From the IMG/VR virus record IMGVR_UViG_3300032050_000270, positions 1 through 42,613 of that record: DNA of 42,613 bases; one strand, given 5' to 3'. Positions 1 to 42,613 of this stretch are shown one piece after another. This stretch comes from a virus. The translations under genes were made by a program, and so were the position numbers. Positions within the stretch are counted from its first letter, which is position 1, and each line of letters starts with the position of its first letter. The notes under the pieces were generated by a model that saw nothing but the letters and a program-made list of their open reading frames with translations, was not told where the DNA came from and made no database searches.

Positions 1-427
1 AAATTTTAGATTTTATGTGTGAGCCATGGACGCGGACTTGAATGTGGCCGTTGTAATAATCGTCTGATTCTAATACACGGTATTCAAATTGAAGTTTTGC
101 TTCTATATAAGAGCACTCCGCTTTTGATTTGCAATAATATAATATTTCTCTACTGAACTTATCTGTGCCTAATTGTTTTACATCTTCGTTTAATTGTGTG
201 TTTGAGCCATAATAAGTTTGCCAGTCTGATTCTATTTTGCTTTTGATTCTTTTACGTTTTTTGTTGCCGTTCTTTAACTTTACAGTCTTGTAGGTCGTTT
301 TACTAAATTTGCTTAATTTTTTGCCAATATATTTTTTGCCAGTTGATAGATTCGTAATGATATATACAAAACCTACACAATCTTCCGGTAATGTATCAAC
401 TGTTTGATTCTGATGTACCCATGTCAT
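1..427 (-). CDS. GIY-YIG family endonuclease, 3' end beyond window
   Basis: The frame is open from an ATG at 425-427 to the left edge, giving 142 codons with no stop, so the C-terminus is missing. The protein starts MTWVHQNQTVDT. It carries the GIY-YIG nuclease signature as VYI (residues 21-23) and YIG (33-35), followed by a basic stretch (about 56-64), a DWQTYYGSN segment (68-76) and an AEC..IEAKLQFEY segment (103-116) with glutamates that could bind metal. GIY-YIG enzymes cut DNA with one divalent metal. T4-like phages carry them both as free-standing homing nucleases and as host-DNA-degrading enzymes, and the sequence does not say which this is. Its start overlaps the last 32 bases of the upstream gene in another frame, so the two are probably translationally coupled. 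The family is fairly sure, the exact role is not. Confidence 0.75.
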   Translation of the reverse strand, partial: MTWVHQNQTVDTLPEDCVGFVYIITNLSTGKKYIGKKLSKFSKTTYKTVKLKNGNKKRKRIKSKIESDWQTYYGSNTQLNEDVKQLGTDKFSREILYYCKSKAECSYIEAKLQFEYRVLESDDYYNGHIQVRVHGSHIKSKI

Positions 428-719
428 TCTTTTTCTTTGGACCACGCTTTAACGGATTTGCTTTTCTGTGAGCACGTTCTAAACGTTTATTAGCCAATTT
501 TTCTTTAGTATTATTACGATGCTCGTCATACGCTCTAGTGCTACTTTTATGTAATTCTTTTTGTATCGTAATTATGCTCTTGTTAATACGATGTATGTCG
601 AATTTGGTTCTGCGACCATAAAATTTTAAGAAAAGTATATGTACTTTATGTAAATTAACTACTTCTTCTAAAAATTTTGAATACAATGCTTGGTATTTTT
701 TTAATTCTTCATCCGACAT
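396..719 (-). CDS. Small basic phage protein of unknown function
   Basis: This encodes 107 residues. I do not recognise a named domain, although similar short proteins occur, from memory, beside gp46 in marine T4-like phages. The N-terminal half is helical and amphipathic (ELKKYQALYSKFLEEVVNLH). The C-terminal third is strongly basic (AHRKANPLKRGPKKKN), which would suit nucleic-acid binding, but that is inference. Its ATG lies inside the last codons of gp46 (11-base overlap) and its 3' end overlaps the GIY-YIG gene, so it sits in a tightly coupled minus-strand operon with the recombination genes. No signal peptide or membrane segment is visible. Confidence 0.7.
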   Translation of the reverse strand: MSDEELKKYQALYSKFLEEVVNLHKVHILFLKFYGRRTKFDIHRINKSIITIQKELHKSSTRAYDEHRNNTKEKLANKRLERAHRKANPLKRGPKKKNDMGTSESNS

Positions 720-2490
720 AATCTATATTATTGGAATAATTTGTAAATCCGTTTTCTTTTACTACACGTAGAACATTATTAACTCTACCAATTAGCTCAT
801 CTTTGTGACTAATTAGATAGATATTTTTATTTCTTTCTCTGGCCATCTTCTTTAAGATGGCAATGGCTGATTCAACCCCAGCAGAATCCATTCCGGAATC
901 AACTAATTCATCAATAAACAATAAATTGATATGTTGATATAAACCTTCCCAGACATCTCGGAAAGCAAAACTCATACTTAAAATTAGTCTGTTACGCTCT
1001 CCACGACTTAAATTATCAAAATCTAAATCTTGACCTAGCTGTGTTATTTGAACATTTAAGTCATTTTGAAAAATAACTTGATGCGGTAATCCTAACTTAT
1101 CAATATAATATCCTAATCTTTTGTTAAGATATGATAAATTTTGATCTATAATCTTTTTACGTATAAAACTATCTTTATTAGTTAATAATTTTAGTAAAAA
1201 CTCTTGATGATCACGTAATTTAGATAGATTATTAATCTTATCCCATGATATTTCTTGTATAGCTGTTTTCTTTAGTTCGATGATTTGTTCATCATAGGGA
1301 TTTTTTTCAGTTAATTTTGATTCTAAAGTTTTGTTTAGTTGCTCAAGATTATTTTTATGACTTAAAGCTTCTTTTTCTGTTTCATAAAATGTAGAAGGTT
1401 TTTTACCTAATGCGCCGATTGCTTCTATTTCGTTAACAATCAATCCGTAATCGTTGATAACTTTTTTAGCATAGGTATTTGCATCTTCGAGATTTTTTTG
1501 AACCAGCGCGACCATTTCGTCATGTTTATGATCATGTAGTTCTTGTTCACATGCTGGACAAGTTTTATCTTTTAGTTTTTCTAACTCTTTAGAATATTTG
1601 TCACAGGTTTTTCCTGCTTGAGTAACAGCATTTTCTAATGTTGCTTGTTGTTTTTTTAGTCCTGTAAGCTTTGCATCGTTGGCTAACCATTGTATTAAAA
1701 GTAAATGCTTTTCTAATTCTTTTTCAATATCAACATTTTCTAACTCCATTATGGCTTTAGCAGTGTTTTCTATGTCCTGTTGGAACTTTTTATCCCAGGC
1801 AGAACTTTTTAATTTAAGACTATCAATGCTTTTTTGCACATTTTCGTTAGCAGTTTTAACACTTTCTATTCTATATTGTTCATGTTGTATAGCATCTTTA
1901 GTTTCTTTAACTGAAACTTTAAGTATTTCGGCCTTTTCGCTCAATAATGTGATGCCAAGAAGTTGTTCAATTACTTCTCTTTGATCTGCCGCTCGCATAC
2001 TTAAAAAAGGTTCAGTATATGTGTTTAACGCAACTAAGTGTTTGAACATAGTATGACTTAGTTCTAATAGTTGCTCAATAGATTTTTGAGTTTCTCGGCT
2101 ATCACCTTGACTTTCGTCGTCATCTTCGGCCTTAATTTGTTGATTATCAACAAACAGTTTTAGGATATTAGGCTTTCGACCTCTTTCGATCCTGTATTTT
2201 TTATTATTTTTTATAAATTCAACGGTAACAAGCATATGTTTTCCATTGATTTTATTGATTAAATTTTCTTTTTTGATATTTGTTAATGCTTGACCGTAAA
2301 GTGCATAGCTCAATGCATTGATAATAGTTGTTTTTCCAGTACCATTTCTTGAACCAGAATCGTCTCCACCAAGGTCCAAATTGCTACCTAATACCAATGT
2401 TAATTGTTCTTGATCAAAATCCACTGCTTGAGTTTGGTTACCCACACTCATAAAATTTTTCACGGTAATATTTTTAATTAAGAAGCTCAT
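709..2490 (-). CDS. 46: Recombination endonuclease subunit gp46 (SbcC/Rad50-like ATPase)
   Basis: This 593-residue protein is the ATPase half of the gp46/gp47 complex, which resects DNA ends for recombination-dependent replication and helps degrade host DNA in T4. The full SMC/Rad50 layout is visible. Walker A is GTGKT at residues 50-54, after a split GSRN lead-in. Two coiled-coil arms flank a zinc-hook CPAC at 311-314. The ABC signature LSRGE is at 494-498, Walker B LLFIDE ends near 528, and an H-loop-like LISHKDE lies near 560. Length is close to T4 gp46 (560). Its start overlaps the stop of gp47 by four bases (ATGA), the usual coupling for these two genes. Identification is firm. Confidence 0.96.
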   Translation of the reverse strand: MSFLIKNITVKNFMSVGNQTQAVDFDQEQLTLVLGSNLDLGGDDSGSRNGTGKTTIINALSYALYGQALTNIKKENLINKINGKHMLVTVEFIKNNKKYRIERGRKPNILKLFVDNQQIKAEDDDESQGDSRETQKSIEQLLELSHTMFKHLVALNTYTEPFLSMRAADQREVIEQLLGITLLSEKAEILKVSVKETKDAIQHEQYRIESVKTANENVQKSIDSLKLKSSAWDKKFQQDIENTAKAIMELENVDIEKELEKHLLLIQWLANDAKLTGLKKQQATLENAVTQAGKTCDKYSKELEKLKDKTCPACEQELHDHKHDEMVALVQKNLEDANTYAKKVINDYGLIVNEIEAIGALGKKPSTFYETEKEALSHKNNLEQLNKTLESKLTEKNPYDEQIIELKKTAIQEISWDKINNLSKLRDHQEFLLKLLTNKDSFIRKKIIDQNLSYLNKRLGYYIDKLGLPHQVIFQNDLNVQITQLGQDLDFDNLSRGERNRLILSMSFAFRDVWEGLYQHINLLFIDELVDSGMDSAGVESAIAILKKMARERNKNIYLISHKDELIGRVNNVLRVVKENGFTNYSNNIDYVG

Positions 2491-3500
2491 AAATTATTGT
2501 AGATATCTAATAAAACTTTTTTGTCAAACTGTTCCGATTCGACTGCAACTAAACTTTTTGTAACTATTTGATCAACACTTTCAAATTTTGTATCTGGGTT
2601 ATCGTCGACTGTGGTATCTAAGCTTATTTTGTCTTGTATTAGGCTAATTTCTCTAACATCGTAATCGTTGCTAAATGTTTCTTTAATAAAATTAGCTTCT
2701 TCAAAGCTGATATCAATATCTAGATTAATTCTCAGATACATTTTACTTTTCATTATTGTATCTTTTTTATCAATTAGATCGCTAAGGTTAATAGTTCTAA
2801 ACTTAGGACAGTTAGGCCAATCAATAAATTGAGGTTCTCCTCCCCATTCTAAAATCATCATACCACGTTTATCGTCCCAGGCGTCACCGAAATCATGTGG
2901 AAACGCATTGCCTATATACCAAATTTTTCCACGATTTTGTCGTATATGAAAATGACCACTAAACACATATTCTTGATGTTTGAAGTGTTCAAGTTGAAGT
3001 TCTCCGTGATTGGGCATTTGAACCATCGCATTCATATAGAACAATGGTAGTTCAAAGTGACCGAACATGTATCGGCTTTTAACTTTGCTGATTTCTTTCC
3101 ATTCGTCACTTACCAACCACGGTACTAAAGTCACATCACCTATGGTAGTTACATTTTCGACTACAGTGACGCCTGGAATATGCCGCCCAAATGCTGAACT
3201 ATGGATATCACGTTTATCTTTATAGAACAAATCGTGATTTCCTGGAAACCAAAAAAACTGTTCAAATGCAGCACCGAGCTTTTCTAAGCAGCGGATACTA
3301 CTATCAAGTGTAATTAGATTAAGGCTGTTACGATTGTGACTCCAATCTCCTAAGAAGATGCCAGTTTCGCATCCAGCCTTTTTTGCTTCGGCAATATACC
3401 AATCAACGAATTCTTCGCAATCGTTTAGATGAGTTGTTGAGTTTGATTTAAGCCCGAAATGTATATCTGTAAAACAAGCTACCTTTTTAAACAAGGACAT
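2487..3500 (-). CDS. 47: Recombination endonuclease subunit gp47 (SbcD/Mre11-like nuclease)
   Basis: This 337-residue protein is the metallophosphoesterase nuclease partner of gp46. The calcineurin-like metal-binding motifs appear in order: DIH at 12-14, GDWSH at 51-55, GNHD at 87-90, GHF near 147-149 and GHFH at 182-185. The length matches T4 gp47 (339). The ATG at 3498-3500 has an AGGAG ribosome binding site seven bases upstream (3508-3512, minus strand), which fixes the start. A sigma-70-like promoter lies just before it, with its -35 box inside the end of the sigma-factor gene. The stop overlaps the gp46 start, so both subunits come from one message. Identification is firm. Confidence 0.96.
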   Translation of the reverse strand: MSLFKKVACFTDIHFGLKSNSTTHLNDCEEFVDWYIAEAKKAGCETGIFLGDWSHNRNSLNLITLDSSIRCLEKLGAAFEQFFWFPGNHDLFYKDKRDIHSSAFGRHIPGVTVVENVTTIGDVTLVPWLVSDEWKEISKVKSRYMFGHFELPLFYMNAMVQMPNHGELQLEHFKHQEYVFSGHFHIRQNRGKIWYIGNAFPHDFGDAWDDKRGMMILEWGGEPQFIDWPNCPKFRTINLSDLIDKKDTIMKSKMYLRINLDIDISFEEANFIKETFSNDYDVREISLIQDKISLDTTVDDNPDTKFESVDQIVTKSLVAVESEQFDKKVLLDIYNNL

Positions 3501-3519
3501 TATAATTCTCCTAATTTAA

Positions 3520-3548
3520 AGTGTAGCAAGTAGAAACAATAAAGTCAA
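3520..3548 (-). promoter_or_regulatory. Sigma-70-type promoter for the gp47-gp46 operon
   Basis: On the minus strand, TTGACT (3543-3548) is followed after exactly 17 bases by TACACT (3520-3525). That is five of six and four of six matches to the consensus at optimal spacing. The predicted start would be near 3513, just ahead of the AGGAG ribosome binding site of gp47. The -35 box overlaps the stop codon and last codons of the upstream sigma-factor gene. Confidence 0.6.
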
Positions 3549-4450
3549 GGTTCTTCGTCTTCTTCTGTATCAGTATTTTCTTCACTTTTTGGCATTCTGA
3601 AGTTTTTATATAGTTCAGCTTGCCGTGCTGTCTCTTCTGCGTATTCTTGTTGATATTGTCGAGTCAGACTTGGAGTTAGACCGGCTTCTTCTAGCATATC
3701 GTCTCGAATGTTTTGATTTTTCTTTTCAATGTTTAGGATACGAGTAAAGCTATTTGTTACAGCAGCAGTATAATATGCAAAAGGATTTTCGGATTTTGAT
3801 TCATCAAATTGTAAACCAATTTGACTTAGTTGAAGTATAGCCTGTCCCTTCATTTCTTCTATATAAGTGTAGCCTCTCCAATTAGCACGTTGAGCATATC
3901 TATCTGCTAATTTTAAAAACATTTTTCCTAGTTCTTCAGTAATTCTTCCATGATCTTTACTAAATTTACCTTTAGCAATTGTACCACGCCAATGGCTTTT
4001 ACCTACGCATTCTAATTCATCTTCGTCATTAAATTTCCAATGTTGAAAAGGAGGAAAATTAACTTTATCGTGACTATCGGCAGTAGTTTTAGTAGTTTTC
4101 TTACGTCCTGGTGCTAGAGGAATATGTTCAAAGGTCATTATTCTAAATACAACATCAGTTTTTGCAATAGTTTTATAGTCTGGAATACATTCAGAAAGTT
4201 TAGTTTTTTTGTCGCCTTGTTCTCTAAGTTCTGCAAATAAATGTAGACCTATTCTTTTTGCTCTATTTCGTTTAGCTTCTGCTATTGTTCGTATATTAAT
4301 TTTATCTATTGCCGTTAAGATTAAGTCATGTTGACTATATTCTTTTTTGCTAAAGCTCGAAAAACTACATTTACTTTTATGAATTTCTGCAAGTAAATCT
4401 CGATTATTTAGATATTTTACCTTTTTTATTATAGGGGACGTTACGGTCAT
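3545..4450 (-). CDS. 55: Late-transcription sigma factor, gp55-like, with long N-terminal extension
   Basis: Gp55 is the T4 sigma-family protein that directs host RNA polymerase to TATAAATA late promoters. The recognisable core is about residues 168-262: GRITEELGKMFLKLADRYAQ, then ENPFAYYTAAVTNSFTRILN, then IEKKNQNIRDDMLEEAGLTP. This matches the sigma region 2-like segment of T4-like gp55 proteins. At 301 residues it is much longer than T4 gp55 (185). The extra N-terminus contains NNRDLLAEIHKSK at about 15-27, a basic helix at 58-70 and an AT-hook-like PLAPGRKKTTKTT at 111-123. The C-terminal tail is acidic. The gene is first in the leftward operon, directly behind a perfect sigma-70 promoter, and the late block starts divergently. 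Identification of the core is confident. The extension's role is unknown. Confidence 0.88.
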   Translation of the reverse strand: MTVTSPIIKKVKYLNNRDLLAEIHKSKCSFSSFSKKEYSQHDLILTAIDKINIRTIAEAKRNRAKRIGLHLFAELREQGDKKTKLSECIPDYKTIAKTDVVFRIMTFEHIPLAPGRKKTTKTTADSHDKVNFPPFQHWKFNDEDELECVGKSHWRGTIAKGKFSKDHGRITEELGKMFLKLADRYAQRANWRGYTYIEEMKGQAILQLSQIGLQFDESKSENPFAYYTAAVTNSFTRILNIEKKNQNIRDDMLEEAGLTPSLTRQYQQEYAEETARQAELYKNFRMPKSEENTDTEEDEEP

Positions 4451-4559
4451 TATTATTATTTTCCTTTAGTGGAAACATTATAGCAATTGAAAAAAACAAT
4501 GTCAATGGATTATGTGAGCATTTATTTATTGGTTAAATACAATGTAAAGGGAATTTTTT
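4451..4559. promoter_or_regulatory. Divergent control region between the leftward genes and the late tail block
   Basis: These 109 bases are the largest clearly non-coding gap seen. They hold the leftward consensus promoter (listed separately) and the start region of the rightward tail block. For the plus strand, an AAAGGGA ribosome binding site at 4546-4552 sits seven bases before the gp48 ATG. An AT box TTAAATAC (4533-4540) could be a degenerate late promoter. On the minus strand AATAAATA (4523-4530) resembles a late promoter box pointing to the sigma gene, which could allow late self-expression. These last two are weak inferences. Confidence 0.45.
4477..4505 (-). promoter_or_regulatory. 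Perfect consensus sigma-70 promoter of the gp55-like gene
   Basis: On the minus strand TTGACA (4500-4505) and TATAAT (4477-4482) are both exact and are separated by exactly 17 bases (4483-4499). Transcription would start near 4470, leaving a leader of about 20 bases with an AAAGGA-type ribosome binding site before the ATG at 4448-4450. An exact consensus promoter indicates strong transcription by unmodified host polymerase, which suits a regulator that must be made before late expression. Confidence 0.85.
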
Positions 4560-5417
4560 ATGACTACTAATCCTTCTAAAACTGAAGCAGCAACAGCAGC
4601 AAAGTATGCTGAGCCTGCTCGTTTAGCTAATATTCCTCCGATAAGTGCAACAGCTCTAGCTGAAGTTACACGTATAAGTGACGCTGGTGCAGGCCGCGCA
4701 ACATCTGCATTTTCGGCCATGGATCCTAGAAGATTAGATCTTCCTGTGCCGCCCGGTGCAGAAAAAATGCTCAACCCTCCTACTATGGTTACCACAAGAG
4801 ATCAAAATGGAGAATTAGTTCTTGATGATTTAAGGGTTAGAATTAGAGTACCACCTTGGTATTTTACTGATTTAACGTCGGGATACGATGATGATCTAGT
4901 TAAAATAGGAGGCATATTATTTCCCTATACACCTACAATAGGTTATGAGTATAAAGCAGATTATGCAGCACAAACCCCTATGCATTCAAATTATACTTTG
5001 TACTTTTATCAAAGAAGTAGTGTTGGTCAAATTAGCATATCAGGAGTGTTTACTGTCGAAAATCGTCGTGATGCAATAAATTATCTTTCTACTGTGCATT
5101 TATTAAAATCTTTAACAAAAATGAAATTTGGAAAAGATTCCGATGCTGGAGCACCTCCTCCGATTTGTCGATTAGATGGTCACGGTGACATGATGTTAAA
5201 AAATGTTCCTGTAGCAATTATTAACTTTCGTGTTGATTATACTAATGATGTTGATTATTTTAATTTTCCACCGTCGGACGTTTTTGGAAAAAATTCAGTA
5301 CCGACTAAAGCAACTATACAAGTGAATTGTGTTCCGATCTATAGTAGAAATGAATTACTTAACTTTTCAGTGCAATCATTTGTTAGTTCCAGAGATAGTT
5401 CAAGAGGATTTCTATAA
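4560..5417 (+). CDS. 48: Baseplate tail-tube cap protein, gp48-like
   Basis: This encodes 285 residues, shorter than T4 gp48 (364). In T4, gp48 and gp54 cap the hub and start tail-tube polymerisation. The resemblance rests on the central segment with YEYKADY, the YTLYFYQRSSVGQISISGVF strand region, NRRDAINYLSTVHLLKSLTKM (helix typical of the tube-protein fold) and the RVDYTNDVDYF segment. The N-terminal 70 residues are Ala/Pro-rich and probably flexible. The assignment is also supported by position, first in a baseplate block ahead of gp53, hub, needle, gp25 and gp6. A gp54-type initiator cannot be excluded, since the two share a fold. AAAGGGA seven bases upstream fixes the ATG. Confidence 0.7.
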   Translation: MTTNPSKTEAATAAKYAEPARLANIPPISATALAEVTRISDAGAGRATSAFSAMDPRRLDLPVPPGAEKMLNPPTMVTTRDQNGELVLDDLRVRIRVPPWYFTDLTSGYDDDLVKIGGILFPYTPTIGYEYKADYAAQTPMHSNYTLYFYQRSSVGQISISGVFTVENRRDAINYLSTVHLLKSLTKMKFGKDSDAGAPPPICRLDGHGDMMLKNVPVAIINFRVDYTNDVDYFNFPPSDVFGKNSVPTKATIQVNCVPIYSRNELLNFSVQSFVSSRDSSRGFL

Positions 5418-5710
5418 TGTATAGCAAAGCGAGTCCCTATTTTAACACCGCAATTGTTAATAATTATTTAGATGTAATGGAATTAAGGGATATTCCTAAT
5501 CAGCCAGATGATTATTTGTTTGAAATTACAAAAACTTACGAGAATAGACCAGATTTATTAGCACATGATTTATATAAAGATAGTAATTTATGGTGGGTAT
5601 TTGCTGTAAGGAATAAAAAAAATATTAAAGATCCTGTTTATGATTTTGTAGCGGGAACAAAAATTTATCTACCAAAGCTGTCAACATTGAAAACAGTGTT
5701 AGGAATATAA
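5417..5710 (+). CDS. 53: Baseplate wedge subunit, short gp53-like
   Basis: This 97-residue protein has the features of the gp53 wedge family: an N-terminal IVNNYLDVMELRDIP segment, then a LysM-like half with LLAHDLYKDSNLWWVFAVRN, then DPVYDFVAGTKIYLPKLSTL. T4 gp53 is 196 residues and combines an N-terminal wedge-binding part with a LysM-like part. Only one copy of that second part is obvious here, so this is a compact version. The start overlaps the last base of the gp48-like gene and an AGAGGA site precedes it. It lies between the tube cap and the hub, as expected for baseplate assembly. Good confidence in the family, moderate in strict equivalence. Confidence 0.75.
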   Translation: MYSKASPYFNTAIVNNYLDVMELRDIPNQPDDYLFEITKTYENRPDLLAHDLYKDSNLWWVFAVRNKKNIKDPVYDFVAGTKIYLPKLSTLKTVLGI

Positions 5711-5711
5711 T

Positions 5712-8700
5712 ATGAGTGAATATACCGGTTACGAATCAGCATTTGTTCCAACACCCGCAGCAGATGCTTCTTCGCCTAATGTTGAACGAAAAACAGCTCC
5801 GCCTTCGGGAGAAGCAAAACCGGCTGAAAAATTGACTCAAAAATATAAACTGCCTGTTGAATCTAATGTTCTAAATGGATATCGATCTATAACTTATAAT
5901 TTTACGTTAGCAGCATTACCATCTGATTATGTATCTAATCCTGATGTATATAGAAAAGCAGAAATGGATCTTGTGATCTTAAAATCAGGTGGTAAGGGAA
6001 ATAACACTATTCTGAATGTAAACAAATTGTCAAATGCACAAGTTAGTGCAACTGAAGAACCTGTTCTTGACAAATATTCTGCTAAAAATAACCAAGCTAA
6101 GTTAGCTAATAAGCTAACTGCTAATCAAGGACTTATAACCGGATTTAATGAAAAAAGTCCAGGTCGTTTTGACATGTTTATCGATGATGTTGAAATAGAA
6201 ACTATAATGTCTTTTTCAGAAGAATCAAATGTTACACAACCTACAAAAATAAAATTTGATGTATTTGAACCATACAGTATTAATGGATTTATTGAAGCAT
6301 TACATGTAGCTGCTGTTGCTGCCGGATACACGTCATATATAAATGCTAGTTTTGTACTAAAACTTGAATTTTGGGGAATACCTGATTCTGATAATGAAAT
6401 ATTTAAAGCAGCAGAAAAAATTCCTAATGCAGATAGATACTTTCCTATAGGCCTTACTAATGTCGAAGTTGACATTACAGAAAGAGGAACAAAATATCAA
6501 TGTTCTGCGGTTCCTTATAATGAAAGAGCATTCGGTCAACCTAGTGTAGTAAAAAAACCTATAAAGATGGAAGGAAAATCAGTTAAGGAAATCTTAACTA
6601 ATTTTGTAAAATCTTTTAACGAACAATTGAAAAAATCGAACGAAGATGCAAAATTAAATCCCAATAATGTAGATACTTATAATATTAAATTTGTTGAATG
6701 GGATGCTAACAATGGATGGATTGACGCAGTAAAATCTAAAATAGGTGATAGTGATTTATTAAATTTATACGAAGATAATGTTTTATATAAGTTTGCTAAA
6801 CCTAATGATGGAAAAAATGCCTATAAGCCTGGAACAGAACCTAAAAGCATAAAATATAACCCTACAGGTGCTGCAATAAATTTTCCAGAAAATATCAGTG
6901 TACACGAAGTAATTTCTGCTGTTATAAAAGATAGTGTTTATGTCCGTAAACTATTAGAAGATATGGCTAGTTCTGATAAAAGCACTGCTAAAGCCAGAGT
7001 TGATGAAATGGGTAGAGTTGAATATTTTTCTATTAAAGTAGAAGTTAAAAATAGAGATGTATTTGATGAAACAGCGAAGAAGCCATATCAAGAATTTACA
7101 TTTGTTGTTAGCCCTTTCAAAGTACACTTTACACGTATTCCTAGATATGGTCAAGTTCAATTAAAAGAAGAAGAATTTGCTAAACTTGTATTACGTGAAT
7201 ACAATTATTATTACATGGGAAAAAATGTAGATGTTCTTAATTTTAAATTAAATTTTAATACTTTATATTTTGAAGCTATTCCTGCGGCAATGGCTGATCA
7301 AAATGTACCTAATTATAGAGATTCTGCAAAACCTGACGGGAGAGGCCAACCTAAGATTGATGCACCGTCGAAACAAGATCAAACAGATACAAATCCATCG
7401 CATCCCCCTGCACCAGTAAGACAAGTACCTGTTGATACTAAACCTAATTCGGGTTCTGCTACGCCTATACAAAATGATCCATATGCTGCATTAGCAAGAT
7501 CAATGCATGATGCTGTTGTTAATTCTAAAGCAAGTATGGTAACTGGTAATATTGAAATTTTAGGTGATCCTTTTTACCTAGTAACTGGTGGAATGGGGAG
7601 CTATAATCCAAAACCTGTGTCAGGTAGTAGAGAAGGTGTAGTAGGACAAAAAGAAGTAGCAATGAATTATGCTGAAGTTAATATCTTAATTAATTTTAGA
7701 AATCCTATTGACATAGGATCATTTGAATCCGGCGGTCTAATGATATTTGATCCTAATCGTGTACCATTTAGTGGAGTATACATGGTTACTAAAGCAATGC
7801 ATACTTTTAAAGAAGGATCGTTTAAACAAAATTTAGAAATTATAAGAAGACCCGGTCAAATATTAGATGGTCAAGGCAAAGAAGTAAAGATGGAATCTCT
7901 TACAAAGGTAGTGCCTAATCCCGAAAATGCTCCGGTATCTGCCGAAGCACCTGAAGTATCAGTACAGCGAGCATCTACTGCCGATGTTGCTGAATATTTG
8001 AGTCGAGGTGCACCTAACGTAGAGTCAAACTTTACTGCTGCTGTAGGTGGGTTAGGCGGAGGAGAATCAGTGTTAACAAGAACCTATGGACTGGTGTCTC
8101 GAGACGGTGTATTGCAATCTGCTGCCGGAATTATTGGACAAGCCTTACCAACTGTTAATCAAACCGATATTAGATTAAATGTAACGCAATTAGCTAACCT
8201 TGGTAATAGTAATTTAACATCTGCAGGATTAATAAATGCTGCTGCTAATATTATTACAGGTAATACTTCTTTAAAAAATGTAGCATCGACAATGGCCGGC
8301 ACTATCATTGGAAATACACTAAATCAAGTATTGCAAAAATCTAATGTAGGTTCAGGAATAGGCGAGGGTGCTTCGGTATTGATTCCTCCCCTTTCAACAA
8401 TACCGTTAAATCCTACAGCATTAGATATTAAAGCAGGTGCCCTTGAAAATCCATTGGCTCTTGCTAAAGATGCAATAAGCAATGTAAAGGGTGAAATTCA
8501 ACAACTAGGGCAAAATGCGTTAGATCAAGTGAATAGGTTAGGAGATAAAGCTAATTTACTAGTAGGGGGTGTGGGAGCAAAAATTAGTGAATCTCTAGGT
8601 AGTAAAGCAGATCCTAAGGCAATTGCTGCTCAACTAGGACTTGATTCATCAAAATTATCGGGTATATCAAATAATTTACAAAGTAAATTGCCTAAACAAC

Positions 8701-9083
8701 TCACTGACATTTTAAAAAATACTCCAGAAAATTTAAATCTTTCTCAAGCATTAGATCAAGGTATTGCATTGTCGGCGATTCCTCCTTCTAAGTTTGGCAA
8801 CATTCCCCCATTGACGCCTTTTAGAACAGCACCTGATGCTTTACCGGATATTTCATCTCCTTTAATTAAAACAACAGTAGCTGCTGGAATAGCTAGTACA
8901 TTAAATTCTGTGGATACAAATGCTATTAAAGATAAAATGTCAACAGTAAAATCTCAATTATCGAAATTGTCATCAATAAAATCTACTGTCGACCAAAAAG
9001 TATCAGGATCAGTAGGAGCAGTTTTTGGAAGTAAAGCATCGACTAGTCCTTTGGAGACATTATTGAACAATTTTAAAAAATAA
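5712..9083 (+). CDS. 27: Baseplate hub protein, gp27-like, with long C-terminal extension
   Basis: This encodes 1123 residues against 391 for T4 gp27, whose trimer connects the tail tube to the gp5 needle. Residues about 60-560 contain the hub-like part: VLNGYRSITYNFTLAALPSDYV, a VEIETIMSFSEESNVTQPTKIKFDV stretch and YNYYYMGKNVDVLNFKLNFNTLYFEA. Residues about 670-715 carry VNILINFRNPIDIGSFESGGLMIFDPNRVPFSGVYMV, typed in part here as PFSGVYMVTKAMHTF and QNLEIIRRPG, the closing barrel seen in many tail hub proteins. A Pro-rich linker lies at about 560-600. From about 720 onward is a 400-residue Ala/Leu/Asn/Ser-rich tail of unknown role. It lies one gene before the needle. The call rests on motif memory and order, not on a search. 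Confidence 0.7.
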   Translation: MSEYTGYESAFVPTPAADASSPNVERKTAPPSGEAKPAEKLTQKYKLPVESNVLNGYRSITYNFTLAALPSDYVSNPDVYRKAEMDLVILKSGGKGNNTILNVNKLSNAQVSATEEPVLDKYSAKNNQAKLANKLTANQGLITGFNEKSPGRFDMFIDDVEIETIMSFSEESNVTQPTKIKFDVFEPYSINGFIEALHVAAVAAGYTSYINASFVLKLEFWGIPDSDNEIFKAAEKIPNADRYFPIGLTNVEVDITERGTKYQCSAVPYNERAFGQPSVVKKPIKMEGKSVKEILTNFVKSFNEQLKKSNEDAKLNPNNVDTYNIKFVEWDANNGWIDAVKSKIGDSDLLNLYEDNVLYKFAKPNDGKNAYKPGTEPKSIKYNPTGAAINFPENISVHEVISAVIKDSVYVRKLLEDMASSDKSTAKARVDEMGRVEYFSIKVEVKNRDVFDETAKKPYQEFTFVVSPFKVHFTRIPRYGQVQLKEEEFAKLVLREYNYYYMGKNVDVLNFKLNFNTLYFEAIPAAMADQNVPNYRDSAKPDGRGQPKIDAPSKQDQTDTNPSHPPAPVRQVPVDTKPNSGSATPIQNDPYAALARSMHDAVVNSKASMVTGNIEILGDPFYLVTGGMGSYNPKPVSGSREGVVGQKEVAMNYAEVNILINFRNPIDIGSFESGGLMIFDPNRVPFSGVYMVTKAMHTFKEGSFKQNLEIIRRPGQILDGQGKEVKMESLTKVVPNPENAPVSAEAPEVSVQRASTADVAEYLSRGAPNVESNFTAAVGGLGGGESVLTRTYGLVSRDGVLQSAAGIIGQALPTVNQTDIRLNVTQLANLGNSNLTSAGLINAAANIITGNTSLKNVASTMAGTIIGNTLNQVLQKSNVGSGIGEGASVLIPPLSTIPLNPTALDIKAGALENPLALAKDAISNVKGEIQQLGQNALDQVNRLGDKANLLVGGVGAKISESLGSKADPKAIAAQLGLDSSKLSGISNNLQSKLPKQLTDILKNTPENLNLSQALDQGIALSAIPPSKFGNIPPLTPFRTAPDALPDISSPLIKTTVAAGIASTLNSVDTNAIKDKMSTVKSQLSKLSSIKSTVDQKVSGSVGAVFGSKASTSPLETLLNNFKK

Positions 9084-9100
9084 TATAATGGTATAAAAAT

Positions 9101-11383
9101 ATGACATTAGAAACAAGAAAAAGAGGGGCATTGCCTTCTCCAGGTCCTTTTTTAGCTGAAGTAACAAATCACTTAGATACAACTTACATGGGAAGTTTAG
9201 AAGTTGCTTTGATAAAAGGCATTTCTAACGTTGTTGAAAATCAAGGAGAAACATACGCTGTTAAGTATCTTAGCCCTTTTGCAGGAAATACATCTATAAG
9301 GTTTGAAGGACCAGATCCGAAAAAATTCAGCGACGTACAAAAAAGTTATGGATTCTGGATGATTCCTCCTGATATAGGTACCAGAGTTATGGTTATTTTT
9401 ATTGATGGAGATCCTAATCAAGGATATTGGTTTGGATGCATCACAGATAAATTTCAAAATCATATGATTCCTGGGATTGCTGCTAGTAAAAATGTTCATA
9501 TAACTGAAGAACAAAGAAGACAATATGGAACAGATTATCTGCCAGTTGCAGAATATCATAAATCTAGTGAAACTTTATCAAATCCTAATATTAATTCTAT
9601 TAAGAAACCGATACATCCTTTTGCAGATAGATTAAGACAACAGGGACTATTAGCAGATTTAACACGCGGTGTTACGTCTAGTTCTGCAAGACGTGAAGTA
9701 CCTAGTCAAGTGTTTGGAATTAGTACACCTGGACCAATAGATCCAAACGGTAGATCTGATCAAGTTGGATATAAAGATGAAAAGTTTAGTATTCCTATCA
9801 GTAGACTAGGTGGAACAACTTTTGTAATGGATGATGGTGATAGTCAAGGGCAAAACGAATTAGTTAGATTAAGAACAAGAACAGGCCATCAAATATTATT
9901 ACATAACAGTCAAGATTTAATCTATATTGGAAATAGCAAAGGTACTGCATGGATTGAATTAACTAGCAATGGAAAAATTGATATTTTTTCTCAAGATAGT
10001 ATTAGTATACATACAGAAGCAGATTTTAATTTTAGAGCAGATAGAGATATTAACTTAGAAGCAGGTAGAAATATTAATATCAGAGCTAATAAAAATATGG
10101 AAACAAATGTTAATGGTTATCATTATCTTGTTGTTAATGATCATTCTAAAATTGCAATTAGGGGAACACATGATCAAATTATAGGCGAGACTGCTAAAAT
10201 ATCTGTAGGAGCATTGTTCAATCTAAGTGTAACAGATGCTATTAAAATAACATCAGGTGATACACTTAATTTAGGAGCAGAAGGAAATATCAACATTGGT
10301 ACAGCAGCAACAATGAATCTCGGTGCTAACGGAAATATTACAGCTTCTGGTACCAGAATAGATCTTAATGGCCCAGCCGCTGCTGCCCCAGCAAGTGCAG
10401 ATCCTGCAGAACAACCCCCTGAGCTTCCATTATTTAATTTGCCAAATAGAAAATTTAATGCAGGATGGGATAACGGTAATTTCTATAAATCGTCTGATAT
10501 AAAAAGTATTATGCAACGGGTTCCTACACACGAACCATGGCCGCAGCATGAAAACTTTAACCCTGTTCAATTTAGCTCTACATCTACTGATGTTACACTT
10601 GCTGATAGATCAGCAAGTGGGATTGCTCCAAATCCTGCTGCAGGCGAACAACCTCCGGCTAATCAAGAAGCTGTTGTTGCAGGTACTTGTACACCAGAAT
10701 ATGCTAAAGAAATAAATGCTAGTGCGTCTCAAGCAGGTATTGCAGCTTTGAAAGCAGCATGTGCAAAGTATGGATTAACAAGTCCTTATGCTATAGCAAG
10801 CTTATTAGGCATAGCAGGTGGTGAATGTCGTTGGAAACTAGTTGAAGAAAACTTTAATTATTCTGCTGACAGATTATTACAAGTATTTCCTAGTGTATTT
10901 AAAGGTGATAAGGCACTAGCACAACAGTATGCTGGCAATCCTAATAATAGTTTACCTGAATTTTTATACGGACATACAACAGCTAAAGGAAAAGGTTTAG
11001 GAAATACATTACCAGGTGATGGAGCTAATTTCATAGGTCGTGGGTATATTCAGCTAACTGGTCGAGGAAACTACACGAGGTATGGTCAAATGGTCGGTCA
11101 AGATCTAATAGGAAATCCAAAATTACTAATGGATCCAGCAATTGCTGCTGAAGTAAGTGTAAAATACATGCTTGATAGATGTAAAGTAGCTCAAACAGAT
11201 CCTGGATATTTTGAAGCAGCATGTAAGTCTGTTGGTTTTAATACTCCTGATATTAAAGCAAAGAAAAAAGGTTTTTACGAATGTTTCTTAGGGCAACTTC
11301 AAGGTAACACTGTGGGTACTGGTACAGGCGGTATTGTTACTGATAGCAATGGAAATCCTGTAAAAACTGGTACAGGAGGGTAA
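9101..11383 (+). CDS. 5: Baseplate needle protein, gp5-like, with C-terminal GH19 muralytic domain
   Basis: Gp5 forms the membrane-puncturing needle under the hub and cuts peptidoglycan on entry. This 760-residue version has three parts. Residues about 15-150 look like the gp5/VgrG OB-fold (YAVKYLSPFAGNTSIRFEGP, IPPDIGTRVMVIFIDGDPNQGYWFGC). Residues about 260-425 are a repetitive beta-helix region (RDINLEAGRNINIRANKNM; GDTLNLGAEGNINIGTAATM). After an Ala/Pro linker, residues about 535-735 match GH19 chitinase-like endolysins: IAGGECRW with candidate catalytic Glu575, EENFNYSADRLLQVFP, and FIGRGYIQLTGRGNYTRYG at about 644-662. In T4 gp5 the lysozyme domain lies between OB-fold and beta-helix and belongs to another family, so both order and enzyme type differ. 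No clear ribosome binding site precedes the ATG. A Gly/Thr-rich tail ends the protein. Confidence 0.85.
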   Translation: MTLETRKRGALPSPGPFLAEVTNHLDTTYMGSLEVALIKGISNVVENQGETYAVKYLSPFAGNTSIRFEGPDPKKFSDVQKSYGFWMIPPDIGTRVMVIFIDGDPNQGYWFGCITDKFQNHMIPGIAASKNVHITEEQRRQYGTDYLPVAEYHKSSETLSNPNINSIKKPIHPFADRLRQQGLLADLTRGVTSSSARREVPSQVFGISTPGPIDPNGRSDQVGYKDEKFSIPISRLGGTTFVMDDGDSQGQNELVRLRTRTGHQILLHNSQDLIYIGNSKGTAWIELTSNGKIDIFSQDSISIHTEADFNFRADRDINLEAGRNINIRANKNMETNVNGYHYLVVNDHSKIAIRGTHDQIIGETAKISVGALFNLSVTDAIKITSGDTLNLGAEGNINIGTAATMNLGANGNITASGTRIDLNGPAAAAPASADPAEQPPELPLFNLPNRKFNAGWDNGNFYKSSDIKSIMQRVPTHEPWPQHENFNPVQFSSTSTDVTLADRSASGIAPNPAAGEQPPANQEAVVAGTCTPEYAKEINASASQAGIAALKAACAKYGLTSPYAIASLLGIAGGECRWKLVEENFNYSADRLLQVFPSVFKGDKALAQQYAGNPNNSLPEFLYGHTTAKGKGLGNTLPGDGANFIGRGYIQLTGRGNYTRYGQMVGQDLIGNPKLLMDPAIAAEVSVKYMLDRCKVAQTDPGYFEAACKSVGFNTPDIKAKKKGFYECFLGQLQGNTVGTGTGGIVTDSNGNPVKTGTGG

Positions 11384-11389
11384 TAAATA
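11382..11389 (+). promoter_or_regulatory. Candidate late promoter box before gp25
   Basis: AATAAATA, a one-base variant of the T4 late box TATAAATA, overlaps the stop codon of the needle gene and ends four bases before the gp25 ATG at 11394. A GGAGGG motif lies at about 11375-11380 but is rather far (about 14 bases) from the ATG. If T4 spacing holds, transcription would start at or next to the start codon. Confidence 0.4.
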
Positions 11390-11393
11390 AATT

Positions 11394-11831
11394 ATGCCTT
11401 ACAAGAACATTGAAATTAATCCTGTAAAATACACCGAAGATTTTACATATAAAACACAACAAATTTATAAAGGATTTAGTACTATAGATCCTAGTAATAA
11501 AAGTTCAAAGTTGTATGACTATGATTTAATTAAACAAGATATTTTAAATCATTTCAACACCCGTAGAGGTAGTAGAGTAATGAATCCGGAGTTTGGTTCT
11601 ATTATTCAAGAAATATTAATGGAACCATTGACTACAGAAAATCGTCAATTAATAGTTCAAGATATTACAAGAATTTGTAATTCTGATCCTAGAGTATATC
11701 CATTAGAAATTAACGTTAATGAATACGATCAAGGATATTTAATAGAACTAGTTTTAATGTTAAAAGATACAAACGAAACAAAAGTTTTAAAAATTGCTTT
11801 TGATCAAAAAATAGGTATACAACCTCTATAA
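11394..11831 (+). CDS. 25: Baseplate wedge subunit gp25
   Basis: This 145-residue protein belongs to the GPW/gp25 family, whose members form the conserved core of contractile-tail sheath initiators; T4 gp25 is 132 residues. The diagnostic segment is the central one: YDLIKQDILNHFNTRRGSRV, then MNPEFGSIIQEILMEPLTTENR, which I cite as NPEFGS and ILMEPLT, followed by a NDP-type DPRVYPLEINV. Gp25 binds the sheath and the gp6 dimer in the baseplate, and gp6 is the next gene here. The gene follows the needle gene by ten bases and an ATAAATA late-type box lies in that gap. Identification is firm. Confidence 0.92.
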   Translation: MPYKNIEINPVKYTEDFTYKTQQIYKGFSTIDPSNKSSKLYDYDLIKQDILNHFNTRRGSRVMNPEFGSIIQEILMEPLTTENRQLIVQDITRICNSDPRVYPLEINVNEYDQGYLIELVLMLKDTNETKVLKIAFDQKIGIQPL

Positions 11832-11851
11832 AATACCAAGATAATTTTTTC

Positions 11852-11859
11852 AATAAATA
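11852..11859 (+). promoter_or_regulatory. Candidate late promoter box before gp6, possibly leaderless
   Basis: AATAAATA is followed by TCATT and then the gp6 ATG at 11865. In T4 the late box spans about -13 to -6, which would place the first transcribed base on the A of this ATG. No Shine-Dalgarno sequence is visible in the 33 bases between the gp25 stop and this ATG. The 15-base string ATAAATATCATTATG (11853-11867) recurs exactly at 31227-31241. Confidence 0.5.
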
Positions 11860-11864
11860 TCATT

Positions 11865-14800
11865 ATGATACCAGCAACAAACAACAAAATAATTGTAGGC
11901 GAAGATTGGAAAAAAGTCTATCAATCTTTTAAAAATGCCGATTTTAAAAGCTACGATTTTGATACAATTAGACGCACTATGATTCAGTATCTTCAGGAAA
12001 ATTATCCTGAAGATTTTAATGATTTTATTGATTCAAGCGAATACATTGCTCTAATAGATATAATTGCTTATCTTGGGCAAAATTTAAGTTTTAGAATTGA
12101 TTTAAACGCAAGAGAAAACTTTTTAGAAACTGCACAACGACGCGATAGTATCTTACGATTAGCTCAATTAGTTAGTTATACTCCTACAAGAAATGTCCCT
12201 TCAAACGGATTATTAAAAATTACAGCAATATCAACAACTGATTCTGTGTTTGATTCTAACGGGACAAACTTAGCAAATACAACTATAGCATGGAATGATT
12301 TTACAAATCCTGATTGGTATCAACAATTTATTAATATTTTAAATTCGTCAATGTCGAGCAATTTCGGTACTCCTGTAGATAGAAATACAATTGACGGTGT
12401 GTTAACTGAACAATATGCTATTAACAGCTCGAATGTAGATACTCCAATTTATTCATTTACAAAATCTATCAATGGCGTTTCGATGCCCTTTGAAATTGTT
12501 CCCTGTTCCATTACAGGTAAAGATTCTATTTACGAAACTACTCCTAAACCAGCTGCACCTTTTTCTTTCCTTTATAGAAACGATAATCAAGGATCAGCTA
12601 GTGCTAACTCGGGATTTTTTATTCATTTTAGGCAAGGTACATTAGCAGTTTCTCAATTTAATATTGAAAATCCTGTACCAAATGAAATTATTGGAATTAA
12701 CGCCCCTAACATTAATAATAGTGATATTTGGTTATGGCAATTAGATAAGGATGGTAATTTTTCTACCCTATGGACATTAGTTCAATCTATAGCTTATAAT
12801 GATAATAATATAATCTATAATAGTGTTAATAAAGGCATAAGAACAATCTTTGCAGTATCAACAAGAGATGAAGATCAAATTGATTTAAATTTCACTGACG
12901 GTGTATTTGGCGATCTTCCTAAAGGTGAATTTAGATTATTTTATAGACAAAGCAATGCACAAACATATGTAATCAAACCTGAAAACATGAGTGGTGTATT
13001 GATTACAATTCCTTATATAAATGCACTAGGACAAGAACATTCATTACAAATTACTTTAAGTTTACAATATTCTGTAAGAAATAGTTCTGGTCCAGAATCA
13101 AATGCAAGTATACAACTTAAGGCTCCTCAAAATTATTACATTCAAAATAGAATGATAACTGGAGAAGACTACAACATAGGGCCACTAACTGCTAGTACAG
13201 ATGTTGTAAAAGTTAAAAGTATAAACAGAATTTCAAGTGGATTAAGTCGTTATTTTGACATATCAGATGTTAGTGGCAAGTATAGTAGTACTAATATCTT
13301 TGCATCAGATGGTATGCTATATCAAGATGAAAAAGAACAATATTTAGAATTTGAATTTAATTCTAGAAATCAAATTTTGCCTATCATAAAAAATGAACTT
13401 GCATCTATTATAGCTAGCAGTTCTTTAAAATCTTTTTATATGGATAAATTTTCTAGGATAGGTATTTCCGATCTAAATTTATCTTGGACAGAAATTAATA
13501 AAACTCCGGGACAAAGTAGAGGATATTTAACTTCACAAAATTCTCCTGTATCTGTAGGTGATTACACAGGTAACAATTTAAAATATTTTAAACCAGGAGC
13601 ATTGGTAAAATTTCAAGCACCGTATGGAAAATATCTTGATTCAAAGAATAATTTAAAATCAATTCCTACATCAGGAATTCCTACAGGCGGAAAAATGTAT
13701 GTATGGGCAAATGTTGCACAGGTAGTTGAAGACGGATCAAATAACGGTGCAGGAACATTAAGCGACGGAACAGGGCCAATTATTTTATCTATACGAGTTC
13801 CTACTGGCACAATACCAACTGAAATAATTCCTAAATATGTTTTTATTTTGCCTTTCTCGATAGAAAATGAAATTGTAAATATTTGTCTTGCAAAAAGAAA
13901 CTTTGGTTTAACTATAGATAAAAATTCTAGAGCTTGGGATATAATTTTAAATTCAAATTTAAATTTAACTTCGAGCTTTAGTTTATATGATCAAGGAAAC
14001 ACTGAAGATGCGGGGTTAGATTCAAGCTGGTTAATTGCATTTGTATGGGATGGAAAAAAATATAGAATTAGATATAGACTTTTAAATTATGTATTTGAAA
14101 GTCAAGCTGAAACAGCTTTCCATGTAGAAAAAAATTCTATTAACTATGATTTTTCTTCAAATTCTATTGTTAAAGATAAAATTGATGTATTATCAATAAA
14201 CTATAATTCAACGTCAACAACATCAATTGGTTTAGATTATACATGGCAAGTTGATGGCGCAATTGTTGAAACTGACGGGTATATTCAACCAAATAAAGTT
14301 AATGTAAGCTTTTATGATTTTAATAATTCAGGACAAATTAATGATCCTGATTCATTTAATAATATTGTTCAACCTCTTACTATATCTACTAACGGTTATA
14401 GAGATAAATTTTTGTACTTTAAGAAACTATCCGACGGACTTAGATATGAATTAACATCTGATGAAATTACTGCGTATCCTTCAGAGGTTGAATTTTTTAC
14501 TAGTAATCCTAACCAGTCGTTAATTGTTGATAATTCTCTTTATTATTTTTATAATCCATCAATTAATGTAGTGAAATATTGGTCAACATTAACTAGTTCA
14601 TTAGTGTATACAGATCAGTATTTTGGAAAAACAGGAAGGTCAGATTTAAAATTTCATTATATCCATAATGCAACTTATGATAGACGTATCGATCCTAGTA
14701 AAACAAACATAATTGACGTATATATGTTAACCTTGTCGTATGATTTAGAATTTAGATCATGGCTATCTAATTCTACAGATACAAAACCTGTAGCACCAAC

Positions 14801-15281
14801 TAGTCAAAATTTAGAAATTAACTACGGATCAAAACTAAATGAAATTAAAGCAATTAGTGATGAAATTATTTTTCATCCTGTAAAATATAAAGTTTTATTT
14901 GGCAACAAAGCAGATACTAATTTAAGAGCAACATTTAAAGCAGTTAGAAATTCAAATAATGTATCAAGTGATAGTAATTTAAGATCTCGAATACTAGTTG
15001 CTATCGAAGAATTTTTTGCATTAGAAAATTGGGATTTTGGACAAAGTTTTTACTTCAGTGAACTAGCAACATATGTTATGAACAGCTTAACACCGGACAT
15101 AACAAATTTTGTTATTGTTCCTAAATCTGATGCAGGATTCGGCAGTTTCTATGAAATAGCAAGTCAATCAGATGAAATTTTTATAAATGGAACTACAGTA
15201 GAAGATATAGAAATTGTTGATGCTATTACAGCAACACAATTAAAAACAACAAGCACTATTATTACATCTAGCGGAACATAA
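11865..15281 (+). CDS. 6: Baseplate wedge subunit gp6 (baseplate J-like)
   Basis: This 1138-residue protein is about twice the length of T4 gp6 (660), which forms the dimeric ring around the hub. The N-terminus is typical of marine gp6 proteins: FKSYDFDTIRRTMIQYLQEN, then NDFIDSSEYIALIDIIAYLG, then SFRIDLNARENFLETAQRRD and LVSYTPTRNVPSNG. This is the helical core-bundle region of the gpJ/gp6 family. The middle (about 430-470) has MITGEDYNIGP with TDVVKVKSINRISSG, the domain common to gpJ-like proteins. The C-terminal part after about 600 is long and rich in beta-strand patterns. It starts without a visible Shine-Dalgarno site and ends two bases before the giant gene, so the two are surely co-transcribed. 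Firm for the family. Confidence 0.88.
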   Translation: MIPATNNKIIVGEDWKKVYQSFKNADFKSYDFDTIRRTMIQYLQENYPEDFNDFIDSSEYIALIDIIAYLGQNLSFRIDLNARENFLETAQRRDSILRLAQLVSYTPTRNVPSNGLLKITAISTTDSVFDSNGTNLANTTIAWNDFTNPDWYQQFINILNSSMSSNFGTPVDRNTIDGVLTEQYAINSSNVDTPIYSFTKSINGVSMPFEIVPCSITGKDSIYETTPKPAAPFSFLYRNDNQGSASANSGFFIHFRQGTLAVSQFNIENPVPNEIIGINAPNINNSDIWLWQLDKDGNFSTLWTLVQSIAYNDNNIIYNSVNKGIRTIFAVSTRDEDQIDLNFTDGVFGDLPKGEFRLFYRQSNAQTYVIKPENMSGVLITIPYINALGQEHSLQITLSLQYSVRNSSGPESNASIQLKAPQNYYIQNRMITGEDYNIGPLTASTDVVKVKSINRISSGLSRYFDISDVSGKYSSTNIFASDGMLYQDEKEQYLEFEFNSRNQILPIIKNELASIIASSSLKSFYMDKFSRIGISDLNLSWTEINKTPGQSRGYLTSQNSPVSVGDYTGNNLKYFKPGALVKFQAPYGKYLDSKNNLKSIPTSGIPTGGKMYVWANVAQVVEDGSNNGAGTLSDGTGPIILSIRVPTGTIPTEIIPKYVFILPFSIENEIVNICLAKRNFGLTIDKNSRAWDIILNSNLNLTSSFSLYDQGNTEDAGLDSSWLIAFVWDGKKYRIRYRLLNYVFESQAETAFHVEKNSINYDFSSNSIVKDKIDVLSINYNSTSTTSIGLDYTWQVDGAIVETDGYIQPNKVNVSFYDFNNSGQINDPDSFNNIVQPLTISTNGYRDKFLYFKKLSDGLRYELTSDEITAYPSEVEFFTSNPNQSLIVDNSLYYFYNPSINVVKYWSTLTSSLVYTDQYFGKTGRSDLKFHYIHNATYDRRIDPSKTNIIDVYMLTLSYDLEFRSWLSNSTDTKPVAPTSQNLEINYGSKLNEIKAISDEIIFHPVKYKVLFGNKADTNLRATFKAVRNSNNVSSDSNLRSRILVAIEEFFALENWDFGQSFYFSELATYVMNSLTPDITNFVIVPKSDAGFGSFYEIASQSDEIFINGTTVEDIEIVDAITATQLKTTSTIITSSGT

Positions 15282-15283
15282 AA

Positions 15284-18200
15284 ATGGCAGGCAATAAAAA
15301 ATCAGTTAATCTATTACCTGAAAATTTAAGGACTACAAAAAATACTAAATTTTTATCTAGTACTATTGATCCTTTAATTAATTCACCTGAATTAGAAAGA
15401 ATTGACGGATATATAGGTTCTAAATTAACTCCGAACTATAATCCTAATACTGATTTTTATTTAAGGACAACGTCTTCCCTAAGAAAAAATTATTCATTAG
15501 AACCTGCATTAATCTTTAAAAACAATGTTAATGAAATTAATGATATTGTTGCCTACGATGATTTAATAAATGAATTAACAAATCAAGGAGTAGATACTAG
15601 TAATCTAAATAATTTATTTCAATCGAGATATTATTCATTTGATCCTTTTATTGATTGGGATAAATTTGTTAATTTTTCATGCTACTATTGGTTACCTTTC
15701 GGCCCTCCTTCTATATTAATTACTGAAGCTGCATTTGATGTAGAAACAGAAATTTTAGAAAATACAGAATACCTTATGCCGAACGGTTACAATTTAAGTA
15801 ACGGCATGAAGATTAAATTCTTAGATGATGTTGTTCCTTCATCTTATGCAAATAAAGAATTTATAGTAGAAGGTGTAGGAAGTTCTATTAAATTAATTGA
15901 TTTTAGTTTATTAGAAGGAAATCAAAACTTATCTGTTTTATATAATGAAACTTTTGATAAAGATAATTTTGATAATTATCCATTTGACGGCGATTCAAAA
16001 ATACCTCTTACTCCTGAATACATAACTATCAATAGAGCTAGCATTGATTTAAATTCTTGGTCTAGATATAATCGTTGGTTCCATAAAGATGTTATAGAAA
16101 AGTCTTGTATTATTAACAATATACCAGTTAATCTTGATTTTAAATCAAAAGCAGTTCGACCTATTATAGAATTTAAACCAAATTTACAACTTTATAATTT
16201 TGGTCGTAAAGGTATACAAAATATTGATTTGTTTGATACTACTACTAAAAATGCTTTTAGTACAGTTGATGGATCGTACGGCTATTACGTAGATGGCATT
16301 ATGCTAGAACCAGGGCATAGAGTAATTTTTAATGCCGACCTTGATTCAACTGTTAAAGGTAAAATATATCAAGTCGAATTAGATACTTCCGGTGATGTTC
16401 CTAAAATTACACTAGTACCAGCCCCAGATTCTACTCCGAACAATTTAGATTCATTATCTATAAATTATGGAAATACATGTGCCGGAAAATCTTTCTACTA
16501 CAATTCTACTATGGGAGAATGGATATTAGCCCAACAACATACATATCTAAATCAAGCCCCATTATTTGATTTATTTGATAAGGACGGTACAAGTTTTACA
16601 GGCTTAGATGAAAAAAATAATTTTAATGGAAGTAAAATTTTTGGTTATGCAACAGGTACAGTATTAGACCCTATTTTAGGATTTAAAATAAAACAAGAAA
16701 ATAGTGTAGGTATAGGTAGCTATTCTTTTAAAAACTATTTTACTACAGAAACTATTTCTAAAAGTATAGATGGTGTTGGATCTAATATATCAACTGGTGT
16801 TACATTTGCTAGATTAAATTACGAAGACGGATCTAGTATATTGTTAAATGTGTGGAGTAATTCAGGAGAACTATTTCAATTACCTATAATTGAAAATCAA
16901 GTAATCACTGATACTTCTACAACAGTTACGATAAAATCTATTGATAATCCTGTATTTTCATCTGCAAATGTATTTGTTAACAATGTTAAGAAAGAAGTAA
17001 CATTTACAACAGGTAGTAATGTATTATCATTTGTTGAAAATGTATCGTTAAATCCAAATGATGTTGTTACTATTAAAATAACAACTGATGAGATTCCTAA
17101 CGAAAATGGTTACTATCAGACAGCATTAAGTTTAACAAATAATCCATTAAATGGACCTATTGCTGATTTAACTTTTAGCGAGTTAACTGATCACTTAAGC
17201 ACAATGGTTGAAAAAATTCCTAATTTCACAGGAGCATTTCCTGGAAATAGTAATTTAAGAGATATTAGCGATTATGGAAAATATGGTACACGTTTAATTA
17301 TAAATGACAATCCTATTGCATTTGTAGATTTCTTTTTAGGAAAAAAATCTCATAATGTAATTGATGCATTAAGATCTATAGCAAATCATTATAATCAATT
17401 TAAAATGAATTTATTAAAATTTGCTGTAGATGTAACAGAACAATTAACTCCTGCAGATGCATTAGAAGAAATTTTAAAATCGATTAATAAAGATAAAACT
17501 ATAAATTCTCCTTATTATAGATCTGATATGATCGGATATGGAGTTAATAAAACTGTTAGAAATATTACTGTTGTTGATTCAAGTGAAACAGAATATTTTA
17601 TAGGAACAGAGTTTGAATTAACTAAACTTAGTTTTCAGTCTGTATTAATTTATTTAAATGACGAATTGTTAACAGTTGGAGTAGATTATTCGTTTAATAA
17701 TCTTGATCAAACTGTTATTATTTCTAAAGCATTAAATGAAAATGATATAATTTCAGTTGTTAATTATAAAGATACATTAGGTTGTTTTGTTCCGCCTACC
17801 CCTACAAAGCTAGGATTATATCCTAAGTTTGTCCCTGAAATATATTCAGACACTTCTTATGTATCTGGTCCTGTGAATATGATTCGAGGGCACGATGGTA
17901 GTTTAATTAAAGCATATAATGATTATAGAGATGATATTATTTTAGAATTTGAAAAACGTATTTTTAATAATATAAAAGTATCTTACTCTGGAATTTTTGA
18001 TGTTAAAGAAACCGAGATAAGTGCATTTAGAACAAATAATTTTGAAGATGATATAAACAAAATTCTTGAAAAAGATTTTATTTCTTGGGCAGGTAGATTT
18101 GATATAGACTATTCTAAAAATTCTACATTTGATGAAACAAATCAATATACATGGAACTTTATTGGATCAATAGACAAACTGTTTGGTGAACCAGTTTCTG

Positions 18201-21200
18201 GTACATGGAAAAGTGTATTTAAAAAGTTTTATGACACAGAAGCTCCGCACTTACGTCCGTGGGAAATGTTAGGATTTAGTATAGAACCAGACTGGTGGGT
18301 AGATGAATACGGATCAGCTCCTTACACTGCTACAAATACAGCACTATGGGAAGATTTAAGAGATGGATTAGTTAGAGATCCTGTTGCCCCATATATTTTA
18401 AGTCAATATCAAAGACCGGGATTATTAAGTATTATTCCAGTTGACAATTCAGGACAATTAAAAAATTTAACAGATTTCTTAGTAACAGACAATACCTATT
18501 ACGATAAAAGTCAGTCATGGAAATTTGGAGATTTTTCTCCTGCTGAAACAGCATGGCGTAAAAGTAGTTTCTATCCTTACTTCTTAAATATTGCCGCAGC
18601 ATTGACTAGACCTTGTGATTACTTTTCTTTAATGTATGATACAAGTAGAATAGAATTAAATCTTTTAGGTCAAGTTATATATAACACAGATAATTTGTTT
18701 TTAGATATAAGAAAATTAGTTATTGATAACGAATTACAAACAGCCGGATTTAGTGTATTAGTTTGTGAAAATGGAAAACAAAAATATCAAAATTATTTAG
18801 ATATATTAACACAAGATTTACAATTTGCTAATTTTAATTTATTTCATAAATTGGGTGGATTTACTAGTAAAGAAAAATTACAAATTAATATAGATTCTAT
18901 AGATCCTGTATCAAGAAGTCCGGGTGTTATATTACCGCCCGAAGATTATACTTTATTACTAAACGTAAGCAATCCAGTTAAACAGATCGGTATTTCGGGT
19001 ATTATTGTTCAAAAATCTGATGGTAAATTTACAATTAGAGGATATGATAGATATAGACCTTATTTTAATGTATTAACTCCTAATAAATCTGCAACTTCAG
19101 GTGCATTAGTTGTTGGCGGAGTTTCGGAAGAGTTTTCTGAATGGAGCGGAGCAACTGACAGCGCTAGTAAAAATGTAAGTTCTATTGATCTAACTACAGC
19201 CAATTCAGTTACTACAAGGTATTATAAACAAGGCCAAATTGTTAGATATAATAATGTGTACTATAGAGTTAAAGTAAGTCATACCGCACAAAGTACATTT
19301 AATCCAATATTATTCCAACAATTGCCATCATTACCTATTAAAGGTGGTGCTTCTGCACAATTACCAGTAAGCTATTCTAGAGATGTTACTTTAATACCTT
19401 ACGGTACAGAATTTGATTCTATTCAAGATGTCTTTGACGTTATAATGGGTTACGGTGCATGGCTTGAAAATCAAGGGTTTGTTTTTGACTTTTTTAATAA
19501 TGATTTAAATGAAGTTATAAATTGGAAATTTTCAGCTAAAGAATTTTTATATTGGACCACTCAAAATTGGTCAAATAATGATCTAATAACTCTAAGTCCT
19601 TTTTCTGAATATTTAAAATTTGAATCTACAGATTCTGTTGTTGATAATATTATCAGTAACGACTATGATTACAGTTTATTACAAGCAGATGGTAGATTAT
19701 ATCCGATCGATAAATTTAATTTTTCTCGTGAAGACGGTTTCTGTACGATTGCTACGTTAGATGACAATGAAGGATTATTCTTTGCTTTATTAAGAACTGT
19801 GCAAAAAGAGCATGGATTAGTTTTCAATAATTCTACAATATTCAACGATACTATATATGATATAGATACTGGATATAAACAACAAAGAATGAAATTTTCT
19901 GGATTCAGAACAAAAAATTGGAACGGAGATTTTATTAGTCCAGGGTTTGTTTATAACTCTGTTTCCATATTAGATTGGCACCCTTTTAAAACTTATAACC
20001 CCGGTGAAATAGTAAGATATAAGAGTTTATATTATCAGGCTATAGGAAAAATTGAAAGCTCAAATAATTTTAGTTTCGACCAATGGACGAAATTAGATAG
20101 TAAACCATATTCAAAACTAATTCCTAATTTTGATTATAAAATTAGTCAATTTGAAGATTTTTATAGTTTAGATGTTGATAATTTTGATTATGAGCAACAA
20201 CAATTAGCACAACATTTAGTAGGATATACACCTAGAACATATTTGAATAACATATTTTCTAATCCTATTGCTCAATATAAATTTTATCAAGGTTTCATTA
20301 AAGAAAAAGGAACTAAGAAAGCAATCGACAAACTGTCAAAAGTAAATTTCTATAACCGTCAAGGATCTATAGAAATTAATGAAGAATGGGCTTTTAGAAT
20401 TGGAAGTTATGGTTCATATTCGTCATACAATGAAATAGAATTTTCATTAGATGAAGGGATAGGGCTAGAAAATCCATACATTACAAAATTTGTTGACAAT
20501 GTAGCGAATAACAATGATCCTTCAATAAATTACATTACATCAAATTCATTATTAATATCGCCCGATAATTATTCACCTAGTAATACTTTTAAAGCATACG
20601 AAGGGACATTTGACGACACTAATTTCGAATTAATGACAGCAGGTTATGTAAGATCAGATGATGTGTCGGTAACTGCTTATAATAAAAATAGTTTATTGGA
20701 TATTGCAAATAATTCTTTAATCAATAATAAAGATACAGTATGGTTAGGATTTTTAGAAAATGGCGGTTGGGATGTTTATAGATATTCTAAACAATCTGCT
20801 AAAATTTCTGGAGTATATGTAAGTTCACCTGGTATAGATATTACATTTGTAACTGACATGCCTCACGGATTAAGCACAGGTGATGTAGTATCGGTAGCAA
20901 GATTTAATAATCAAGTTAACGGTGTTTATGTTGTTAAAAATGTTTCTAAATTAAATCAATTTACAGTAGAATCAACATTATCGACTATTCTTAACGAAGA
21001 ATTGTTATCATTAGGAATTTTATTTAAATTTGAATCTGCTCGTGTCGATACTGTTGACAACATAGCATCAAAAATAAACTTAATTGATCTTCAATCAGGA
21101 GACAAAATTTGGGTAGATAGAGATTTAGATGATAAATGGAAAGTTTATCAAAAAATTGATAACTATTCATCGAAAGATTATAACACACTTGACTTCTATG

Positions 21201-24200
21201 GTGATCAATTTTTTGGTTTTAAAATTCATGCATCAGAAAATTCTTCAATAGTTGTTATTTCATCACCCGGTAAAAAGGAACCTGGCGATTATAGTTATGG
21301 AAGAATAACGGTATTCCGAAAAATTAATAACGTTCTTGAACGTCAATATGAATACGGTTTGAATACAGCTACTTCAATTTATTGTGATCCTGATTCTTTA
21401 ACAAATTTTGGATATTCTATCGCTCACGACGAGAATAAAAAATTGTTTGTAGTTGGCGCCCCGACAGCAAGTAAAATTAGAGCAAGTTTGACAGTAGGTA
21501 CGGTATTGTTAAGCACTGGTACAGGTACAATTAAAACTTTCAACAATGAAGGTATAGTTAAAGTAAGCTCTAAAAATATTCTTATAAATCAAGATGAAAC
21601 GCAGTTTGTATTGGTTCATCCTAACGCAATTGCTCCTAACACCGCAGAAAATGCTAGATTCGGCCATTCAGTTTACGTTAATCAACCTAGCATTAACACT
21701 GCTACTACTTTACTTGTAAGTGCTCCGGGAAATGATGATTATTCTGCTCCGGGATCTGTTTTTGCCTATTGGATTAATACTGTAACAGATACAATATCCG
21801 GAGTCACTACAGCAACAGTTAGTGCTAATCCTTATAAATTTGTTGTTAGCAGCACATCGTCGATTAGCTTAAATGCTGGTAGTCAATGGGGACACAAAAT
21901 TGCAGGCGATAGAAGCGGAGAACATATTGCTATAAGTGCACCGCAGTATGCATTTACGGACTCTGATAGAGTAGGTATAGTTCAAATTTTTGATAAAAAT
22001 TTAACATGGAAACAAAACATATCATTACCAGTTAATTCATATGAATCATTTGGACATGATATTACTATCAGCGATGACGGGTCTTTGATGTTAATTTCTT
22101 CAGTTGAATATATAACATCAAAAGGAGCAAAAGGTGCAGTATTCCTATACAAATTATCATCTAGTGGAATTTATGAGTTGGCTCAAACTTTAGAAAATCC
22201 AATCTTAGATTCCGGATTAAAATTTGGATACAGTTTATCTGTTTCTAATAATAACTCAACAATTGCTATTTCGTTATTAGGCACAACTAAAACAAAAGTA
22301 ATGAGATTTTTTGAAGATTTAGAAAACTCAGATAACGAAACAACATTTGACAGTAAATCTACTAGATTTGTATCAACTGTTCCTGATTCTGGCACAGTAT
22401 ACCTTTACGATAAAATTGGTAATAATTATGTACTTGCTACAGAATTAAACAATGTTGATATTTTAGAAGGTAGCAAATATGGAATTTCTACAGTAGCAAC
22501 TAACAATACAATTTTTGTTGGTGCACCAATGTATTCAGGAAATATTGTAAATCTCAATAAAGTACCTGACAATTCGAAAGTATATCAATTTAATAAAATT
22601 GACAGTACCAATAATGGATTTAAATTATTAAGAGAGCAAATTCCTACTATACAAGTTGAAAATATCAAGAGAATAGCCTTAATAGATTCTCTAAAAGAAG
22701 AAATTATTGATTATCTCGATGTTATCGATCCTTTAAAAGGAAAAATATCAGGTCTTGCAGATCAGGAACTAAAATATAAATTAGCATTAGATCCTGCTAT
22801 CTATTCGTTAGGAACCCCTTTAACTGTAGTTGATACAAATACTGCTTGGATTGACGACCACGTAGGAGAACTATGGTGGGATCTAAGTACAGCTAAATTC
22901 ATTTGGTATGAACAAGGCGATGACTTATATAGAAAAAATAATTGGGGTAAATTATTTCCTGGTTCTAGTATAGATGTTTATGAATGGGTTAAATCTGATC
23001 TTTTACCGAGCGAGTGGGCATCTAAAGCAGATACAAACGACGGGTTAATAAAAGGTATTAGTGGACAACCAAAACATCCAGATAATACTGTTTTAACTAT
23101 AAAACAAGTTTACAATAACATTACTAACTCTTTAGAAAATGTTTATTACTATTGGGTCAAAAATAAAACAATAATACCTAATAGTAAGAATCGTAGAATA
23201 AGTTCTTATCAAGTTGCGTCTTTAATTGCTGACCCAATTGCTGAAGGTATAAAATTTGCCGAAATCCTATCTGCAGATTCAATTGCATTAGCTAATATAC
23301 AATCGTCTTTAATTAGCAATAGAATAAGTGCTAATGTTGTAATTGATAATTTAAATAATAGTATACCACATCACACAGAATGGGTATTGTTACAAGAAGG
23401 TAATAAGAATGATGTACCAAATACACTATTAGAAAAGAAACTAATAGACAGTTTGTTAGGTAGGGATTCATTCGGAAATACTGTACCAGATCAATCATTA
23501 TCATATAGAAATAGATACGGTTTAAGTATTAGACCTCAACAAACATTGTTTAAAGACAGAATAGAAGCTCTACGTAATATAATAGAATTTTCTAATAAAG
23601 TATTGTTAGAAAATAGAATTACAGATAATTATAATTTTACTAATTTAAACAAGAAAGAAGAAATTCCTGATGTTTTATCTAGAGAATATGATTTAGTTGT
23701 TGATACTAATACAGAATTATCTGCAATAGACACTACTAATTATAAACAAGCTAAATTAGAATCTGTTTCTGTAAATGGCTATGTACGTGTTGTGAATATT
23801 ATAGATCCTGGATTTGGTTATACAAATCCTCCTAAGGTAACAATTGTTTCTGAATCAGGAGCTGATTCAGAAATAGAAGTACAAATTGATAATTTTGGAA
23901 GTGTTATATCTGCAACTATTAAAAATGCAGGTTATGGATATGTTGACTCTCCGATTTTAGTAGTAAGACCTCATACAGTTATTATTACTACAGATTTAAC
24001 AGCGGGTAATAGATGGACCAAAAATGAATTTAATTATAATTTTGTTTCTATTGATACAAGATGGATTAAATCTAAAACACAAAGCTATAATACCACTTTA
24101 TATTGGGATTATGTAGATTGGCAAAGTCCTGAATTTAATCAATACAAAAATATAACATATTCAACAAATGACATCTTAGAAGCTATAGCTATTAGTGGTA

Positions 24201-27200
24201 TCAATCCTAACGAATATGTTAAAGTTAAAAATAGCGGTAATGGATATTTTATTATCCTAGAAAAAGTAAGTGATGGACAAACAGGAAACTTTACCGCTGA
24301 ATATAATATTGTATATAGTGAAAAAGGTACAATACAAATAAATGATAAAATATGGAATTATAATATTGGAAAATATTCATATGACCTTTTAACATTAGAT
24401 GAAACATTGTACGATCAAATACCTGATCAAGAAATTAACTATATATTATTGGCATTAAAAGAAGATATATTTGTTGGCACATTAAAAGTAAATTGGAATT
24501 TATTATTCTTTAAAGCAGTAAAATATGCGATGTCCGAACAAAAATTACTTGACTGGGCATTCAAAACATCTTTCATAACAGTTAAAAATATAATTGGAAA
24601 TTTAGATCAAAGGCCAGTTTATAAGTTAGATAGCTATCAATATTTTGAACAATATATTAAAGAAGTTAAACCTTATCATACAAAAATAAGAGATTATCTA
24701 GCTGCATTCCAAACAATTGAACAGGCAAATACACAAGTAACTGATTTTGATTTACCTGCTTATTATGAAAATGGCGAATACAAAACTATAAACATAACAA
24801 CGGATATTCCAAAATCGATATTTACAATTACTAACGAATTAACAAATGTTTACCCTTGGAAATCTTGGGCAGATTATTATACCTATGAAGTAAAAGAAGT
24901 ATGGGTTGCGGAACAAGGTAGAGGATATACTGATATACCTAACATTACAATAAGTGGTCCTAATACAGAAAATGGAACTACTGCAACAGCAGTTGCCTAT
25001 CTAAGAAATGGAGGCATTTATCAAATAGTTGTAACAAATCCAGGATCAGGATATGTATCTCAACCTTTAGTGACAATCACAGGCGGTGGCACCGGTGTAA
25101 CAAATACTGCAACAGCATCTGCTATATTGTCAAATAACACAATTAGAAAAAATATACTAGGTATAAAATTTGATAGAATTAGTGTAGACAACGAAATATC
25201 AAATGAAACAATCATTGATACATTTACATGTGATGGCACAACTACTGACTTTACTTTATCTTGGTTGCCAGAATATAAGAAAGAAAATATTGTTCCTAAA
25301 TTAGATGGAAAATTGGTTTTTGCAACAGACTATACATTAATTTTTAGAGGCAAAAGAAATAAAGCTTGTATTTTTAAATTTTTAAATTATGTTCCAAAAC
25401 AGGACCAAATTTTAAAAATATCTTATGTTAAAAATATAGAATTGTTCAATGCGGTAGAAAGAATAAATTATTATTATCAGCCGACTGAAACAATGCCTAA
25501 CGAAATTTCTTCGTTAATGACTGGTGTTACATATGGAAACAATATTCTTCAGGGATTGCCTTTTGGTTATGCTGTACCTTGGAATACGTTTAATAATTTA
25601 TATGGAAATTTTGTATGGGATGAATTAATCCAACAATATGCATTTTCTAAGGTTATTACTACTGCACCAGTAGGAACAAATACTCTTTATTTGAGTACAG
25701 TTACAGATATTGTTCCTGGTCAGGTTCTAAATATTTTAAGTTCCTCTACTAATTTTATTAGAACTGATACTGTAGTTGTATCAGTTTCGTCTGCAACTAA
25801 CTCGATTGTAATTAGTAATCCGTCTTATAATATTTTAACTGCTCGATCAACAGGAACAAATGTCGGAGCAGATATTATTGTAAGAACAACAATACCATTT
25901 AATGGTAATTTGTACGTTGGTGATATTGTAACTTTATCTGGCATAACACCGGCTGGATTTAATGGACAATATCTAATTAATAGAATTGACAGTAATGATA
26001 CATTTATTGTTACCGCATCGTCCGTTTTATCAACCTCTACAGTTGTGGCATTAGCATCGGCTAATGCTAAAGTTTCGAGTATTATTACTACTATAGAGCA
26101 AACATCTGTATTAATTAATAGAGTTGTTACAACAGTAACAAATACTAGTACAGCAATTATTCAAACATTAACTAGAGAAAGCAATATTTCTCGTTATGAT
26201 GTTAAAGTTAATTCATCGACAATTACAGCAAACTCGGCAACTTCGCCGTATTATGTGTTATCCACAGATACAAATAATAGAGCAATAATAACTGTTAATG
26301 TATTATCTGCACCGACTAGTACAATAGATATTCAGCTATTTACAGATCCAAAAATAGAATTTTGGAAAACAAATAAGTTACCGCATATTGTTGATACTGT
26401 GTTAACAGGTGGTTCTTGGTCCGGTACAAATTTCACAGGAGCGTTCGGAGTTAATCCTGATATTGTAAACGGTGAACAATTCTTAAGTGTTAATAATAAT
26501 TTCGGGCCCGAAGAATTAGTACCGGGACATACTTTAGATAGTATAGGTATAAATGTTTATACAAAAGATAAAACTACTTCTCCTGTTATAGTAACAGGTG
26601 CGTTCCCCTCTTCAACAAACACAATCTATACTCATACATTAACTGTTGACCCTGATCCATCACCGTTTGGATTAATGGTTTACTCAGGAGACAGAATATT
26701 TAATAGAGTCGACAATGAAACTTTCACAGATACAAATCAATATTTTATTGAAGGTTCTAATATTAAAATTCCACCTCAATTAGAATGGGCAAGAATTGGT
26801 TATACTGCAATGACTTTAGGTGGTGAAAACTTATTAGACAGTAGGATGATTTTTGTTGAAAATACTTCATCTACAATAGTTGAAAGTGCAGCTAGTATTA
26901 ACGACGTTAATATAGCCTATGTATTAGTTAATGGTGTTAGAATTAATGAAGTTACTACAACATCAAATTATGGATTCATGTTAACAAATGTTAGTAGCGA
27001 AAATAATAGAGCATGTGTAAAAATTTATAACATGTCTACAGGATCTAATAATATTCAAGCATGGTTCTTTAATTCTTTCTTTGATACATTTAGTACATTT
27101 AGTGAAGAATATTTTACAAATGTTAGCGCAGGATCATTAACATTATCTGTACCTCCTGCTAATATCAAACCTGAAAGTGCAAATGCAATTGTTGAAGTAA

Positions 27201-28630
27201 AAACATCAACAGATGATACAAGACGTAGATTATCACCGCCTTGGGTAAGTTACTATGTAATTCAAAATAATCAACTTACATTTAGTATTGATAGTAAGAA
27301 TAATAGACCTTCTGGTTATTATGCAGAAAACGAAGTTCGTGTATACGGAAACGGTACTGAATTACGCTTAAATTTTGATTATACTGTTAATACTGCAAAT
27401 TGTACAGTTACTATAACTAATCAATTATTGCAAAATGGTGATGCAGTTGCAGTTATGGGATTAAAAGATTACGACTATATCATTAATAATAATACATTAA
27501 CATTTAGCACGTCGTTAGTTAATGCTGATGTTAAAGTTATAACATTCACAGATCATGACGATTTATTAATGCATACAGAAAAATTTAATCCTAATGCAAT
27601 TAATCGTTATACATTAAGCAGACCTATTTTAAATGACAATTATGTTTGGGTATATAAAAATGGTATTCCATTAATACATAGACACGATTTTGAAATAATG
27701 TCTGACTTAAGAACAGTTCAATTTAATGAATGGATTGTTACAATTGATACTGATAAAATCTTAATTTCAACTTTTGCAGAACCTTCCATAAATGACGAAG
27801 TTTTAGGTTTTAGAGTGTTTAAGGATATTTTTGATAGATTATCTTATAGAAGATTATCAAAATATTATTCAACATTCCTAACAAAAGAATTAAAATCGTC
27901 GGATACAGAGATTCATGTCGATAATACAGATAGTTTAATTACGCCTGATCCAAGATTAAACAATCCAGGAGTTGTTATTATTGACGGCGAAAGAATAGAG
28001 TTTTTTGAAAAATCAGGAAATATTTTACGTCAATTACGTAGAAGTACATTAGGTACAGGACCTGCAAAAGTTTCTCAACCCGGTACTACGGTAATTGATC
28101 AAAGTATGCATGAAACAATTCCTTATGTTGAAAATACCTACGTTCAAACAATTCCGTCATCAAATACTAATACATATGTAATTAGTACAGCGACTTCTAT
28201 ATTAACTGGTGATGGTATTATTTTAACAAATGGAGTTTCTGCGGTAGATCAAATCCAAGTGTATTATGGTGGTCGTCAATTACGTAAAACACCTTTAGTT
28301 GTACATGATTTAACAGTATCATACAACCATACACCTGCAAGTTTGAAAACGCTTCCTCCGGAATTTATAGTAAATACATCAACGCAAGAAATTATTTTAA
28401 GCTTACAGCAGTCAATAACAACTGGTACAGATATAACAATTGTTCAAAAGAAAGGATCTATATGGACAGGTACTGAATCCTTATTAACAAGTCCAGTAGT
28501 ACAAGCTGAATTCTTAAGATACAAGAATGCATCTTTACCTGATGTTTATTATTATGGTGGAAACAAATATATGTTAGATAGTTCTTATTATACAATTGAT
28601 GATGAAAATGGTTCATCATTAGAGGAATAA
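15284..28630 (+). CDS. Giant 4448-residue virion structural protein at the gp7/gp8 wedge position
   Basis: The frame is unbroken over 13.3 kb and holds about a third of the window. It starts two bases after gp6, where T4 has gp7 (1032 residues) and then gp8, neither of which is otherwise seen. The N-terminus (NLLPENLRTTKNTKFLSSTIDPLINSPEL, cited by its NLLPENLRTTKNTKF part) resembles large structural proteins of marine T4-like phages from memory. Visible modules: two CBM5/12-like sugar-binding motifs (about 1310-1350 and 1566-1602), a probable seven-bladed FG-GAP-type beta-propeller (about 1970-2440), paired GxGYxxxPxVTI strands (about 2841-2893 and 3213-3271), and at least seven copies of a small VxVYxNGxxL module. 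No enzyme motif or signal peptide was seen. A gp7-like scaffold fused to receptor-binding modules is plausible but unproven. Confidence 0.8.
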   Translation: MAGNKKSVNLLPENLRTTKNTKFLSSTIDPLINSPELERIDGYIGSKLTPNYNPNTDFYLRTTSSLRKNYSLEPALIFKNNVNEINDIVAYDDLINELTNQGVDTSNLNNLFQSRYYSFDPFIDWDKFVNFSCYYWLPFGPPSILITEAAFDVETEILENTEYLMPNGYNLSNGMKIKFLDDVVPSSYANKEFIVEGVGSSIKLIDFSLLEGNQNLSVLYNETFDKDNFDNYPFDGDSKIPLTPEYITINRASIDLNSWSRYNRWFHKDVIEKSCIINNIPVNLDFKSKAVRPIIEFKPNLQLYNFGRKGIQNIDLFDTTTKNAFSTVDGSYGYYVDGIMLEPGHRVIFNADLDSTVKGKIYQVELDTSGDVPKITLVPAPDSTPNNLDSLSINYGNTCAGKSFYYNSTMGEWILAQQHTYLNQAPLFDLFDKDGTSFTGLDEKNNFNGSKIFGYATGTVLDPILGFKIKQENSVGIGSYSFKNYFTTETISKSIDGVGSNISTGVTFARLNYEDGSSILLNVWSNSGELFQLPIIENQVITDTSTTVTIKSIDNPVFSSANVFVNNVKKEVTFTTGSNVLSFVENVSLNPNDVVTIKITTDEIPNENGYYQTALSLTNNPLNGPIADLTFSELTDHLSTMVEKIPNFTGAFPGNSNLRDISDYGKYGTRLIINDNPIAFVDFFLGKKSHNVIDALRSIANHYNQFKMNLLKFAVDVTEQLTPADALEEILKSINKDKTINSPYYRSDMIGYGVNKTVRNITVVDSSETEYFIGTEFELTKLSFQSVLIYLNDELLTVGVDYSFNNLDQTVIISKALNENDIISVVNYKDTLGCFVPPTPTKLGLYPKFVPEIYSDTSYVSGPVNMIRGHDGSLIKAYNDYRDDIILEFEKRIFNNIKVSYSGIFDVKETEISAFRTNNFEDDINKILEKDFISWAGRFDIDYSKNSTFDETNQYTWNFIGSIDKLFGEPVSGTWKSVFKKFYDTEAPHLRPWEMLGFSIEPDWWVDEYGSAPYTATNTALWEDLRDGLVRDPVAPYILSQYQRPGLLSIIPVDNSGQLKNLTDFLVTDNTYYDKSQSWKFGDFSPAETAWRKSSFYPYFLNIAAALTRPCDYFSLMYDTSRIELNLLGQVIYNTDNLFLDIRKLVIDNELQTAGFSVLVCENGKQKYQNYLDILTQDLQFANFNLFHKLGGFTSKEKLQINIDSIDPVSRSPGVILPPEDYTLLLNVSNPVKQIGISGIIVQKSDGKFTIRGYDRYRPYFNVLTPNKSATSGALVVGGVSEEFSEWSGATDSASKNVSSIDLTTANSVTTRYYKQGQIVRYNNVYYRVKVSHTAQSTFNPILFQQLPSLPIKGGASAQLPVSYSRDVTLIPYGTEFDSIQDVFDVIMGYGAWLENQGFVFDFFNNDLNEVINWKFSAKEFLYWTTQNWSNNDLITLSPFSEYLKFESTDSVVDNIISNDYDYSLLQADGRLYPIDKFNFSREDGFCTIATLDDNEGLFFALLRTVQKEHGLVFNNSTIFNDTIYDIDTGYKQQRMKFSGFRTKNWNGDFISPGFVYNSVSILDWHPFKTYNPGEIVRYKSLYYQAIGKIESSNNFSFDQWTKLDSKPYSKLIPNFDYKISQFEDFYSLDVDNFDYEQQQLAQHLVGYTPRTYLNNIFSNPIAQYKFYQGFIKEKGTKKAIDKLSKVNFYNRQGSIEINEEWAFRIGSYGSYSSYNEIEFSLDEGIGLENPYITKFVDNVANNNDPSINYITSNSLLISPDNYSPSNTFKAYEGTFDDTNFELMTAGYVRSDDVSVTAYNKNSLLDIANNSLINNKDTVWLGFLENGGWDVYRYSKQSAKISGVYVSSPGIDITFVTDMPHGLSTGDVVSVARFNNQVNGVYVVKNVSKLNQFTVESTLSTILNEELLSLGILFKFESARVDTVDNIASKINLIDLQSGDKIWVDRDLDDKWKVYQKIDNYSSKDYNTLDFYGDQFFGFKIHASENSSIVVISSPGKKEPGDYSYGRITVFRKINNVLERQYEYGLNTATSIYCDPDSLTNFGYSIAHDENKKLFVVGAPTASKIRASLTVGTVLLSTGTGTIKTFNNEGIVKVSSKNILINQDETQFVLVHPNAIAPNTAENARFGHSVYVNQPSINTATTLLVSAPGNDDYSAPGSVFAYWINTVTDTISGVTTATVSANPYKFVVSSTSSISLNAGSQWGHKIAGDRSGEHIAISAPQYAFTDSDRVGIVQIFDKNLTWKQNISLPVNSYESFGHDITISDDGSLMLISSVEYITSKGAKGAVFLYKLSSSGIYELAQTLENPILDSGLKFGYSLSVSNNNSTIAISLLGTTKTKVMRFFEDLENSDNETTFDSKSTRFVSTVPDSGTVYLYDKIGNNYVLATELNNVDILEGSKYGISTVATNNTIFVGAPMYSGNIVNLNKVPDNSKVYQFNKIDSTNNGFKLLREQIPTIQVENIKRIALIDSLKEEIIDYLDVIDPLKGKISGLADQELKYKLALDPAIYSLGTPLTVVDTNTAWIDDHVGELWWDLSTAKFIWYEQGDDLYRKNNWGKLFPGSSIDVYEWVKSDLLPSEWASKADTNDGLIKGISGQPKHPDNTVLTIKQVYNNITNSLENVYYYWVKNKTIIPNSKNRRISSYQVASLIADPIAEGIKFAEILSADSIALANIQSSLISNRISANVVIDNLNNSIPHHTEWVLLQEGNKNDVPNTLLEKKLIDSLLGRDSFGNTVPDQSLSYRNRYGLSIRPQQTLFKDRIEALRNIIEFSNKVLLENRITDNYNFTNLNKKEEIPDVLSREYDLVVDTNTELSAIDTTNYKQAKLESVSVNGYVRVVNIIDPGFGYTNPPKVTIVSESGADSEIEVQIDNFGSVISATIKNAGYGYVDSPILVVRPHTVIITTDLTAGNRWTKNEFNYNFVSIDTRWIKSKTQSYNTTLYWDYVDWQSPEFNQYKNITYSTNDILEAIAISGINPNEYVKVKNSGNGYFIILEKVSDGQTGNFTAEYNIVYSEKGTIQINDKIWNYNIGKYSYDLLTLDETLYDQIPDQEINYILLALKEDIFVGTLKVNWNLLFFKAVKYAMSEQKLLDWAFKTSFITVKNIIGNLDQRPVYKLDSYQYFEQYIKEVKPYHTKIRDYLAAFQTIEQANTQVTDFDLPAYYENGEYKTINITTDIPKSIFTITNELTNVYPWKSWADYYTYEVKEVWVAEQGRGYTDIPNITISGPNTENGTTATAVAYLRNGGIYQIVVTNPGSGYVSQPLVTITGGGTGVTNTATASAILSNNTIRKNILGIKFDRISVDNEISNETIIDTFTCDGTTTDFTLSWLPEYKKENIVPKLDGKLVFATDYTLIFRGKRNKACIFKFLNYVPKQDQILKISYVKNIELFNAVERINYYYQPTETMPNEISSLMTGVTYGNNILQGLPFGYAVPWNTFNNLYGNFVWDELIQQYAFSKVITTAPVGTNTLYLSTVTDIVPGQVLNILSSSTNFIRTDTVVVSVSSATNSIVISNPSYNILTARSTGTNVGADIIVRTTIPFNGNLYVGDIVTLSGITPAGFNGQYLINRIDSNDTFIVTASSVLSTSTVVALASANAKVSSIITTIEQTSVLINRVVTTVTNTSTAIIQTLTRESNISRYDVKVNSSTITANSATSPYYVLSTDTNNRAIITVNVLSAPTSTIDIQLFTDPKIEFWKTNKLPHIVDTVLTGGSWSGTNFTGAFGVNPDIVNGEQFLSVNNNFGPEELVPGHTLDSIGINVYTKDKTTSPVIVTGAFPSSTNTIYTHTLTVDPDPSPFGLMVYSGDRIFNRVDNETFTDTNQYFIEGSNIKIPPQLEWARIGYTAMTLGGENLLDSRMIFVENTSSTIVESAASINDVNIAYVLVNGVRINEVTTTSNYGFMLTNVSSENNRACVKIYNMSTGSNNIQAWFFNSFFDTFSTFSEEYFTNVSAGSLTLSVPPANIKPESANAIVEVKTSTDDTRRRLSPPWVSYYVIQNNQLTFSIDSKNNRPSGYYAENEVRVYGNGTELRLNFDYTVNTANCTVTITNQLLQNGDAVAVMGLKDYDYIINNNTLTFSTSLVNADVKVITFTDHDDLLMHTEKFNPNAINRYTLSRPILNDNYVWVYKNGIPLIHRHDFEIMSDLRTVQFNEWIVTIDTDKILISTFAEPSINDEVLGFRVFKDIFDRLSYRRLSKYYSTFLTKELKSSDTEIHVDNTDSLITPDPRLNNPGVVIIDGERIEFFEKSGNILRQLRRSTLGTGPAKVSQPGTTVIDQSMHETIPYVENTYVQTIPSSNTNTYVISTATSILTGDGIILTNGVSAVDQIQVYYGGRQLRKTPLVVHDLTVSYNHTPASLKTLPPEFIVNTSTQEIILSLQQSITTGTDITIVQKKGSIWTGTESLLTSPVVQAEFLRYKNASLPDVYYYGGNKYMLDSSYYTIDDENGSSLEE

Positions 28631-28633
28631 AAT

Positions 28634-29326
28634 ATGTCAAAAGTAACCCAACTTCCTTTTATATCTACAGTAAACACAACAACTGGGTTTGTTATCACTG
28701 ATAATGAATTAGTTCGAAGAGTCTCTTATGATGTTTTAAAAAATGATATTGCAAGTGCAGTAGAAGTAATAGCGTCATCGGGTCCAACGGGTCCTACTGG
28801 TCCAACGGGTCCTACTGGTCCAACGGGTCCTACTGGAACAGGAGTTCCTGTCGGTGGAACATCTGGGCAAGCATTGGTAAAATTATCCGGTACAAACTAT
28901 GACACTGGATGGGCTACAATTTCTGGAGGTGGTGGCGGCCCGGGATTAAATTCGAGAGAAAGTGTAGCAGTAACAACATTATCTATTGCAAATAATGCAA
29001 CTGCAAATTTAACTTTTACAGGGCATAAGGGTTATGTTCTTTATAGTATTGCAGCATCGCATTCTGCGTTTGTTACAGTGTATTCTGATATACTAAGTAG
29101 AACAAATGATGCATTAAGAACAGAAATAACTGATCCTTTACCCGGAGCAGGTGTTGTTGCAGAAATTATTACATCGGGTAATCAAACAATAAAATTAACA
29201 CCGGCTGTAGTTGGATTTAACAATGAAACTGTTCCTACAACGGATATCCCAGTCAGAGTTAAAAATCTTAGTGGAGCATCTGCTGCTATAACAGTAACTT
29301 TAACATTGTTAGGAATAGAACAATAA
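28634..29326 (+). CDS. Short tail-fibre protein with collagen-like repeat
   Basis: This 230-residue protein has a 48-residue N-terminal part with LVRRVSYDVLKNDIASAV, likely for attachment. Six Gly-Pro-Thr triplets at about residues 50-67 end in GTG. After a Gly-rich hinge (GGGGGPG), the C-terminal domain (about 100-230) contains GYVLYSIAASHSAFVTVYSD, DPLPGAGVVAEII and GFNNETVPTTDIPVRVKN. That beta-sandwich pattern is frequent in structural proteins of cyanophages, from memory. Gly-X-Y runs form trimeric collagen-like stalks in phage fibres. The ATG follows a GAGGA site and lies three bases past the giant gene's stop. The gene ends overlapping the subtilase-like gene. Function as a trimeric fibre is inferred. 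Confidence 0.75.
   Translation: MSKVTQLPFISTVNTTTGFVITDNELVRRVSYDVLKNDIASAVEVIASSGPTGPTGPTGPTGPTGPTGTGVPVGGTSGQALVKLSGTNYDTGWATISGGGGGPGLNSRESVAVTTLSIANNATANLTFTGHKGYVLYSIAASHSAFVTVYSDILSRTNDALRTEITDPLPGAGVVAEIITSGNQTIKLTPAVVGFNNETVPTTDIPVRVKNLSGASAAITVTLTLLGIEQ
28781..28834 (+). repeat. Three perfect 18-bp tandem repeats coding Gly-Pro-Thr
   Basis: The unit GGTCCAACGGGTCCTACT occurs three times without a mismatch, at 28781-28798, 28799-28816 and 28817-28834. Each unit codes two Gly-Pro-Thr triplets with different codon choices, so identity between units is at DNA level. The array probably changes length by slippage or recombination without shifting the frame. It is also far more GC-rich than its surroundings. 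Confidence 0.95.
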
Positions 29327-31185
29327 TGAAACAAATATGTACAGTGTTATTGCACGAAGGCACAGATCAAGATAACTTTCTTAATGAAGTTATGGATGAT
29401 CATTGTCATTGTTTAAACGAATGTGAACATATTCCAGATGTAGTAGTACTGTCTGTTAATCAAACAGAAATAGAAGCAATAAAAAATCATTCTTCTGTAA
29501 AAGAGTTAATAGTAGAGCCTCAAGCTCATCCTGCGGATTTACCTCCCTTTTTTTCCAAGACTAGAACGTTTACAACAGAATTGCCCTCGGCATCGTTGGA
29601 TGTAAAAAATTTCGGGTCGTTGCAATTTTATTTTTTTAATGACCAAGTAAAATCAGCTCCGGGCGTTAAAGTAGGAGCGCATCAATGGCAAGGAAATCCT
29701 CAGCCAGTTAATGACACTAGCCCTTCAATTTTTGGTACTTATAAATCTTGTTGGACAGGAAAAAATGTTGATATTGTAACGTTAGAAGTATATTCAGAAG
29801 TTCTTTATAATAACATTCAAAATACTCATCCAGATTTTAAAAAATTAGATAATCCTTCTGAGTCTAAGTTTATTCCAACAAATTGGACAGGATTATTCAA
29901 TACTAAAAATACTTCTCAAACAACTACATCGGCGCTATTAACAAGTCATGCAATAGGGGTATTAAGTGCCGCATCCGGAGTCTATAGTGGATATGCTAAG
30001 AATGCTAGTATAAGAGTTATATATAATGATTTATTTGGTACAGTTGCTGCTATTAATAGTGTAATAGCATGGCATAATTCTAAACCGATTAATCCTGAAA
30101 CAGGAGTAAAAAATCCAACAATATTAATTTACGAATTTCAGTATTTTAAAAATTCTGTTTATTACAAAATTGATGATATTTTATCTTTAACTTATTATAA
30201 TAATTCTACAAAAAGTTTAGTAACAGTTAATCGACCGGGAACCAATTGGTTAAACAATTTTACACCTTTTATTGAAGCAAACTGTAATATTAAACGAGTT
30301 CAAGTAAACAATGTTTATCATTGGTGTGTGGGATTTACAGATTCTGATGAGTTTTCGGCTTTAAAAAATGCAATAAATGCTGCAACAAATGCCGGAATAA
30401 TTAATGTAGTTGTAGCAGGGAATCAAGGTGGAGTGTATGTTAAAAGAAGCGATACGAATCACACAGACGCTAAAATTACTGTAAAAGCTGGTGCAATTTC
30501 TTTTGTGGCTACTCCTGAATTATCAGGTACGACCTGGAGGTTTACAATGTCTACAAATCCTCCTACTAGTCTCGTAACAGAATTTCCAGTGTTGCAATCA
30601 TTTGGACCACATGGATCTGAAACTGGTATAGATATTGCTGCCGCACAAAATTCAGAAACATACCCAATATTAGATTATTATTCAAATAGAGGTCCGGGTA
30701 TAGATATAGCTGGTCTAGGAGCTCAAACTTTAACGGCTGCGCCTGAAATTCTTTATGCAGACGGCACATATTGGGGAATGTTCACTGGTACAAGTTGTGC
30801 AGCTCCAACAGTTGTAGGTGTTCTTGCTTGTATACTAGAAAAGTATTATTACTATTATGGAGTATGGCCGACTCCCGCTCAAGCAAAAGAGTTATTATTA
30901 TTAGAATCTAAAAAGAATGTGTTGTCAAATCCAACCTCAACAACATGGTCTTCTGTGCCAACTCCTTCTTCTGCTATTACAAGTAGTGAGATTATTTACG
31001 GTAAATTACCTCTTATGATAATTCAAAATAATACAGGAGTTAACGGGGGAGTAATTTTAAATGAATTAGTCGGAACGCCAAATCGACGAGCATTTTTAGA
31101 TAATAATATTGTTAAACACGGCTTGAATAGGACTAGTAGACCTATTTCTGGATTTGTATATCCAAGAAGTAAGATAAAACGGTAA
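29326..31185 (+). CDS. Subtilase-like (S8 peptidase fold) virion-region protein with Asp-to-Glu change
   Basis: This 619-residue protein has a subtilisin layout. Residues 1-70 resemble an I9-type propeptide (VVVLSVNQTEIEAIKNHSSV). The catalytic domain follows: GKNVDIVTLEV at 145-155 with HPDF at 168-171, TSHAIGVLSA with His208, VVVAGNQGG with oxyanion-hole Asn366, and FTGTSCAAPTVVGVLA with nucleophile Ser490. In active subtilases the first motif ends in an aspartate (DTG or DSG). Here the aligned residue appears to be Glu154, so activity may be reduced or lost. No secretion signal is visible. The position between a collagen-like fibre and further structural genes suggests a virion or fibre-processing role. 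Its start overlaps the previous stop by one base. Family firm, activity uncertain. Confidence 0.85.
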   Translation: MKQICTVLLHEGTDQDNFLNEVMDDHCHCLNECEHIPDVVVLSVNQTEIEAIKNHSSVKELIVEPQAHPADLPPFFSKTRTFTTELPSASLDVKNFGSLQFYFFNDQVKSAPGVKVGAHQWQGNPQPVNDTSPSIFGTYKSCWTGKNVDIVTLEVYSEVLYNNIQNTHPDFKKLDNPSESKFIPTNWTGLFNTKNTSQTTTSALLTSHAIGVLSAASGVYSGYAKNASIRVIYNDLFGTVAAINSVIAWHNSKPINPETGVKNPTILIYEFQYFKNSVYYKIDDILSLTYYNNSTKSLVTVNRPGTNWLNNFTPFIEANCNIKRVQVNNVYHWCVGFTDSDEFSALKNAINAATNAGIINVVVAGNQGGVYVKRSDTNHTDAKITVKAGAISFVATPELSGTTWRFTMSTNPPTSLVTEFPVLQSFGPHGSETGIDIAAAQNSETYPILDYYSNRGPGIDIAGLGAQTLTAAPEILYADGTYWGMFTGTSCAAPTVVGVLACILEKYYYYYGVWPTPAQAKELLLLESKKNVLSNPTSTTWSSVPTPSSAITSSEIIYGKLPLMIIQNNTGVNGGVILNELVGTPNRRAFLDNNIVKHGLNRTSRPISGFVYPRSKIKR

Positions 31186-31195
31186 AAATTCAAGT

Positions 31196-31203
31196 TATAA
31201 ATA
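31196..31203 (+). promoter_or_regulatory. Exact T4-type late promoter box
   Basis: TATAAATA, the exact T4 late consensus, lies in the 53-base gap between the subtilase-like gene and the gene at 31239, on the coding strand. T4 spacing puts the start near 31209, giving a 30-base leader. A gp55-like sigma factor encoded in this window could read it. Confidence 0.65.
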
Positions 31204-31225
31204 AGATATTAAGTAAATTGTAACG

Positions 31226-31233
31226 GATAAATA
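31226..31233 (+). promoter_or_regulatory. Second late-type box adjoining the start codon
   Basis: GATAAATA is followed by TCATT and the ATG at 31239, the same arrangement as before gp6. The string ATAAATATCATTATG is identical at both places. With T4 geometry the message would begin at the A of the ATG. No Shine-Dalgarno sequence is visible. Confidence 0.45.
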
Positions 31234-31238
31234 TCATT

Positions 31239-31898
31239 ATGGACAACAAAAATAATAATAATGTACCGGTAGTAAACACTCCTCAACCTTCTACAACAAA
31301 TGAAAAAGGTAAAGTTTCTATCCAAGGTCATATAAAAATTTATGACCCGATTTCTAAAGAAATTTTTATTAATAAGAGAAATGCTATTCACTACGAAAAT
31401 TTCAGTATAGCATTAGCTCAAAGTATTAGTAATCAAGGAGAGGGTACGATAGCTGAAATGGCATTCGGAAATGGCGGTACAAATGTTGATCCAACTGGGA
31501 TTATAACATATCTAACTCCGAATAATGTAGGAAGTGGTGCTAGTCTTTACAATCAAACATATTACAAAACAATTGATTCAAAATTACCATCTAGCTTAGA
31601 TCCTGCTAGAAATTTTATGGAAACAAGACATATTGCAGGTGTTGTATATTCTGATGTATTTGTTAGTTGTTTATTAGATTTTAGCGAACCTTACGGACAA
31701 GCAGCATTTGATAATGCTACAAGTTCAAATAATGATTTTGTGTTTGATGAAATCGGTCTAAGAGCCTATACACCTGCAGGACCTAATTTAGGATTGTTAT
31801 TAACTCACGTTATTTTTCATCCAGTTCAAAAATCGTTAAACAGAATGATTCAAATTGATTACACAATTAGAATTCAAAGTCTAAGTTCTGGAACTTAA
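31239..31898 (+). CDS. Probable phage structural protein, unknown role
   Basis: This encodes 219 residues. After an Asn/Pro-rich start, the segment VSIQGHIKIYDPISKEIFIN, cited by GHIKIYDP, leads to KRNAIHYENFSIALAQSI and EGTIAEMAFGNGGTNVDPTG. These read like a conserved protein placed near fibre genes in marine T4-like phages, but I cannot attach a T4 name. The C-terminal half (FVFDEIGLRAY, LLLTHVIFHPVQKSLNR, IDYTIRIQSL) looks like a beta-sandwich of the kind found in baseplate-to-fibre connectors. Position directly before three fibre genes fits a connector, which is inference. It has two late-type promoter boxes upstream and no visible ribosome binding site. Confidence 0.65.
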   Translation: MDNKNNNNVPVVNTPQPSTTNEKGKVSIQGHIKIYDPISKEIFINKRNAIHYENFSIALAQSISNQGEGTIAEMAFGNGGTNVDPTGIITYLTPNNVGSGASLYNQTYYKTIDSKLPSSLDPARNFMETRHIAGVVYSDVFVSCLLDFSEPYGQAAFDNATSSNNDFVFDEIGLRAYTPAGPNLGLLLTHVIFHPVQKSLNRMIQIDYTIRIQSLSSGT

Positions 31899-31900
31899 TT

Positions 31901-33679
31901 ATGACAGCATATACACTTTATTTTCAAGATCCAGCTAAAACAAGCACAATAACTGTTTTAGGTACAGATGCAGGAACTGGCATTAATAACTACAGTACAA
32001 GTTTAGATTTAGTCGGAACTGGGTACGCCAATTACGGAAGTGCTCATGCACAGAATTTTTTAAAATTACTTGAAAATTTTGCTAGTCCTGCTTCGCCAAG
32101 TCATGCAATAGAAGGACAATTATGGTACGATACTAGTAACCCTGATAAAAAAGTTTTACGAGTAAACAATGGTACATTGACAGGTACAAGGTGGCAACCT
32201 GTAAGTGGAATTTATCAACAATCATCAGATCCTTCCGAATCTTATGCATCGGTAGTAACAGAAGGTGATCTATGGGTTGATATAGGAACAACTCAATTAA
32301 AAGTTAGACACGGTACTGAGTGGGTCACAGTCGGTCCTAATGTAACAACAGGCGTAGATAAAACAGGCTCTGAAACTGTATTTTTAGAAAGTAATACGGG
32401 AACAACATTTCCTGTGATTTTAAACTGGGCAAATGGTAAAGTTGTTGAGATTATTTCCTATAATGATTTTACTCCTAGATTAGTAATTGATGGATTCATT
32501 ACTCTTAAAGCCGGCACAAATTTAACTAATAAAGTAAATTCTAAATATAACGGAACAGCTGAGACAGCATTGTCATTAAAGACTTCAGCCGGCGCAATTA
32601 TTAATGCATCCGAAATACTAAAAAATAGAGCCACAAGTCAAACCCATACAGGAACTTTTATTGTTGATGCCGGATCAGGATTATATGTTCAAAATACCGC
32701 ATATAATAATGAAATTCATGTTTACAATAATGTAAATGGTGGATTTGTAAATTTTTCAAATACTGGGTCGTCTTTACAACTTGGAGTCGGAACTAGTGCT
32801 TATATAAAATTTAGTGGAGTAAATTCTAATATAGGAATTAATACTTCTACTACATCTGCTTCCCCTACTTTAGACATAAACGGATCTTTTAGAGCTAGCG
32901 GAGTTACAACAATTAGCGCTGATTCTAACGCATTATCAACATCTACAGGTGCACTAAGAGTAACAGGTGGTGCAAGTTTTAGAAAAGATGTTTGGGTTGG
33001 CGGAAAATTAAATGTATTAAATAGCACCACTATTATAGGAACATTAACTATAGGTGATGCAGCAGTAGGTGGTATATCTATATTAGAACCAGTTGTTGCA
33101 AATGTATATGATATAGGTTCTTTAGCTAAACCATTTAGACATATTTTTGCAGATACTATCGGTATAACAGGAACCAATGCTACTGTTTTTGGAAATGTTA
33201 CAGGATACGCAAACAGGTTAGAAGTTAGTAGAGATTTTAGGTTAAATGGTCAAGTAACCGCAACAACTGTTGCATTTAATGGAACTAGTAATGTTGTATT
33301 TTCAACGACATTAACAAGGAATGCAATTAATGATCAAGCTACAACTTCTACGACAACTGCAACTCAAACATTACTAGTTTTAAATACTTCAACATCAACA
33401 ACAACTTTAGAAAAAATATCTAAATCTGCATTTTTATCAGATGTATATGCTAAAGTGTTTATGCCGGGAATGATAATTCCTTATGGATCTATCACACCGC
33501 CATCAGGATTTTTACTTTGTAACGGTGCATCTGTAAGTAGAGTGGTATATCCAGATTTGTTTACAATTATAGGAACAAATTACGGTTCAGTGAGCGGTTC
33601 AACATTTAACCTTCCTAGCATGTCAACTATTACAACTGCTACTGGTGGATATCCTGTTTATTATATTATAAAGATTTAA
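31901..33679 (+). CDS. Tail fibre with shared N-terminal module and C-terminal tail-collar domain
   Basis: This 592-residue protein starts with a module shared with the next two genes (YTLYFQDP, GYANYGSAHAQNFLKLLENF, IEGQLWYDTSNPDKK, then GDLWVDIGTTQLKVRHGTEW). The middle is repetitive beta-structure typical of trimeric fibres, with GTFIVDAGSGLYVQNTAYN and a LDINGSFRASGVTTISAD motif seen in many fibres. Residues about 521-575 match the phage tail-collar domain: MPGMIIPYGSITPPSGFLLC, NGASVSRVVYPDLF, IIGTNYGSVSGSTFNLPSM. Tail-collar domains form the base of short tail fibres such as T4 gp12. The ATG follows the previous stop by two bases and lacks a strong ribosome binding site. A receptor-binding role is likely. 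Confidence 0.85.
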   Translation: MTAYTLYFQDPAKTSTITVLGTDAGTGINNYSTSLDLVGTGYANYGSAHAQNFLKLLENFASPASPSHAIEGQLWYDTSNPDKKVLRVNNGTLTGTRWQPVSGIYQQSSDPSESYASVVTEGDLWVDIGTTQLKVRHGTEWVTVGPNVTTGVDKTGSETVFLESNTGTTFPVILNWANGKVVEIISYNDFTPRLVIDGFITLKAGTNLTNKVNSKYNGTAETALSLKTSAGAIINASEILKNRATSQTHTGTFIVDAGSGLYVQNTAYNNEIHVYNNVNGGFVNFSNTGSSLQLGVGTSAYIKFSGVNSNIGINTSTTSASPTLDINGSFRASGVTTISADSNALSTSTGALRVTGGASFRKDVWVGGKLNVLNSTTIIGTLTIGDAAVGGISILEPVVANVYDIGSLAKPFRHIFADTIGITGTNATVFGNVTGYANRLEVSRDFRLNGQVTATTVAFNGTSNVVFSTTLTRNAINDQATTSTTTATQTLLVLNTSTSTTTLEKISKSAFLSDVYAKVFMPGMIIPYGSITPPSGFLLCNGASVSRVVYPDLFTIIGTNYGSVSGSTFNLPSMSTITTATGGYPVYYIIKI

Positions 33680-33683
33680 ATCT

Positions 33684-34676
33684 ATGGCCTACATAATTCG
33701 AAATAATGATGGTAGTGTAATTACAACACTTGCAGAAGGACAAGTAGATTCAGTTTCTACTAGTTTAGATTTAATAGGCAAAAATGTTAATAATTACGGA
33801 GAGTACTTTAACAATGACTTAATTAAGTTATTAACAAATTTTGCATCAATTGGTACTAGTCCTCCAAACAGTCCTCAAATAGGACAATTATGGTATAATA
33901 AAACTTCTAAAAAATTAACAGTATTTAACGGTGTTGGATTTGTATCAGCATACGGAACTCATGTAGCAGGTACACAACCGATAACAACAAGTACAGGAGA
34001 TATGTGGTACGATACTGTAAACGGCCAATTGAATATATGGGACGGATTTAGATTTAATTTAGTTGCCCCGGCTGTAAGTAAAATTTATGGAACAACAGGA
34101 ATCACACTTCCGGTAACAACAATTCTTTCTGCAGGAACTAATATTCCGCAAAATGTTAGTGTTATAAATTCATATGGTAGTCCTACTGCATTTATTACTA
34201 CATCTGCATTTGTAATGTCTACGGCATCGTCTGTTACTTATTTAGGTGCAACTTCTGCAACACAAGTAGTATCGGGATTAACAGTGTTCAATGACTTAGA
34301 AGTTAAAGGCGATTTTTATGTTCGTGGAAATATAAAAACACCAAATAAAACATTATCGACAGTTTATAATATTACAGATTTTGGAAATACACAAGATCCT
34401 GTTGCAACTACTTCTACGATTAATACCTATATCAACAATGCGAATAATGCTATAAGATTTGATCTTAAAAAAGTATTTCCTGTAGAAACAATTTCTACGT
34501 TGAGTCAAGTTGCATATGCACTAAACTCAGAAGTCCGTGTGTTATGCAATTATAATACAACAACATCAGTAAGAAGATTTAGATTAGAAGAATTAATACC
34601 AGGTAGCCCAAATTGGGAACCATTGAATTTATATTACAATACTTGGACAACCGTTTACAACAATATTGTAATTTAA
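33684..34676 (+). CDS. Tail fibre paralogue, short form
   Basis: This 330-residue protein repeats the N-terminal module of its neighbours: NVNNYGEYFNNDLIKLLTNF, IGQLWYNKTSKKLTVFNG, and GDMWYDTVNGQLNIWDGFRF, covering about residues 25-135. After about residue 190 (VVSGLTVFNDLEVKGDFYVR) it has fibre-like strands, then a C-terminal part (FDLKKVFPVETISTLSQVAY and VRRFRLEELIPGSPNWEP) not shared with the other two. It has neither a tail-collar domain nor the C-terminal domain of the next gene. It may be a chaperone-like or adaptor fibre, or a receptor-binding variant. Gene spacing of four and nine bases ties it to one late message. Confidence 0.75.
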   Translation: MAYIIRNNDGSVITTLAEGQVDSVSTSLDLIGKNVNNYGEYFNNDLIKLLTNFASIGTSPPNSPQIGQLWYNKTSKKLTVFNGVGFVSAYGTHVAGTQPITTSTGDMWYDTVNGQLNIWDGFRFNLVAPAVSKIYGTTGITLPVTTILSAGTNIPQNVSVINSYGSPTAFITTSAFVMSTASSVTYLGATSATQVVSGLTVFNDLEVKGDFYVRGNIKTPNKTLSTVYNITDFGNTQDPVATTSTINTYINNANNAIRFDLKKVFPVETISTLSQVAYALNSEVRVLCNYNTTTSVRRFRLEELIPGSPNWEPLNLYYNTWTTVYNNIVI

Positions 34677-34685
34677 GGATAAGTT

Positions 34686-35939
34686 ATGCCATATATATTA
34701 AACAAAACAAACGGATCAATAATTGCTACAGTTCAAGATGCGGCATTAGATACGACAACTGACTTAACTTTTCTTGGAAAAAATTATGCAGGTTACGGTG
34801 AAGTTCAGAATGAAAATTTTTTAAAATTATTAGAAAACTTTTCAAATACATCTGCACCAACTAAACCTATAGAAGGTCAATTATGGTTTAATAGTAGTTC
34901 AAAAAAGATCAATGTATATGATAATACAAACTGGAAAGGCGTGGCAAATTTAGAAGTTGCATCGAGCGATCCAGTAGGAACTAAAAATTTTACAGTTGGC
35001 GATCTTTGGTTCGACAGCGGTTCGGCTCAATTATACGGGTATAACGGGTCTAACTTTGTTTTAGTAGGACCTCAAACAGGCGATGATGTTACGGCAAATT
35101 GGAGAGGTTCGAGAGAGTTTAGTACATTAGAGCCTAATACACCAAAGTATAATATTAAAGCGGTCATAGGAGATCGTAACGAAGTTATTGCAGTAGTTTC
35201 TCATGAATCTTATACCATAGAACCCGGAACGTCGAGTTTTCCAGTTTGGGACGGAATTACAGGACAAGAAATTATTAAAAAAGGAATTACCTTAGTTGGT
35301 TCTGGGACATCAGGTAATTCTGAAGCAGCTGGAGTGTATTTTTGGGGATCAGCAGCTCATTCATTGAGATCTAATACATCGACTTATTCTACGGGTATTG
35401 TTGCAACAAGTAATACAAATACAAATAATGCATATGCTGTACCTTTTATAAATGCAACTACTACGGGTTCTACAACTTACATTGACGGTACTGGATTAAC
35501 TTATAATCCTTCTACTAAAACATTAGCAACATCTATATTTGATGGAGTTGCTACTAGCGCCTATTATGCAGACCTAGCAGAACGTTATGCCGCTGATACA
35601 GAATACGAAGTAGGCACTGTAGTAGTTATCGGTGGTAGTAAAGAAATAACAGTTACGCATACACATGCTGATATTTCTGTAGCAGGTATTATTTCTCAAC
35701 ATCCTGCATATAGAATGAATTCTGGTGCAGGTACAGATGAAACACATCCTTATGTAGCATTAAGAGGGCGTGTTCCTTGTAAAGTAATCGGACATATTAA
35801 AAAAGGAGCATTGTTAGTAACAAGCTCCTATCCTGGATATGCAGAGATGATGAAGTCAGATGATAATCCTAATGCTGTAATCGGTAAAGCATTGCAAAGC
35901 TTTGATGGTGCAAAAGGTATAATTGAAGTTTTAGTTTAA
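34686..35939 (+). CDS. Tail fibre paralogue with G2-peptidase-like C-terminal domain
   Basis: This 417-residue protein is the third copy of the N-terminal module (NYAGYGEVQNENFLKLLENF, IEGQLWFNSSSKKINVYDN, GDLWFDSGSAQLYGYNGSNF). The C-terminal third (about 290-417) reads ATSAYYADLAERYAADTEYE, then VGTVVVIGG, VAGIISQHPAYRMNSG and YVALRGRVPCKVIGHIKKGA. This resembles the G2-type, self-cleaving fibre-end domains (IMC/peptidase G2) of phage fibres, from memory. Whether it cleaves itself is not visible. An AAGGA site precedes the ATG. Its stop codon shares a TTAA with the stop of thyA on the other strand, so the late block ends here without an obvious terminator. Confidence 0.78.
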   Translation: MPYILNKTNGSIIATVQDAALDTTTDLTFLGKNYAGYGEVQNENFLKLLENFSNTSAPTKPIEGQLWFNSSSKKINVYDNTNWKGVANLEVASSDPVGTKNFTVGDLWFDSGSAQLYGYNGSNFVLVGPQTGDDVTANWRGSREFSTLEPNTPKYNIKAVIGDRNEVIAVVSHESYTIEPGTSSFPVWDGITGQEIIKKGITLVGSGTSGNSEAAGVYFWGSAAHSLRSNTSTYSTGIVATSNTNTNNAYAVPFINATTTGSTTYIDGTGLTYNPSTKTLATSIFDGVATSAYYADLAERYAADTEYEVGTVVVIGGSKEITVTHTHADISVAGIISQHPAYRMNSGAGTDETHPYVALRGRVPCKVIGHIKKGALLVTSSYPGYAEMMKSDDNPNAVIGKALQSFDGAKGIIEVLV

Positions 35940-36820
35940 ACAGCCATCGGTGCTTTGATAGCATCGTGACTTTCGTATCCTATTAGATTAACGTCATTCA
36001 TTGTAAAATCTGTGATAGTATCTACATCAGAATTTAATTGAAGCGTTGGTAAAGCTAATGGTTTTCTTGAAATCTGCTCTTTTACTTGTTCGATGTGATT
36101 ATTATAGATATGAGCATCACCTACTGTAATAATTAGTTCATCTACTTCAAGTTTACACACTTGTGCAATCATATGTGTGAATAAGGCATAGCTCGCAATA
36201 TTAAATGGCATTCCTAAAAACATATCGGCACTGCGTTGATACATCTGGCAGCTTAACTTACCATTATGTACATAAAATTGTGCCATCATATGACATGGAG
36301 GAAGGGCCATTAAATCAAGTTCTCCAGGATTCCATGCAGTAATTATATGGCGTCGACTATAAGGATCTTGATTAATACCGTCGATTAATTCTAACAATTG
36401 ATCGTGATTTTGTAAAACAACTTTATTAATTCTAATCAAAGGTTTACGCCAACGTCTCCATTGAACGCCATAAACACGTCCTAGATCACCAGGATGACGT
36501 TGTAGTTTTTTCTTTACCCAATAATCTGCCGTAGCATTATCTGTCCAAATAGTTTTTTTATCGCTATAACGTTCGCCGTGTAAAATTTCTCTTAAACGAT
36601 ATTCGTCACCGCTACCTTCGATAAACCAAAGTAGTTCACTAACAACAGCACGCCATGCAAGCTTTTTTGTTGTAATTGCAGGGAATCCTTTTGTTAAATC
36701 AAAGCGAAGTTGCAACCCAAAAATACTTTTTGTACCTATACCTGTGCGGTCAGATCTATCATTGCCGTTCTCTAATATATTTTTTAGTGCGTTAAGGTAT
36801 TCTTGTTCAGGATGATTCAT
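35936..36820 (-). CDS. td: Thymidylate synthase
   Basis: This 294-residue ThyA-type enzyme converts dUMP to dTMP with methylene-tetrahydrofolate. The family motifs are intact: DRTGIGTKSIFGLQLRFDL (about 24-42), LGRVYGVQWRRW (113-124), DPYSRRHIITAWNP with the phosphate-binding arginines (152-165), LPPCHMMAQF with catalytic Cys176, QRSADMFLGMPFNIASYALF (195-214) and GDAHIYNNH (234-242). Length matches T4 td and bacterial ThyA. It overlaps the upstream folA gene by four bases (ATGA), the same frd-td order as in T4, where the product folate of ThyA is recycled by DHFR. No intron is present, unlike T4 td. It is read against the fibre genes and their stops overlap. Confidence 0.97.
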   Translation of the reverse strand: MNHPEQEYLNALKNILENGNDRSDRTGIGTKSIFGLQLRFDLTKGFPAITTKKLAWRAVVSELLWFIEGSGDEYRLREILHGERYSDKKTIWTDNATADYWVKKKLQRHPGDLGRVYGVQWRRWRKPLIRINKVVLQNHDQLLELIDGINQDPYSRRHIITAWNPGELDLMALPPCHMMAQFYVHNGKLSCQMYQRSADMFLGMPFNIASYALFTHMIAQVCKLEVDELIITVGDAHIYNNHIEQVKEQISRKPLALPTLQLNSDVDTITDFTMNDVNLIGYESHDAIKAPMAV

Positions 36821-37308
36821 TTTGAATATTCTTTAATTGTATATGAAATTGGATCGATAAATTTAGCATGTTCTGTAACTTTTGTAAAGTTATTTTGGAC
36901 ATATTTTAAATTAAAGAATTTATCACATTTATAGTCGGCATCAATTTCGGTAATAAAAAATCTATTAATAAAAGGCATGTAAAGATCGTAAACAATACTA
37001 CCTCCTATAATAAAAATTTCTTTATCAGGATACTCATTTTCACAAAATGCCAACGCAGTGTCTGGATCGCTAAATGTATGATCTGCCCCACCATAAAAAT
37101 TATAATTTTTACTTTTAGAAAGAACTATGTTAATTCTTCCAGGAAGCGGATTACCTATGCTATCCCAAGTTTTTGAACCCATAATAACAATACTATTAGT
37201 AGTAATCTTTCGAAACCATAACATATCGTTTTTAAGGTGAGGCCAGGGCATAGAATTATTATATCCTATGCCCTGACTACGTTCTAGGGCAACTATACCG
37301 TTAATCAT
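36817..37308 (-). CDS. frd: Dihydrofolate reductase
   Basis: This 163-residue protein reduces dihydrofolate to tetrahydrofolate with NADPH, regenerating the cofactor used up by the adjacent thymidylate synthase. Visible family features are the Met20-loop-like ERSQGIGYNNSMPWPHLKND (9-28) with the substrate-binding Asp28, MGSKTWDSIGNPLPGRINIV (43-62) with NADPH-binding residues, and IFIIGGSIVYDLYM (96-109). Length is normal for bacterial and phage DHFR. It overlaps both neighbours by four bases (ATGA), so it is translated by coupling from the gene at 37898 and leads into td. Identification is firm. Confidence 0.96.
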   Translation of the reverse strand: MINGIVALERSQGIGYNNSMPWPHLKNDMLWFRKITTNSIVIMGSKTWDSIGNPLPGRINIVLSKSKNYNFYGGADHTFSDPDTALAFCENEYPDKEIFIIGGSIVYDLYMPFINRFFITEIDADYKCDKFFNLKYVQNNFTKVTEHAKFIDPISYTIKEYSK

Positions 37309-37898
37309 TCGACCGCTACTTGTTCAGCCTTTGATTTTTTCTTAGGAGGATCAAGTTCGTCGGCTTCTTTACGTAGTTTTGCTGCTTCTTTATACAAAGC
37401 ATCGGCACGTGATCGCATTTCGGCAGGAGTAAGTTTGAATGTTTCTTTTTGAACTTCTGGTTCAACAGCTTCTTTAACTACTGCTTTTTCCTTAGAGGAA
37501 TTAGTTTTAGTACTGCTACTGTCACCGACAGCAAGATCTTCAACGTTAACACCTTTTTGTTTTGCAATCATCTCATTCAATTCATTCAATGGAATTTGTG
37601 TTTGCGTATTAGGAGTCATATATACCATGTCGGTACGAACTTTTCTAAGATGCCCGTTGACATGTAAATATTGTAACATATTAGAACCATCGGGAAATTT
37701 TCTAACAGATAAAATATCTGCTAGCTCATTAGCCTGTTGGCCCGAATCACTTTCTATTAGAGCCATTAGCGAATCATGGTAAGAATCCACTAATCCTTGA
37801 GTACCTACTACTAGACAACTATTTGGTTCTCCAGGTAGTGTTCTATAAACTGCTACAACTCGAGCAGAATTATTCTTCATTTTTCCCACATGTTTCAT
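37305..37898 (-). CDS. Conserved phage protein of unknown function
   Basis: This encodes 197 residues with no named domain that I recognise. The N-terminal 120 residues are well ordered: NNSARVVAVYRTLPGEPNSC, LVVGTQGLVDSYHDSLMALI, then EFPDG-like RKFPDGSNMLQYLHVNG and a TDMVYMTPNTQTQIPLNELN segment. The C-terminal third is charged and helical (TPAEMRSRADALYKEAAKLR) and ends in lysines. Proteins of this type recur, from memory, in T4-like marine phages. AAGGAGA (37904-37910, minus strand) five bases upstream fixes the ATG at 37896-37898. It opens the coupled run leading to folA and thyA, which does not prove a nucleotide-metabolism role. Confidence 0.7.
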   Translation of the reverse strand: MKHVGKMKNNSARVVAVYRTLPGEPNSCLVVGTQGLVDSYHDSLMALIESDSGQQANELADILSVRKFPDGSNMLQYLHVNGHLRKVRTDMVYMTPNTQTQIPLNELNEMIAKQKGVNVEDLAVGDSSSTKTNSSKEKAVVKEAVEPEVQKETFKLTPAEMRSRADALYKEAAKLRKEADELDPPKKKSKAEQVAVE

Positions 37899-37910
37899 GT
37901 GTGTCTCCTT

Positions 37911-38150
37911 TTATTGTTTTTTCTCTGCCTCTGTTTGAGCTGAGATTGCATTTAAAAATACATTTAATTTGTCATACACTGCACCTACACCCGAAAGTTC
38001 ATTTGCAGCAAATACTCCTCGACGAACTGCAACATCTAAAATAGAACGAACATTAGCTAAATCATTAATTGTTAGTTCTGGAGTAGGTTGTGTAGCAGTT
38101 TGTTCTCCACCTACTGTTGGGGCATTTGTTTGAGCGTTTTCAGTTTCCAT
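37911..38150 (-). CDS. Small conserved phage protein of unknown function
   Basis: This 79-residue protein has a Thr/Gln/Pro-rich disordered start and a helical core ELTINDLANVRSILDVAVRR, then GVFAANELSGVGAVYDKLNV. That core is a pattern I recall as common in cyanophage and pelagiphage genomes, always without a known function. The ATG is preceded by AAAGGAA, and a sigma-70-like promoter lies 28 bases upstream inside the previous gene. It follows the 97-residue gene with a one-base overlap and precedes the next gene by 12 bases. Confidence 0.7.
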   Translation of the reverse strand: METENAQTNAPTVGGEQTATQPTPELTINDLANVRSILDVAVRRGVFAANELSGVGAVYDKLNVFLNAISAQTEAEKKQ

Positions 38151-38443
38151 TATATTGTTCCTTTGTTTTTATGTAAAATTGTACATCCTAAAGTTAATAA
38201 TGTTAATTCTTTAGGATCTTCTAACCCTATTTCAGTTACCTGAATAATTTTCCTATTTGAGTCTAACACATTAGAAATTACAACAGCAAATCTGCTATTT
38301 AGATGATATTCTATCCACCTCTCTAATAGTTTAGTTTCAATTTTTTGTTCAATTTTAATTTTGCTAAAATGTTCTGGAATAAAAGATAATTTTCTTAATC
38401 CCAGAACATTTAATGCATTTACTTCACCTCTATTTAAAGCCAT
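38150..38443 (-). CDS. Small protein of unknown function
   Basis: This encodes 97 residues with no recognised motif. Visible features are a basic N-terminal helix (LNVLGLRKLSF), a central KIEQKIETKLLERWIEYHLN helix and a hydrophobic C-terminal strand region (ELTLLTLGCTILHKN) that is too short and interrupted to call a membrane segment. It begins 12 bases after the VWA gene's stop. An exact TATAAATA box covers that stop, so this gene could be expressed late as well as by read-through. Coding is supported by tight packing between real genes and by an uninterrupted frame. Confidence 0.6.
   Translation of the reverse strand: MALNRGEVNALNVLGLRKLSFIPEHFSKIKIEQKIETKLLERWIEYHLNSRFAVVISNVLDSNRKIIQVTEIGLEDPKELTLLTLGCTILHKNKGTI
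38178..38206 (-). promoter_or_regulatory. Sigma-70-like promoter before the 79-residue gene
   Basis: On the minus strand TTAACA (38201-38206) and TACAAT (38178-38183) are 17 bases apart, each one mismatch from consensus. It lies within the coding sequence of the 97-residue gene and would give a leader of about 20 bases containing AAAGGAA. In AT-rich DNA such a match can arise by chance. Confidence 0.4.
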
Positions 38444-38455
38444 AAAGTACCTATA

Positions 38456-39712
38456 TTATTTATAATAGGCTACCTGACCGAATGGTGGAATTATGGTATC
38501 ATTACCGTGAATAATAAACAAAGAATCGCAATAATCTTCGTCACCCCATGATCCGCAAGGATATCCGTCGGTGAACATAATAAACTTTTTTGGTTCGATC
38601 TGTTCATTTTTCATAAAACGATAGTTAGCATCGAAATCAGTGCCACCACCGCCCTTGGGTTCGTAGCTCATAATATCATCTGCGGTATCGCCAGTAAAAC
38701 GAGCATAGTTATATACTTCGGTATCAAAGCACCACAGATCGAGATTAAAATCTACATACTCATCCATAATACCTTTAACTTCACTGAGGAAGTCTTTAGC
38801 CATTGCGTCACTAATACTTCCGCTCATATCAATTGCAACGGAAACATCGATGGTTTCTTCGTTAAGCATACCGGGCAAAATAGCACCGCTATGTTGACTC
38901 TTACGATTCGGACGGCTAAAGCTAAAATTGCTCTTAAGAATGCTTTGAATGTTCATACGAAGCAATTGACGCCAATCCATCTTAGGTTCAGTGAAATCCT
39001 TAATCATACGCTGAATACCTGCAGGAACTTTACCTGCCCCGGCACTTTGTGCAGCAGCAATCATAGCTTCTTTAATTTCGTCACGGATCTTCTTGCGCTC
39101 TTCAGGACTCAACTTAGGACGACCTTTTCCGTCTTTATCACCTTCGCCGTTACCTTCACCTTCGCCGTCACCTTCGCCGTCCAGGTGCTCATCGAGCAAT
39201 TCGCCTAGTTGAGAAATATTAATCTTTTCTGCATTATCGTAAAGTTCTTGATAAATTTCTTCATAGCTTTTTCCACGATACTTATCGTTTTGATAAATTT
39301 GCATGAAGCTAGGAACTGTACCAATTCGTTCGTCTTTAAGAATTTGATTAACTGCATAATCGGCAGCAATGTTGCTCAAAGTAGAATCACGATTTTCGCG
39401 ACGTCCTAGATGATCAAATACATTATGTAGTACTTCGTGAGCGAAACCAAACTCACATTCTTTAGGTGTGAGTTTATTAACAAATCCGTTATTGTAATAA
39501 AAAGTTCTACCGTCAGTCGCCAAAGTATGGCACCAATCGCTAGCATCAACCATTTTCATACGTGTCGCCATATTACCGAAAAACGGATGACGCAACAGCA
39601 AGCCGACGCGGGCAGTAATTAGCTTGTCAAGAATTTTTGCTCTTTCAGAAGAGCTAAATTCTTTACCAATCCAATCTTGTTTCTTAGACTTTTCTTGTTT
39701 CATTACAGCCAT
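38456..39712 (-). CDS. Metallopeptidase-like plus VWA-domain protein (DUF2201/COG3864 type)
   Basis: This 418-residue protein has two parts. Residues about 25-170 contain FAHEVLHNVFDHLGRRENRD with an HExxH zinc motif (His92, Glu93, His96), followed by LSNIAADYAVNQIL, the pattern of the DUF2201 N-terminal putative metallopeptidase domain. An acidic Gly-Glu-Asp linker (178-197) and a basic helical segment precede a VWA-like domain with MIDAS residues in DMSGS (295-299), GGGTDF (Thr358) and FTDG (Asp382). Such proteins usually work with a MoxR-type AAA+ ATPase, which is the gene directly upstream. The pair resembles bacterial ATPase/VWA chaperone-like systems, but the phage target is unknown. 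AGGAG (39719-39723) six bases upstream supports the ATG; another ATG lies at codon 4. Confidence 0.85.
   Translation of the reverse strand: MAVMKQEKSKKQDWIGKEFSSSERAKILDKLITARVGLLLRHPFFGNMATRMKMVDASDWCHTLATDGRTFYYNNGFVNKLTPKECEFGFAHEVLHNVFDHLGRRENRDSTLSNIAADYAVNQILKDERIGTVPSFMQIYQNDKYRGKSYEEIYQELYDNAEKINISQLGELLDEHLDGEGDGEGEGNGEGDKDGKGRPKLSPEERKKIRDEIKEAMIAAAQSAGAGKVPAGIQRMIKDFTEPKMDWRQLLRMNIQSILKSNFSFSRPNRKSQHSGAILPGMLNEETIDVSVAIDMSGSISDAMAKDFLSEVKGIMDEYVDFNLDLWCFDTEVYNYARFTGDTADDIMSYEPKGGGGTDFDANYRFMKNEQIEPKKFIMFTDGYPCGSWGDEDYCDSLFIIHGNDTIIPPFGQVAYYK
38457..38464 (-). promoter_or_regulatory. Late promoter box formed by the last codons of the VWA gene
   Basis: The minus strand reads TATAAATA, the exact T4 late consensus, which also codes the final Tyr-Lys and the stop of the VWA protein. 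T4 spacing would start transcription near 38451, eight bases before the next ATG. It is either a real late promoter built into coding sequence or a chance effect of Tyr-Lys-stop codons. Confidence 0.35.
39119..39184 (-). repeat. Degenerate repeat coding an acidic Gly/Glu/Asp linker
   Basis: On the plus strand the string CCTTCGCCGT and close variants recur several times. The complementary strand codes the linker DGEGDGEGEGNGEGDKDGKG between the metallopeptidase-like and VWA domains. The array probably arose by slippage. Such linkers are flexible and could bind divalent cations, which is inference. Confidence 0.7.
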
Positions 39713-39736
39713 GATGAACTCCTATTGTGATATACA

Positions 39737-39765
39737 ATTATATATTCTTTTTAATCAAAATGCAA
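39737..39765 (-). promoter_or_regulatory. Sigma-70-type promoter of the VWA gene
   Basis: On the minus strand TTGCAT (39760-39765) is followed after 17 bases by an exact TATAAT (39737-39742). The start would be near 39730, giving a leader of about 18 bases with AGGAG. It lies between the terminator of the AAA+ gene and the VWA start, so the VWA gene has its own transcription start. Confidence 0.65.
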
Positions 39766-39767
39766 GT

Positions 39768-39788
39768 AAAAAAGGCCCTTGCGGGCCC
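39768..39788 (-). terminator. Intrinsic terminator after the AAA+ ATPase gene
   Basis: On the minus strand GGCCC, loop GCAA and GGGCC form a five-pair all-G/C stem closed by a GNRA tetraloop, followed directly by six T. It starts three bases past the ATPase stop codon. It is very GC-rich for this genome, which makes chance unlikely. Confidence 0.85.
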
Positions 39789-39791
39789 ATT

Positions 39792-40874
39792 TTAACCTTC
39801 CATGGCACTGATAATGTACTTACCGTACTTGTCATGGAATCGATCAAAGTTCTTCAACTTTGACGCATCGAACGGCAGTTGATAGTTAGTTAATGCAGTC
39901 TTTGCACCCATAACAACAATTTCAGTTGGGAAGTTGTCCATCATGAAACCAAAGAAGTTATCTGCCATAGCATCCCAATTCTTAGCCTTCTTACGATCTG
40001 CTTCTTGCAGTTCATAGCACAGGCTAATAGTCAAAGAATACATAGCTGAAATTTCTTTGATATCGCACTTACCAACTTTGCCGGACAAAATATCTTCGGG
40101 CTTAGGCATTTGCTTGGCAACCTTACGGTGAGCCATAAATTTAACTGCAAGCCCTTCACCAATTGCTCCGGATACTAGGTCAGTTAATGTGCTTTCGCTA
40201 ACATCATCGTCTTCGAGCAATTCACTGACAAAAGTCCAAGAACGAGGAGTAGCAAATGCCTTGCTAGAGCCTTTAGGATCAAAGTCATAGAGATCTTGCT
40301 TGGCAAAACCAATGTATCCGACAACTTGTTCGTGTACACGATTCTTAACAGCCCAAGAATGGAAATCTTCGTAATCAACACGAAGTTCAAGATGAAGGAA
40401 ACGATTCGCAAGCGGTGCAGGCATACGATATGTAACACCTTTATCGCTTTCACGGTTGCCAGCAGCAACAATGCTAACGCCCTTAGGAAGAGTATAAGCA
40501 CCAACACGACGATTAAGGATCAGCTGATATGCAGCAGCCTGTGTAGCAGGTGCAGCAGAATTAAGTTCGTCAAGAAACAGAATACTGTCATCGTCTGGAT
40601 CAGACGGGAATTCCATCGGAGGTGCCCATTCCATTGAGCCTGTTGTAGCATTATAAAACGGGATACCTTTGATGTCAGTGGGTTCCCAAAGACTAAGACG
40701 TACATCGATAACTCGACGACCTTGTTCTTCGCCTAGTTGCTTAACGATATCACTCTTACCGATACCTGGAGGACCCCACATGAAGACAGGGCGATTCTTC
40801 TTCATACATTTACGAATAGCAGTCTTAGCCTCATTAGGACTAACAGTCCGATTAGCAGTCATCTTCTCAGCCAT
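39792..40874 (-). CDS. MoxR-type AAA+ ATPase
   Basis: This 360-residue protein has a MoxR-family AAA+ core: Walker A GPPGIGKS at 34-41, SLWEPTDIKGIPFYN (61-75), Walker B ILFLDE at 98-103, sensor-1 VAAGNRE with Asn140, and PAPLANRF (153-160) with the arginine-finger position. The C-terminal 200 residues hold the helical lid and the usual MoxR-type tail. MoxR ATPases remodel partner proteins together with VWA-domain proteins, and such a partner is encoded directly downstream. Transcription is separately controlled: a strong sigma-70-like promoter upstream and a terminator right after the stop. The ribosome binding site is weak (AAGAGAG). The family is certain, the client protein is not. Confidence 0.92.
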   Translation of the reverse strand: MAEKMTANRTVSPNEAKTAIRKCMKKNRPVFMWGPPGIGKSDIVKQLGEEQGRRVIDVRLSLWEPTDIKGIPFYNATTGSMEWAPPMEFPSDPDDDSILFLDELNSAAPATQAAAYQLILNRRVGAYTLPKGVSIVAAGNRESDKGVTYRMPAPLANRFLHLELRVDYEDFHSWAVKNRVHEQVVGYIGFAKQDLYDFDPKGSSKAFATPRSWTFVSELLEDDDVSESTLTDLVSGAIGEGLAVKFMAHRKVAKQMPKPEDILSGKVGKCDIKEISAMYSLTISLCYELQEADRKKAKNWDAMADNFFGFMMDNFPTEIVVMGAKTALTNYQLPFDASKLKNFDRFHDKYGKYIISAMEG

Positions 40875-40922
40875 GTAACGCTCTCTTTCTTTAAGTTAAG
40901 TAAACACTGTCTAAGTGTTACT

Positions 40923-40951
40923 ATTATACAATTAATATTGAGCGTCGTCAA
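40923..40951 (-). promoter_or_regulatory. Near-consensus sigma-70 promoter of the AAA+ ATPase gene
   Basis: On the minus strand TTGACG (40946-40951) and an exact TATAAT (40923-40928) are separated by exactly 17 bases. It overlaps the 3' end of the upstream gene and leaves a leader of about 40 bases. Eleven of twelve consensus bases match at optimal spacing. Confidence 0.75.
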
Positions 40952-41336
40952 GTTGTTTTTTTGCAAATTTCTGATGTGCAAGATAGTATTTTTGAAGATT
41001 TCCGGAAAAAAGAACCAATTGAACTGCCGGTCTCTCATTAAAAAAATATATTCTAGTTTTGCTAATATAAAATGGACAATTAAATGTGTTATCTAGCCAA
41101 AGAATAAATTTATTCTCAAAAATAATATCGGAATCTTCCAATTTGATTTCGTATGATTTTACTTCTGATTTAGTGAGAAGTTCGAATCCTCGGTCAGTTA
41201 ATCTTAAACCGCCAAATGATTTATTTCGAGGATTTTTCCAAATTGTTTGTATCCATGCTTTAAATGAACGGTCAGTGGGTGCTTTGAGATTTAATTTTTC
41301 TATTATGTACTTTGTTATCTCAATTTTTTGGGTCAT
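40932..41336 (-). CDS. Conserved phage protein of unknown function
   Basis: This encodes 134 residues. The pattern ITKYIIEKLNLKAPTDRSFK, IWKNPRNKSFGGLRLTDRGF, then ILWLDNTFNCPFYISKTRIY and VQLVLFSGNLQKY is one I recall from many T4-like cyanophages and pelagiphages, without any assigned function. The LRLTDRGFELL part could be a small winged-helix-like element, which is speculation. Its ATG overlaps the end of the 99-residue gene by 17 bases, and its 3' end holds the promoter for the AAA+ gene. No membrane or signal segment is visible. Confidence 0.7.
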   Translation of the reverse strand: MTQKIEITKYIIEKLNLKAPTDRSFKAWIQTIWKNPRNKSFGGLRLTDRGFELLTKSEVKSYEIKLEDSDIIFENKFILWLDNTFNCPFYISKTRIYFFNERPAVQLVLFSGNLQKYYLAHQKFAKKQLDDAQY

Positions 41337-41619
41337 TTAAAAATTTTTCGCCTGTAGTGAGTTTATAAACTGCAAAATCGGTAGTATTAAACAGCTTATT
41401 AAGCTTTTCTGCCAAATTAAAGGCATGCCCTGAGTTTGAAAAACTTACTTTTTTGTATTTTGGTCCGACCTGGCTAGTAATTAAATTTTCTGTTTTTAGG
41501 TTAATCGGATTACCTTTAAAAAACACAGCCCAGATGGCATCGGCTTCTAATACTTGTTCTGATTTATAATTTTTTTTATTTGTTATTTCTAACAAAATGT
41601 TTGGTTTTGGTCTACTCAT
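41320..41619 (-). CDS. Conserved phage protein of unknown function
   Basis: This 99-residue protein begins MSRPKPNILLEITNKKNYKS, followed by EADAIWAVFFKGNPINLKT, GPKYKKVSFSNSGHAFNLAE and KLNKLFNTTDFAVYKLTTGE. Close relatives occur, from memory, beside the previous gene in marine T4-like phages, so the two form a conserved neighbour pair. It looks like a small alpha/beta protein with no catalytic motif I can name. A palindromic stretch lies just upstream of its ATG. No clear ribosome binding site is visible. Confidence 0.7.
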   Translation of the reverse strand: MSRPKPNILLEITNKKNYKSEQVLEADAIWAVFFKGNPINLKTENLITSQVGPKYKKVSFSNSGHAFNLAEKLNKLFNTTDFAVYKLTTGEKFLNDPKN

Positions 41620-41620
41620 T

Positions 41621-41650
41621 ATACATATGCTTTTTCAATACATATGTATT
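41621..41650. repeat. Palindrome with repeated ATACATATG upstream of the 99-residue gene
   Basis: AATACATATGTATT at 41637-41650 is a perfect 14-base palindrome. Its half ATACATATG occurs again at 41621-41629, 17 bases away. Both lie in the 41-base gap before the ATG of the 99-residue gene. The spacing suggests an operator for a dimeric repressor or a weak hairpin, but simple AT composition could also explain it. Confidence 0.4.
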
Positions 41651-41660
41651 TATTTACAAA

Positions 41661-41873
41661 TCAGAACTTTCCTCCGTCCATTTTAATTTCAATTTTTTCT
41701 GGTGATTGAGATTTTTCTGATTTTCCAGCTAACCTAGTCATTACCATCGTTAAGCTACTTTGCAAATCTGCAACTTCTTTGATAGAAAGAACTAAATTTT
41801 TTTGATTGCTTCGAATTGCAATTCGAGCTTTATCTAAGAATTCTTCTATAGGAATAGTATTAAGTTGCTTCAT
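41661..41873 (-). CDS. Small protein of unknown function
   Basis: This encodes 70 residues: a helical KARIAIRSNQKNLVLSIKEV segment, then ADLQSSLTMVMTRLAGKSEK, then a charged tail. The heptad spacing suggests a short coiled coil. No family is recognised. Its start overlaps the stop of the 161-residue gene by 14 bases, which supports it as a real, coupled gene. The GGAGG-bearing 3' end lies just before the palindromic gap. Confidence 0.55.
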   Translation of the reverse strand: MKQLNTIPIEEFLDKARIAIRSNQKNLVLSIKEVADLQSSLTMVMTRLAGKSEKSQSPEKIEIKMDGGKF

Positions 41874-42345
41874 TTTTATTTAATGTATTTAATACAGTTT
41901 TCATATCTTGTTCAGTTTTAAATGGACCAAAATATTGATATCTTTCTAATGTAATTAATTTAGGGCAAAAGCTTTTAACCCATCCTTTACGAAATTTTAT
42001 GACATAAAATCCAGCACAATATCGACTTTTACTTTTAGAACTTTTTGCAAAAAGAGGTAATTTTTTCTTTAAATTATAAACAGGATCGTAGGGTTTAGAG
42101 CTACAAAGAAAATCATAAATTAAATATGGCGCAGATTCTGTTTTATTTTTAAAAAGAAAATCAGTATTTTCCAAATCAATACCAAATTTTTCTTGTAGTT
42201 CTTTTAGGTCATTGAACGTGTATTTTTGTCCTTTTCTAAAAAAAGAAATACCCTTTTTATTTTTTAAAACAGATCCTATTTTTAATTTATCATCTTTAAT
42301 GATCCATTCTTTATTTGGTATAAGTGTTTTGCTTGTAATATTCAT
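41860..42345 (-). CDS. Conserved phage protein of unknown function
   Basis: This 161-residue basic protein has an N-terminal part rich in Lys (SVLKNKKGISFFRKGQKYTF), a central APYLIYDFLCSSKPYDPVYN and LFAKSSKSKSRYCAGFYVIK, and a C-terminal GWVKSFCPKLITLERYQYFG then PFKTEQDMKTVL. The last parts resemble, from memory, an unnamed protein present in marine T4-like phages. Four cysteines are spread out and do not form an obvious zinc site. The start overlaps the next gene's stop by four bases (ATGA). No function can be given. Confidence 0.68.
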   Translation of the reverse strand: MNITSKTLIPNKEWIIKDDKLKIGSVLKNKKGISFFRKGQKYTFNDLKELQEKFGIDLENTDFLFKNKTESAPYLIYDFLCSSKPYDPVYNLKKKLPLFAKSSKSKSRYCAGFYVIKFRKGWVKSFCPKLITLERYQYFGPFKTEQDMKTVLNTLNKNEAT

Positions 42346-42611
42346 AATGTATACCTTGCATTCAGTGGTTCTGCATAACTTTGCACTTGTTCAGATATTT
42401 TTTGTAAGTCATATTCTGTGCAAAATTTTAGTAATCTAATTCCTACCTGAGCAATGTTTTTGCTTTTATGCTCTTCAGAATTAATTGTATTTGAAATAAT
42501 TTCTTGAATTGATTCTGGTTGTGCAGTTAGATCACATAGAAGTTTATTTCTATTGTAATCGTCTAAAACACGATGTTCGACACCTTCATGGTCGATCCAC
42601 TTTTGGAGCAT
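42342..42611 (-). CDS. Small protein of unknown function, start at window edge
   Basis: This encodes 89 residues from an ATG at 42609-42611, two bases from the edge. A longer N-terminus beyond the window cannot be excluded because the upstream sequence and any ribosome binding site are not visible. The text is QKWIDHEGVEHRVLDDYNRN, then QPESIQEIISNTINSEEHKS and VGIRLLKFCTEYDLQKISEQ: mostly helical and acidic. No family is recognised. The stop overlaps the following gene by four bases. Confidence 0.55.
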   Translation of the reverse strand: MLQKWIDHEGVEHRVLDDYNRNKLLCDLTAQPESIQEIISNTINSEEHKSKNIAQVGIRLLKFCTEYDLQKISEQVQSYAEPLNARYTL

Positions 42612-42613
42612 GA

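Follow-up and report, generated by a model that had tools for sequence, protein, structure and literature searches.

The window analysed here, all 42,613 nucleotides of IMG/VR record IMGVR_UViG_3300032050_000270, carries its baseplate genes on the plus strand. A gp5-type hub protein with a C-terminal lytic domain (positions 9101-11383, assigned with PHROGs) is followed by a gp25-type sheath initiator (11394-11831; phrog_43, 2.5e-16) and by a gp6-type wedge protein of 1138 residues (11865-15281; phrog_10646, 2e-289). Directly after gp6 in this gp25-gp6 operon, the position of a gp7, lies a giant gene whose ATG at 15284 is separated by two bases from the end of gp6 at 15281. The frame runs to 28630 without an internal stop and encodes 4448 residues (~500 kDa, pI 4.8; PHROG 10938 family). 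The next gene (28634-29326) encodes a collagen-like protein, and between gp6 and 28634 there is no separate gene for any of gp7 to gp11. The uninterrupted 13.3-kb frame and the lack of separate gp7-gp11 genes between gp6 and the fibres, both described in an earlier note on this DNA, were thus borne out. At the 32% GC of the window, where the chance of a stop is 7.7% per codon, a random stop-free run of this length has a p of about 1e-156, and the frame is conserved in other contigs at 42-53% identity over the best segment; given this length and conservation, it is not a chance frame. There is likewise next to no prospect of an assembly artefact, an explanation already refuted by the intact frames in many contigs and in complete phage genomes.

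Homologues of the giant were found with tblastn in 87 phage records, all from T4-related jumbo phages. The carriers include the PA5oct group, the RaK2/121Q/PBECO4 group, Atu_ph07, Phosso, SCTP-2, GAP32, CBB and others, with XacN1 and RAS14 the most distant. An alignment-guided scan of IMG/VR matched at least 599 stretches, 595 of which were confirmed, and 80 IMG/VR loci were kept for inspection of synteny together with six close relatives. The order gp25-gp6-giant had no exception among the inspected relatives with enough upstream sequence, and the giant sits in the tail/baseplate operon of all relatives, in agreement with the proposal of the earlier note that it occupies the place of T4 gp7 and gp8. 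The 47 complete frames from the IMG/VR loci and close relatives encode 3716-5294 residues (median 4645); with the giants of XacN1 (3313 residues) and RAS14 (3138 residues), which lie in the same place, the family spans 3138-5294 residues. The window giant is nearest to the environmental contigs and ~28% identical to the copies in cultured phages, and the PHROG 10938 giants of RaK2-like phages, PA5oct, Atu_ph07 and SCTP-2 belong to the same family, with the same gene order and similar size. The giant is a hallmark of a large, barely described family of giant-genome phages.

PHROG 10938, which the giant matched with 1029 bits, is labelled 'virion structural protein' and filed under 'head and packaging'. 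This category looks wrong, because the gene context argues for the baseplate. The earlier note had reasoned that absence of the protein from virions would count against its reading; the PA5oct copy (gp355) carries an ESI-MS/MS identification mark in the PA5oct record, so that a relative of the giant is marked as found in the virion. In RsoM2USA, ORF361 (2541 residues) adjoins gp6 and is among ten predicted virion bands (PMC8504454).

Within the giant, conservation across the clade is concentrated in residues 1-200, ~820-1210, 1600-1760 and 2430-2800, and a weak trace of it persists near 3050; the ~1900 N-terminal residues as a whole are strongly conserved clade-wide, while a stretch at ~1850-2430 and the last third are variable. 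The N-terminal conserved region (residues 1-740; 15284-17503) was modelled by AlphaFold with a pLDDT of 87 and a pTM of 0.81. The model includes a small T7-fibre-N-like beta domain and has no global match in the PDB by Foldseek; residues 1-200 persist even in XacN1 and RAS14. The central conserved region (residues 720-1600; 17441-20083) is predicted to be alpha/beta, with a pLDDT mostly of 80-95 (81 overall for the model of residues 720-1909), and it too lacks a global PDB match. It contains a carbohydrate-binding module 5/12-like segment (chitin-binding type 3) at residues 1313-1338 (19220-19297), detected by Pfam, by PDB sequence comparison and by Foldseek, and a second such copy, located by eye, near residues 1563-1604. 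Next comes a module at residues 1600-1760 (20081-20563), kept in the most distant relatives, which is helical round a KG(T) motif; Lys1675 and Gly1676 are invariant in 67 sequences. A predicted beta-propeller of FG-GAP-type repeats (residues ~1950-2430; 21131-22573) varies in length and is short in 121Q-type phages. It is followed by a conserved region (residues 2430-2800; 22571-23683) that matches no known fold or family, by GxGY-type beta repeats (residues ~2810-2890; 23711-23953), with more of these near residues 3215-3265, and by a further conserved region (residues 3000-3180; 24281-24823) that has a KPYHTK motif at residue 3129 and is weakly seen in XacN1. The C-terminal third (residues 3190-4448; 24851-28627) is fast-evolving and has a small RGxxGT-type domain near residues 4200-4270.

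When the two models, of residues 1-740 and 720-1909, were compared with the PDB by Foldseek, only small modules matched, among them small beta domains resembling podovirus tail-fibre N-domains, and comparison with BFVD returned mostly the same family. As the CBM5/12, GxGY, fibre-N-like and RGxxGT modules occur in adhesins and fibres, it is a fair inference that the giant makes surface contact. The first three of these modules and the FG-GAP repeats would also suit a peripheral giant fibre or adhesin that merely follows gp6, some other unrecognised protein filling the role of gp7. The poor similarity of the giant to gp7 would fit such a protein, as would the 'putative fiber' annotation of Syn9 gp101, which occupies the same slot in a cyanophage. 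Fibres, however, are not conserved in this way over ~1900 N-terminal residues throughout a clade, the place beside gp6 is invariable, and seven complete genomes hold no other candidate with a gp7 core. We therefore consider a peripheral fibre rather unlikely.

The earlier note had also suggested that several baseplate proteins might be fused in the giant. The position, together with the disappearance of gp7 and gp8 as genes of their own, would agree with a polypeptide in which gp7, gp8 and perhaps gp9, gp10 and gp11 are joined, but profiles for gp8, gp9, gp10, gp11, gp6 and VrlC found nothing in the giant beyond a small GxGY repeat that is also present in cyanophage gp8. Apparent matches to gp8 (phrog_438 and the n10 segment) proved to stem from GxGY repeats that cyanophage gp8 carries as insertions, and a match to 'Head closure Hc2' (phrog_460) from the same repeat, which is also common to the Dpo31/Carin-1 tailspike (28lx/8ck1). 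The gp8 family PF09215 had no match in the giant, which shares only this repeat with cyanophage gp8, and none in the whole genomes of PA5oct, Atu_ph07, SCTP-2, 121Q and Phosso, while the T4, HTVC008M and Syn9 controls matched. No T4 baseplate protein was found by Foldseek with the models covering residues 1-1909. The gene that immediately follows the giant in two relatives (L046, 24722-26080; L054, 23280-24257) opens with the T4 gp9/gp10-type N-terminal domain (PF07880), and therefore at least that function stays separate. The collagen-like protein of the window is a homologue of the L054 gene, and in PA5oct the fibre gp358 has a Gp10_C domain; gp9/gp10-like parts thus occur downstream of the giant in the clade, though not recognisably in the window. 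The profile comparison and the whole-genome searches both speak against a fusion with gp8, gp9, gp10 or gp11, and a true fusion now appears highly improbable.

We then compared the giant with gp7 itself, using as template an 11-sequence gp7 core against 50 segments of the giant. The gp7 core of HTVC008M, with its internal insertion left out, served as a query for finding gp7 relatives, and an HTVC008M sequence spliced in the same way was a row of the broader gp7-core profile described below. The best of the 50 segments aligned exactly at the KG motif (residues 1671-1688), and the second best aligned residues 74-124 with the N-terminal portion of that core, so that the two are colinear in order. 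Column-shuffled decoys equalled the KG match in 2 of 100 cases and the match at residues 74-124 in 1 of 100. Single comparisons gave E values of 0.0065-0.046 and hhalign probabilities of 1-6%, which are below significance on their own. The KG(T) module also shows a weak, register-correct match to P2 gpI. Neither phrog_964 nor a broader gp7-core profile matched the giant, and T4 gp7 as a single-sequence query gave no match; the weak KG signal emerged only with the 11-sequence core.

The predicted structures did not strengthen this likeness. In the confident N-terminal model, residues 74-124 form a beta hairpin and short helices where gp7 has two long bundle helices, and the helix-turn-helix bundle of gp7 is absent from the giant N-terminus, the site of the profile match. 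A helical hairpin does occur at residues 692-736, and helices at residues 1617-1689, but neither has a fold match that would mark it as the gp7 bundle. The model of residues 720-1909 places the KG motif between two helices, at a local pLDDT of ~43-62, an arrangement that would be in line with the helix-rich sequence round the motif in gp7 and P2 gpI. With the models of residues 1-1909, in which the KG region has this low pLDDT, the best 50 Foldseek PDB matches included no gp7, gp6, gp17 or TssG fold. Overall, T4 gp7 (1032 residues) and gp8 (334 residues), which fill the same slot, have no significant sequence or fold match in the giant: gp7 is matched weakly at the KG motif and gp8 is not found. 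Kinship to gp7, as indicated by position, the invariant KG motif and two weak colinear profile matches, is suggestive only.

The earlier note had held that separate gp7 and gp8 genes elsewhere would tell against its reading; neither is detectable in five complete relatives, the genome of the window being itself incomplete. For gp7, phrog_964 had no match in the whole genomes of PA5oct, Atu_ph07, SCTP-2, 121Q and Phosso, and matched the T4 and Syn9 controls. The gp7-core profile gave nothing better than 0.03 in seven complete relatives, XacN1 and RAS14 included, against 1.7e-39 for T4, 1.3e-33 for HTVC008M and 2.4e-15 for Syn9. Given where it lies, how well it is conserved and that no other gp7 candidate was found, the giant most likely works in the place of gp7.

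In other T4-like phages the gp7-slot protein ranges from 498 residues (X1) to ~6395 residues. Giants are found in this slot in cyanophages, in which S-RIM8 gp7 (~6395 residues), Syn9 gp101 (6076 residues) and Syn1_094 (3274 residues) also lie directly after gp25-gp6. In both size and location, the window giant thus follows an arrangement already known from these phages. The other idea of the earlier note, a novel giant protein forming the outer baseplate, comes closer than a fusion, but the arrangement itself is not new, since giants in the gp7 slot had already been annotated. There is no detectable overall homology between the cyanophage giants and ours. Syn9 gp101 carries GxGY repeats as the window giant does, but differs from it in having a gp7 core that is clearly recognised, and gp8 remains a separate protein in cyanophages whereas none can be detected in the five complete jumbo-phage relatives. 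What sets this clade apart is that gp8 has been lost and that no gp7 core can be recognised, and in the open-access literature we found no paper describing this.

VrlC, a large protein of pelagimyophages and cyanophages, is said to substitute for a missing gp7 (PMC7029224). A VrlC/DUF4815 profile did not match the N-terminal body of the giant, and profile comparison ruled out homology to VrlC except for the small RGxxGT-type C-terminal domain, which is shared with Syn9 VrlC. The premise that pelagimyophages lack gp7 is itself doubtful, because HTVC008M I899_gp055 (L015, 33435-36485), which follows gp6, has a gp7 core. This protein is annotated 'head closure Hc2', a label that probably comes from its GxGY repeats.

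Taken as a whole, the evidence leads us to favour, with reasonable though not strong confidence, a reading in which the giant is the wedge-scaffold protein of a T4-related jumbo-phage clade, acting in the place and role of gp7, with gp8 dispensable. As to its make-up, it is best read as a counterpart of gp7 that is expanded by surface-binding modules; it is probably an outsized plate on which the tail docks and not a simple fusion of T4 parts. Such a protein would sit in the baseplate wedge beside gp6 and gp25, with the conserved helical module near the KG at residue 1675 joining the gp6 dimer in the core of the wedge. The remaining conserved regions may form a thick outer baseplate round the gp6 ring, in which six copies of the giant would amount to ~3 MDa. 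The small domains of chitin-binding-like, propeller and fibre-like type could touch the cell surface or its glycans, or hold the fibres encoded downstream. Host contact would then be relayed through the giant scaffold to gp6 and gp25, and sheath contraction would start. Alternatively, a single giant wedge protein, unrelated and structurally new, may have taken the place of both gp7 and gp8 throughout the clade; we hold this to be a minority possibility of some weight. Wedge scaffolds of the (gp6)2-gp7 type are well conserved in T4, the T6SS and other contractile systems (PMC10457771), and under such a replacement this supposedly universal scaffold would not be universal. The favoured reading, a giant acting as gp7, supplies a working identity for a protein that is among the largest uncharacterised structural proteins of jumbo phages and is currently classed with head proteins. 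The analysis also points to a clade where searches recover neither T4 gp7 nor T4 gp8, so that whether the wedge scaffold is universal among contractile machines can be tested directly on cultured phages such as PA5oct and 121Q.

The second gene downstream of the giant encodes a subtilase-type protease (Pfam S8), at 29326-31185 in the window, where PHROGs labels the product a tail fibre protein, and at 24383-26230 and 24262-25887 in two relatives (L009 and L054, respectively), the L054 copy having a pro-kumamolisin activation domain. A protease is unusual in a fibre operon. Its recurrence in these three loci raises the possibility that the giant is made as a precursor and cleaved during assembly, perhaps by this subtilase, to yield several wedge proteins; however, near the giant of PA5oct, of 121Q and of two further loci (L011 and L014) no subtilase is annotated or was found, yet the giant is kept, and we regard such processing as improbable.

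Further downstream, at 31901-35939, the window encodes three consecutive fibre-like proteins of 592, 330 and 417 residues. They have in common an N-terminal domain (GKNxxxYGxxxNxNFLKLLENF...PxxPIEGQLWYD), which is probably a shared docking domain; comparison of the gp9/gp10 N-terminal domain with these three proteins gave no match. On the minus strand, a putative MoxR-type AAA ATPase (39792-40874) is followed by a putative VWA-metallopeptidase-like protein (38456-39712), both read from sequence. In Atu_ph07 (L002, 34178-40339) and Phosso (L006, 32879-40003), radical SAM proteins are encoded in clusters downstream of the giant.
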